This document shows positions 1-42,551 of a stretch of 42,551 bases of DNA, piece after piece. Below the pieces are notes generated by a model. The model saw only the letters and a program-made list of their open reading frames with translations. It was not told the origin of the DNA and did no database searches. Positions within the stretch are counted from its first letter, which is position 1; every line of letters begins with the position of its first letter. The position numbers and the translations under genes were made by a program. The stretch comes from an uncultured Ectothiorhodospiraceae bacterium (GTDB lineage Bacteria; Pseudomonadota; Gammaproteobacteria; XJ16; Halofilaceae): contig CAJXKK010000024.1 of assembly GCA_913055615.1 (NCBI GenBank), positions 1-42,551 on the forward strand, given 5' to 3'.

Positions 1-915
1 GCCCTGACCTCGGACGATCGCCTGGTCGAGCGCTTCGACGCCGTCGAGTCCCTGCTCGGCTCCAACTTCCCGCTGCCAGATGCCCTGTTCGGCGAGAGCA
101 AGCGCACCGTCGATCCCGATGAACTCATCGACGAATACGAATCCGGCCGCGGCGAACGCTGGGATGGCATCGACGACGCCTTTGCGCCCGTCCGTGGAAT
201 CATCGACGGAGAAGACACTCTTGTGGACCGCGCCACCTACCGCGCCGCCCGCCATGACCGCGACGCCGCCCGCGCTATCGTCAGCGCCGTGCCGACACAA
301 TCCCCCTGGGTCTTCTTCTGCCTCGCCGGCTCCCCCGAACAGGCCCCGCGCTGGATCCTGCTGGCCAACGACCGCCGCGCACCGACCGCCGACCTCGCCG
401 AGATCACCGACGAGCTGCGCACAAGGCTGGAGGGCATCGAGGAAAGCCTCCCGATCGAGGCCGCCGCCTCCGGTGCACTGGAAGGCTGGTCCGCCCGCCT
501 CGCCGAGGCCGAACGCACGCTGCTGCCGCGGCGCATGCAGCGCGCCCTCGACGAGATGGACGCCGTACTCGACCACTGGATCCAGACCGCCTCCGCGCGC
601 CATGATCGCCAACGGCTCGACCGCTACCGCGATATCCGCCGCATACTCACCGCCCAAAGCGCTACGCACATGCCGGACTGGGAAGAGATCGCCAGCCGCT
701 GGCTCGAGCTCATCCGCCCACTCTGGTACGAACAGCTCAACGCCACCCGTCGGCGCCGCCCCCTGCTGCTCAAGGACATCCGCCGCGAGATCATCGGCCA
801 CGAAAGCAGCCTCGGCCCGCGCCTGATCGAGGCGTTCACGAACAATCCGGTGCGTGTGCAGGCAACCCCGGACGAACGCATCACCGCCGCGATCGTCGGA
901 GTCGCAACGCCGTAG
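1..915 (+). CDS. C-terminal part of a large protein, possibly SNF2-type helicase (5' end outside window)
   Basis: The frame is open from the first base to the TAG at 913-915, giving about 304 residues of a protein that starts upstream of the window. The visible part is charged, soluble and mostly helical. It begins with a segment containing ERFDAVESLLGSNFPLP and LFGESKRTVDPDELI, which reminds me of the region after the helicase core in SNF2/RapA-like proteins. No Walker or helicase motif lies inside the window, so that assignment is a weak inference. No membrane segment is seen. The stop codon is part of the palindromic repeat at 912-986, so the repeat may have trimmed or replaced the original C-terminus. 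Codon use is typical of the window. I am sure this is a real coding end and unsure of the product. Confidence 0.7.
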   Translation, partial: ALTSDDRLVERFDAVESLLGSNFPLPDALFGESKRTVDPDELIDEYESGRGERWDGIDDAFAPVRGIIDGEDTLVDRATYRAARHDRDAARAIVSAVPTQSPWVFFCLAGSPEQAPRWILLANDRRAPTADLAEITDELRTRLEGIEESLPIEAAASGALEGWSARLAEAERTLLPRRMQRALDEMDAVLDHWIQTASARHDRQRLDRYRDIRRILTAQSATHMPDWEEIASRWLELIRPLWYEQLNATRRRRPLLLKDIRREIIGHESSLGPRLIEAFTNNPVRVQATPDERITAAIVGVATP

Positions 916-986
916 GCCCGATGCAGTGAAACGGAATCCGCGGCGTGGACCTCGCCGGATTCCGGCTTCGCCTGCATCCGGGCTAC
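912..986. repeat. REP-like palindrome, copy 1
   Basis: An imperfect inverted repeat: left arm GTAGGCCCGATGCAG then GGAATCCG, right arm CGGATTCC then CTGCATCCGGGCTAC. The arms pair with a small internal asymmetry. The same design recurs at 13108-13202, 15115-15207 and 39839-39914. This copy overlaps the last four bases of the upstream gene and provides its TAG stop. The family looks like the intergenic REP/BIME-type elements of Gammaproteobacteria. Confidence 0.85.
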
Positions 987-1061
987 AACGGTCGACACAC
1001 GCCCCGCCCGCAACACATCATTACGGTCGAATCCATGAGGCAACCGATCCAACTCGATACC

Positions 1062-1778
1062 ATGACCGAAGACAGCATTCCGGGCCCGATAGAGCCCACC
1101 AGCACGGTCGGCCTGCTGCGCGCCGCCTGCCCCCGGGCCTGGCGGGCCTATACCGAGCACGCATTCCTCGATCAACTGGCAAAGGGCACGCTACCCGCTG
1201 CGTGTTTCCGCCATTACCTGATCCAGGACTACCTGTTCCTCGCGCAGTACACCCGCGCCTTCGCCCTTGCCGTCTACAAAAGCGAGACCCTCGCCGATAT
1301 GCGCGAGGCCGCCGGTGCGGTCGACGCACTGCTCAACACCGAGATGAAGCTCCATGTCGACTACTGCGCGAAGTGGGGCCTGACGGAAGAGGATATGCTG
1401 GCGACGCCCGAGGATCCGGCCAATCTGAACTACACGCGCTACGTGCTGGACACCGGCATGGCCGGCGATCAGCTCGACCTGCTCGTGGCCCTGGCCCCGT
1501 GCTCGTGCGGCTACGGCGAGATCGGCGCCCGCCTGCTCGCGGATCCGAATACCATCCTCGAGGGCAATCCCTATCGCGACTGGATCGAGATGTATGGCGG
1601 TGAGGAATTCCAGGAGGTCAGCCGCGCCGCGATGCACTACATCGACCGCGTCGCCGCGCGCCGGATCGGCGACGACCCGGCGCAGTCAGCGCGCTGGCCC
1701 CAGCTAACGGGCGTCTTCACCAAGGCGGTCCAGCTTGAGGCCGCCTTCTGGCAGATGGGGCTGCACGCCGACGCCTGA
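1062..1778 (+). CDS. tenA: TenA-family aminopyrimidine aminohydrolase / thiaminase II
   Basis: A TenA/PQQC-superfamily helical-bundle protein of 238 residues. TenA enzymes hydrolyse 4-amino-5-aminomethyl-2-methylpyrimidine in thiamine salvage, in the cytoplasm. Family features seen are the start of the fold (LLRAACPRAWRAYTEH), the YLIQDYLFL helix that supplies the substrate Asp/Tyr pair, and APCSCGYGEIG carrying the cysteine nucleophile expected in the PCxxxYxEIG motif. The open frame extends back to 945, but that part reads through the palindromic repeat and cannot be native. ATG at 1062 or the in-frame ATG at 1035 are the realistic starts; neither has a clear ribosome binding site. No THI-box riboswitch is evident upstream. 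The gene stands alone, without other thiamine genes around it. Confidence 0.9.
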   Translation: MTEDSIPGPIEPTSTVGLLRAACPRAWRAYTEHAFLDQLAKGTLPAACFRHYLIQDYLFLAQYTRAFALAVYKSETLADMREAAGAVDALLNTEMKLHVDYCAKWGLTEEDMLATPEDPANLNYTRYVLDTGMAGDQLDLLVALAPCSCGYGEIGARLLADPNTILEGNPYRDWIEMYGGEEFQEVSRAAMHYIDRVAARRIGDDPAQSARWPQLTGVFTKAVQLEAAFWQMGLHADA

Positions 1779-2030
1779 CCCCGCTGCCCGCGCCGGGCCG
1801 CAAAGGCCTGGCGCGATCAACGCACAATCATTCGCCACATTGATCGGCCATACATACAACCCCCTCGCTCAACCGCAAACCGACCGCTTTTGCCCACAAA
1901 ACCGCCCTGACGCCTGGAGTCAACATACAACCCGAGCACACCCGCTGCGCATCCATCCCGCCCCGACGCCCGCTCACCTTTCACCGCGGGCACCTGTACC
2001 ATGCAACAGCCATGACCGTGGAGGATTTCG

Positions 2031-3479
2031 TTGTCGCGAAGTGAGGCCGTTTCGATTGGGGACTGGCTGCTGGCGGAGACCGTGCGCCTCGCCGAAGAGC
2101 GCGACGGTCGCCGGCGCGACGATCACGTCGCTACGGCCACCGGCGCATCCACGGAAACCGGTCTGGTCAGGCGTATCGCCCTGCGAGCCCGCGCCCTGCC
2201 CGGTACTGATGCCGTGCGGGCGGATATCGCGCGTCTCGCTCGTCTCTCATGCCTGTTCGCGGGCGGGCTGCTCATCCTCGCCGCTGTCGCGGGCGTACTC
2301 GCGGCAACAGCCAGCGTGGACGCACGCCAGATCGACTTCCTGCTGGCCGCCACGGCCATGCTGCTGATGCCGACCCTCATGCTCGCGGGCTGGCTCGCGG
2401 TGGTCATCACTGGCGCCGGTCGCGGCGCCTCCGGGAGTATCGCCGGCGCCCTGCTGGCCGCGGCCTGCCACCGCCTCGGCCCGCTCGTACTCACCAGCGA
2501 GTATTCCGGGGACATCCTCGAGGCCGCGGGCGGCTTCCTGCGGACCGCACCGGGACGCTGGCTGCTGGGCTGCCTCGCGCATGCATTCTGGATCGCCTAC
2601 CTGATCGCTGCGCTCGTCACGCTGGTGCTCTACTTCAGCGTCGTCCAGTACGACCTGATATGGGGCACGACCCTGCTGAACGACACCACGATGGTGGCCC
2701 TGTTCAACGGTCTGGCCAATCCGCTGATCGCCCTCGGCCTTATGCAGCCCGTCGAGCCGGAGTGGCTGCTGGCGGCGCGCGAGGGCACTGGTGTGGGTGA
2801 CGGCCGCGGGCGCTGGGCGTGGTTCCTGCTCGCGATCATTATCGTCTACGGCCTGGCGCCCCGGATCCTCGCCCTGATCGCGAGCGCGGCCATGGCCACA
2901 ATCGGCCGGTGGCGGCTGACGCTGGATACTACGCAACCGGGTTACCTGCGCCTAGCGGGTTCACTCGCACCGACGACCACACCCGCGACCAACGACCACG
3001 CGCCCGCGCGGACAAACCGCGCACCACGGAACCGGCCGGCCAACGCGCAGGGCCGCCCCTTGCTCCTCGCTATCGAACTGGAACACGAGCCCTGGCCGCC
3101 GACCATCGCCGGCATCGACCTGCAGGTGGTCGGCCGGGCCGATGACCGCGCCGGACGCGAACAGATCCTCGCCGCCCTGCAGGCGCTGGACGCCCCGCCC
3201 CCGGCGCTGCTGGTACTGTGCTCGCTCCTGCGCACGCCGGACCAGGGTCATGAACGCTTCATCGACCGCGCAGCCGATGCGGCCGCCGCGGTCCCCCTGC
3301 TGGTGCTCACCGACGGCACCGCACTGGCACGCCGCGATGCCAACGTCGACTCGCGCCGGGCGGACTGGCAGGCACTGGCCGCGCGCGTCGGCGGCAAGGC
3401 CGTCGAGTTCGACTTCGGGTACCCGGACGCCGCGGCGATCGCCCGCCTGCAGCGCTGGATCGCGGGGTACGACGAATGA
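2031..3479 (+). CDS. DUF2868 membrane protein
   Basis: A 482-residue inner-membrane protein of the DUF2868 type. It has a soluble N-terminus, then hydrophobic segments at about 78-100, 105-128, 185-210 and 262-288, and a soluble C-terminal domain of about 180 residues after a Pro/Thr/Arg-rich linker. The start is TTG at 2031, with GGAG about 8 bases upstream; the ATG at 2001 runs into a stop and the ATG at 2012 is out of frame. It overlaps the next gene by four bases (ATGA), so the two are translationally coupled. The DUF2868/DUF3482 pair is a recurrent arrangement in Proteobacteria. The function is unknown; the C-terminal domain could talk to the partner GTPase. Confidence 0.88.
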   Translation: MSRSEAVSIGDWLLAETVRLAEERDGRRRDDHVATATGASTETGLVRRIALRARALPGTDAVRADIARLARLSCLFAGGLLILAAVAGVLAATASVDARQIDFLLAATAMLLMPTLMLAGWLAVVITGAGRGASGSIAGALLAAACHRLGPLVLTSEYSGDILEAAGGFLRTAPGRWLLGCLAHAFWIAYLIAALVTLVLYFSVVQYDLIWGTTLLNDTTMVALFNGLANPLIALGLMQPVEPEWLLAAREGTGVGDGRGRWAWFLLAIIIVYGLAPRILALIASAAMATIGRWRLTLDTTQPGYLRLAGSLAPTTTPATNDHAPARTNRAPRNRPANAQGRPLLLAIELEHEPWPPTIAGIDLQVVGRADDRAGREQILAALQALDAPPPALLVLCSLLRTPDQGHERFIDRAADAAAAVPLLVLTDGTALARRDANVDSRRADWQALAARVGGKAVEFDFGYPDAAAIARLQRWIAGYDE

Positions 3480-4879
3480 GCACCGAACTGACGCCACTGC
3501 AGATGGCTATCGTCGGCCACACGAACGCCGGCAAGACCTCGCTCGTGCGCACCCTGCTGCGCAGCAACGACTTCGGCGAGGTCGATGACCGTGGCGGCAC
3601 GACCCGTTCGGTGCACACCGCACCGCTGACCACCGGCGGAAAAACCCTGATCTCCCTCCACGACTCCCCGGGCCTCGAAAACGCCCCGGAACTGCTCGAC
3701 TGGCTCGACCAGCGCAACAGTCGCCGTCACGACGGCCGGGAGCGTCTCCGCGAACTGCTCGACGACACCAGCGCCCGGACGCGATTCGATCAGGAGGCCC
3801 AGGTACTCGATCTCATGTCTGGGATGACTGTTGCGCTGTATGTAGTTGATTCGAGAGAGCCTGTACTCGAGAAGTATCGTGACGAACTCGCCATCCTCGG
3901 CGACTGCGCGAAGCCGATCGTGGTCGTGCTCAACTTCACCGCGTCACCGGAGAGCCGCGAACAGGAATGGCGTACGGCCCTCGCCGGGCTGGGCCTGCAT
4001 ACCGTGGTCGATTTCGATGCCGCCGTGCGCGACCCTGCGACCGAGTGGCGTCTGTATCTCAAGCTCCGCGCCCAGCTCGATGCTTTCGCGCCGCTGCTCG
4101 ACACATGGCTCGACCACCGCCGCCGCGAAGAAGCCGAACGCAGACAGGCCGGCCTCACCGCGATCGCCGAACTGCTGATCGATACCGCCGCCTGCCGCCG
4201 CGCCGTCCCCACGCGTGAAAGCGGGAAGGCACTGAAGGAACTGCAGACCGCCGTGCGCCGACGCGAGCAGGGTTGCGTCGAGACCCTCCTCGACCTCTAC
4301 CGCTTCGGCGACACCGAGTATCGCTACGAGAGCCTGCCACTCAGCGACAGCCAATGGCGCGACGATCCGTTCGACCCCGAAACCCTGCGCCACTATGGCA
4401 TCCGCACCGGCGGCTACCTCGGCGCCGGCGTTGGCAGCGGGGCGGCGTTCGATCTGGCCACCGGCGGGTTTTCACTGGGCGCGGGGACCATCGCCGGCGT
4501 GCTGGCCGGTGCCGGCGCCAGCCTCGTACACGGCCTCGGTCCGCGTGCCTACAGCCGGCTGCGCGGCTACCGCCACCTCGGCATCGACGATGCGGCGTTG
4601 CAGCTGCTCGCAAGCCGCCAGACCGACCTGCTCGCCGCGCTCATTCAACGCGGCCATGCCAGCCGCGGCACACTGACCACGAGCCCGACGGACCGCACTG
4701 AACCCATACGCCTGCCACACGCCCTGAGCCGCGCCCGCCATCATCCGGCATGGTCTACCCTCAACCGAGAGCGCCACCACGATGCCGCCCGGGCCGCGGC
4801 GGTACACTCCCTCAGCCGAGCACTCTGGGACCGAATCCCCCAACCCGAGTCCCCGACAACCGATGGTCCAGCAACGTAG
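3476..4879 (+). CDS. P-loop GTPase with DUF3482 domain
   Basis: A 467-residue protein with an Era/TrmE-like G domain followed by a DUF3482 region. The P-loop is GHTNAGKTS at residues 14-22. A threonine-containing switch (GGTTRS) and the G3 motif DSPG follow. The expected NKxD (G4) is replaced by LNFT, as in divergent members of this family. The second half has long charged helices and then a glycine/alanine-rich stretch (around residues 310-350) that could insert into a membrane. It is coupled to the DUF2868 membrane protein by a 4-base overlap, suggesting a membrane-bound GTPase unit of unknown role. The stop codon is the TAG of a GTAGCCCGG half-repeat at 4876-4884. Confidence 0.9.
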   Translation: MSTELTPLQMAIVGHTNAGKTSLVRTLLRSNDFGEVDDRGGTTRSVHTAPLTTGGKTLISLHDSPGLENAPELLDWLDQRNSRRHDGRERLRELLDDTSARTRFDQEAQVLDLMSGMTVALYVVDSREPVLEKYRDELAILGDCAKPIVVVLNFTASPESREQEWRTALAGLGLHTVVDFDAAVRDPATEWRLYLKLRAQLDAFAPLLDTWLDHRRREEAERRQAGLTAIAELLIDTAACRRAVPTRESGKALKELQTAVRRREQGCVETLLDLYRFGDTEYRYESLPLSDSQWRDDPFDPETLRHYGIRTGGYLGAGVGSGAAFDLATGGFSLGAGTIAGVLAGAGASLVHGLGPRAYSRLRGYRHLGIDDAALQLLASRQTDLLAALIQRGHASRGTLTTSPTDRTEPIRLPHALSRARHHPAWSTLNRERHHDAARAAAVHSLSRALWDRIPQPESPTTDGPAT

Positions 4880-4992
4880 CCCGGAACATCCGCCCGAACA
4901 ATTCGGGGAATCAGACCGCACCAGGACCGCGCGGTGAAGCCCGAATCAATCTCCACGGAATACCACCGGCGGCGAAGAACCGGACCCGCGCT

Positions 4993-5385
4993 TCACGAAA
5001 CGATAACCACGCCCATCGCTGCGACGGCCAGCACAAGCCCCGCCGTGTTCAAAACCACCGAAAACAGATGCAGCCGCGCGAACGACCGATCGCCCCGATC
5101 CTTCGCCGCGTTGATGGCCGGCACCAGCCCCCGTGCCGCGACGAAGCACAGACCATCCAGCCCCAGTATCGCGGCCGCCGCCAGCTGGTCGCCGAGAACG
5201 GCCACCACCGACGCGAGCAACCCGAGGACAGCGGCCGTCACGAAATACCGCGGAAACAGCCGTCGCAGGAAGGCTCCTGCTGCACTCGCCTCCAGCGACT
5301 TGAACACGGTGGGCGCGACCAGAACCGAAACGGCCCCGATCACGCCGATCTGGATCGCGATCAATACCAGCGTCAATAAACCCAT
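4993..5385 (-). CDS. DUF4149 (TMEM205-like) membrane protein
   Basis: A protein of 130 residues with four predicted membrane helices. The segment VAPTVFKSL followed by AGAFLRRLFPRYF is the hallmark of DUF4149. The open frame extends further upstream, but the ATG at 5385 puts the first helix (LLTLVLIAIQIGVIG) directly after the start, as usual in this family. It is transcribed convergently to the GTPase gene and is not in an operon. The function is unknown. Confidence 0.85.
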   Translation of the reverse strand: MGLLTLVLIAIQIGVIGAVSVLVAPTVFKSLEASAAGAFLRRLFPRYFVTAAVLGLLASVVAVLGDQLAAAAILGLDGLCFVAARGLVPAINAAKDRGDRSFARLHLFSVVLNTAGLVLAVAAMGVVIVS

Positions 5386-5711
5386 TACACTTACACCAGA
5401 AAGAACCTGAACTGCGGTTCGTTGCCCTGCCCCCGAGGGTTGCACGAATCTGCATCCGAACGTGAACACGTTGACTGGTCAGCGTATCACCGACGGCGTG
5501 CCCCGCGCGTGATCACACCGCTACAGGGCAAATCACCGCCGGGTTTTCAGCCGATCGCGGCCATTGAACTCCGCTACGGGGTTCGCGGCCAGAGCGCTCT
5601 GGACCCCGGATCCCCGCATAAAAACGCATTGAGCGTCGCGGGTGTGGACAATGATCATCCGCCACGCGCTCGCAAACGAAGGTGCGGATGTACGAAAAAG
5701 GAGGACGTCCG

Positions 5712-6275
5712 ATGCTGGCGTTGAAAAAGCTCAAGATTGCCATGCCCGTACTTATCGTACTCGTACTCGCCCGTTGCGGCAGCAGCAACGGTGGCGGTGA
5801 GGCCAGCGACACGACCTCAGGCGAAAAGGACAAGCCGGCGTACTCAAGCGAACAGATCGAGGCGGCTATCGAGTTGCTCGAACAGGGCGAAAAGGCTGCA
5901 GGGAAGCGCGAGTACTCGGCCGAGGAGATCAAGCAGGCGATGCGCGAGCACATCAAGCGGCGGATGCGGCTCGGAAAAGCCGGCGTCTTCCAGATCACCG
6001 ATCCACGGACCAGCCAGGTCCTTGAGCTCGAGTTCCAGAAGATCCATGATCCGGTGCGCGTGCTGCCGGGCAACCACTACTTTGCCTGCACGAACTTTGC
6101 GGTGGTCGGCCAGCCCGGGAAGACCTTCGATCTCGACTTCTGGCTCCAGCCACACGAGAACGGGCTCAAGGTCTATCAGGAGAACGTGCACAAGGTCCCG
6201 GTGCGCAAGGACGACGATTGGGTGCAGGACCCGCACTACAACTTCGTCGACGACCGCATCAACCTGCTGCCGTGA
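5712..6275 (+). CDS. Putative lipoprotein / exported protein of unknown function
   Basis: A 187-residue exported protein. The start ATG at 5712 is fixed by GGAGG at 5700-5704; an upstream in-frame ATG at 5682 lacks this. It has a lysine-rich n-region, a hydrophobic core (MPVLIVLVLA) and then RCGSSNGGG. The cysteine sits where a lipobox would be, but the -1 residue is arginine, so lipidation is doubtful. Next come a charged helical region (about 45-85) and a C-terminal part rich in aromatic and acidic residues, with a Cys in YFACTNF. I do not recognise the family. It precedes the desaturase-like gene by 36 bases and may be co-transcribed with it. Confidence 0.8.
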   Translation: MLALKKLKIAMPVLIVLVLARCGSSNGGGEASDTTSGEKDKPAYSSEQIEAAIELLEQGEKAAGKREYSAEEIKQAMREHIKRRMRLGKAGVFQITDPRTSQVLELEFQKIHDPVRVLPGNHYFACTNFAVVGQPGKTFDLDFWLQPHENGLKVYQENVHKVPVRKDDDWVQDPHYNFVDDRINLLP

Positions 6276-6311
6276 TGCTTTTCCGGCCAGGCCGCCTGGA
6301 GATCCCGTGTA

Positions 6312-7109
6312 ATGGAGGAAGCTAAACTCCCGCTATTTCTTGCCGGTTTCGCCGTGTTTTTTATCGTCGAGACGCTCGCGGCAAAGCGCCCGTGGCAGGA
6401 ACCGCGTGGCGAGCGCCTGCGCACGCACGCGGCAATGGCGGTATTCAACACGGTCGTGCTCAAGCTCCTCGTGCTCGCGCCTTTCCTGGCGTGGAGCGAT
6501 TATGTGTTCAAGCAGGGCTGGGGCCTCGCACCGGTCCTCGGATACAGCGGAATCGGGGGTATTGTGGCCACGGTCATCGTGCTCGACATGCTCGACTACT
6601 GGTGGCACCGCTTCAACCACCGTTTTGGCTTCCTCTGGCGGTTCCACAAGGTGCACCACGTGGACACCCATGTTGATGTCACGACCGCACTGCGGTTTCA
6701 CCCGGGCGAGCTGTTTATCTCGTTCTTCGTCAAACTCGGTTGGATCGCGCTCTGGGGGCCGTCGCTGCTCGGATTCGCGGTGTTCGAGATCTGCGTGAGT
6801 CTGGCGAGCCAGTTCCATCATTCGAACATCGATCTACCCGACAGATGGGAACGCTTGCTGCGACATTTCCTCGTAACACCGCGATTCCATGCTAGCCACC
6901 ACACGGTATCGCGGCGCACGGGCGATGCGAATTTTGCGACCATTTTTATTGTCTGGGATCGACTGTTCGGTACTTACCGCGAGCCGGATCCGGAGGAAAT
7001 GAAGGACCTCGGGCTGCCCGAGGGGCGGGACGATTACCTTTCATTCACCACTTGGCTTAAAGAGCCGTTCGGACAACGTAACCAGCAGCAGGCCTACCGT
7101 GAAGAGTGA
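6312..7109 (+). CDS. Sterol desaturase / fatty acid hydroxylase family membrane oxidase
   Basis: A 265-residue integral membrane di-iron oxidase. It shows the histidine boxes of the family: HRFNH, HKVHH, FHH and HASHH, with hydrophobic helices before and between them. Such enzymes hydroxylate or desaturate lipids at the cytoplasmic face of the membrane; the substrate cannot be told from sequence. Its length is normal for bacterial members. The ATG at 6312 follows the lipoprotein stop by 36 bases. Alternatives within the family include alkylglycerol or carotenoid hydroxylase-like roles. Confidence 0.92.
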   Translation: MEEAKLPLFLAGFAVFFIVETLAAKRPWQEPRGERLRTHAAMAVFNTVVLKLLVLAPFLAWSDYVFKQGWGLAPVLGYSGIGGIVATVIVLDMLDYWWHRFNHRFGFLWRFHKVHHVDTHVDVTTALRFHPGELFISFFVKLGWIALWGPSLLGFAVFEICVSLASQFHHSNIDLPDRWERLLRHFLVTPRFHASHHTVSRRTGDANFATIFIVWDRLFGTYREPDPEEMKDLGLPEGRDDYLSFTTWLKEPFGQRNQQQAYREE

Positions 7110-7191
7110 CCGGCGACGCTCAGCCGGGGCAAGCGCATTACGCGCCGCCCGAGGGCGCTTAGTACGATCGACCGCGCAGAGGAATCGACTT

Positions 7192-7341
7192 ATGACGATC
7201 CGTATGTGGCATTTACTGGCTGTTCTCGCGATCACCACACCGCTCGCGCTGTCTGCGTGCCAGACGCACGAGGGAACCGGCGATGAGCACGCGGGCGAGG
7301 AAGTATCGGGCGATGAACATGCTGGCGACGACGCCGAGTAG
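7192..7341 (+). CDS. Small acidic lipoprotein
   Basis: Only 49 residues. A good lipoprotein signal peptide ends LALSAC with the lipobox cysteine at position 22, followed by an extremely acidic tail that repeats GDEHAG twice. AGAGGA at 7178-7183 lies upstream of the ATG at 7192. The in-frame extension to 7099 overlaps the preceding gene and is unlikely. The tail motif is shared with the next small gene at 7537, so the two look like diverged duplicates. The function is unknown; an acidic His-containing tail could bind metal cations. Confidence 0.65.
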   Translation: MTIRMWHLLAVLAITTPLALSACQTHEGTGDEHAGEEVSGDEHAGDDAE

Positions 7342-7487
7342 CTCGGTCGCAATCGTTCACCGTGCGATACCGGCCTTGCGTTCCGATCGTGCACAAGAAT
7401 CCGTGAACCGGTGGTCGATCCGGACTGGGGGGCGTGACCCGATCGTGCCTTTATCCGACCGGATCGACCGGCCGGCCTACGGCGTTT

Positions 7488-7508
7488 GTCCCGCTGCAAA
7501 CGCGGGAC
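7488..7508. terminator. Small hairpin upstream of the second acidic protein gene
   Basis: GTCCCGC and GCGGGAC form a perfect 7-bp stem with loop TGCAAAC. No T-run follows, so termination is uncertain; it could instead shape the 5' leader of the gene at 7537. Confidence 0.3.
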
Positions 7509-7536
7509 TCCACTTCGAAGTACAGGAGATTTGATC

Positions 7537-7779
7537 ATGAAACGTATTCAGTCGATTACAAGTGTGCTGCTGCTATTGGCGGCCCTGGTGCTTGGCGGCG
7601 CGGCCGTCGCCGCTGACGAGCATGGCGGTGAGGCGGTCTCCGAGTCGAGCAGCAACGATGAGCAGGGCGGGGAGGAGCCGCAGTCCGACGATCACGACGA
7701 TGATCGGGATTCCAACGACGACGACCATGAAGATGATGAAGCATCGGGCGACGAGCATGCCGGGGACTCGGCGGACTGA
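7537..7779 (+). CDS. Small acidic exported protein
   Basis: An 80-residue protein with a Sec signal peptide (LLLLAALVLGGAAVAA, cleavage after AVAA near residue 26). The mature part is made almost only of Asp, Glu, His, Ser and Gly and ends with ASGDEHAGDSAD. AGGAGAT at 7526-7532 supports the ATG at 7537. It shares the GDEHAG tail with the lipoprotein encoded at 7192-7341. It has no recognisable fold and is likely disordered and periplasmic or secreted. A metal- or salt-buffering role is only a guess. Confidence 0.7.
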   Translation: MKRIQSITSVLLLLAALVLGGAAVAADEHGGEAVSESSSNDEQGGEEPQSDDHDDDRDSNDDDHEDDEASGDEHAGDSAD

Positions 7780-7819
7780 TTCGGCCGCATCCCAAGGCGG
7801 TTTAGCCCAACCCGGCTGC

Positions 7820-7848
7820 GGCCCGGGAGACGCCTGTTCTCCCGGGCC
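7820..7848. terminator. Strong GC hairpin after the acidic protein genes
   Basis: GGCCCGGGAG and CTCCCGGGCC form a perfect 10-bp stem around a 9-base loop, 41 bases after the stop at 7779. There is no U-tract, so this is either a Rho-assisted 3' end or an mRNA-stabilising hairpin. Confidence 0.5.
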
Positions 7849-8256
7849 GTGGAATCCCGCTTACTCGCCCCCGGCGTGATGCGGGAGGGGCGGATCCTCC
7901 GGAACTTCGTTCCCGCCAGCGTCTGATCTCGTGCGGCCATCGCCGGTGCGACGTCGTGTGAATTGCATCAGCGATGCGCTCGCCTCTAGAAAGCATCCGC
8001 CTGGAGCACTGACACGGTCGGATTTGCCTGTTCCCCATTCGCCGGAGACTCCGGGAGAGGTCATTCAGAATCGATCCGTCGGGCGTCCAACACGCACGAT
8101 CTTCGGCCCCCAGCGGGAGCTTGCCCTGCCGCTGCGTCGCGCACCCGGTGACGCCTCAGCAGCACTGCGCTATGGTCGCGTCGACGCGGGCTCGCGCCGG
8201 GCAGCCGGGATACCGCGAAACCGGCGCAAGAACACCGCACTGGAGCAGGGCCTTCC
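7849..8256. other. Non-coding stretch before the SbcD-like gene
   Basis: About 400 bases without a convincing gene. The short open frames here have arginine/proline-rich shadow-like translations. I see no tRNA, riboswitch or repeat copy. It probably holds the promoter of the nuclease/SMC pair, but I cannot pick -35/-10 boxes with confidence. Confidence 0.5.
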
Positions 8257-9537
8257 GTGAAACTCCTCTGCATCGCAGACATCCACCTTGGCCGCCAGCC
8301 GTCCCGGGTGCCCTCCCCAGTTCTCGAGCGGCTCGGCGGGCGTGAGCTGGGCCCGGCCGGCGCCTGGGCGCGGGCGGTCGAGTTCGCCGTTGCGCAGGGC
8401 GTGGACGCGGTACTGCTGGCCGGGGATGTGGTCGAGCAGGAGGATGATTTCCACGAGGCGTATCCGGATCTGCGGCGGGGTGTGGAGCGGCTTACCGGTG
8501 CCGGTATCCGGGTGCTGGGGGTTACCGGCAACCATGACGTGAAGGTGTTGCCACGGCTGGCCGAGGGGGTGCCGGCGTTCGAGCTGCTCGGTGCTGGAGG
8601 GATCTGGCAGGCGGAGGTGCTTGCCGGTGATGACGGCAGCCGGGTGCGCGTGCTGGGCTGGTCATTCCCCGAGCCGGTCGTGCGGGTGAGTCCGCTCGCT
8701 TCGGGTCTGCCGGGGGGTGATGCGATGCCGACTATCGGACTCCTGCACTGCGACCGGGATCAGTTGGGCAGCAGCTATGCCCCGGTGCGCAGCTCGGAAT
8801 TGCGCGAGGCGCCCGTGGATGGTTGGCTGCTGGGGCATATCCACAAGCCGGACGATCTGTCGGGTGAGCGTCCGGACGGCTATCTGGGTTCGTTGACCGG
8901 AATGGATCCGGGCGAGCCGGGTGCGCACGGGCCGTGGTTGCTGGAGGTTGCCGGTGACGGGCGGATCGCCATGGAGCAGGTGCCGCTCGCGCCACTGCGC
9001 TGGACGGAACTGGATGTGCCGGTGGACGGGCTGGAGGCGGCCGAGGATGTGCACCGGTTGATCACTGAGATGATCGAGGCGTGCCACGCCGAGGTGGGTG
9101 CGGCCTCGCATCGCCCGGATGCCGTGGGTTGCCGGCTTCGGCTGACCGGGCGTTCGGACCTGCGCGCGGCGATCGAGCGCAGCCTGAACGCGGACGACCC
9201 AAAGGCGGGCGTGTATGAGCGCGACGGCATCGTCTACTTCGTGCACGACTGGCGGCTGGAGGTGCTGCCCGCCATCGATCTGGAGGCGGCGGCCGAGGGC
9301 ACCGATCCGGTCGCGTTGCTGGCGCGCCGGGTGATGCTGCTGCGCGGCGCCGATACGGATGCACGACGGGAGCTGATCGCGGCCGCGCGTGAGCGGATGG
9401 TCGCGGTGCCGCGGGAGCGTCCTTACAACACCCTCGGTGCGGAGCCGCCCGACGATGAGCGGATCGCGGCGACGCTGGAGGCGGCCGCGCTGGAGGCGCT
9501 GGACAGCCTGCTGCAGCAGCAGGAGTCGCACCCGTGA
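8257..9537 (+). CDS. SbcD/YhaO-like metallophosphoesterase (DNA repair exonuclease)
   Basis: A 426-residue calcineurin-like phosphoesterase. Metal-binding motifs are in order: IADIHLG near the N-terminus, AGDVVEQ, TGNHD, LLHCD and GHIHKPD. The C-terminal 180 residues are a capping region. In this family the nuclease works with an SMC-like ATPase, as in SbcD-SbcC or YhaO-YhaN, on double-strand ends. The partner gene follows with a 4-base overlap (GTGA), so the two are translationally coupled. The shorter length and the partner type fit YhaO better than SbcD. Confidence 0.92.
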   Translation: MKLLCIADIHLGRQPSRVPSPVLERLGGRELGPAGAWARAVEFAVAQGVDAVLLAGDVVEQEDDFHEAYPDLRRGVERLTGAGIRVLGVTGNHDVKVLPRLAEGVPAFELLGAGGIWQAEVLAGDDGSRVRVLGWSFPEPVVRVSPLASGLPGGDAMPTIGLLHCDRDQLGSSYAPVRSSELREAPVDGWLLGHIHKPDDLSGERPDGYLGSLTGMDPGEPGAHGPWLLEVAGDGRIAMEQVPLAPLRWTELDVPVDGLEAAEDVHRLITEMIEACHAEVGAASHRPDAVGCRLRLTGRSDLRAAIERSLNADDPKAGVYERDGIVYFVHDWRLEVLPAIDLEAAAEGTDPVALLARRVMLLRGADTDARRELIAAARERMVAVPRERPYNTLGAEPPDDERIAATLEAAALEALDSLLQQQESHP

Positions 9538-12500
9538 GGCTGCGTTCCCTGCACATCGCCCGTCTGCCCGGCATCCGGCCCGGGTTCACGCTCGACGAAT
9601 TCGCGCCGGGCGTGAACGTCGTGGTCGGGCCCAATGCCTCGGGCAAGAGCAGCCTGGTGCGGGCCCTGCGCGCTGCGCTCTACCGCGACGAGTCGCGCCA
9701 TGAGGGTGTGCATGTAGAGGCGACGTTCGACGACGAGGATGCCAACGGCACGCTCGCGGCGCTGCGCGTCGGTGATGACCTGCACTGGCAGCGCGACGGC
9801 AGTCCCGGTGAGGCCCCCGCCTTGCCCGAGCGCCGGTTCCTGTCCTGCTACACGCTCGGCGTGGAAGACCTGCTGGACGACGCGCACGAGACCGACACGG
9901 AGATCGCCGAGCGCCTGGCCCGCGAACTGGCCGGCGGCTACGACCTGCGGGGCGTACGCGAGTCCGCGCCCTTCCGGCTCAAGTCAACCCATGGCCGCAA
10001 AGAGGCCAACGAACTGGCCGAGGCCGACCAGGAACTGCGCCGGCGCATGCAGGCGCAGCAGCAACTGCAGCGTGACGAGGCCCGGCTCGACACGCTGCGG
10101 GCGCAGAAGGCGGAGGCCGAGACGGCGGGCCGGGAGGCCGATCTCCATGAGCGCGCGCTCGACCTGCTCGACAAGCGCCGCCAGCACCGGGCGCTGGAGC
10201 AGCGGCTGCAGGAGTTCCCCGAGGGGATGGAGCGGCTGCGTGGCGATGAGCCGGATACACTCGCGGAACTGCGCGGGCGCCTGCAGCAGCAGGAGACGGA
10301 TCGCCGGGAGGCCGCGGATCGGCGCGCCTCGGCGGAGGCCGCGCTGCGTGAGTCCGGGCTTGCCGATGCCGAAGTCGATGAGGGCACGCTCGGCGATCAT
10401 CGCCCTGCACTGAATCGGCTTCAGAAAATCGAGACGCAGCTGGAGCAGAAGGGATCCGAATGGGCGCAGGCGCAAGCGACGCTCGCGCAGACGGTCCAGG
10501 CGCTGGGGGGCGAGCCCGGGCAGACGGTCCGGCTGGAGCCGGCGACGATCGGGAAAGTCGAGCAGGCGCTCGAGGAGAAGCGGCAGCTCGATGCGCCCCT
10601 GCGCGGCCTCGCGCACGAACTCGATCAGCTGCCGACCGGCGAAGCGCCCGCTCCAGACCCCGGGCAACTGCGTACGGCCCGCGGCGAACTGCTGCGCTGG
10701 CTCGCCGCGCCGCGCGCGCCGGTATGGACGGCGACGCGGATCCTGGCGGTGCTGGCGACACTCGGTGCGGCGATCGCCGGCATCACGCTCGCCGGTCTCG
10801 AAGTGCACCGCTGGCTGTTTGGCCTCTTCCTGCCGCTGGCCTTCGGCGGATACATCCTCATCCTGCGCCCCGCCGCCGGCGACACCCGGCGCCGCGAGGC
10901 CGAAGCGCGGTTCCGGGAGAGCGGCGAGGCGCCGCCGGAGGAATGGGATCCGGCACGGGTCGAGGAACGGCTCGCGGCGCTGGACCGCGCCGTGGTCGAG
11001 GCCGAGCAGGAGGATCGCGGTATCGAACGCCGCCGCGTGGTCGCCCGGGAACGGGACGCCAAACGTGAGGTGCTGGCAGCGGTCGATGAGCGGCTGCGCG
11101 GGATCGCCGCCAGGGTCGGGCACGACCCCGACGAGCTGAATGCATCCCTGCATCGGTGGCTGAAACTGGTGGCGGACCAGGATCAGGCGCGGCGTAACGT
11201 GAAGGCGCTGCGGGCCGAACACGAACGTCTTGCGGCGGAAGCGGAGCGGTTACGCCAGCAGTTGCTGACGTTCCTCACGCAACACGGTGAGGCCCCGGAC
11301 ATCGAACAACCGGGTGCCGACGCGCTCGCGGACCGGATCGATCGCCTCGCCGCTCGCCTGCGCCAACGCGAACAGACGCGGCAGGACATCGACCAGGCCG
11401 ATCGGGAGATGCGCCGGCTGGATCAGGAGATCGAAACGAGCCAAACGAAGATCCGGGGCGTGTTCGAGCGCGCGGGGCTGGCGCCGGATGAGGACGACGC
11501 GCTGCGTCAGCGCATGGAGCGGCTGGAAGAGTGGCAGGCGTTGACGAAGGAGCTGACCAACACCCGCCGACTGGAAATCGACCGACAGGAGCACCTCAGT
11601 GACCGTAACGATCTTCTGCAGCGGGTCGACGATGAAGATGAGAACGCGTTGTGCAGTCGGCGCGACACGCTTCGCGAACAGGCGGACAGCCTGGAAGAAC
11701 TGATCCAGGAGATCACGCGTATCACCGGCGATCTCGAACGCGCCGGCCATGAACGGGCGCTGGAAGCGGCCCGGGCCCAGCATCAGCAGGCGCGGGAGCG
11801 TCTGAATGACCGCCTGGACGAGGCGCTGTATGCCGAGGCGGGTCAGTTCCTGCTTGAGGGTGTCGAGGCGGAGCACGAGCAGGCGGTCCAGCCGGCGGCG
11901 CTGCGGCAGGCGCGGGAGTGGTTCAAGCGGTTCACGCATTATCAGTATGAGTTGGTGTTCGCGGCCGATGGCGAGACACGCTTCGCCGCGCGGGAGACCA
12001 CTTCCGGTGAGCACCGGCGGCTGTCGGAGCTCTCCAGTGGTACGCGTATGCAGTTGCTGCTCGCGGTGCGTATCGCGTTTGCGTTGAGTGCCGAGCGTGG
12101 GACTACGCGGCTACCGTTGATTCTGGATGAGGCGCTGACGACCGCCGATCCGGAGCGGTTCCGGGCGGTTGCCGAGAGCCTGACCGTGCTGGCGCGGGAG
12201 GATGGCCGGCAGGTGTTCTATCTGACCGCGCAGCCGGACGATGCGCGTTACTGGGCCGAGTATGCCCCCGATGCGCATTGCATCGATCTTGCCGAGCGGC
12301 GTGGGCGGGCGCGCGCGGTTGATGCGGCGGAGGCGCTGGCGCCGGCCGAGCGGGCGGTTGTGCCCTCGCCCGATGGACAGTCGGCGGAGGAATACGCGGT
12401 GACGATCGGAGTGCCGCCGATTGATCCGTGGAGTGAGGTCGAGGCGATCCATGTCTTTTATCTGCTGCGGGATGAGCTTGCGCTTGTGAAGCGGTTGCTT

Positions 12501-12989
12501 GAGCTCGGCGTGAATCGTGTCGGGCAGCTTGAGACGCTGCTTGGGTCCGATGCCGTGGATACGGTGTTGAGCGGTGAGCAGCGGGAGTGGCTGCGGGCGC
12601 GGGTCGAGGGTGTAAGGGCGTGGATCCATGCGTGGCGGCATGGGCGTGGGCGGCCGGTGGACCGGGCGGCGCTGGAGGCGTCCGGCGCGGTGAGTAGCAC
12701 GTTCATGGAGCGGGTCGTTGATCTGAACCATCGGCTCGGGGGTGATGGCGAGGCGCTGATCGAGCGGCTTGCGGTCGGTGATGTGGCGCGGTTCCAGACG
12801 GATAAGCGTGAGGAGTTGCGGGCCTGGTTGTTGAATCACGGATATATCAGCGGAGAGGAGGCGTTGTCCGGGCTGGAGATCGAATTGCGGGTGGTATCCA
12901 CGATGCGGCCGTGGGTGGCGGAGGATGGCGATTTGACCGGGGATGCGCGGATGCTTGTTCAGAGTCTGGAGGGTGGGTTGCAGCGTTGA
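9534..12989 (+). CDS. YhaN-like SMC ATPase with C-terminal extension
   Basis: A 1151-residue AAA/SMC-type ATPase. The Walker A is GPNASGKSS at residues 32-40. Long coiled coils (about 150-390 and 450-790) surround a hydrophobic pair of segments near 395-445, as seen in YhaN proteins. The signature LSSGTRMQLLL is near 832 and Walker B LILDEALTTAD near 862. The start GTG overlaps the nuclease stop. After the ATPase head ends (about residue 925) there are about 225 extra residues, with helical segments, that I cannot assign. Family role: ATP-driven DNA end processing with the SbcD/YhaO-like partner. Codon bias weakens toward the 3' end, which may mean the tail was acquired separately. Confidence 0.9.
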   Translation: MRLRSLHIARLPGIRPGFTLDEFAPGVNVVVGPNASGKSSLVRALRAALYRDESRHEGVHVEATFDDEDANGTLAALRVGDDLHWQRDGSPGEAPALPERRFLSCYTLGVEDLLDDAHETDTEIAERLARELAGGYDLRGVRESAPFRLKSTHGRKEANELAEADQELRRRMQAQQQLQRDEARLDTLRAQKAEAETAGREADLHERALDLLDKRRQHRALEQRLQEFPEGMERLRGDEPDTLAELRGRLQQQETDRREAADRRASAEAALRESGLADAEVDEGTLGDHRPALNRLQKIETQLEQKGSEWAQAQATLAQTVQALGGEPGQTVRLEPATIGKVEQALEEKRQLDAPLRGLAHELDQLPTGEAPAPDPGQLRTARGELLRWLAAPRAPVWTATRILAVLATLGAAIAGITLAGLEVHRWLFGLFLPLAFGGYILILRPAAGDTRRREAEARFRESGEAPPEEWDPARVEERLAALDRAVVEAEQEDRGIERRRVVARERDAKREVLAAVDERLRGIAARVGHDPDELNASLHRWLKLVADQDQARRNVKALRAEHERLAAEAERLRQQLLTFLTQHGEAPDIEQPGADALADRIDRLAARLRQREQTRQDIDQADREMRRLDQEIETSQTKIRGVFERAGLAPDEDDALRQRMERLEEWQALTKELTNTRRLEIDRQEHLSDRNDLLQRVDDEDENALCSRRDTLREQADSLEELIQEITRITGDLERAGHERALEAARAQHQQARERLNDRLDEALYAEAGQFLLEGVEAEHEQAVQPAALRQAREWFKRFTHYQYELVFAADGETRFAARETTSGEHRRLSELSSGTRMQLLLAVRIAFALSAERGTTRLPLILDEALTTADPERFRAVAESLTVLAREDGRQVFYLTAQPDDARYWAEYAPDAHCIDLAERRGRARAVDAAEALAPAERAVVPSPDGQSAEEYAVTIGVPPIDPWSEVEAIHVFYLLRDELALVKRLLELGVNRVGQLETLLGSDAVDTVLSGEQREWLRARVEGVRAWIHAWRHGRGRPVDRAALEASGAVSSTFMERVVDLNHRLGGDGEALIERLAVGDVARFQTDKREELRAWLLNHGYISGEEALSGLEIELRVVSTMRPWVAEDGDLTGDARMLVQSLEGGLQR

Positions 12990-13107
12990 GGTGTGGTCCT
13001 GGCCGAGGCGTTGTCGGCTTCGATCTGTCGGGTTGAAACCCGACCTGCGCGTGCCCGCTTGGAAACTCGTCCCGCGGGCGGCTGTTGAGGCCTGTGGTGA
13101 GACCGAT

Positions 13108-13202
13108 GTAGCCCGGATGGAGGCGCCAGCCGGAATCCGGGAAGCGTTTCCGAATCCGAGCGCGTTGCTCCCGGATTCCGCCTTCGGCTGCATCCGGGCG
13201 AC
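13108..13202. repeat. REP-like palindrome, copy 2
   Basis: GTAGCCCGGATGGAGGCGCC and GGAATCCGGG are mirrored by CCCGGATTCCG and GGCTGCATCCGGGCGAC, with about 30 loop bases. This is the longest copy. It lies between the SMC gene and the convergent diguanylate cyclase gene, the position typical for REP elements. Confidence 0.88.
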
Positions 13203-13272
13203 CCGCGTTCCTCATCATATTCACATGTTGCCGTCGGGATGATGCCACGCCGGCTGTTGTCTTCGACAAAAG

Positions 13273-13305
13273 CCGGCCTACATGCGTGGTGACGCCGTAG
13301 GCCGG
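13273..13305. repeat. Short inverted repeat CCGGCCTAC/GTAGGCCGG
   Basis: A perfect 9-bp stem with a 15-base loop, 71 bases after the REP-like copy 2. GGCCTAC also ends the recC copy of the repeat (39908-39914) and occurs just before it, so this may be a related second repeat type. It may act as a bidirectional 3' end between the convergent genes. Confidence 0.55.
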
Positions 13306-13342
13306 TTTGCGATCGGAGGGAGCCAGCCGGCACGTTGGCCGG

Positions 13343-14464
13343 TCAGGTCTGCGCGACTGTGCGGTTGCGACCCTGGTGTTTGGCGTCGTAGAGGGCGCGG
13401 TCGGCCGCGACATAAAGGTGATCGAACGTGGTTCCGGTTTCGACCGGTCTCGTCGTGAGGCCGATGCTGATAGTGAGGTTGCGCACCTCGGTGGTCATGG
13501 GTAGCTCCATTCCCTCGATCCGCCGCCGGATCCGTTCGCAGAGTTCATGGGCGCCCTCTTCCCCCGTCTCCGGCATCAGCAGCCCGAATTCCTCGCCGCC
13601 CAGGCGCGCAAGCATGTCGCTGGTGCGGGTGGACTGGGTGATCTCTGCCGCGATGTGTTGCAGTACGGCATCGCCCACAGGATGGCCTTCACGATCGTTG
13701 ACCGTCTTGAACTGGTCGAGATCGAGTAGCGCCATGCTCAATGGCTGCCCGTTGCGTTGGTGCTGCGCCAGGGCCTGCTCGAAGCGCTGGAGCAGGCCTC
13801 GACGATTCGGCAGCTCGGTGAGTACGTCCGTCACGCTTAGCCGCTCGAGCGCCTCGTTCTGGCTGAAGACCTTGTCCACGGCCCACAGCAGCGCGGCGAT
13901 GATAACCAGCAGCAGCCCGCCGAGCCCGACCACGGCCTTCATGAGCCAGCCTGTCAGCCGCTGCTGTGCCGCGGAGGCGCTGTGGTTGTGCCGGTGCAGG
14001 GAGCTGTAGACGAACGCCAGACTGTTCTCGACTTGCATAGCGGTTTCAAAAAAGTCCTCGCGCGCCTCCGGATCGTCCAGGGCCTGCCGGGTGAGGTCGC
14101 GCAGGTGCCGCAACCGCTCCAGCACCCGCTCGAATTCCTTTACCACGGTCTGGCGGGTGTCGCTGTCGAGATTGAGGTGCTCGAAGGAGTCGCGTGTCGT
14201 CCCCGAGCGGCTCTCGATGGTATCGAGCGTGCGCAGTATGCGATCGCGCACCCTTTTATCGGGATATTCGAGATAGAGCCCGGCGGCGTGCATGAGACGG
14301 CTCACCTCATGCTGACCCCGTACGATGTTGCTGGCGGCCGCGGTGTAATTGCTCCCGATGTGGCGGTTGATGTTGCTCACGAAGAACGCCATGGCCGTGA
14401 CCATGGCCACGAGCAGGACGCTGTACCCCGCCAGCAGGAGCACGCGGAACTGCTTTCGGGTCAT
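13343..14464 (-). CDS. Membrane-bound diguanylate cyclase (GGDEF)
   Basis: A 373-residue protein with an N-terminal membrane helix (about 8-29), a periplasmic helical sensor region of about 140 residues, a second helix (about 172-196) and a GGDEF domain. The active-site loop is GGEEF, and an RxxD inhibitory site (RTSD) lies five residues before it, so the cyclase is predicted active and product-inhibited. It makes cyclic di-GMP from two GTP. It overlaps the upstream periplasmic protein gene by four bases. This pairing suggests the periplasmic protein provides or modulates the signal. Confidence 0.95.
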   Translation of the reverse strand: MTRKQFRVLLLAGYSVLLVAMVTAMAFFVSNINRHIGSNYTAAASNIVRGQHEVSRLMHAAGLYLEYPDKRVRDRILRTLDTIESRSGTTRDSFEHLNLDSDTRQTVVKEFERVLERLRHLRDLTRQALDDPEAREDFFETAMQVENSLAFVYSSLHRHNHSASAAQQRLTGWLMKAVVGLGGLLLVIIAALLWAVDKVFSQNEALERLSVTDVLTELPNRRGLLQRFEQALAQHQRNGQPLSMALLDLDQFKTVNDREGHPVGDAVLQHIAAEITQSTRTSDMLARLGGEEFGLLMPETGEEGAHELCERIRRRIEGMELPMTTEVRNLTISIGLTTRPVETGTTFDHLYVAADRALYDAKHQGRNRTVAQT

Positions 14465-14973
14465 TGCGCCCGGATCTCGATGATGGACCAGATCCAGTCG
14501 GTGGGGCTCACCTCACCGGCCAGCACGGCCTCGGTCTCGTGCGGGACCACGAGCATGAGCGGCCCCAGTTGATTGCGCGGTAGCGGTTCACCATTAAAGC
14601 GCGTGACCAGCAGGAAGCCGCGCTCGCGCGCATGGTCGGGCTCAAGGAAGATGGTGTAATCGTCCGCGGCGATAAAACGCAGCCGGCGCGCATCGCCCAG
14701 CCCGTATTCCTTGATGAACGCCTTGAGGCGGACGCCGGTGAACACACCGGTGAGGCCCTCGTAGTGCTCCAGTTCGGCCTCGTAGAGATCGAGTTGCTCG
14801 ATGTCCTGCAGGGAGAGCTCCCGCTCCTCGCCGCCGTCGACGAGCTTGAGCACGGGCGTCGCGTCGTCACAGGGCTGCAGATCACTGGGTTGCATTGCCT
14901 CGGCGGCGGTGGCGAGCAGCCCCAGCACGATGCCCACGCCTATTCCGGCCAATGGGTATCCTCTACCCAGCAT
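14461..14973 (-). CDS. Periplasmic molybdopterin-oxidoreductase-fold (sulfite-oxidase-like) protein
   Basis: A 170-residue protein with an N-terminal signal peptide (IVLGLLATAAEA). The mature part, with FTGVRLKAFI, IAADDYTIFLE, GFLLVTRFNGEPLP and GPLMLVVP, matches the small standalone oxidoreductase molybdopterin-binding domain. It is too short for a full enzyme, and I see no cysteine positioned as the Mo ligand in that core, so it is more likely a sensor or binding protein than a catalyst. It is the first gene of a two-gene operon with the diguanylate cyclase, with a 4-base overlap. Such pairs are common in Gammaproteobacteria. Confidence 0.85.
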   Translation of the reverse strand: MLGRGYPLAGIGVGIVLGLLATAAEAMQPSDLQPCDDATPVLKLVDGGEERELSLQDIEQLDLYEAELEHYEGLTGVFTGVRLKAFIKEYGLGDARRLRFIAADDYTIFLEPDHARERGFLLVTRFNGEPLPRNQLGPLMLVVPHETEAVLAGEVSPTDWIWSIIEIRAQ

Positions 14974-15114
14974 GCTCCCTTTCCCCCGGGTGTCACGCTT
15001 CTGAGTGCGCGTTATTGCATGCTACCTGCGCGCCTGTCTCCTTGGAAGGCGGGCGGGATCACCCCGTAAAACTTCGACACCGCGTCTGACGGTCGTCGCA
15101 ATCACATCAGACGT

Positions 15115-15207
15115 GTAGCCCGGATGAAGGCGCAGCCGGAATCCGGGATCGGGTTTCCGGTCAGCGGACGGTTCCCCGGATTCCGCCTTCGGCTCCATCC
15201 GGGCTAC
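15115..15207. repeat. REP-like palindrome, copy 3
   Basis: GTAGCCCGGATGAAGGCGCAGCC and GGAATCCGGG are mirrored by CCGGATTCC, GCCTTCGGC and TCCATCCGGGCTAC. Its right edge supplies the TAG stop of the minus-strand permease gene (plus-strand CTA at 15204-15206). Confidence 0.88.
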
Positions 15208-15689
15208 AAGCCGGCCAAACCGCCGGCGATCAGCGGCAACGGTACGCAGAGGGCAATCCGCCATGCCGTGAACCGACCGCCCAGCAACGGAATCTCGAAC
15301 ATCATGCTGCGGTGTACGGCGATGAGCGACCAGGCGGTGATCAGGGCGACCAGCGCTTCCGGGCCGGCACCGGCGCGCTGGAGGGCGATCGCCATCGGGA
15401 AGGCGAGCATCGGCCCGCCGGGCAGGCCCGCGCCGACGACGGAGGCGATGAGCACACCGGCCATGCCGGAGCCGGTGCCGATCCAACCCGATACGATGTC
15501 CGCGGGGAGCAGTCTCCCGAGGCATTCGGCGGCGACCAGCGCGAACGGCAGGCGCGGGGCGATGCTTTTGAGGTAGCCGAGGGCGGCCCCGCGCGCTTCG
15601 CGGTGGGCCTCCGGACGTCGCGCGCTGGCGAAGACGGCCAGACCGCCGACGACCGAGGCCACGACAACGAATGCGGCGATGAAGGTCAT
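15204..15689 (-). CDS. DUF318-type permease, second half
   Basis: A 161-residue membrane protein with about four helices. GSGMAGVLIASVVGAGLPGGP followed by VALITAWSLIAVHRSMMFEIPLLG mirrors the repeated half of DUF318/UPF0718 (ArsP-like) permeases. The upstream partner shows the same pattern, so the two genes look like a split two-domain permease. The start overlaps the partner's stop by four bases. The stop codon comes from the REP-like repeat, leaving the short end GGLAGL. The substrate is unknown; relatives have been linked to organoarsenicals. Confidence 0.85.
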   Translation of the reverse strand: MTFIAAFVVVASVVGGLAVFASARRPEAHREARGAALGYLKSIAPRLPFALVAAECLGRLLPADIVSGWIGTGSGMAGVLIASVVGAGLPGGPMLAFPMAIALQRAGAGPEALVALITAWSLIAVHRSMMFEIPLLGGRFTAWRIALCVPLPLIAGGLAGL

Positions 15690-16240
15690 CGGCCCACCCG
15701 TCGCGAGATCGACGCGGCCAACAGGCCAGCGACGATCGGCAGCGGCAGCGAGGCGAGCACGCGCAGACTCACGAAGTCGAAGCCGAGGAACGGCAGTTCC
15801 CAGACGACGATGCGCTGCAGGCCGAGTGTGGCCCAGGCCGTGATGTAGACCACGCAGACCGGGAACCCCGCCCCGGCCGCGCGCAGACCCACCAGAATCG
15901 GGAACACGGCGAATGGCCCGGCGGGCGTGACGATGCCGCCGAGCATGGCCAGGCCGTAGCCACGCAGGCCGCTCCCCGGCCCAAGCCAGTGCGCGACCTT
16001 GTCATGGGGCAGCAGTGCCTGGATGTAGCCGCCGAGCACCAGCGCGGCCCCGATGACGGGCGCGACGTAAAGGAACAGTTCCCCGGCGTGGAGCAGTGCC
16101 TCTCGCAGTTCGGGGATGCCGTCACGCCATGCGAGGAGCCCAGCGGATGCGGCCGCGAGCACGATGAAGAACGTGGTGGTACGGGTAATGCGGCGGTTCG
16201 GTTCGCCCTGGTGTGGATCGAATGAGGGGGGTTGGGTCAT
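15686..16240 (-). CDS. DUF318-type permease, first half
   Basis: A 184-residue membrane protein with about five helices. The signature GPGSGLRGYGLAMLGGIVTPAGP and VVYITAWATLGLQRIVVWELPFLG parallels that of the downstream protein, consistent with a duplicated half-permease fold. It is first in a two-gene operon with a 4-base overlap. The start ATG is at 16240. No metal-binding CxC or regulator gene is nearby, so an arsenic role is not supported by context. Confidence 0.85.
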   Translation of the reverse strand: MTQPPSFDPHQGEPNRRITRTTTFFIVLAAASAGLLAWRDGIPELREALLHAGELFLYVAPVIGAALVLGGYIQALLPHDKVAHWLGPGSGLRGYGLAMLGGIVTPAGPFAVFPILVGLRAAGAGFPVCVVYITAWATLGLQRIVVWELPFLGFDFVSLRVLASLPLPIVAGLLAASISRRVGR

Positions 16241-17166
16241 GCGGCGTCTGCGAATGCGGTTTTGGGTGGAGTGCGCATGATACGTGATGGCTGGGGGTTT
16301 CGGCTTTTTCGGTCGGGCGGGTTGTCGTGTGGGCGGTTCAGTGGCATCGGCGGGCCAGAATGCGTGTGACGGATCCGCTGCCGCCTCGCCGATCCGGGCG
16401 GCGACCTCGGCGGCCGTGAATTCCCGGGGGATAGCCCGGCTGCGTCATGATGAGGATGCAGCCGGTCTGGATGAGCGCGCAGGACCCGTGGCCGTGGCCG
16501 CTCTCGCGCCGCAGCCAGTCCATCGCATCGCGATGATGCATGTGCGCCGACTCCAGGCGCGCGAGAGGTAGTCGCCACCGCGGGTCACGCGCACGCCAAG
16601 GGCCGTGGCGCCCTTTGGGTGGGTGCCCACGGGCTGTGTCTCGCCGTGCCGACGGTCATGGACGGCCCGCTCGGCGGTGACGCGGGCATCGCCCCGGGGG
16701 CACCTGCGGTCTTCACGACCGCGTGCGACCGCTTCGATCACTTCAACGCCTGCGAGCTGATTCAGATACGAAGCCGGTGCCACCGGCGGGTAAACGACAA
16801 GGATTCTGCAAGCGATCCCGAAGCCCGCCGCGCGCAGGTAGTCCATCGCCTGATAAAGCGTTGTCGACCAATCCCGGGTCACTGCCCGCGACTCCTCCCG
16901 CCTGCTCTGCCCGTCCGGCTTCCACGATACGTCGTCCCATTCCTGCCGTGAACACGGCGTAAAGCGGGTCGACCCGGGCGAATGGGACGCCATTCGTAAG
17001 ACGTGAGACCGCCCGCGCGATTACCAATAACAAACCACTATGTCCCGGGAAGCAAAACGGTATTAGCGCCCCAACGGGAATTGGGCGAGAGTTCATCCAG
17101 GCTTCTTTACACGAATGATACCGGAGCCGCCCCTTAGCGAGCCTCTCTTGTGAGGATGGAGGATCC
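16241..17166. other. Poorly coding region, possible remains of a decayed gene
   Basis: About 0.9 kb without a convincing gene. On the minus strand, protein-like stretches occur in different frames: LRAAGFGIACRILVVYPP near 16830-16780 and MHHRDAMDWLRRESGHGHG near 16541-16485. This would fit a frameshifted pseudogene, but I recognise no family. The last 100 bases are more AT-rich and probably hold the promoter and leader of the transport operon; GGATGGAGG precedes the ATG at 17167. Confidence 0.45.
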
Positions 17167-18354
17167 ATGAACCAGCTTGACAGAACGGCCCTGACGGCGA
17201 GCGTCTTCGCGATCGCTTTACTGTTCACCGGTGGCGCCATCGCCTCGGCCGTCGACGAACTCCCCGAGGAACTGCGGGACGAGCTCTACAATCCCGACAT
17301 GATGGACCCGAACCAGCCGCTGGAAGAAAGCGCGTACCGCGACTGGAAGGCGCCCAACCCTCCACCCTGGACGATCGGATTCGCGCAGTCTTACGCCGGT
17401 AACACCTGGCGTGCCAACGAAATGGAACGCCTGGAGAAGGTGCTGATCCCGAAGTGGAAGGAACTGGGCCTGATCGATGAAGTCATTATCACCCAGTCCA
17501 ACCTCGACGACTCGCGCCAGATCCAGCAGATCCGCCAGCTTGCCGACCAGGGCGTGGACGCGATCATGGTTTGCTGCTCCAATCCCACGGCGCTGAACCA
17601 GTCCGTCGAATACGCCTACGATCGCGGCATCCCGACCTTCTCCGCCACCGGGTACCTCACCTCGCCCTACTCCGTGAACTCCTCGGCGAACTTCGTCGTT
17701 GGCGGCCACATGCTCGGCGAGTGGATGGCGCAGGAGATCGGCGAGTCGGGCAAGGTCCTGAATGTCGAGGGTATCCCCGGCGCATCCGCCTCGGACTCCC
17801 AGGATCTCGGCATCAACATGGCGCTCGACGACTATCCGGATATCGAGATCGCCGGCACCGTCGCAGGCATGTGGACCGACCAGGTCGCGCAGAGCGAGAT
17901 CCAGCGGTGGCTCGCGACCCATCCCGGCCAACTCGACGGGATCATTATTCAGTCCGCGTCCGAACTCGGCGCGGTCCGTGCCCTGCAGCAGAGTGGGCGG
18001 GACATGATTCCGATCACGATCGGCGGTGAGGAAGGCGCGCTGTGCTACTGGCGCCAGAATCCCGACTACGTGTCCGCCGCCATCCATGCGTGGCCGCCCG
18101 GCACCGACTTCGAGATGAGCTGGAACATCATGATGCGCACGCTGCAGGGCCAGGGACCGAAGATCCAGTCGATCCTGACCCGACCGGTGAAGATGGACTT
18201 CGAGCAACTCGAGGCGGAACTCGACGAGGACTGCAGCGTCAATTCGAAGGGCTGGTACAACGTGCCGATCGAAGAATGGGCCGGCAAGGAGTATCTCGAC
18301 CAGTTCTTCCTGCGCCCGGCCGATCCGGAGCAATACGATCCGGATTCGCACTGA
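17167..18354 (+). CDS. Ribose-family (CUT2-like) ABC transporter substrate-binding protein
   Basis: A 395-residue periplasmic binding protein of the RbsB-like Peripla_BP_4 type. Signal peptide about 1-27 (SVFAIALLFTGGAIASA), no lipobox. About 40 acidic/proline-rich residues precede the fold. The core begins WTIGFAQSYAGNTWR and contains QIQQIRQLADQGVDAIMVC, GIPTFSATGY and QLDGIIIQSASELGAVRALQQ, as in sugar-binding members. It is the first gene of the ten-gene operon; GGAGG lies before the ATG. The ligand cannot be read from sequence: several aromatic residues (Trp, Tyr) fit a ring or hydrophobic ligand, but this is inference. A strong hairpin follows the gene. Confidence 0.93.
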   Translation: MNQLDRTALTASVFAIALLFTGGAIASAVDELPEELRDELYNPDMMDPNQPLEESAYRDWKAPNPPPWTIGFAQSYAGNTWRANEMERLEKVLIPKWKELGLIDEVIITQSNLDDSRQIQQIRQLADQGVDAIMVCCSNPTALNQSVEYAYDRGIPTFSATGYLTSPYSVNSSANFVVGGHMLGEWMAQEIGESGKVLNVEGIPGASASDSQDLGINMALDDYPDIEIAGTVAGMWTDQVAQSEIQRWLATHPGQLDGIIIQSASELGAVRALQQSGRDMIPITIGGEEGALCYWRQNPDYVSAAIHAWPPGTDFEMSWNIMMRTLQGQGPKIQSILTRPVKMDFEQLEAELDEDCSVNSKGWYNVPIEEWAGKEYLDQFFLRPADPEQYDPDSH

Positions 18355-18369
18355 GCACAGCCCCGTGTT

Positions 18370-18411
18370 CCCGCGGGCGGCAGTGGTCGCTTCGACCGCA
18401 CCGCCCGCGGG
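18370..18411 (+). promoter_or_regulatory. Intercistronic hairpin between binding protein and ATPase genes
   Basis: CCCGCGGGCGG and CCGCCCGCGGG form a perfect 11-bp stem. Inside it GGTCG and CGACC form a second 5-bp stem with a CTT loop. It starts 16 bases after the binding-protein stop. There is no U-tract. Similar structures after periplasmic-binding-protein genes protect the upstream mRNA or partly terminate, so more binding protein than ATPase is made. Confidence 0.6.
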
Positions 18412-18472
18412 GCTTCCCGGACGTCCGGTTCGGATCCACGCGCAGAACCGTATAAAGGAAAGTCGACGCCCC

Positions 18473-20671
18473 ATGGCGAGTGCCAGCGTAGAACTGACTT
18501 CCGTGCGCAAGACCTTCGGGCCCACCGTGGCGCTCGCTGACTGCAGTCTTACCGCGTATCCGGGCGAGGTCCACGCGATCGTCGGCGGCAACGGTTCCGG
18601 CAAGAGCACCCTGGCGAAGGTGATGTCGGGCGTGCTGATCCCGGACTCCGGCCAGGTCTCGGTCATGGGCCGCTCGCCCACGACACCCGTGGAGGCCCGT
18701 CGCGCCGGCGTAGCCAACGTATTCCAGGAAGTGCTGGTCGCCGACGGCTGCTCGGTCCTCGACAATCTCTATCTCGGCTCCGACGGTCTGTTCACGGCGT
18801 CCATGCACCGTGAGGACAAGATCGAACAGGCAAGCCGTTTCCTGCGCGATCTGCTGGGTTTCGATCTCGATCTGTCGACCCGCGTCGGCGATCTCCCCCT
18901 CAGCCTCAAGCAGTGGATCACCATCGCCCGCGGCATGCTCTCGGATCCGAACGTGCTGATCCTGGATGAGAGTTCGGCCGCGCTCGATTTCGAGTCGACG
19001 GAGCGGCTGTTCGCCAAGATGCGCGAACTCAAGGCGCGGGGCACCGCGCTGTTGATCGTGACGCATCGGGTCGCGGAACTGGTGCGAATCGCCGACCGCG
19101 CCACCGTGTTACGCGATGGGCGCGACGTGGGGTGCCTGACCCGCGAAGAAATCACCGAACACAGTATTCTTGAACTGATCGCCGGGCCGCAGAGCCAGTA
19201 CACCGACGTCATCGCCCCGATTCCCGAGCCGCAGGCCGAGCGCCCTGTTCTGCGCATCGAGCATGCCCGGATCTGGCCCGATGCAGAGAAGATCAACTTC
19301 ACGCTCTACCCGGGCGAGATCGTCGGGGTAACCGGGCTGGACGGCCAGGGCCAAGCGGACTTCGTCAAGGCGGTCGCCGGTGTCACACCACTCGTGTCGG
19401 GGCGCATCAGCGTGATCGAGGGGCGCACCGCGCACGGGATCGAGGACCTGCGCTCCGCGCGCGCGAATCGCATCAGCTACATCAGCGGTGATCGCAAGAA
19501 GGAAGGGATCTTCCCGAACCTCAGTATTTACGAAAATCTCGCCATGCCGGTGTACCGCGAGTACCGCACGGGCGGGTTCGTCAACATCACCAACAGCGCG
19601 AAGCTCGTGCCCGTCTTCGAATGGGAGACCGACAAGCTTCGGGTCAAGATGGGCAGCCGGCACGACCTGATCACGTCCCTGTCCGGCGGCAACCAGCAGA
19701 AGGTGCTGATCGCCCGATCTTTCGCCGAGAACCCGGCCGTGCTCGTGCTCAATGACCCGGCACGCGGCATCGATGTCGGCGCCAAACACGACCTCTATCG
19801 CAACCTGCAGAACTTCGCCGCCGCGGGGCACGCGGCCGTGTTCCTGTCCTCGGAGATCGAGGAGTTCATGCATCTGTGCAGCCGGGTGCACGTCTTTCGC
19901 AACGGCGCCGTCAGCAGCGAGTTCCGCCCGCCGTACGACACGAACGTGATTCTGAACGCGACCTTCGGACGCCGACTCACCGCGCCCCTCGCGGACGCCG
20001 GGGCGAATGGCGACACGGTGGACTCGATCGCCGACGGACCCGCCCCGATCCGCTTCGACGAAGGGCGGCCGATGCCCCGGTCGGTGGGCCCGGTCGCGGG
20101 ACCCCGATACCGGACCAGCGCCAACGACGGAGGCGAGACGATGGCCACGCAAGGCTCCGATTTCGCGCTTTCCTGTCCGGACATCGTGCCGGGACAGGTG
20201 ATCCCCGACCGCTTCGTCGAGGACAACGTCAATTCGCCCCACCTCACCTGGTCAGGCGTCCCGGAGGGGACCCGCGGCTTCGCGCTCGCGGTGACGGATC
20301 CGGATCTGCCCGAGGAGTTCGGCTTCCCGCGCAGCTTCGCCCACTGGCTCATCCACGACATCCCCGCGAACGTCCGCGACCTGCCCGAGGGCGCAAGCCA
20401 GACCGGCGCCATGCCGAGCGGTGCGCGCGAACTGAATTCCGACTTCGTGACCTTCCAGGTGCCCGGCTTCGGGCGCGGTTACGGCGGCCCGTGGCCACCG
20501 GACCGCCAGCATCGCTATTTCTTCACGCTTTACGCGCTGACCCGCGAGCGCATGAACCTGAACCCTGATGCCGATCTGGCCGATTTTTACGCGGCGGTGT
20601 TGCCCGTCGCCATCGATTCCGCGTCCTTCGTCGCGGTGTACGGACCCGCCCGGAAGCCGCTTCCGGCGTAG
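18473..20671 (+). CDS. Double ABC ATPase (RbsA/MglA type) fused to a PEBP/YbhB domain
   Basis: A 732-residue protein. Residues 1-500 are two ABC domains. NBD1 has Walker A GGNGSGKST (38-46), a degenerate signature (LSLKQW) and Walker B LILDESSAALD. NBD2 has the Walker A replaced by GLDGQGQAD (usual in RbsA), signature LSGGNQQKV (from 403) and Walker B LNDPARGIDVG, where the usual DE pair is Asn427-Asp428. A linker of about 50 residues leads to a complete PEBP/YbhB domain (about 557-732) with TDPDLP and GPWPPDRQHRYFFTLYAL. No stop separates the two parts, but GGAGG stands before an in-frame ATG at 20141, so a separate 176-residue PEBP could also be made. ATG 18473 was chosen because it follows AAAGGAAAG and starts the ABC fold; the open frame upstream is not protein-like. 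Confidence 0.92.
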   Translation: MASASVELTSVRKTFGPTVALADCSLTAYPGEVHAIVGGNGSGKSTLAKVMSGVLIPDSGQVSVMGRSPTTPVEARRAGVANVFQEVLVADGCSVLDNLYLGSDGLFTASMHREDKIEQASRFLRDLLGFDLDLSTRVGDLPLSLKQWITIARGMLSDPNVLILDESSAALDFESTERLFAKMRELKARGTALLIVTHRVAELVRIADRATVLRDGRDVGCLTREEITEHSILELIAGPQSQYTDVIAPIPEPQAERPVLRIEHARIWPDAEKINFTLYPGEIVGVTGLDGQGQADFVKAVAGVTPLVSGRISVIEGRTAHGIEDLRSARANRISYISGDRKKEGIFPNLSIYENLAMPVYREYRTGGFVNITNSAKLVPVFEWETDKLRVKMGSRHDLITSLSGGNQQKVLIARSFAENPAVLVLNDPARGIDVGAKHDLYRNLQNFAAAGHAAVFLSSEIEEFMHLCSRVHVFRNGAVSSEFRPPYDTNVILNATFGRRLTAPLADAGANGDTVDSIADGPAPIRFDEGRPMPRSVGPVAGPRYRTSANDGGETMATQGSDFALSCPDIVPGQVIPDRFVEDNVNSPHLTWSGVPEGTRGFALAVTDPDLPEEFGFPRSFAHWLIHDIPANVRDLPEGASQTGAMPSGARELNSDFVTFQVPGFGRGYGGPWPPDRQHRYFFTLYALTRERMNLNPDADLADFYAAVLPVAIDSASFVAVYGPARKPLPA

Positions 20672-20719
20672 GAGCCCGGGCAAGCTTCCTTCCGGCAAGC
20701 ACGAGAGAGGGGAAATAGT

Positions 20720-21124
20720 GTGAGCAACTACAGCAGTCGCAAGAAGCTCGACCTCGAGTGGATCGAGCGCTGGGCGCGGATCGTTAATGACGACCGCATC
20801 CTGCCGGTCACGGGGCGATTCTTCACCAGCAAGTTCGTCATCGGGATCGATGACACCGACTATCTGGTCGAGGTCCAGGAGGGCAAGATCCGGCGGATCT
20901 TCGAGGGCCTGACGCCGAACAACTTCGGTTACGAGTTCGGCCTCAAGGCCTCCTCGACCACCTGGTCGAAATTCACGCAGCAGGTACCGCCACCGATGTT
21001 CAACGACATCTGGGCCATGTGCCATCCGCTGCACCAGAACATGGTGATCGAGGGCAACACGCTGACGTTCTGGCAAAACGTGCGCGCACTGACCCGCATG
21101 CTCGCCCTGATGCGCGAAGTCTGA
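20720..21124 (+). CDS. Small soluble protein, possibly SCP2-like
   Basis: A 134-residue soluble protein. The start is GTG at 20720, after the purine-rich GAGAGGGGAAA. The pattern (helix, then VTGRFFTSKFVIGIDDTDYLVEVQ strands, then WSKFTQQVPPPMFNDIWAM and a C-terminal helix) suggests a sterol-carrier-protein-2-like lipid-binding fold, but I hold this only weakly. It lies 22 bases before the hydrolase gene and both sit between the ATPase and permease genes. It may carry or present a hydrophobic substrate to the hydrolase. Confidence 0.8.
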   Translation: MSNYSSRKKLDLEWIERWARIVNDDRILPVTGRFFTSKFVIGIDDTDYLVEVQEGKIRRIFEGLTPNNFGYEFGLKASSTTWSKFTQQVPPPMFNDIWAMCHPLHQNMVIEGNTLTFWQNVRALTRMLALMREV

Positions 21125-21146
21125 GGACTGGAACAGGAGTCATTCA

Positions 21147-22091
21147 ATGAACACGCACGAACCCATTGTCGGTCGATATGTCTACGTCCAGTGCGAGGGC
21201 CGTACCTATCGCGTCTTCTACGAGGAAGCCGGAGAAGGCATTCCGATGGTCTGCACGCACACGGCTGGTGCGGACTGCCGACAGTACCGCCACCAGCTTT
21301 GCGATCCGGATTACACCAAGCACTTCCGGATGATCACCTTCGACATGCCGTGGCATGGCAAGTCCAACCCGCCGGCCGACTTCTATCTCATGGAAGACGA
21401 GTACAAGCTGACCGAGCGCTTCTATTCGGAGTTCGTCGTGGCCTTCTGCCGGGCGCTCGATCTCGAGAAGCCGGTATTCATGGGCCAGTCGATGGGCGGC
21501 AACCTCTGCCTCGAGCTGGCGCTTCGTTACGAGAACGAATTTTCCGCGTTCATCGCCCTCGAGGGCTGTGACCACTCCCCGGGCTGGTGGATCGATCCGC
21601 TGAACCACCCCGCCATCGGCTGCGACGGCGTCGCCACGGCCATCTTTGGCCTGATGTCCCCGGAATCGCCCGACGAGTACCGCCACGAGACCTGGTGGTA
21701 CTACGCCCAGGGCGGCCCCGGCATCTTCAAGGGCGATCTGCACTACTACAGCACGGACAGCGACTTCCGCGACCGCGTGCACAAGATCTCCGGGCGCGTG
21801 CCGATCTATTTCCTCACCGGCGAATACGACTTCGCCTGTACCCCGGAGATGACGGAACGCACCGCGGAGAAGGTCAAGGGCTCGGAGTGCATCATCTTCT
21901 CGGGCGGCCACTTCCCGACCTCGGAGGACCCGGACAAGTTCAAGGAAGTCGTGGCGCCGGTGCTCAAGAAGATCGTGCAGAACGACCCGGGACGGCGCGG
22001 CGGAGACGCGGGCCGCGGCAGCGCCTCGTCGACAGAGAGCCGGTCCACTTCCAGCCGGCCCGAGCGCCGGGTCATCGATCTGGACCGATAA
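21147..22091 (+). CDS. Alpha/beta hydrolase
   Basis: A 314-residue serine hydrolase. The nucleophile elbow is GQSMGG with Ser115; the likely triad partners are Asp228 (GEYDFA) and His255 (GGHFP). The oxyanion region is HTAGAD. A cap region around 140-215 is rich in Trp and Tyr. No signal peptide, so it acts in the cytoplasm. The last 40 residues are Arg/Ser-rich and probably disordered. Its place inside the ABC operon suggests it acts on the imported compound, perhaps as an esterase or C-C hydrolase; the substrate is unknown. GGAG at 21135-21138 precedes the ATG. Confidence 0.92.
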   Translation: MNTHEPIVGRYVYVQCEGRTYRVFYEEAGEGIPMVCTHTAGADCRQYRHQLCDPDYTKHFRMITFDMPWHGKSNPPADFYLMEDEYKLTERFYSEFVVAFCRALDLEKPVFMGQSMGGNLCLELALRYENEFSAFIALEGCDHSPGWWIDPLNHPAIGCDGVATAIFGLMSPESPDEYRHETWWYYAQGGPGIFKGDLHYYSTDSDFRDRVHKISGRVPIYFLTGEYDFACTPEMTERTAEKVKGSECIIFSGGHFPTSEDPDKFKEVVAPVLKKIVQNDPGRRGGDAGRGSASSTESRSTSSRPERRVIDLDR

Positions 22092-22152
22092 GCGGACCGC
22101 GTGTCGTGGCGCCCCGGCGCCATGACATGTCCGTCGGGGAATAAGAGACGCC

Positions 22153-23559
22153 ATGGGCCAGAACAGCGGAGCCGAGAAGACCTACCTCCTCGTGCCGATC
22201 CTGCTGATCGCGGTGCTGACGTCGACCGCGGTGATCCGCAGTCCCAGCCTGGTCACCCTCCCGGGGCTGGGTTCGGCGATCATCGTCGCGGCGCCGATCA
22301 TTCTGGCGACATATGCCCTGATGGCGACGACCATCGCCGGCCGCGGGACCATCGATCTCGCGGTCGGTCCGCTGCTGGCGTTCATCAACGTGACGATCGT
22401 CCGACTCAACGGCCTGGACATCGTCACGGACCCGATCCCCGTGTTCCTGCTGGCGCTGGGTATCGGCGTCCTTTACCAGATCCTGTTCGCGCTGGTCATC
22501 ATCGTCGTTCGCGTACAGCCGATCATTGTCGCCCTCTCCGGCTATCTCGCCCTGTCGGGCATCAACCTGGTGATCCTCCGGCGTCCGGGCGGTACCGCGC
22601 CGACGTGGATGAGCGACTGGGGCGCGGGTGAGACCATTTTCTCGCCGGTGCTGCTGATCGTGCTGCTTGCAACTGGCGGCTGGCTGCTGTTCACGGCGAC
22701 CACGTTCTACTCGAACCTGCGCATGATGGGGTACGACGAGCGCGCCGCCTACACGAGTGGCGTGCGCATCTATCTCGCACGTCTCGGCGCCCATGTCATC
22801 TCGGGGCTGTTCGTCGGCCTTGCCGCGATCTGTTACACGGCGCTGATCTCCTCCGGAAACCCCAATGCCGGCGGGCAGATCACGCTGACGGCGGTGACCG
22901 CGCTGGTCCTTGGCGGGGTCGCGCTGTCCGGTGGGCGCGGTTCGGTCACCGGTGCCCTGCTGGGCGCGGTGACGCTGTTCCTGATCGGCTACGTGCTCTC
23001 GACCTTCCAGTTCGGCGCGATCCAGTCGTTCGTGACCGACCTGGCCTACGGCACGATCCTCGTGTCGTCACTGCTGCTGACCCTGCTCGTGCCGATCGTG
23101 GCACGCCATATCTCGTTCGTGTCGCCGTATGCGGCGTTCATCGTGCTCGCCACTGTGGTGGGCGGCATCATCCTCCATGTCGCCACCTACGACAGCTTCG
23201 TCGTCGCCCCCAGCGTCGCGCAGGCACTCGGGGACCCCGTTGCCAACAAGGCGCTTGCGGTACCCGATGACAACCTCGTGCAGCGCTACTTCGTGCTGCC
23301 CGAAGTGGCGAGTGGCGGCACCGGCGGGATCGGGCCGGTCGCGCTGAGTCTGACGCCACTGCAGCAGATTGCATTCGCCACGGCGGCCATTCTCGTCCTG
23401 GTCGTGTTCACGGCGCGCATGTTCGTGGTCGAGGCGGTCACGCCGCGCCTGAGTCTGTTTCTGTACATATTCATCGGCGCGCTGATCGTACTGACCTTTG
23501 TCACGCTGGCCCAGAGCGGCCCGGGTGCGGCAGCCGCCGCCGCGGGAGAAATACCATGA
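22153..23559 (+). CDS. ABC permease, RbsC-like (BPD_transp_2), with extra C-terminal helices
   Basis: A 468-residue inner-membrane permease. The RbsC-like core (about 1-320) contains GRGTIDLAVGPLLAFINV and the cytoplasmic coupling segment VLGGVALSGGRGSVTGALLGA. Usual family length is about 320-350. After the core come three more hydrophobic segments (about 322-348, 398-420, 428-450) with a soluble loop at about 355-395, ending in an alanine stretch. The next permease gene overlaps by four bases, so the two should form a heterodimer with the binding protein and double ATPase. Confidence 0.92.
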   Translation: MGQNSGAEKTYLLVPILLIAVLTSTAVIRSPSLVTLPGLGSAIIVAAPIILATYALMATTIAGRGTIDLAVGPLLAFINVTIVRLNGLDIVTDPIPVFLLALGIGVLYQILFALVIIVVRVQPIIVALSGYLALSGINLVILRRPGGTAPTWMSDWGAGETIFSPVLLIVLLATGGWLLFTATTFYSNLRMMGYDERAAYTSGVRIYLARLGAHVISGLFVGLAAICYTALISSGNPNAGGQITLTAVTALVLGGVALSGGRGSVTGALLGAVTLFLIGYVLSTFQFGAIQSFVTDLAYGTILVSSLLLTLLVPIVARHISFVSPYAAFIVLATVVGGIILHVATYDSFVVAPSVAQALGDPVANKALAVPDDNLVQRYFVLPEVASGGTGGIGPVALSLTPLQQIAFATAAILVLVVFTARMFVVEAVTPRLSLFLYIFIGALIVLTFVTLAQSGPGAAAAAAGEIP

Positions 23560-24965
23560 GTGTCGCCGAACGCGAGACCGCGCGTCGCTCGCCACTCGCC
23601 GCGCCGCGCTCGATGTTCCTCCTCTGGTTCAACATCGCGCTGACCTTCGTGGTCGCGGCGATCGGTTTCGGCATGGGCTTCGCCCAGGGCCTCGCCGCGC
23701 AGCTCGTAATCCTCTACACGATCGTTTCCGCCGCGGTGTTCCTGTGGTTCGCCAACGCCGTCACCGTGGTATTCGAGGACCGGCTCGCGGCACCCGAGAC
23801 GCACGCGGACGAGGAAAGCGCCGCGCGGCAACCGTCGTGGTGGCGCCGCAACTGGGTGATGCTGCTCGCCATGGCGGTCCTGCTGGTGCTCTACCTGGTC
23901 GTCACGGCCACGGTCGAGGCATTCCGCCAGCTGGAATATCTGATCACCTTCGTGATCCTCGAGCTGATCCTGCTGTTCGCCTTCAAGGTGTCGGTGCATT
24001 TCCCGCGGACCCGTAGCGCCTTCATAGGGCTGATGATCCTTGCCGCCCTGCTGGTGATCAGCGCGTTCACCATCGACGGCTTCCTCTCCGCGCCCAGCAT
24101 CCGTGCGCTGCTGCTGTTCGCCGCCTTCCTCGGCATCGCCTCGGTGGGCCAGACCATGGTGGCGCTGCTCGGTGGCCTCGACCTGTCCATCCCATTCGTC
24201 ATCGGCGCGGCCAACATCGGTCTGCTGTTCCTGATATCGCTGGGTGTGCCGCCATGGGTCGCGACCGGCTTCGTGCTGCTCCTGGGCGCCCTGCTCGGCC
24301 TGATCAACGGACTGCTGTCGTACCGCCTGCAGGCCCAGGCCCTGATCATTACGCTCGGCACCGGGTTCGCGCTGGCCGGCCTCGTGCAGATCCTGACGAG
24401 CATAGGCTCCGAGCAGGCCGGCAACGTCATGGGCACGGTGCCCGGCTGGCTGCGGAACCTCGCGGCAATGAACGGCACGACGTTCGGCCTCGCGGTGCCA
24501 CCGGCGATCATCATCTGGATCGTCCTGTCGGTGCTGATCATCCTGTTCATGCGCTATACCGCCTACGGCCGGTACATCTACGCGCTTGGTGGAAACCGCG
24601 AATCGGCCCGCCTGCTCGGCATCTCCGAACTCAAGTACTGGACCCTCGCCTACATCGTCAGCGGCTTTTTCTCGGCGGTTACGGGCTGCCTGCTGCTCGG
24701 GTGGTCGGGAGGCGGGTTCATCGACGTCGGCGAGAACTACCTGTTCATGACGCTCGCGGCGGTCGTAATCGGCGGCACTTCGCTCGCCGGCGGCCAGGGC
24801 GGCTATGGCTTCACGGTCATCGGCGTACTGGTCCTGCAGCTTCTGTCCACCTTCCTGATCGGGATCGGACTGAATTACGAGTGGCAGCAGTTCATTTTCG
24901 GTCTGCTCATTCTCCCGATGGTCGCGCTCTACAGCCGGGCGCCCCCGATCCGGTCACAAGTATAA
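23556..24965 (+). CDS. ABC permease, RbsC-like, with extra N-terminal helices
   Basis: A 469-residue permease. The core of the family starts at about residue 150 (SAFIGLMILAALLVISAF) and includes LLGGLDLSIPFVIGAANIG and the coupling loop VIGGTSLAGGQGGYGF. In front are about four additional helices (18-40, 45-68, 93-115, 125-148) separated by a charged loop. The partner permease has its additions at the C-terminus instead. The ATG overlaps the upstream stop by four bases. The opsin-like gene begins 11 bases after the stop. Confidence 0.92.
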   Translation: MSVAERETARRSPLAAPRSMFLLWFNIALTFVVAAIGFGMGFAQGLAAQLVILYTIVSAAVFLWFANAVTVVFEDRLAAPETHADEESAARQPSWWRRNWVMLLAMAVLLVLYLVVTATVEAFRQLEYLITFVILELILLFAFKVSVHFPRTRSAFIGLMILAALLVISAFTIDGFLSAPSIRALLLFAAFLGIASVGQTMVALLGGLDLSIPFVIGAANIGLLFLISLGVPPWVATGFVLLLGALLGLINGLLSYRLQAQALIITLGTGFALAGLVQILTSIGSEQAGNVMGTVPGWLRNLAAMNGTTFGLAVPPAIIIWIVLSVLIILFMRYTAYGRYIYALGGNRESARLLGISELKYWTLAYIVSGFFSAVTGCLLLGWSGGGFIDVGENYLFMTLAAVVIGGTSLAGGQGGYGFTVIGVLVLQLLSTFLIGIGLNYEWQQFIFGLLILPMVALYSRAPPIRSQV

Positions 24966-24976
24966 AGGGTCCGTTC

Positions 24977-25666
24977 ATGAACGATACGCTCTACCGGTCC
25001 GCCGACATCGTCACCACCTCGCTCACCACGGCGACCGTGGCGACACTCGCCGCCGGCCTCCTGTGCGCGCTCGGCCTATCCTGGACTTCGGACAAGTGGC
25101 GCCCGCCGCTCGCCCTCGCCTGCGTGGCACTGCTCGCCTCCGGCGTCGCCTATCTGCAGGCGCTCGGTATCTGGCAGGCCGTGGGCGAACTCAGCGCCGC
25201 GCCGCGTTACGTCGGCTGGTACACCGCCCAGCCCGCGCTCGTCGCCGCCGCCTTCTTCTACGCGCGCGTCGCCGGCCCCGTTCCCGTCGGCGTGTTCTGG
25301 CGCTCGGTCGTCGCTGCCCTGTTGATGGTCTTCAGCCGCTGGCTGGGCGATGCGCAGATCTTCGATCCCACCCTGGGCGCCCTGCTGTCGATCGCCTTCT
25401 GGCTCTACATTCTGGGCGAACTGTATTTCGGCGCCATGAGCAACGCGGTGCGCGGGCGTTCGCGGCCCATCCGTTCTGGTTATTTCTGGCTGCGGCTGAT
25501 CATGACGATCGGCTGGGCAATCTACCCGATTCTGCATTTCGTCGACGTGGTGATCGGTGTCGGACATGTGCCGAGCATCATCGTCCTGTACACCGTGGCG
25601 GACCTGGTGAACCTCATCACGCTCGCTCTGATTTATCTCTCCGTGGCCGGCAAGGAACGGTACTGA
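24977..25666 (+). CDS. Opsin-fold (proteorhodopsin-like) protein lacking the retinal lysine
   Basis: A 229-residue seven-helix protein homologous to proteorhodopsin along its length. Shared landmarks: KW (40-41) at the helix B start, GIW (64-66), RYVGW (77-81, helix C), LGDA (123-126), GELY (147-150), GWAIYP (179-184, helix F, identical to proteorhodopsin) and VADLVNL (207-213, helix G). The retinal Schiff-base lysine position is Leu213 (codon CTC at 25613-25615). The counterion Asp97 position is Gly80 and the donor Glu108 position is Ala91; the Asp227 equivalent is kept (Asp209). It cannot be a normal light-driven pump. It sits 11 bases after the permease gene and 55 before the flotillin gene, so it is probably co-expressed as a structural, sensory or ligand-binding subunit. 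No retinal or carotenoid genes are in the window. Confidence 0.9.
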   Translation: MNDTLYRSADIVTTSLTTATVATLAAGLLCALGLSWTSDKWRPPLALACVALLASGVAYLQALGIWQAVGELSAAPRYVGWYTAQPALVAAAFFYARVAGPVPVGVFWRSVVAALLMVFSRWLGDAQIFDPTLGALLSIAFWLYILGELYFGAMSNAVRGRSRPIRSGYFWLRLIMTIGWAIYPILHFVDVVIGVGHVPSIIVLYTVADLVNLITLALIYLSVAGKERY

Positions 25667-25721
25667 TGACACGGCCGGATACGCCGGACTCGAAACTGGA
25701 TATAAACAAGAGGATCGGACC

Positions 25722-27923
25722 ATGACTGGTGCAGACGCAATCGCCATTCTCATTCTGCTCACGATCGTCATAGCGATCGGGGTATACCTGCTGCACTGGC
25801 TCTACCGCCACTCGTCGAAGAATCAGAGCTTCGTCCGCACGGGTGTGGGGGGTGAGCGAGTCGTGATGGGCGGCGGCGCTTTCGTGCTGCCGATCATCCA
25901 CGACGTGACCGTCGTGAACATGAATGCGGTGCCGATCGAGATCCGCCGCGCCGGCGAGCACTCTCTGCTGACCAAGAACAAGATGCGGATCGACGTCATC
26001 GCTGAATTCGACGTCCGGGTCGTGCCCACCGAGGAAGGCGTATCGACCGCCGCGCGCAGTCTGGGCGAACGCACGGCCAACCCGGCCGCGCTGCAGGAGG
26101 TGATACAGGGCCGTTTCGTCGACGCCATGTCGGCTATCGCCGCCCGCCACTCGATGGAGGCAATTCACACCAATCGCCTCGACTACATGAAGGAGGTGAC
26201 AGGCCTCGTCGAAGAGACGCTCACCCGACATGGACTGGAACTCGAGAACGCATCTCTGACCTCACTCAATCAATCCGATATCACGGTATTCGATCCGCGC
26301 AACGCCTTCGACGCAGAGGGCCTGACCCAGCTGACGGAACAGGTCGAAGCCGGACGCCGACGGCGCAATGAGATCGAGAATGAGACCCGCGTCGCCATCC
26401 GGGTCCGTGACTATGAGGCCGAGCAGCGTTCGCTGGAGATCGACCGCGACCTCGAATACGCGCGCCTCGAGCAGTCCCGGGATATCGAGCGGCAGCGCTC
26501 CAGGCAGCAGGCGGAGATCGAGGAAGAGCGCGCAAGTTCCGATATCAGCATCCATACCTCTAAAACACGCGCCGAGGAAGAAGCGGAGCGCATCCGCATC
26601 GACAAAGACCGCGCGGTCAACGAGGAACGAATCAACTCGGATAACCAGGTCCGTGCGCTGGAGATCCAGCGCCGTGAAGAGAACGAACTGCAGGCCATCA
26701 ATGCGGAACGGGCGATCGACGCCCAGCGCATCGTCAGTCAACAGTCGATCGAGGTGGAGCGCATCGACAATGAACGCAAGACGCGTGTGTCCGAGATCCA
26801 GTCGCGCCACGAGGTCGCGATCCGCGAGGCGAACGCTGACGCCGAGATCGACACCACACGCCAGGAACGGGAGCGGGAGATCGAGGAGAGCCGCATCGCC
26901 ACCCACAACGCCATCGAAATACTCTCGGTGGACAAGGCCCGGGAACTGAAGATCGCAAGCGAGCGGGCGACCGCGGAGGAGCACCTGGCGGCGATCGCGC
27001 GTCATTCGGTGGTGGACCAGGAGCGCCTCCAGCACGAAGAAGATGTCGCCCAGCGCAGGATCAACAAGGAACACACGATCAAGCTGGCCGAAACGAGTTC
27101 GATGCGCGAGACGGAAGACGCGAACATCGCGGCGCAGCGCGAGATCGAGGAAATGCGCGTCTCCGCACAGAAGTTCATCGAACGCTTCGAGATCGAACAG
27201 CAGAAGGAGGTCGAGATCGTCGACAAGGACCGCCTCATCGCGGTCGTCAACAAGTCGATCGAGGAAGCGGTGGCCCGCACGGACGAGGCCAAACACGAGA
27301 AGCTGTTCGCGCAGGCCGAAGAGGAAGTCTCGAGCGCCCGGGCACTCGAGATCGCCGATCGCAACAAGCGGGTCGAACAGGTCGAGGCGAGTTCGCGTGC
27401 CGAGCGCGAGGCATTGCGCGTCACGCGACACGCCGAAGCCGAACGCGCGGCCGCCGAGGAACGCGCCCAGGCGGAGATCGCCGAGGCGAACGCGGCCGAG
27501 GTGCGTTACGACAAGGACGCCGAGGGTGCGCGCAAGCTCAACGAGTCCGAGAACACGCGCAACGAGCAGAGTCGCCGCAGCGCGATCTACGAGCACCTGG
27601 TCAAGACCCTGCCCGAGATCATCGAGCAGACCGTCAAGCCGATGGAGAATATCGACTCCATAAAGATCATGCAGGTCGATGGGCTGCCGGGCATCAACAG
27701 CCCGTCGGAATCGACCGAAAACGGCGAAGATTCCGGTGGTCCGGGCGGCGGCAACATGACCGACCGCGTGGTCAACTCGGCCATGAAGTACCGGACCCAG
27801 GTGGCCTTCGTGGACGGGCTCATGAAGGATCTCGGTCTGCCCCTCGACAGCATCGGCAGTGCCGGCGGCATGTCGTTCCGCAACTTCGCGGAGTCCGACA
27901 AGGGCGACCAGGGCGACAACTGA
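25722..27923 (+). CDS. Flotillin/SPFH-family membrane scaffold protein (long form)
   Basis: A 733-residue protein. One N-terminal membrane helix (about 6-28), then an SPFH/band-7 domain (about 38-205: GVGGERVVMGGGAFVLPIIHDV, SLLTKNKMRIDVIAEFDVRV), then an extremely long Glu/Arg/Ala coiled coil (about 208-620) and a C-terminal oligomerisation-type region with LVKTLPEIIEQTVKPMENIDSIKIMQVDG and a Gly-rich linker. Typical flotillins (FloT, YqiK) are 480-560 residues, so the coil is enlarged. Flotillins organise membrane microdomains and recruit partner complexes. Lying between the opsin-like and four-helix membrane protein genes, it probably scaffolds the transport complex. Confidence 0.94.
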   Translation: MTGADAIAILILLTIVIAIGVYLLHWLYRHSSKNQSFVRTGVGGERVVMGGGAFVLPIIHDVTVVNMNAVPIEIRRAGEHSLLTKNKMRIDVIAEFDVRVVPTEEGVSTAARSLGERTANPAALQEVIQGRFVDAMSAIAARHSMEAIHTNRLDYMKEVTGLVEETLTRHGLELENASLTSLNQSDITVFDPRNAFDAEGLTQLTEQVEAGRRRRNEIENETRVAIRVRDYEAEQRSLEIDRDLEYARLEQSRDIERQRSRQQAEIEEERASSDISIHTSKTRAEEEAERIRIDKDRAVNEERINSDNQVRALEIQRREENELQAINAERAIDAQRIVSQQSIEVERIDNERKTRVSEIQSRHEVAIREANADAEIDTTRQEREREIEESRIATHNAIEILSVDKARELKIASERATAEEHLAAIARHSVVDQERLQHEEDVAQRRINKEHTIKLAETSSMRETEDANIAAQREIEEMRVSAQKFIERFEIEQQKEVEIVDKDRLIAVVNKSIEEAVARTDEAKHEKLFAQAEEEVSSARALEIADRNKRVEQVEASSRAEREALRVTRHAEAERAAAEERAQAEIAEANAAEVRYDKDAEGARKLNESENTRNEQSRRSAIYEHLVKTLPEIIEQTVKPMENIDSIKIMQVDGLPGINSPSESTENGEDSGGPGGGNMTDRVVNSAMKYRTQVAFVDGLMKDLGLPLDSIGSAGGMSFRNFAESDKGDQGDN

Positions 27924-27935
27924 TCGGACACGCCC

Positions 27936-27960
27936 GGGGCGGGCCCGCGCGGCCCGCCCT
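27936..27960 (+). promoter_or_regulatory. Intercistronic GC hairpin after the flotillin gene
   Basis: GGGCGGGCC and GGCCCGCCC form a perfect 9-bp stem with loop CGCGC, extended by a G-T pair. It starts 12 bases after the flotillin stop and has no U-tract. It may stabilise the upstream message or reduce expression of the last two genes. Confidence 0.5.
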
Positions 27961-28025
27961 GCCACGACCCGCACGCCCCGCGGTACCGGCGATTCGCGCG
28001 GAGGCCCCCGGCTTTGGAGAAGGCG

Positions 28026-28496
28026 ATGGAAAACGGCACTGACGAGGGATCCGACGCGTGGGGGCGGCTCGACCGCCACGCGCTCGTGATGTCGATCTGG
28101 CTCGCGATCGGATTCGTGGCGGTCGCCCTGCTCGCGCGCGGTTTGCAGGCGATGGAAGCCATTCCCGTGTTCGGCGCCTTTACGGTGGTGATCACCGGAT
28201 TCGTTGCTCACGTAATCATCAACGCCGTCAGCCACACGCATTTCTCCGCGCGCGAGGTCGCGCTCGGGCTGGTGGCCTATGCGCTCGGGCTTATCGGGTT
28301 CCTGCTCGCGCTGCTGCTCCGCAGTGAGCCGGCGCTGGCGCTGTTCGTCCCGCTGAGTATCGGTCTGCTGGTACTGGCGGTAGTGGCGATCTTCTACATG
28401 GTCACGCACTTCGGCGCCCGCGGCGCTTTCCGCGCCTTCGACGTGATCAGCGATTTCGGCCCGGACGAAGTCCGGCGCCGGGACACGCAGGGTTGA
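28026..28496 (+). CDS. Four-helix membrane protein of unknown function
   Basis: A 156-residue protein with four predicted membrane helices (about 20-40, 48-68, 78-100, 107-130) and a charged C-terminus (GPDEVRRRD). The ATG at 28026 is preceded by GGAGAAGG; a TTG four codons earlier is in frame but overlaps this site. I do not recognise the family. It lies 13 bases before the symporter gene and resembles in size and position the small accessory subunits often encoded beside SSS symporters, so a stabilising role is a reasonable guess. Confidence 0.82.
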   Translation: MENGTDEGSDAWGRLDRHALVMSIWLAIGFVAVALLARGLQAMEAIPVFGAFTVVITGFVAHVIINAVSHTHFSAREVALGLVAYALGLIGFLLALLLRSEPALALFVPLSIGLLVLAVVAIFYMVTHFGARGAFRAFDVISDFGPDEVRRRDTQG

Positions 28497-28509
28497 AGGA
28501 GCCTGCCAC

Positions 28510-30420
28510 ATGACCACCCTGCTCATCGGCGTGCTCGGATTCTTCTTCGTCTACGCGGTGTACATCGCCGCGCTGACGGCGCGCTGCGCGCACGCGCCCG
28601 AGGAGTACCTGGACGGCGGCTCGAGCCTGCCGCCGTGGTGTTTCATGTTCGCCGGCACGGGCATCGTCATCGCGGGGATCGGGCTCTACGATCATTTCCT
28701 GCTCCTCGCGCTGTACGGGCTGCAGTACAACCACGTCGCCATGGGTGTCGTGCTGGCCGCCCTCGCGGGCGTACTGGTACACAAGCGGCTGCTGCTGGCC
28801 GCGCGCATCAGCGGCCACCGCACGCTGGGCAATCTGCTCAGCGCCTACTACGGTTCGGTCACCCTGCGCGTGCTGACGCTCGTGCTGGTCCTGCTGTTCG
28901 CGGTGCCCTTCGCCGGCCAGAGCCTGTCGCGCCTCGGCGCGATCATCGCGAGCGCGACCGGCGACACGATCGAACGTGCCGAGGCCATCTGGGCGTGCGC
29001 GTTCTTCCTGTTTCTCGCCGGCGTGATCGGCGGTTGGCGCGGGACGATCTATGCGATCGGCGCCCAGGCCGTTGTGCTGGTCACGCTGATCGTGTTCGTC
29101 GGGGTCGGCGGGGCCGCCGGCCTCGGATGGACCGCACTCGTGTACGGCGATGTGCCCGCCCCGGAAGGCATCCTCAGCGAAGCGATCCCTGGCGTAATGC
29201 AGTATTCCGCCGGCATCGGCAAGGAAGAGACCATCGGCGGCCTGTGGACCACGACGGCGGTGTTTTCGCAGGCGCTCGCGTTCATCGGCATCGTGCTCAG
29301 CCCCGCGTTCACGCTGCTGGGCATGACGACGCGTCCACCGGCGCACTACGCGTTCAAGCAGGTTTGGCTGACCGCCGGGCTCGCCACGGGCGTGCTGTTG
29401 CTGGCCGCGCCCTTCATTGGCGCGGGCGTGGCGCTTGCCCATTCCGGCCCCCTGCGCGAGGCCACGGTAAGCTATACCGGCGTGCTTACGGCCCTGGTGG
29501 ACGTCGATGCCATGCTCGCCGTGGGCTTCGTGCTGATGCTCGCCGCCGCGCTGCAGATCGTCGTGGCCTTCTTCGCTCAGTCCGGGGCGAGCCTGTTCGT
29601 GATCGAACTGCTCGGCCGCGACCTCCTCCCCGATCTGTCTCCCGACGGCCGACGTCTGACGGCACGCGTCACGCTGGGCGTGATCTACCTCACGATCGCC
29701 CTGCTCGCCGCCTATGCGCCGCTGCTCGCCGAGATCGGTGGTGGCCTCGCGCTCTCGCTCTCGGTGCAATTACTGCCCGCGCTGATCGGTCTGTGCTGGG
29801 TCCGCTGGATCAGCCGCAGCGCCGTGCTCGCGGGGTTGATCTTCGGCATTCTGCTGGTCCTGTTCACCGAACCGCTGGGGCTGCTCGTATTCGAGAGCCT
29901 GTTCGTGGACCTGCCCTGGGGGCGCTGGCCGCTGACGATCCATTCCGCTGGCTGGGGGCTGGCCTTCAACATCGCCGCCTGCCTGCTCGCCAGCATCTTC
30001 ACCGCCCGCGATGCCGAGCGTGGCACGCGCGACCGCCTGCACGACGTCTTCCTGCGCGAGCACCGTCAGGACCTCGGTGGACCCGCGGCGCGCGGGGCGA
30101 AGTGGTCGCTGATCCTCGTCTGGGCCTTCTTCGCCCTCGGGCCGGGTGCCATCCTCGGCAACCGGTTCTTCTCCGACCCCATGTTCAGCGAACTCACGCC
30201 CGCGCTTCTGCTGCCGTCGCTATGGGTGTGGCAGATCCTGTTCTGGCTGCTGGGCGTGTTCATCGCATGGTGGCTGGCTTACAAAGCCGGGATGTCGGTA
30301 CTGAATCGCCCGATCGTCTTCCGCCTGCAGCTGGAACCGGAACGACCGTCATTCGAGCAGGGGGCGCCGCGCTGGCTGGAACAGTTCGTCAGGCGGGTGG
30401 CCCCGCGTCAGACATCATGA
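28510..30420 (+). CDS. Sodium:solute symporter family (SSS) protein
   Basis: A 636-residue membrane protein with about 13 helices. The start ATG at 28510 follows GAAGGAG. The N-terminal pattern (CAHAPEEYLDGGSSLPPW, then GNLLSAYYGSVTLRVLTLVLVLLFAVPFAGQSL) and LQIVVAFFAQSGASLFVIELLGRDLL fit the APC-type SSS fold. The usual length is 480-570 residues; the C-terminus here has extra helices (about 535-560 and 572-595). Last gene of the operon. It gives the cluster a second, ion-coupled uptake route beside the ABC importer, possibly for a product released by the hydrolase. Confidence 0.88.
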   Translation: MTTLLIGVLGFFFVYAVYIAALTARCAHAPEEYLDGGSSLPPWCFMFAGTGIVIAGIGLYDHFLLLALYGLQYNHVAMGVVLAALAGVLVHKRLLLAARISGHRTLGNLLSAYYGSVTLRVLTLVLVLLFAVPFAGQSLSRLGAIIASATGDTIERAEAIWACAFFLFLAGVIGGWRGTIYAIGAQAVVLVTLIVFVGVGGAAGLGWTALVYGDVPAPEGILSEAIPGVMQYSAGIGKEETIGGLWTTTAVFSQALAFIGIVLSPAFTLLGMTTRPPAHYAFKQVWLTAGLATGVLLLAAPFIGAGVALAHSGPLREATVSYTGVLTALVDVDAMLAVGFVLMLAAALQIVVAFFAQSGASLFVIELLGRDLLPDLSPDGRRLTARVTLGVIYLTIALLAAYAPLLAEIGGGLALSLSVQLLPALIGLCWVRWISRSAVLAGLIFGILLVLFTEPLGLLVFESLFVDLPWGRWPLTIHSAGWGLAFNIAACLLASIFTARDAERGTRDRLHDVFLREHRQDLGGPAARGAKWSLILVWAFFALGPGAILGNRFFSDPMFSELTPALLLPSLWVWQILFWLLGVFIAWWLAYKAGMSVLNRPIVFRLQLEPERPSFEQGAPRWLEQFVRRVAPRQTS

Positions 30421-30434
30421 GCACAACGGCCGCG

Positions 30435-30463
30435 ATACCGGCTACTCGCGCTCCCGGCGGTAT
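30435..30463. terminator. Possible bidirectional terminator between convergent genes
   Basis: ATACCG and CGGTAT form a 6-bp stem around a 17-base loop in the 77-base gap between the symporter and LysR genes, followed by TT. The position fits better than the structure, which is weak. Confidence 0.3.
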
Positions 30464-30497
30464 TTGCGCCCTGACCGCGGGATGGCGTCGGTGCCGT

Positions 30498-31475
30498 TCA
30501 GTCTTCCTGATCGGCCCGCGGCGCACGCCTGACGCCCATCTCGTCGAGATTGGTCAGCCAGTGCCCGGTCGCGCGCAGGTCCTCGAGAGTCGAGCGGCAG
30601 ATCTCTTGCACGGCCAATCCCGCCGAGGTGAGCCGTCGATCGAACGGCTGCACGAGATGCACGGTACGGCCGAATGGCGGGTCGCCGATCGGCCAGCTGC
30701 GCACGCGCCCGTCCGCCACCTCTTCCGCGATCGCGTTGGCCGGCAGGATCGACAGCCCTTCACCGTGCTGAACAAGCGTCTTGATCGCCTTGTACGAGTT
30801 GATTTCGGTGACCGTAGACAGCGCGAGTCCGTGTTTGTCGAGTTCGGTCTGGATGAGACTGCGCAGGCCATGACTCGTGCCGGGCAGCACCAGCGGGAGT
30901 TCGGGAATGGCGGTGATGTCTATGGACGCACCATCGGCAGGCACCTGATCCGACTCGAATTCCGCCGGCGCGAAAAGATACAGCTGTTCGGTAGCGATCG
31001 GCGTCGAGCGCAGTCCGCGCTCGTGGATCGGCAGGTACAGCACGCCCAGGTCAACCCGGCTTTCGTACAGCCACTCGAGTATAAAACCGGACATCGCCTC
31101 GGCGATCTTCAGGCGGATGCGCGGATAGCGTTCGCGGGCCCGCAGAATCAGCGGGACGGCGAGCAGTTCGGCGATCGTGCCCGGCAGTCCGAGGTGGACC
31201 TCGCCGGCGGGGTCGTTTGCGTGTTCCTGCACCGCCTGCTTGGCACTCTGGAAGTCGGATATGATTTCACGGGCCCGCTGCAGCAGCACGAGACCGGCAT
31301 CGGTCGGGACCACGCCCTGGGGCGTACGGACCAGCAATTCCGTGCCGAGGTCCGCCTCCATATTGCGCACGTGCAGGCTGAGCGCCGGCTGAGCCACGTG
31401 CAGCTTCTGCGCCGCACGCGAAAAGGATTCGGCTTCAACCACCGCAACGAAGTAGCGAAGCTGACGAATATCCAA
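30498..31475 (-). CDS. LysR-family transcriptional regulator
   Basis: A 325-residue LysR regulator. The N-terminal winged helix-turn-helix reads RQLRYFVAVVEAESFSRAAQ and LHVAQPALSLHVRNME; the effector-binding domain starts near residue 90. The start is TTG at 31475 with GGAGGG eight bases upstream; the longer frame from 31531 is not LysR-like. It is divergent from the CitE-like gene, the classical layout for a LysR activator of the adjacent operon. By analogy with the Pseudomonas itaconate locus it may respond to itaconate or a related dicarboxylate. It could also control the transport operon, whose end faces it. Confidence 0.95.
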   Translation of the reverse strand: MDIRQLRYFVAVVEAESFSRAAQKLHVAQPALSLHVRNMEADLGTELLVRTPQGVVPTDAGLVLLQRAREIISDFQSAKQAVQEHANDPAGEVHLGLPGTIAELLAVPLILRARERYPRIRLKIAEAMSGFILEWLYESRVDLGVLYLPIHERGLRSTPIATEQLYLFAPAEFESDQVPADGASIDITAIPELPLVLPGTSHGLRSLIQTELDKHGLALSTVTEINSYKAIKTLVQHGEGLSILPANAIAEEVADGRVRSWPIGDPPFGRTVHLVQPFDRRLTSAGLAVQEICRSTLEDLRATGHWLTNLDEMGVRRAPRADQED

Positions 31476-31654
31476 GTGCTGTTTCCCTCCGGATTGAGCG
31501 ACAGTTCCGGGCCATCACTTTTCGCGATCACGGCTCCAGAAAAACTGTCTTGGTTGCGGGACAGAGTCTCCGCTTATGCTTTTACTTGTCAAATGGTATC
31601 CGCTGCGGCGATCGCCGCTTCATCGGTATCGGGTCCACGCAGGAGGTCCTTGCG
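31476..31654. promoter_or_regulatory. Divergent promoter region, LysR gene / catabolic operon
   Basis: This 179-base gap is noticeably more AT-rich than its surroundings. A candidate promoter for the plus-strand operon is TTGGTT (31550-31555), an 18-base spacer and TTATGC (31574-31579). LysR half-sites should lie upstream, but I could not pin a convincing T-N11-A palindrome. AGGAGGTCC at 31641-31649 is the ribosome binding site of the lyase gene. Confidence 0.4.
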
Positions 31655-32533
31655 ATGACGGGCGAAAATCTCCGGGATGCCCCACCCGAACTGCCGATCT
31701 TCGTGCCGGCCACGCGCCCGGATCGATTCGAGCGGGCGGCCCGATCGGGCGCCGATTGCATCATTATCGATCTGGAGGATGCCCTGCTCCCCGATGAGCG
31801 GCCACCGGCACGGGCTGCACTCGCGCGGATCCTGCCCAATCTGTGTCCGTCCGTACCCGTCCTGTTGCGCGTCAACGCGGCCACAACGGCCGATTTCCCG
31901 GCCGACCTCGACCTGCTGGACGCTGGCGGTACCGACGGCATCGTCCTGCCCAAGGCCGAGGCGCAGGTTGATCTGCGCGCGCTCCGCGAGCGCCTGCCGC
32001 GCAACGCCTCGATCCTCGCGCTGATCGAGACGCCACGGGGCCTGGCGGACGCGCGTACGCTCGCTGACCAGGCGGATCGCCTCGCCTTCGGCTCCATCGA
32101 TTATGCGCACACGGTGGGTATTGACCACACCGCCGATGCGCTTCTGAGCGCCCGCTCGGAGATCGTGCTGGCGGCCGCCCTCGCCGACGCTCCGAAGCCC
32201 TTCGACGGTGTGACACCGGGTATCGACAGCGACATGCCGGTCGAGCGCGACGCCGGGCGGGCCGCGGCACTGGGTTTCGGTGGCAAGCTGTTGATCCACC
32301 CCGCCCAGATCATCCCGGCCATCCGCGGATTCCAGCCTCAGCGTGAGGATGCCGACGAGGCGCGCGAACTCATCGTGCGTGCCGAGGGCGGCGTCAGCCG
32401 TTTCCGTGGCCGGATGATCGACCGCCCCGTACTCGATGCAGCCCGCCGGCGGGTAGCGGCGTTCGATCGCGCCGAGCAGCGCCTTGCCGCCATCCGTGCT
32501 GGCTCCGCGAGTGCCGGTACGGACCGGGTATAG
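31655..32533 (+). CDS. CitE-like lyase, probable citramalyl-CoA lyase
   Basis: A 292-residue HpcH/HpaI-CitE-family TIM-barrel lyase. Mg-binding and catalytic motifs seen: CIIIDLEDALLPDER, LRVNA, GIVLPKAE, ALIETPRGLADA and FGSIDYAHTVG, plus GFGGKLLIHPAQI. Such enzymes cleave malyl-, citryl- or citramalyl-CoA; stand-alone CitE proteins in itaconate loci split citramalyl-CoA to acetyl-CoA and pyruvate. The ATG at 31655 follows AGGAGGTCC; the frame upstream is not conserved-looking. First gene of the LysR-flanked operon. The CoA-transferase and hydratase downstream support the citramalyl-CoA assignment, though malyl-CoA activity cannot be excluded. Confidence 0.92.
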   Translation: MTGENLRDAPPELPIFVPATRPDRFERAARSGADCIIIDLEDALLPDERPPARAALARILPNLCPSVPVLLRVNAATTADFPADLDLLDAGGTDGIVLPKAEAQVDLRALRERLPRNASILALIETPRGLADARTLADQADRLAFGSIDYAHTVGIDHTADALLSARSEIVLAAALADAPKPFDGVTPGIDSDMPVERDAGRAAALGFGGKLLIHPAQIIPAIRGFQPQREDADEARELIVRAEGGVSRFRGRMIDRPVLDAARRRVAAFDRAEQRLAAIRAGSASAGTDRV

Positions 32534-32674
32534 GACACCGATATGCCCCCCAGCGCAAACAGGTCTTTGCAAGGGAAGGGTTTTTCCACGAACGTCGAAC
32601 GTGCTCCCAGCCCACGCGGAGAGCCCGAATGGCTGACCACAGCCCAAAGGACTGCTCATCGTCCCTCGCGGCAA

Positions 32675-32688
32675 GCCCGGGAACGGGC
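32675..32688 (+). promoter_or_regulatory. GGAA tetraloop hairpin before the CoA-transferase ribosome binding site
   Basis: GCCCG and CGGGC close a GGAA (GNRA-type) tetraloop immediately before the AAAGGAGGAT ribosome binding site at 32691-32700. The 173-base gap in which it sits is the longest in this operon, so a role in processing or translation control is possible. Confidence 0.35.
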
Positions 32689-32706
32689 ACAAAGGAGGAT
32701 CATCCA

Positions 32707-33840
32707 ATGAGCCTCGCCCATCCCCTTGAGGGCCTGTTGGTCGTTGCCGTCGAACAGGCAGTGGCCGCACCGTTCTGCACCGGCCGGCTGGCGGATGCCG
32801 GTGCGCGCGTGATCAAGATCGAGCGCCCCGAGGGTGACTTCGCGCGCGGCTACGATGAACTCGCGAGCGGACAGAGCAGCTACTTCGTGTGGCTCAATCG
32901 GGGCAAGGAGTCACTGGTACTGGATCTGCGCGACGACGCCGACCGCGTAACCATGCAGGAACTGCTGGGCCGCGCCGATATCTTCGTGCAGAACCTCAAG
33001 CCGGGCGCAATGGATCGCCTCGGGTTCGGACCGGCATACGTGCGCGCGGAGCGCCCCGAACTGATCACCTGTTCGATCAGCGGCTACGGCGACCAGGGGC
33101 CGCTGGCGCAGCGCAAGGCCTACGACCTGCTGATCCAGGCCGAGGCCGGCCTCTGTTCGATCACCGGCGGCCCGGAATCTCCCTCGCGCGTCGGTATCTC
33201 GCTGGTCGACATCGCGACCGGTGCGACCGCGCACGCGGCCATTCTCGAGGCGCTGGTCGCGCGCTCGCGGACTGGCACGGGCGCGGAGATCAGCATCTCG
33301 ATGTTTGACGTTATGGCCGACTGGCTCGCCGTCCCCCTGCTGCAGGAGCTTGGCGGGCGGACGCCGCAGCGAGTGGGCCTGGCCCACCCGAGCATCGCAC
33401 CCTATGGCGCCTTCAAAGCCGGCGACGGCTCGATGTTCCTGATCTCGATCCAGAGCGAGCGTGAGTGGGCTCTGCTCTGCCGCGACTTCCTGAAACGACC
33501 GGAGTTGATCGAAGACCCGCGCTTCCATTCGAACGTCGCCCGGGTCGAACATCGGGCCGCGACCGACGCACTGCTCGCCGAGGCCTTCACGCGCCATGAT
33601 CACGACAGCGCCCAGGCCGCGCTGGCGCTCGCGGACATCGCTTTCGCCACGGTCAATGACATGGCCGGTCTGGCACGCCATCCGCACCTGCGTATGGTCG
33701 AGATCGACACCCCCGGTGGCCCGATCCGCATTCCCGCGCCGGCGCCGCTGGTGCGCGGTGCGCAGCGCATGCCCGGGCCGGTGCCAGGGCTCGGTGCCCA
33801 CGCGCCACTCGATTTCCCGGATGGCGACCAGCCGCAATGA
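32707..33840 (+). CDS. CaiB/BaiF-type CoA-transferase, probable itaconate CoA-transferase
   Basis: A 377-residue class III CoA-transferase. The family start is LEGLLVVAVEQAVAAPFCTGRLADAGARVIKIERPEGDFAR. The catalytic Asp is in VDIATGATAHAAIL. LVLDLRDDADR and VFVQNLKPGAMDRLGFG-type features (here IFVQNLKPGAMDRLGFG) are present. It moves CoA between carboxylates without a free-CoA step. The ATG at 32707 is set by AAAGGAGG. Its place beside the CitE-like lyase and MaoC-type hydratase suggests itaconate, mesaconate or citramalate as acceptor, with succinyl-CoA or acetyl-CoA as the likely donor (inference). Confidence 0.93.
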   Translation: MSLAHPLEGLLVVAVEQAVAAPFCTGRLADAGARVIKIERPEGDFARGYDELASGQSSYFVWLNRGKESLVLDLRDDADRVTMQELLGRADIFVQNLKPGAMDRLGFGPAYVRAERPELITCSISGYGDQGPLAQRKAYDLLIQAEAGLCSITGGPESPSRVGISLVDIATGATAHAAILEALVARSRTGTGAEISISMFDVMADWLAVPLLQELGGRTPQRVGLAHPSIAPYGAFKAGDGSMFLISIQSEREWALLCRDFLKRPELIEDPRFHSNVARVEHRAATDALLAEAFTRHDHDSAQAALALADIAFATVNDMAGLARHPHLRMVEIDTPGGPIRIPAPAPLVRGAQRMPGPVPGLGAHAPLDFPDGDQPQ

Positions 33841-33871
33841 GTCCGCCGGCCGCAGACGCGGAGTGAACGAC

Positions 33872-35347
33872 ATGAAACGCTACGAGCACTACATCAACGC
33901 AACGGCCGCGGCCCCTTCCACGGGCCGGTATTTCGCCAGCCGCAATCCCTACACGGGCGAGGACTGGGCTGAGCTGGCCGAGGGCGATGCCACCGATGTC
34001 GACCGGGCCGTAGGGGCGGCAGCCACCGCCTTCGACGGAGAATGGCGTCGGCTCACCGCATCGGCGCGCGGCCGCCTGCTGGTCCGACTCGCGGACCTGA
34101 TCGAGGAAGAGGCGCCCCGACTCGCCGAGATCGAGGTCACGGACAACGGCAAGCTGCTGGCCGAGATGGGCGCGCAGACTCGCTATATCGCCGAGTGGTA
34201 CCGCTATTACGGTGGCCTCGCGGACAAGATCGAGGGCTCGGTGATCCCGAGCGACAAACCCGCATTCTTCAATTACACGAAATATGAGCCGCTCGGCGTG
34301 ATCGCGATGATTACGCCGTGGAATTCGCCGCTGCTGCTGCTCACATGGAAGCTGGCGCCGGCACTCGCCGCCGGCAATACGGCCGTGATCAAGCCGTCCG
34401 AGTTCACTTCGGCATCGACGCTCGAGTTCGTGAAGCTCATTGAGCAGGCGGGCTTCCCGCCGGGCGTGGTGAACGTCATCACGGGTTTTGGCCGGGAGGC
34501 CGGCTCCGCCCTGGTCGATCATCCGGACGTCGCCAAGGTCGCCTTCACGGGCTCCGATCTCTCCGGCCAGAAGATCTACGAAAACGCCGCCGCCGGAATC
34601 AAGCACGTGTCGCTCGAACTGGGCGGCAAGTCCCCGAATATCGTGTTCGAGGACGCGGACCTGGAGGCGGCGGTCATGGGCGCCATCTCCGGCATCTTCG
34701 CCGCGACCGGTCAGACCTGCATCGCCGGTTCACGTCTGCTGCTGCAGCGTTCGATACACGACCGTTTCGTCAAACGTCTGGTCGAAGTGGCCCGCGAGGC
34801 ACGGATCGGTGATCCAATGGACGCCTCGACCAATGTTGGGCCAGTGACGACCGAAGCGCAGTACAACAAAGTACTCGAATACATCGATATAGCCCGTAGT
34901 GAGGGAGCGACGTGTGTACTTGGCGGTGGGCCCTGCACGGGCCCTGGAGCGAAGGGTGGGCAGTTCGTCGAACCAACCGTGTTCACTGGCGTGAACAACA
35001 CCATGCGCATCGCTCAGGAGGAGGTCTTCGGTCCCGTGCTGGCGATCATCCCCTTCGACGACGAGGAAGAGGCGATAGCCATCGGCAACGACGTGGTCTA
35101 CGGCCTCGCCGCCGGAATCTGGACGAGCGACATGGGCCGATCGCTGCGCATGGCGGACCGGCTGCGGGCCGGCACCATCTGGGTGAACACCTACCGGGCG
35201 CTCAGTTACACGACGCCCTTCGGCGGCTTCAAGCGCAGCGGCCTCGGACGCGAGAACGGCCTCGAGGCGATTAAACAGTATTGTTCGGTCAAGTCGGTGT
35301 GGATCGCCACACAGACGAGCACCGCCAACCCTTTTGTCATGCGCTGA
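33872..35347 (+). CDS. NAD(P)-dependent aldehyde dehydrogenase
   Basis: A 491-residue cytosolic aldehyde dehydrogenase of normal length. Catalytic Cys283 is in GQTCIAGS and the general base Glu249 in LELGGKSPN; MITPWNSPLLL and FGGFKRSGLGRENG are further family motifs. The ATG at 33872 lies 31 bases after the CoA-transferase stop. This gene is the odd member compared with known itaconate loci, which have no aldehyde dehydrogenase. It suggests that the pathway starts from, or passes through, an aldehyde that is oxidised to the acid used by the CoA-transferase. Confidence 0.94.
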   Translation: MKRYEHYINATAAAPSTGRYFASRNPYTGEDWAELAEGDATDVDRAVGAAATAFDGEWRRLTASARGRLLVRLADLIEEEAPRLAEIEVTDNGKLLAEMGAQTRYIAEWYRYYGGLADKIEGSVIPSDKPAFFNYTKYEPLGVIAMITPWNSPLLLLTWKLAPALAAGNTAVIKPSEFTSASTLEFVKLIEQAGFPPGVVNVITGFGREAGSALVDHPDVAKVAFTGSDLSGQKIYENAAAGIKHVSLELGGKSPNIVFEDADLEAAVMGAISGIFAATGQTCIAGSRLLLQRSIHDRFVKRLVEVAREARIGDPMDASTNVGPVTTEAQYNKVLEYIDIARSEGATCVLGGGPCTGPGAKGGQFVEPTVFTGVNNTMRIAQEEVFGPVLAIIPFDDEEEAIAIGNDVVYGLAAGIWTSDMGRSLRMADRLRAGTIWVNTYRALSYTTPFGGFKRSGLGRENGLEAIKQYCSVKSVWIATQTSTANPFVMR

Positions 35348-35395
35348 TGCCACACGCTCCCATCCACTCCAGCCCCGCGACGACAGTGAGAACCC

Positions 35396-36247
35396 ATGGA
35401 CAGTGACCGCTTTTCCGAATGGATCGGGCGCACCGAAACGAGCCGGGACAGGATCATCGCCGGATCCGCTCGAGCGATGGCCGCGACCCTGGATCGAGAG
35501 ACGTCTCCGACCGCCGACGGAATGCCCCTGCCGCCGCTGTGGCATTGGCTCTACTTTCTGGAAACTCCGCGGAGCTGCGAACTCGGTACGGATGGCCACA
35601 TGAAACGCGGCGGGTTCCTGCCACCGATCGAACTGCCGCGCCGGATGTGGGCCGGCAGCCGTCTGCGGTTCCATCAGCCCCTGCGGCTCGGCGAGCAGGC
35701 GGAACGCGTGTCCCGGATCGCCCATGTCGAAGAAAAGCACGGGCGCAGCGGCCAACTCGCGATCGTCACCGTTGAACATCGCATCAATGGGGCGTCGGGG
35801 CCGGCGATCACGGATGAGCACGACATCGTCTATCGCGAGGAACCGCGCCCGGATGCACCCATACCACCCGGCAAGGAACCGCCCGCGGATGCCGTGTGGT
35901 CCGTGGCGCGCAGCGCCGATCCCATAATGCTGTTCCGCTACTCCGCTCTGACGTTCAACAGTCACCGCATCCATTACGACGAGCCCTATGCCACCGGTGT
36001 CGAGGGCTACTCCGGGCTCGTCGTTCACGGCCCGCTGGTCGCCACCCTGCTCGCCGAGGAGTGCGCCACGCGGTTCCCCGAACGCGCGATCACCGCACTC
36101 CATGTGCGTGCGTTGCGCCCCTTGTACCACGGCACGACTTTTCACCTGTGCGGACGCCCCGCGAGCGACGGCAGCACCGTGGACCTGTGGTGCGTCGATG
36201 AAGTCGGCGCGATGACCATGGAGGTCACGGTCGAACTCGCGGACTGA
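35396..36247 (+). CDS. FAS1-like/MaoC double hot-dog hydratase (mesaconyl-C4-CoA / itaconyl-CoA hydratase type)
   Basis: A 283-residue hydratase with two hot-dog halves. The C-terminal half carries the hydratase-2 motif YSALTFNSHRIHYD (residues 182-195) with the catalytic His/Asp, then GLVVHGPLVATLLAE. The N-terminal half (MPLPPLWHWLYFLE, GGFLPPIELPRRMWAG) is the inactive-type domain typical of 3-methylfumaryl (mesaconyl-C4)-CoA hydratases. In itaconate breakdown the homologous enzyme turns itaconyl-CoA or mesaconyl-CoA into citramalyl-CoA, the substrate of the CitE-like lyase encoded upstream. Confidence 0.92.
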   Translation: MDSDRFSEWIGRTETSRDRIIAGSARAMAATLDRETSPTADGMPLPPLWHWLYFLETPRSCELGTDGHMKRGGFLPPIELPRRMWAGSRLRFHQPLRLGEQAERVSRIAHVEEKHGRSGQLAIVTVEHRINGASGPAITDEHDIVYREEPRPDAPIPPGKEPPADAVWSVARSADPIMLFRYSALTFNSHRIHYDEPYATGVEGYSGLVVHGPLVATLLAEECATRFPERAITALHVRALRPLYHGTTFHLCGRPASDGSTVDLWCVDEVGAMTMEVTVELAD

Positions 36248-36288
36248 ACGCCAAACCCGACGACGGTGAGACCGTCTCAACCGGATCG

Positions 36289-37458
36289 ATGACCATGGAC
36301 CACCCGCATCCCGACCAGTACCAGGATCTGAGAGACGCCCTGCGCGAGCTCTGCAGGCAGTATCCCGACGAGTATTTCCGCCGGATCGACGCCGAGGACG
36401 TTTATCCCGAGGCGTTTATCGACAGCCTGACCGAGGCGGGCTGGCTGGCTGCAATGATCCCTGAGGAATATGGCGGCTCGGGCCTCGGTCTGGCCGAGGC
36501 CTCGGTCATCATGGAAGAGATCAATCGCAACGGGGGTAACGCCGGCGCCTGCCATGGACAGATGTACAACATGGGCACACTGCTGCGCCATGGTTCGGAA
36601 GAACAGAAACAGACCTACCTGCCACGTATCGCCACCGGTGAACTGCGTCTGCAGTCGATGGCGGTCACCGAGCCCAGCACCGGCACTGACACCACCCGTA
36701 CGAAGACGACGGCAGTGCGCAAGGGCGACCGGTACATCATCAACGGCCAGAAAGTCTGGACCTCGCGGGTGCAGCACTCCGACCTGATGATCCTGCTGGC
36801 GCGGACGACCCCGCTCGAGAAAGTGGAGCGCAAGTCGCAGGGGATGTCGGTCTTTCTCGTCGATCTGCACGAGGCGATCGACAATGGCATCAGCGTGCGT
36901 CCCATCAAAAATATGGTGAACCATGAGACCAATGAGCTGTTCATCGATGACCTCGAGGTCCCGGTTGAGAACCTGATCGGTGAGGAAGGCAAGGGGTTCC
37001 GCTATATCCTCGATGGCCTTAACGCGGAGCGCACGCTGATCGCCGCCGAATGCATCGGCGATGCCTGGTGGTTCATCAACCGCGTGGTCGACTACACCAA
37101 CGAGCGCGTCGTCTTCGGCCGACCAATCGCGCAGAACCAGGGTGTGCAGTTCCCGATCGCCCGAAGCTATGCCAATACCCGGTCGGCCGACCTGATGCGC
37201 TACCGCTCATGCGACCTTTACGACGCAAACGAGCACTGCGGCGCCGAGTCCAATATGGCGAAGTTGCTCGCCGCCGATGCGTCCTGGGAAGCGGCGAACG
37301 TGTGCATGCAATACCACGGCGGCTTCGGCTTCGCGCACGAGTACGACATCGAACGCAAGTTCCGGGAGACCCGGCTTTATCAGGTCGCGCCGATCTCTAC
37401 CAATCTCATCCTCTCGTACATCGCCGAGCACGTGCTCGAAATGCCCCGGTCCTTCTGA
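36289..37458 (+). CDS. Acyl-CoA dehydrogenase family protein
   Basis: A 389-residue FAD-dependent acyl-CoA dehydrogenase. FAD/substrate motifs: MAVTEPSTGTDTTRTKTTA, YIINGQKVWTSRVQHSDLM, and MQYHGGFGFAHEYDIERKFRETRLYQ. The loop that carries the catalytic glutamate in MCAD/SCAD (YEGT) reads VAPIST here, so that base is missing. Glu in GLNAERTLIAAE lies where isovaleryl-CoA-type enzymes place their base, so activity is still possible. A homologue is part of the Pseudomonas itaconate locus. It may oxidise a methylsuccinyl-type CoA ester. ATGs at 36289 and 36295 are both possible. Confidence 0.93.
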   Translation: MTMDHPHPDQYQDLRDALRELCRQYPDEYFRRIDAEDVYPEAFIDSLTEAGWLAAMIPEEYGGSGLGLAEASVIMEEINRNGGNAGACHGQMYNMGTLLRHGSEEQKQTYLPRIATGELRLQSMAVTEPSTGTDTTRTKTTAVRKGDRYIINGQKVWTSRVQHSDLMILLARTTPLEKVERKSQGMSVFLVDLHEAIDNGISVRPIKNMVNHETNELFIDDLEVPVENLIGEEGKGFRYILDGLNAERTLIAAECIGDAWWFINRVVDYTNERVVFGRPIAQNQGVQFPIARSYANTRSADLMRYRSCDLYDANEHCGAESNMAKLLAADASWEAANVCMQYHGGFGFAHEYDIERKFRETRLYQVAPISTNLILSYIAEHVLEMPRSF

Positions 37459-37519
37459 GCAGGTGACCGAAGAGACAATCGCGAACGAAACGCCAAACGG
37501 GCAGCCGACGGAGAAACAA

Positions 37520-38887
37520 GTGAACGACAGCCATCCTTCCGAAACAATGGCGACATTCGCCGCCGGTCTGCGCCACGCGGATATACCGGCGCCGGTGTTG
37601 CGCCGCGCGGAGGACCTGTTCCTTGACTGGGCGGGCTCGGCACTCGCGGGCAAAGGGGCACATGCGATCGAAGCGATCGAAGCGTTCGCCGCCGCGATGG
37701 GACCGACCGACGGTAGCGCGGAGATCCTCGTGTCACGACGCACTACGTCGCCTCTGTTCGCCGCCATGGTCAATGGCGCTTCATCGCATGTGGCGGAACA
37801 GGATGACGTCCACAACGGCTCGGTGTTTCACCCTGGCACCGTCGTCTTTCCCGTGGCCCTCGCGGTTGCCCAGTCGAGCGGCGCGAATGGCCGCGAGTTC
37901 CTCGCCGCCGCCACCGCCGGTTACGAAGCAGGCATCCGAATCGGCGAGTTCCTGGGGCGCTCGCACTACCGGATATTCCACACTACGGGCACCGCGGGCA
38001 CGCTCGCGGCGGCGGTCACGGCCGGCCGCCTATTGCGCCTCGATGCCGATACGATGCTGCACGCGCTCGGGTCGGCGGGGACCCAGGCCGCCGGTCTGTG
38101 GGAATTCCTGCGAGATGCCGCCGACTCGAAACAACTGCACACGGCCAAGGCGGCGGCCGATGGCCTCACCGCCGCGTATCTCGCGCATGGGGGTCTGACC
38201 GGTGCGGCCCGCATTCTCGAAGGCGACCAGGGCATGGCCGCGGGCATGTCGACGGACTCGGATCCCACACGGCTGACCGACGGACTCGGCACCCGATGGG
38301 CCCTCACGGAGACGTCGTTCAAGTTCCACGCCTCCTGCCGCCACACGCATCCGGCAGCGGACGCCCTCCTGGAGGTGATAGAGGCGCACAACCTCGCCGC
38401 CGACGACATCGCCCGCGTGATCACACATGTCCACCAGGGCGCAATCGATGTGCTCGGCGCGGTCATCGAACCACGCAGCGTCCACCAGGCCAAGTTTTCA
38501 ATGGGATCGACCCTCGGCCTGATCGCCAAATACCGGCGGGCTGGCGTGCAGGAATTCGAGCACGACTTCAACTCGGCGGACGTCGACGCGTTCCGCCAAC
38601 GCGTGACCATGGAACTGGACCCGGAGGTCGACGCGGCCTACCCGCAACGGTGGATCGGCAAGGTCTCGGTGGAAACGACCGACGGCCGCACCTTGACCGG
38701 CCGGGTCGACGAGCCCAAGGGCGATCCGGGGAACACGCTGAGTCGTGATGAGATCGAAGACAAAGCCCGACGCCTGGCCGACTTCAGCAGCGCCGCCACT
38801 CCGGCCGAGATGGACGCGTTGATCGAGACCGCCTGGGGACTGGAAGGGAAAGAGCGCATCGGGCGGCTGCTGTACGCGGAGGGCTGA
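37520..38887 (+). CDS. MmgE/PrpD family protein
   Basis: About 455 residues, of the 2-methylcitrate dehydratase / cis-aconitate decarboxylase fold. Family features: LFLDWAGSALAG, ASSHVAEQDDVHNGSVFHPGTVVFPVALA, GYEAGIRIGEFLG, FHTTGTAGTLAAAV, KLHTAKAA-like KQLHTAKAAADG and FKFHASCRHTHPAADALL. I chose GTG at 37520 because GGAGAAA precedes it; GTG 37463 and ATG 37547 are in frame too. In this setting it may act on an itaconate-, aconitate- or citramalate-like acid before CoA activation. Last gene of the operon. Confidence 0.9.
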   Translation: MNDSHPSETMATFAAGLRHADIPAPVLRRAEDLFLDWAGSALAGKGAHAIEAIEAFAAAMGPTDGSAEILVSRRTTSPLFAAMVNGASSHVAEQDDVHNGSVFHPGTVVFPVALAVAQSSGANGREFLAAATAGYEAGIRIGEFLGRSHYRIFHTTGTAGTLAAAVTAGRLLRLDADTMLHALGSAGTQAAGLWEFLRDAADSKQLHTAKAAADGLTAAYLAHGGLTGAARILEGDQGMAAGMSTDSDPTRLTDGLGTRWALTETSFKFHASCRHTHPAADALLEVIEAHNLAADDIARVITHVHQGAIDVLGAVIEPRSVHQAKFSMGSTLGLIAKYRRAGVQEFEHDFNSADVDAFRQRVTMELDPEVDAAYPQRWIGKVSVETTDGRTLTGRVDEPKGDPGNTLSRDEIEDKARRLADFSSAATPAEMDALIETAWGLEGKERIGRLLYAEG

Positions 38888-38910
38888 CACCAGCTCCCGT
38901 TCCCCGCCCG

Positions 38911-38930
38911 CGACGCGCGCTGTCGCGTCG
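38911..38930 (+). terminator. Hairpin at the end of the catabolic operon
   Basis: CGACGCG and CGCGTCG form a perfect 7-bp stem with a 6-base loop, 24 bases after the MmgE/PrpD stop. No T-run follows; probably a weak or Rho-dependent terminator before recC. Confidence 0.4.
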
Positions 38931-39001
38931 ATCGCATCGGACCATGTCCGACCGCTTCCCAATGTGGCATCGTTGCCCGGTTCATTCGTGACCGGGCATC
39001 C

Positions 39002-42000
39002 ATGATCTACCTCTACCAACATCACGATCTGACCCGTCTCGCCGAGGTGCTTGCCGTCCTCCGCGGGCAGACCCGCGATGTGTCGCCGCTGGTTCCGGAT
39101 ACGATCCTCGTGCCGAACCGCGGGACCGGGCGCTGGCTGCAGGCGGAGCTCGCGGAGTCAGAGGGAACGGCCGCGAATCTCGATCTGCCGGTGCCGGGCT
39201 TGTTCGTCTGGCGGATGCTGCGCGATACCCGGCGCGATCGGCCGGACAGTTCCGATTACGAGCGCGGGCGGCTGGTGTGGCATCTGTATGCCCTGCTCCC
39301 GGAGCTGGATGTCCCCGAGGTGCAGCGCTACCTGGCGCCCGAGCCGCGTGAGCGGCACCGGTATCAGTTGGCGCAGCAGCTGGCCGATGTGTTCGACCAG
39401 TATCTGATCCACCGGCGTGACGTACTGGCGGTCTGGGAGGCCGGTGACGAGACGATGACGCCCCCGGCTTCGTGGCAAGCGCCGGTTTGGCGGGCGGTGG
39501 TCGAGCGCATCGGGCAGGCGCATCGGGCGCAGTTGCTGACGGAATTTCTGGAACGGGCGCAGCGCGGTGAGCTCGATCTCTCGCGTGTGCCCGATCCGAT
39601 TTACGCATTCGCGCTGTCGGATCTGCCGGCGGATTATCTGCGGTTGCTGTATGGACTCGGTGAATACGTCGATGTGCATTTCATGCTGCCCAATCCTTCG
39701 GCGGCATATTGGGGCGATGTGCCGACGCAGCGGATCGGGCGGGTGGATGTGGAGGCGTTGCACGCCGGCATTGCCCGGGCCGGTGATGGCGCATCCGACG
39801 ATGATGGTGGCGCCGGGCAAGACCGGCCTACCGATGATGTAGCCCGGATGGAGCCGGACGCGGAATCCGGGGAGCCGGCGGACCGGATTCCGGCTTCGCC
39901 TTCATCCGGCCTACATGAGGAACCGATCGGCGCTACGGGCCACCCTCTTCTGGCCTCGCTTGGGCGCGCCGGCCGGGATTTTCTGCGCGTGCTGTACTCG
40001 GACGAGTTCGTGGACGTGCGGGAACCGCTTGTCGAGGCGCTGGCCTATGAACCGCCCGGCACGGATTCTCTCCTGCATCGGGTGCAGTCCGGGGTGATCG
40101 AGGGTGCGGCCGAGGCAGTGGATGCCGGCGGCGTCGATGCGGATACCTCGATCCAGGTGCACGCCTGCCATGGGCCGGTGCGCGAGATGCAGGTGCTGCA
40201 CGACCGGCTGCTGGATCTGCTGGCGCGGGATCCGGAACTGGAACCGCGGAATATCCTCGTGCTCGTGCCGGACATCGCCCGCTACGCGCCGGCGGTGCAT
40301 GGTGTGTTCGGCGCGGCCTCGGGCGGCCGCCGGATCCCCTGCAGCGTGGCCGACCGGCCGCGGCTCGATACGCACCCGATCGTGCAGACCTTTCAGCAGC
40401 TGATCGAGCTGCCGTTGTCGCGCTGGACGGCGAGCGAGGTACTGGCGCTGGCCGGCGTGCCCGCGGTGATGCGGCGCTTCGGCCTCGACGAGAGCGATCT
40501 GGAACTGCTGCACCAATGGGTGTCGTCCGCCGGCGTACGCTGGGGCCTCGACCGGGAGACGCGCGTGGCCACCGGCGCGGCCGGATTCGAGCAGAACACC
40601 TGGCGCTTCGGCGTCGACCGGCTGCTGCTCGGTCTCGCCCAGGGCGACGACACGGCCCTGGTCGATGGCGTCGCGCCCTGGATCGATCTGGAGGGCGGCT
40701 CGGCCACCGCCGTTGGTCGCCTCTGGCTGCTGGTGGACCGACTGCGTGGCTGGCGCGATGCGCTGACCGAGGCGACCACAGCCGCTGCCTGGCAGGAGCG
40801 CCTGAACGGGATGGCACGGGATCTGTTCGTGGTCGACCCGGACGACAGCCACGAGTCGAGCGCACTCGACACGGTGATCGAGGCCACCGCCGCACTTGAA
40901 GAGGCCGCGCAGTCGCTGGACGACGAGGTCCTCAGCTGGGAGGCGGTCCGCGAGGCCCTGCTCGGTGCGCTGGCCCGCGGATCGCAGCGGCAACCGCTGG
41001 TGACCGGGGCCGTCACGTTCTCGGGGCTGGAGCCCCTGCGCGGCGTGCCGTTCGACGTGATCTGCATGGTCGGCATGGACGACGGCGTCTTCCCTCGCCA
41101 AGACGGCCAGCGCGAGTTCAACCTCGTGCAGCAGCAGCCGCGGACCGGTGATCCGAGCGTGCGCGACGGCGATCGCATGACGTTCCTGCAGGCCCTGATG
41201 GCCGCGCGCCGATGCTTCTTCGTGAGTTACACGGGGCGCGACGTCGCGGATGGTTCGGAACTGCAGCCGTCGACGGTGGTGGGCGAGTTCCTCGACTTTC
41301 TGCAAGGATATTGTTTCGCCGGGTGGTCACGCGGGGACTTCCGCGCGGCGCTGGTCACGGAACAGCCGATGCACCCGTTCAGTCCGCGCTACTTCATGCC
41401 GGACAACCCGAATCTCTTCACGTTCGATGATGACTGGCGTCTGGCCGCGCAGGCGCAATGCGGCGAGCGGGTCGAGCACGCACCGTTCATCGATGGCACG
41501 GCGCTTTCCGGTCCCGAACCGGGCGAACCGGTCGAGCTCGCTGAGCTGCAGCGCTTCTTCCGGCATCCGGCGCGCTGGTTCTTCCAGGAGCGCTTGCGAC
41601 TGGAACTGGAGGAGCCGGATACCGCGCTTGAAGACGAGGAACCACGCGCGCTCTGTGGTCTGGAGAAACACCTGCTGCGCGATCGGCTGTTCCATGTGGC
41701 GAAGGCCAATAGTCTGAAAGAGATCGCCCCCGAACCGTCCGCCCTGGAACGCGCGCGCGGAGATCTGCCGCCACCGCCACTGGGCGGCGCCGAGTATGCG
41801 GAAGCGGCTGCGGAGGTGAACACGGTTCTACCGCTGTACTGGCAGTGGCAGCAGGACGCCGCCCCCGAAGCGGATATCGATATCGATCTGACGCTCGATG
41901 ATGGCACGCGCCTGCTCGGCCGCGTGCCGTCTGTTGGTCCTACCGAGATGCGACGGCTACGCCCGGGCATATTGCGGATTAACCACCTGCTGCCCTGGTG

Positions 42001-42457
42001 GCTGGCTTACCAGGCCGTGGTCGCCAGCGGCCATGATGTGGCGCTGCGGGTGGCGGGTACCGGTGAAGATGAGGCCACCCAGCTTGTCGGTCGTATCGAC
42101 CGCGATGCGGCAGCCCGTAACCTGGCCGCCGCGATCGATTATTACCGCAGCGGCCACGCGCGCCCTCTGTTCTTCGAACCATACATCGCCGAGCACTACC
42201 TGGATCAACGCGAGAAAAAGAGCCGGGATACCGGCGAAGTGAAGACGCCGGCCCAGGCGCTGGACAGCACCAACGGCTGGCTCAGCAATACCTGGCAGCC
42301 GCCGCATCCACGCCGTGATCCGTGGCTGCAGCCGCTGTTCGAACCGACGGTGACGCCGCTGGGCGCCGATGCCGACGCATCCGGTTTCGTGCGTGTCACC
42401 GAGGCGGTCGTGGCACCGCTGCGGCAGGTTCTCGGTGAGCCGGACGAAGACGCATGA
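39002..42457 (+). CDS. recC: Exodeoxyribonuclease V gamma subunit
   Basis: A 1151-residue RecC, close to the usual length of about 1120. The N-terminus (LAEVLAVLRG, ILVPNRGTGRWLQAELAE, NLDLPVPGLFVWRML) and later blocks (HACHGPVREMQVLHDRLLDLL, ILVLVPDIARYAPAV, FSGLEPLRGVPFDVICMVGMDDGVFPR) are typical. RecC joins RecB and RecD in the helicase/nuclease that processes double-strand ends and recognises Chi. Residues 280-305 are encoded by a palindromic repeat (39839-39914) read in frame, placed in a region without conserved motifs. The stop overlaps the recB start by four bases. Confidence 0.95.
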   Translation: MIYLYQHHDLTRLAEVLAVLRGQTRDVSPLVPDTILVPNRGTGRWLQAELAESEGTAANLDLPVPGLFVWRMLRDTRRDRPDSSDYERGRLVWHLYALLPELDVPEVQRYLAPEPRERHRYQLAQQLADVFDQYLIHRRDVLAVWEAGDETMTPPASWQAPVWRAVVERIGQAHRAQLLTEFLERAQRGELDLSRVPDPIYAFALSDLPADYLRLLYGLGEYVDVHFMLPNPSAAYWGDVPTQRIGRVDVEALHAGIARAGDGASDDDGGAGQDRPTDDVARMEPDAESGEPADRIPASPSSGLHEEPIGATGHPLLASLGRAGRDFLRVLYSDEFVDVREPLVEALAYEPPGTDSLLHRVQSGVIEGAAEAVDAGGVDADTSIQVHACHGPVREMQVLHDRLLDLLARDPELEPRNILVLVPDIARYAPAVHGVFGAASGGRRIPCSVADRPRLDTHPIVQTFQQLIELPLSRWTASEVLALAGVPAVMRRFGLDESDLELLHQWVSSAGVRWGLDRETRVATGAAGFEQNTWRFGVDRLLLGLAQGDDTALVDGVAPWIDLEGGSATAVGRLWLLVDRLRGWRDALTEATTAAAWQERLNGMARDLFVVDPDDSHESSALDTVIEATAALEEAAQSLDDEVLSWEAVREALLGALARGSQRQPLVTGAVTFSGLEPLRGVPFDVICMVGMDDGVFPRQDGQREFNLVQQQPRTGDPSVRDGDRMTFLQALMAARRCFFVSYTGRDVADGSELQPSTVVGEFLDFLQGYCFAGWSRGDFRAALVTEQPMHPFSPRYFMPDNPNLFTFDDDWRLAAQAQCGERVEHAPFIDGTALSGPEPGEPVELAELQRFFRHPARWFFQERLRLELEEPDTALEDEEPRALCGLEKHLLRDRLFHVAKANSLKEIAPEPSALERARGDLPPPPLGGAEYAEAAAEVNTVLPLYWQWQQDAAPEADIDIDLTLDDGTRLLGRVPSVGPTEMRRLRPGILRINHLLPWWLAYQAVVASGHDVALRVAGTGEDEATQLVGRIDRDAAARNLAAAIDYYRSGHARPLFFEPYIAEHYLDQREKKSRDTGEVKTPAQALDSTNGWLSNTWQPPHPRRDPWLQPLFEPTVTPLGADADASGFVRVTEAVVAPLRQVLGEPDEDA
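39839..39914. repeat. REP-like palindrome, copy 4, inside recC
   Basis: GTAGCCCGGATGGAG and GCGGAATCCGG are mirrored by CCGGATTCCGGC and CATCCGGCCTAC. Same family as copies 1-3, but here inside a coding region: it translates in frame as residues 280-305 of RecC, starting VARMEPDAESG and without a stop codon. Confidence 0.9.
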
Positions 42458-42551
42458 GCGGCGAGGATACCCATACCATCGAGTCCTTCGACCCGGCCAC
42501 GATGCCGCTCGACGGCATCCGCCTGATCGAGGCGAGCGCCGGCACGGGCAA
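42454..42551 (+). CDS. recB: Exodeoxyribonuclease V beta subunit, 5' end only
   Basis: The first 32 codons are visible, running off the window. The start of the Walker A motif (IEASAGTGK, last codon cut) is the UvrD/RecB helicase P-loop near the N-terminus. ATG overlaps the recC stop (ATGA), as in many recCBD operons. The short N-terminal stretch before the P-loop (FDPATMPLDGIRL) fits RecB. Confidence 0.9.
   Translation, partial: MSGEDTHTIESFDPATMPLDGIRLIEASAGTG

Follow-up and report, generated by a model that had tools for sequence, protein, structure and literature searches.

A conserved fusion of a PEBP/YbhB domain to the double ATPase of a putative RbsA-type importer

The window, a 42,551-nucleotide contig from an uncultured Ectothiorhodospiraceae bacterium, carries on its + strand a set of genes coding for a predicted ABC importer and several accompanying proteins. 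It opens with a periplasmic substrate-binding protein of 395 residues (17167..18354; Peripla_BP_4, PF13407, E 8.9e-37), an orthologue of which is found upstream of the ABC gene in nearly all of the loci described below as FAR-type. This gene is followed by that of a double ABC ATPase extended by a PEBP/YbhB domain (18473..20671), by a small gene coding for a protein of 134 residues (20720..21124), and by the gene of a 314-residue alpha/beta hydrolase (21147..22091; PF00561, E 2.1e-17) with weak similarity to the enol-lactonase PcaD. Two permeases, both recognised by Pfam as BPD_transp_2 proteins, are encoded next (permease 1, 22153..23559; permease 2, 23556..24965), and then a rhodopsin-like protein (24977..25666; PF01036, E 3.9e-13), a flotillin (25722..27923; PF15975, E 2.1e-31, together with Band_7), and a conserved multi-pass membrane protein of 636 residues without Pfam match (28510..30420), whose gene comes after that of flotillin in most loci. 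This setting, with its rhodopsin-like protein, flotillin and SCP2-like carrier, was absent from the original prediction and is what bears most on function. Further downstream, a catabolic set (31550-38887) comprises an HpcH/HpaI aldolase, a CoA-transferase III, an aldehyde dehydrogenase, a MaoC-like dehydratase, an acyl-CoA dehydrogenase and an MmgE/PrpD protein; parts of it recur beside related operons and may hint at the substrate.

The ABC double ATPase and the PEBP domain had been predicted to share one unbroken frame, and this was found to be the case, with the Pfam domains as claimed. The gene is a single ORF of 732 residues, running from ATG 18473 to the stop codon at 20669-20671. An alternative in-frame GTG at 18365 would yield 768 residues, but the alignment of homologues begins at M18473 instead. 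The encoded protein consists of an RbsA-type double ABC ATPase, a predicted disordered linker of about 55 residues and a complete PEBP/YbhB domain. Pfam detects ABC_tran (PF00005) twice, with an E value of 8e-40, and RbsA-like models match residues 5-500. Compared with the equivalogs of characterised sugar transporters, the protein scores about 308 bits at best and does not reach their cut-offs, which range from 586 to 850 (699 for the best model). The first ABC domain, NBD1 (residues 22-167, 18536..18973), harbours a canonical Walker A, GGNGSGKST, and a Walker B, both in invariant columns of the alignment of fused proteins, as is the signature LSGGNQQK of NBD2. At the place where a Walker A with its lysine would stand, NBD2 of the fusions shows GLDGQGQ. 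RbsA-type ATPases are known to possess one composite ATP site, and the intact NBD1 motifs and NBD2 signature, combined with the missing Walker A lysine, point to such a single site in the fusions.

The linker (residues 508-561, 19994..20155), predicted as disordered from AlphaFold2 pLDDT values below 50, contains a conserved motif, FDEGRPMPR (20054..20080), which is kept as [DEGQ][GS]RPxxR in most fusions. With regard to the PEBP/YbhB domain (20204..20641), PF01161 matches residues 578-723 over model positions 3-135 of 135 (E 2.6e-30, 106 bits against a cut-off of 24), and the two motifs first reported for it, TDPDLP and GPWPPDRQHRYFF, are both present. Its nearest solved structures are those of E. 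coli YbhB (1vi3/1fjj). The pocket motifs TDPDLP/DPDLP, HW and GPWPPD..HRY do not vary among the aligned fusions, which makes it very probable that the PEBP binds a ligand of some kind. An AlphaFold2 model of the fusion, built with 21 sequences, gives good domain cores at a pTM of 0.45 and does not place the PEBP relative to the ATPase.

The search for related loci consisted in scanning 84,980 species genomes with an alignment of permease 1; 80 loci were retained together with as much as 10 kb of sequence to either side, and searched by tblastn with every protein of the operon. The ABC gene was readable in 77 homologous operons, 20 with and 57 without a PEBP, so that 21 fusions are available when the window is added. 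In each of the 20, the PEBP follows the ABC ATPase and precedes the small 134-aa gene, in the frame of the ABC gene and with no intervening stop. The original prediction had called for a search for the same architecture in other genomes, and had named relatives with two separate genes as the finding that would speak against it; no separate PEBP gene was detected in any of the homologous loci. The fused relatives include Mesorhizobium, Ruegeria, Paracoccus and Rhizobacter, and isolates with the fusion include Mesorhizobium sophorae, M. comanense, M. denitrificans, Ruegeria sediminis, Paracoccus haematequi and Taklimakanibacter lacteus. The ABC-PEBP fusion is real and represents an evolutionarily maintained architecture. 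A survey of 398 genomes of the phylum established no such fusion outside FAR-type operons, not counting long frames in G274, G643 and G687 (L157), the last of which did not yield the PEBP frame on translation; most stand-alone PEBPs in these genomes lie in frames of about 150-300 residues. Nor was a report of a PEBP-ABC fusion found among open-licence papers.

When the C-terminal part is left out, an ABC tree groups the PEBP rows together, with L089, which has no PEBP, inside the clade and two Rhizobacter MAGs apart from it. Two independent fusions had been considered, as these Rhizobacter rows (L091, L094) fell among non-PEBP rows in a quick ABC tree. The idea was dropped: a single clade is compatible with the AU test (p-AU 0.69), the constrained tree being better by 5.9 log units, and one fusion followed by one loss is thus sufficient. 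At L089:6463-8524, the ATPase belongs to the PEBP clade and carries neither PEBP nor the tail peptide described below, in an otherwise intact operon; the PEBP is therefore dispensable in L089. A single group with strong support unites the hydrolases of the PEBP loci, and its only other members come from L089, L127, L130 and two loci without an ABC match. Concerning the origin of the operon in the window, neither permease 1 nor the small gene is found in two other members of the genus (G001 and G002), and the operons closest to it, at 65-77% identity, are alphaproteobacterial; it was therefore probably acquired horizontally.

The ATPases lacking a PEBP end in long, probably disordered C-terminal tails, and 52 of the 57 carry the peptide [KR]I[VI]EFD (also [IV][KR][IV]VEF[DG]), usually no more than about 20 residues from the C-terminus; this figure comprises 51 found by pattern count and L123, in whose partial row the peptide was seen. 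None of the 21 PEBP operons has it. Furthermore, the metallo-beta-lactamase-fold hydrolase of the tail-peptide operons opens with MKI[IV]EFDDKGQRVE followed by a linker of 40-60 residues, and the peptide stands at the hydrolase start in 40 of 47 loci when a relaxed pattern is used. In some gammaproteobacterial relatives, HyuB and a small ORF terminate in this peptide as well. A six-frame count gives 111 occurrences of the pattern in the non-PEBP loci, none in the 21 PEBP loci and 2 in shuffled sequences; as the pattern was chosen after the tails had been seen, this count shows confinement and is not a blind test. In the loci from L090 to L151, the form [MIV][KR]I[VI]EFD is located at ABC C-termini and at N-termini of the metallo-beta-lactamase-fold hydrolases (for example in L101, near 9885-9905 and 5800-5912), joined to the ATPase and hydrolase domains by disordered-looking linkers. 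PEBP and tail peptide exclude each other along clade lines, which could be the outcome of one historical event. This shared terminal peptide is a more surprising element than the fusion. A second short motif, approximately Y[ST]xxDxxxFxKL, was noticed in gammaproteobacterial relatives (L041:12528-13139; L148:5511-5846; the ABC C-terminus of L152 near 9934), with up to four copies in a 203-residue ORF without Pfam match. The motif also occurs in an ATPase tail, and in a small ORF that has an IKIIDFD peptide too.

In the PEBP loci, the SCP2-like and hydrolase genes lie directly between ABC-PEBP and permease 1. The 134-aa protein is predicted to have an SCP2 fold: its AlphaFold2 model (pLDDT 89.7) superposes with VIA-align on sterol carrier protein 2 (2cx7) with a Z score of 14.1 and an rmsd of 2.6 over 118 residues at 12% identity, and Foldseek returns the SCP2 fold with an E value of 1.8e-05. 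A sequence search of the same protein against solved structures gave no useful match, although the fold comparison succeeded. The protein has no significant Pfam match, and its family stays under the Pfam SCP2 gathering score: of 47 homologues, 27 give a sub-threshold match, the best with an E value of 0.0016. Homologues adjoining an alpha/beta hydrolase, with no ABC match nearby, were observed in L033 and L034. In the gammaproteobacterial relatives L036, L041 and L072/L148, HyuA and HyuB (hydantoinase/oxoprolinase) are encoded between the ATPase and permease 1, and occupy the place of the SCP2-like and hydrolase genes of the window clade.

The rhodopsin-like gene is directly followed by that of flotillin, on one strand, in the window and in most related loci. 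Alignment of the window protein with the genome's own proteorhodopsin reveals Leu at the position of the retinal lysine and Gly at that of the Asp97 counterion. In the related loci, the former position holds Leu, Arg or Gln almost throughout (Leu for the window clade, chiefly Arg for the sister clades), and the latter is Gly or Ala. Since both the retinal lysine and Asp97 are missing, the protein is probably blind. A second, true proteorhodopsin with its lysine is encoded elsewhere in the genome (G000:C13:55247-55927, 144 bits). The DTT/DTL/DNI motif of marine FARs is not present in the window protein, which has Gly, Ala and Ala at the key positions; helix G is devoid of lysine, as in freshwater FARs, where Gln, Thr, Leu or Arg takes its place. 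The protein, and with it the importer operon, is described here as FAR-type, short of a proven FAR.

We can tentatively propose that the fusion would be the energy-coupling subunit of an RbsA/CUT2-type importer encoded in a FAR-type operon, the ATPase C-terminus serving as an attachment point and the PEBP as a tethered module handling or sensing the imported ligand. The peptide at this end in most clades, and the covalently attached PEBP in the window clade, suggest such a role for the C-terminus: the window clade would carry the PEBP there on a flexible linker, and the sister clades the [KR]I[VI]EFD peptide. Positioned where the permease opens to the cytoplasm, the PEBP would bind the imported ligand, and would pass it to, or act on it with, the SCP2-fold carrier and the alpha/beta hydrolase encoded next. 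An internal start in the gene, described below, may in addition provide some free PEBP in about half of the lineages. The tethering, the hand-over and the class of ligand belong to a reading that we consider plausible without placing firm confidence in it, and the same reserve applies to the binding, by the conserved PEBP pocket, of the incoming compound or its product. As to the nature of this compound, a guess from family names would be a lactone- or lactam-like substrate, since ring-opening enzymes recur in these operons (HyuA/HyuB, the lactonase-like metallo-beta-lactamase-fold protein, the enol-lactonase-like hydrolase). A broader version, which is possible but rather doubtful, would regard the ATPase C-terminus in FAR-type operons as an exchangeable assembly point, where the peptide gathers transporter and enzymes, perhaps on flotillin or the blind rhodopsin, and where the window clade uses the PEBP fusion instead. 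If true, an import-plus-catabolism assembly at a flotillin microdomain would have been built in two alternative ways.

The main rival to the ligand-handling module is a regulatory sensor, in which an internal ligand or a phospholipid head group bound by the PEBP would inhibit the ATPase. In other importers, the C-terminal domains of MetN or ModC inhibit the ATPase on ligand binding. The C-terminal position of the PEBP on an ATPase with one ATP site, its intact pocket, and the abundance of lipid-linked proteins in the operon (flotillin, SCP2 fold) would fit such a function. Nevertheless, the linker is long and disordered, with no packing predicted by AlphaFold2, the PEBP has no sequence likeness to known regulatory domains of importers, and its linkage to the carrier and hydrolase genes suggests ligand handling; we hold the sensor to be possible but somewhat unlikely.

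An unlikely explanation is that free PEBP is the main functional form, and that the fusion results from read-through after loss of the ABC stop codon. The original prediction had drawn attention to an in-frame ATG at 20141, preceded by GGAGG, as the start of a free PEBP of 176 residues (20141..20671). This Shine-Dalgarno sequence (20129..20133) is indeed present, 7 nucleotides upstream, with a pairing energy to the anti-Shine-Dalgarno sequence of -9.5 kcal/mol. An ATG with a Shine-Dalgarno sequence stands at the head of the PEBP in 11 of the 21 fusions, namely the window and 10 relatives, with energies of -5.8 to -12.7 kcal/mol, far stronger than at the other in-frame ATGs of these genes (184 codons, median -2.5, of which 2.7% reach -7.5 or better; Mann-Whitney p 5e-6, a value that ignores relatedness). 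In the other 10 fusions, by contrast, the internal ATG is absent or lacks a Shine-Dalgarno sequence, the Rhodobacter and Paracoccus relatives having ILNQSGF or DLNQSRF in place of the MNQSGF of the others, and yet the PEBP is fused and its motifs are invariant; the lack of a separate PEBP gene in any of the loci also speaks against the free form as the principal one. Thus, of the claim that one gene gives both a fusion and a free PEBP, the fusion stands, whereas dual expression is not a general property. Free PEBP might be produced in the window, as a lineage-specific trait at best, and the internal start may be the relic of a formerly separate gene.

Distinctly unlikely, in our opinion, is a PEBP acting as a small-molecule enzyme on the imported compound, by analogy with what has been proposed for the YbhB family (PMC8793217). 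That review makes a case for catalysis and mentions fusions of YbhB with carbohydrate-oxidising modules, and the downstream genes of the window are catabolic (HpcH/HpaI, CoA-transferase, aldehyde dehydrogenase, acyl-CoA dehydrogenase, MmgE/PrpD). However, no PEBP/YbhB reaction was found in the portions of the literature consulted. Finally, an assembly or sequencing artefact, such as a stop or frameshift hidden before 20141, has a negligible probability and is excluded in practice by the same in-frame fusion in 20 independent genomes, several of them from cultured isolates.

Compared with known systems, the window ATPase shares with the CUT2 ATPases RbsA, XylG and AraG two ABC domains, one composite ATP site, and an accompanying binding protein and BPD_transp_2 permeases, but differs from them by its additional C-terminal PEBP and by scores below every cut-off for characterised transporters. 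Its PEBP has in common with E. coli YbhB and the PEBP family (1vi3, 1fjj, 1fux) the complete PF01161 domain and the binding motifs, except that it is covalently part of a transporter ATPase. According to PMC8793217, YbhB homologues are mostly stand-alone and rarely found in conserved operons, and YbhB domains fused to glucose/sorbosone dehydrogenase are known. In the latter, as in the window, the PEBP is the C-terminal module of a longer protein, but the partner is an oxidoreductase unrelated to the ABC ATPase. A conserved fusion with an importer ATPase provides strong genomic-context evidence for a role of bacterial PEBP/YbhB proteins, at least of this branch, in the uptake or use of a transported compound.

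FAR clusters have been described from uncultured plankton and freshwater metagenomes. Those of Haro-Moreno et al. (2023, PMC10308929) share with the window a rhodopsin-like gene followed by flotillin, a sterol-carrier-type protein, an inner-membrane translocator and alpha/beta hydrolases, and with its genome a true proteorhodopsin encoded elsewhere. The window protein differs from these FARs by having neither DTT/DTL/DNI nor lysine, and the published cluster annotation, in the text consulted, makes no mention of a PEBP or of this ATPase fusion. Further, operons of the window type also occur in cultured Rhizobiales and Rhodobacterales. Genera in culture that contain related operons are Mesorhizobium, Ruegeria, Paracoccus, Hoeflea, Rhizobium and Ensifer. 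These operons connect one particular importer, which has a predicted SCP2-fold carrier, with a putatively blind rhodopsin and flotillin, and the PEBP domain, together with the peptide tag that is its alternative, offers a concrete handle on the function of FAR clusters.

Follow-up and report, generated by a model that had tools for sequence, protein, structure and literature searches.

A lysine-less flotillin-associated rhodopsin as a probable light-independent subunit of a flotillin-scaffolded ABC importer

Results

The 42,551-nucleotide stretch of DNA analyzed here (the window) was found to encode, at positions 24977 to 25666 of the forward strand, a flotillin-associated rhodopsin (FArhodopsin) of 229 amino acids without the retinal lysine, which on balance appears to serve, independently of light, as a subunit of an ABC importer scaffolded by flotillin. 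The parts of this reading are not equally firm: the protein very probably works independently of light, and it is likely to be part of the membrane module of the importer. Loss of the pigment-holding residues, set against the strictly kept place of the gene between the permeases and flotillin, points to a role in transport and not in light.

By Pfam, solved-structure and fold comparison, the window gene is a microbial rhodopsin. PF01036 (Bac_rhodopsin) covers residues 13-223 of the protein (E 3.6e-13, 49.9 bits, cut-off 24.6), and the best match by sequence to a solved structure was PsFAR (PDB 9r21, E 5.1e-28). An AlphaFold2 model built from 14 sequences (the window protein and related loci) displayed seven long helices at a mean pLDDT of 88.4. 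When this model was used for fold search, opsins headed the matches, with PsFAR 9r21 the best (TM-score 0.90/0.88; Z 29.9) and no non-opsin family scoring better, in agreement with the opsin fold claimed in a first-pass annotation of the DNA. A chance match was excluded because of the seven-helix model, the PsFAR TM-score and the presence in 13 other genomes of homologues with 44-68% identity and common neighbors. These 13 relatives were located in genome contigs, many of them from named Mesorhizobium strains and others from Taklimakanibacter and several MAGs.

Alignment to proteorhodopsin (PR) placed Leu213 (codon CTC, 25613-25615) at Lys231, Gly80 at Asp97, Ala91 at Glu108, A84 at Thr101 and R121 at Gly138. 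The residues of a light-driven proteorhodopsin pump (Schiff-base lysine, Asp97 acceptor and Glu108 donor) are thus absent from the window opsin and replaced by Leu, Gly and Ala, and the description of the gene as a lysine-less proteorhodopsin homologue was correct to the base at these three sites. D209 (Asp227) and the aromatic pocket residues W81, W142, W180 and Y183 are retained. Sequencing error at the lysine site, already considered unlikely in the first-pass annotation, was ruled out, as all Leu-type relatives also have Leu.

The window opsin belongs to the published family of FArhodopsins, so the gene is not of a new kind. The 2023 description of this family drew on marine single-cell genomes and metagenomes (Haro-Moreno et al., PMC10308929). 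The novelty that had been implied for a lysine-less opsin does not hold, since freshwater members in which Gln, Thr, Leu or Arg takes the place of the lysine were already reported in that study; the lysine was kept in all marine FArhodopsins and absent from most freshwater ones, and flotillin always adjoined the lysine-less forms where contigs were long enough (PMC10308929). In a 66-row tree, the window opsin was found with PsFAR inside the FArhodopsin (FAR) clade of the proteorhodopsin family (support 99/91), on a long branch (0.42). All 32 lysine-less relatives formed one clade (support 100/100), to which the lysine-bearing FArhodopsins, including PsFAR, L029, L030 and L071, were sister. The lysine-less clade was split into a Leu type (L-type) of 21 rows, the window included, and an Arg type (R-type) of 11 rows.

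The presence of lysine-less FArhodopsins in named isolates (Mesorhizobium, Martelella, Hoeflea and Taklimakanibacter) is new, and among the papers searched none dealt with rhizobial FAR clusters or with PsFAR. The hosts are soil and water bacteria, mostly without another rhodopsin. Further relatives were recovered from whole-genome surveys and from plasmids of Shinella, Pararhizobium, Martelella and Hoeflea. The distribution of the cluster is patchy, as exemplified by its occurrence in 8 of 146 genomes of the Mesorhizobium genus set.

Pfam analysis of the neighboring genes confirmed that the opsin lies inside an ABC importer operon and is followed by flotillin. The operon is that of a CUT2-like sugar importer, with all parts present on the forward strand: a periplasmic substrate-binding protein (17167-18354; Peripla_BP_4, E 8.9e-37) conserved in both L-type and R-type loci; a sugar-type ATPase with two nucleotide-binding stretches (18467-20671; two PF00005 matches), of which the start is uncertain as the open reading frame (ORF) begins at 18365; and two BPD_transp_2 permeases. 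The ATPase carries a C-terminal phosphatidylethanolamine-binding-protein (PEBP) domain (PF01161), a fusion found in Leu-type clusters only and not detected in Arg-type or lysine-bearing ones. Between ATPase and permeases are a conserved 134-residue protein (20720-21124) and an alpha/beta hydrolase (21147-22091; PF00561, E 2.1e-17; 64-80% identity across L-type loci). The 134-residue protein had no match in the PDB and in Pfam gave a weak likeness to the sterol carrier family SCP2 alone, a family matched by 5 of 16 relatives (best E 0.011). Permease 1 (22153-23559) was distinguished by length comparison as having a long C-terminal membrane extension, and permease 2 (23556-24965) has an N-terminal extension of about 140 residues with four predicted helices (residues 20-147).

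The end of the permease 2 ORF (24965) and the opsin ATG are separated by 11 bases, and the opsin stop and the flotillin ATG (25722) by 55 bases, exactly as first noted. Flotillin (25722-27923, forward strand; SPFH/Band_7 domain PF01145, E 7.5e-12; Flot domain PF15975, E 2.1e-31) was the next gene in all loci. It is followed on the same strand by a conserved small protein with four predicted helices (28014-28496; start at 28014 or 28053) and by a divergent member of the sodium:solute symporter family with 16 predicted helices (28510-30420; best E 5.9e-10 by profile against solved SSS transporters), relatives of which matched PF00474 in 9 of 17 cases (best E 4.1e-26). A LysR-type regulator is encoded on the reverse strand (30498-31475), and most L-type loci have similar LysR genes close to the cluster. 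A scan for promoters and terminators gave fewer matches than shuffled sequences would lead one to expect. The window thus has in common with the published FArhodopsins (PMC10308929) its position in the FAR clade, a same-strand flotillin neighbor, a membrane translocator (permease), a sodium symporter, a hydrolase and an SCP-like gene, the SCP2 likeness being weak.

A probable catabolic neighborhood, assigned to the system by proximity only, extends on the forward strand from 31550 to 38887 and includes genes for a RipC/CitE-like lyase, a CoA-transferase III, a FAS1/MaoC-like hydratase, an acyl-CoA dehydrogenase and an MmgE/PrpD protein. This set of enzymes suggests the degradation of a branched dicarboxylic acid of the C5 type, similar to itaconate or methylsuccinate.

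When compared across loci with intact flanks, the order permease 2-opsin-flotillin was found to be kept in 33 of 33, a count that includes Leu, Arg and lysine-bearing types and excludes a thirty-fourth contig that starts inside the cluster; the check on gene order proposed in the first-pass annotation was thus answered in favor of conservation. Genes downstream of the importer varied by type. Leu-type clusters are followed by a CoA-transferase, hydratase, acyl-CoA dehydrogenase and sometimes a RipC-like lyase, with a succinate-semialdehyde dehydrogenase (SSADH) gene in two Mesorhizobium genomes (L106, L107). Arg-type clusters add attM (AHL lactonase; NF045700 passes the NCBIfam cut-off) and an iron-dependent alcohol dehydrogenase, often together with SSADH; FAR operons linked to these genes are L056, L057, L058 and L096-L103, of which three are on plasmids and one is typed conjugative. 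The catabolic neighbors in the window are unlike this attM type. We take the Arg-type enzyme set to resemble the Agrobacterium attKLM route from lactone to hydroxy acid, semialdehyde and succinate.

Residues of the former retinal pocket were compared among the 32 lysine-less rows of the alignment. Lys231 is replaced by Leu or Arg in all, Asp97 by Gly or Ala, and Glu108 by Ala, Ser or Thr; Asp227 is retained (Glu in two rows), as are the aromatic residues corresponding to W81, W142, W180 and Y183 of the window. Position 138 (R121 in the window) is Arg in 32 of 32 lysine-less rows, whereas 29 canonical rows have Gly there and the four lysine-bearing FArhodopsins have Glu. This position, equivalent to Gly122 of bacteriorhodopsin, faces the beta-ionone ring of retinal; an invariant Arg at the ionone site is a new feature of the lysine-less members. 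The two types also differ at position 94: Leu-type opsins keep Arg94 and have Leu at 231, and in Arg-type opsins (L056-L058, L063-L069) Arg occupies 231 and position 94 is His or Pro (unread in one). Each type is therefore left with a single strong cation beside Asp227. In the Arg-type opsins, loss of Arg94 coincides exactly with the change of Lys231 to Arg, a swap that retains one strong cation.

A chemoreceptor-like sensor, in which the former pocket would take up a ligand other than retinal and the protein would signal to the importer or flotillin so as to regulate the complex rather than build it, is unlikely in our estimate. In its favor, neither the aromatic box nor R121 varies within the lysine-less clade. 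Consistent with a sensor, retinal-free proteorhodopsin holds decanoate in the equivalent pocket by a salt bridge to the lysine (PMC11322631), and haloarchaeal lysine-less opsins adjoin transducers (PMC4915679). A signaling partner would be needed, however, and no transducer, kinase or cyclase gene was recognized in the conserved core of the opsin loci, so that the permeases themselves would have to serve. Conservation of the pocket may also be structural: pocket positions of lysine-less opsins were more conserved than other helix positions (0.50 vs 1.22 bits), but a similar contrast was detected for canonical proteorhodopsins (0.28 vs 1.17 bits). Pocket conservation, which may reflect just the buried core, was thus dropped as proof of ligand binding. 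The E120 residue of PsFAR aligns with window R121 and is altered in PDB 9r23, an H84V/E120G double mutant, which suggests that its depositors linked this site to the pocket.

The relationship of the opsin to the importer was next considered at the level of the permeases. With a permease 2 profile, 13 full-length matches of more than 670 bits were detected among 362 genomes of a single order, all in FArhodopsin-carrying genomes, and the next four matches (448-482 bits) covered the core alone, from residue ~134. The opsin profile had no match in the genomes of these four unextended homologues. All 13 N-extended permease 2 genes thus lie in opsin operons, and all four unextended ones in importer operons without an opsin, a contrast whose numbers overstate its weight, as they come from one order and few independent events. 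The four opsin-free operons encode the ATPase, short permeases and SSADH, with a hydrolase in three and, in the fetched stretch, a binding protein in three of four; opsin, flotillin, four-helix protein and symporter were found in none of them. Permease 1 was likewise longer with the opsin: 445-539 residues in lysine-less operons and 735-746 in lysine-bearing FAR clusters, compared to 321-324 without an opsin. In three lysine-bearing FAR clusters (L092, L093 and L104), permease 1 of 735-746 residues has 18-19 predicted helices. The AlphaFold model of window permease 2 was poor (pLDDT 50.3).

Based on this co-occurrence, the opsin, flotillin, small protein, symporter and permease extensions would thus form a module added to a simpler importer. 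The module is the best available evidence tying the opsin to the importer and is correlative, drawn from a limited sample with shared ancestry. As regards the "transporter subunit" proposed in the first-pass annotation, the tie of the permease extensions to opsin operons speaks for it indirectly; operon partners may or may not be in physical contact.

The same extensions bear on a structural role in which the opsin would be an oligomeric, lipid-organizing platform for flotillin, made for raft assembly and with no specific contact to the importer. Flotillin is indeed the most constant neighbor, in marine clusters as well (PMC10308929), the PsFAR and proteorhodopsin entries contain five chains each, and the PEBP domain and SCP2-like protein are lipid-related neighbors. 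Such a platform leaves unexplained, however, both the restriction of the permease extensions to opsin operons and the invariant, buried Arg121, and we regard it as rather improbable.

Host genomes were also analyzed for other opsins and for retinal synthesis, the latter by search for the synthase Blh. The window genome was found to carry a canonical proteorhodopsin with a DTE motif and the lysine kept (L001; G000:C13:55247-55927) and, ~5 kb beyond it, a Blh-type retinal synthase (L048; C13:60717-61442). It was the only lysine-less genome tested with both. Among the other 27 lysine-less genomes (28 with the window; some incomplete drafts or MAGs, several isolate genomes), a second PF01036 gene was detected by profile search in none of 27, and Blh above the cut-off in none of 27. 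Three genomes with lysine-bearing FArhodopsins (G374, G227 and G1007) also had neither. A second, canonical proteorhodopsin, as reported for marine FArhodopsins, is thus found in the window genome alone among the lysine-less genomes tested and does not define this subgroup. Two other genomes of the window's genus had no PF01036 gene; both opsins of the window genome look horizontally acquired, or lost in the genus relatives.

These results bear on the function put forward for FArhodopsins in 2023 (PMC10308929), namely assistance to a co-resident light-driven pump. Applied to the window, the lysine-less opsin would enter mixed oligomers with the canonical proteorhodopsin and tune this proton pump, for which the window genome does hold the DTE proteorhodopsin and Blh. 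The lack of both in the 27 other lysine-less genomes argues against FArhodopsins in general assisting a co-resident pump, as do the three lysine-bearing genomes; a general helper is disfavored, and we consider this function very unlikely for the window opsin. Still less probable is a light sensor with non-covalent retinal or carotenoid. Its aromatic box is kept, but a charged Arg stands at the ionone site of every member, the positions altered in the PsFAR mutant point to that site too, the 27 other genomes have no Blh, and there is no counter-ion.

Pairwise dN/dS was 0.02-0.24 in 13 pairs of lysine-less genes, which are therefore under purifying selection. None of the close homologues in the window's operon type retains the lysine, and together with the single clade this removes the possibility, raised in the first-pass annotation, that the window copy is a decayed outlier. 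That the opsin is a decaying former proteorhodopsin retained by chance, as loss of the lysine and of both counter-ion positions and the long window branch might suggest, is refuted by this selection across the clade, the lack of stops, the gene order intact in all 33 loci, and the fixation of Leu/Arg at 231 and Arg at 138 in 32 divergent sequences of one origin.

Discussion

We propose that the seven-helix opsin serves as an accessory subunit that would lie beside the extra membrane domains of a CUT2-like importer with enlarged permeases. The opsin, probably oligomeric as in the five-chain PsFAR and proteorhodopsin entries, would make physical contact with the permease extensions and be held in place at the importer by flotillin, in an assembly that would also include the small four-helix protein and the sodium:solute-symporter-like protein. 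The imported substrate would be small and organic, probably a lactone, ester or short carboxylic acid, and would be degraded by the neighboring enzymes; this class was chosen because the attM lactonase, iron-dependent alcohol dehydrogenase and SSADH adjoin the R-type clusters.

A ligand held by Arg121 is a tentative element of the proposal. We speculate that a lipid or carboxylate may be bound in the remaining aromatic pocket in the opposite sense to the lysine-bound decanoate (PMC11322631). The full sequence of events, in which the opsin docks on the extra transmembrane domains of the permeases and an R121 pocket binds a carboxylate or lipid that gates or stabilizes transport in a flotillin microdomain, is more doubtful still.

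Comparison with known systems places these results as follows. Leu and Arg at the Lys231 site were reported for FArhodopsins of freshwater metagenomes, as here (PMC10308929). The lysine-less forms of that study were on short metagenomic contigs, where the presence of another rhodopsin could not be decided, whereas those described here come from named isolates and genomes close to complete, most of which have no other opsin, and lie within a full ABC importer operon. The extended permeases and the invariant Arg at PR 138 are features of the present set that go beyond the earlier account. PsFAR (9r21; mutant 9r23, released 2025), the best match by both sequence and fold, has the lysine, Asp97 and Glu at 138, by contrast to the Leu, Gly and Arg of the window opsin. 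Canonical proteorhodopsins (4jq6, 7b03 and the C13 copy of the window genome) have the fold, the aromatic pocket residues and Asp227 in common with the window opsin, which differs in the loss of the lysine, Asp97 and Glu108 and in the replacement of Gly138 by Arg.

Other opsins without the lysine appear to be differently placed. According to the summary given in PMC10308929, Rh-noK of betaproteobacteria is xanthorhodopsin-related, forms a tandem with the gene of a functional rhodopsin and became functional again once the lysine was restored (Yamauchi et al. 2019). Rh-noK and the window opsin are, as far as that summary goes, both lysine-less bacterial opsins; no opsin neighbor was found in the window or in homologous loci. 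The haloarchaeal opsin-related proteins (Becker et al. 2016, PMC4915679) are type 1 opsins mostly encoded beside chemotaxis transducers. Similarly to the window opsin, they have the lysine replaced by a hydrophobic residue, Leu or another; by contrast, the window opsin adjoins an ABC permease and flotillin and has no HAMP/MCP signal transducer.

The current proposal for the function of FArhodopsins is based on marine cells that have not been cultured. The lysine-less branch is found in named rhizobia and their relatives, in which there is no other opsin or Blh, and is thus amenable to deletion mutants; the permease extensions and R121 provide direct residues for testing. If the proposed role is correct, this seven-helix receptor fold, best known for its use of light, would in bacteria have a further function that does not depend on light.

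One further FAR-clade opsin was observed, L072 (G877, 1477-2148), which keeps the lysine and has Ala at position 138; it lies on a contig of 4 kb only, and one in-frame TAG was reported for it by the survey.
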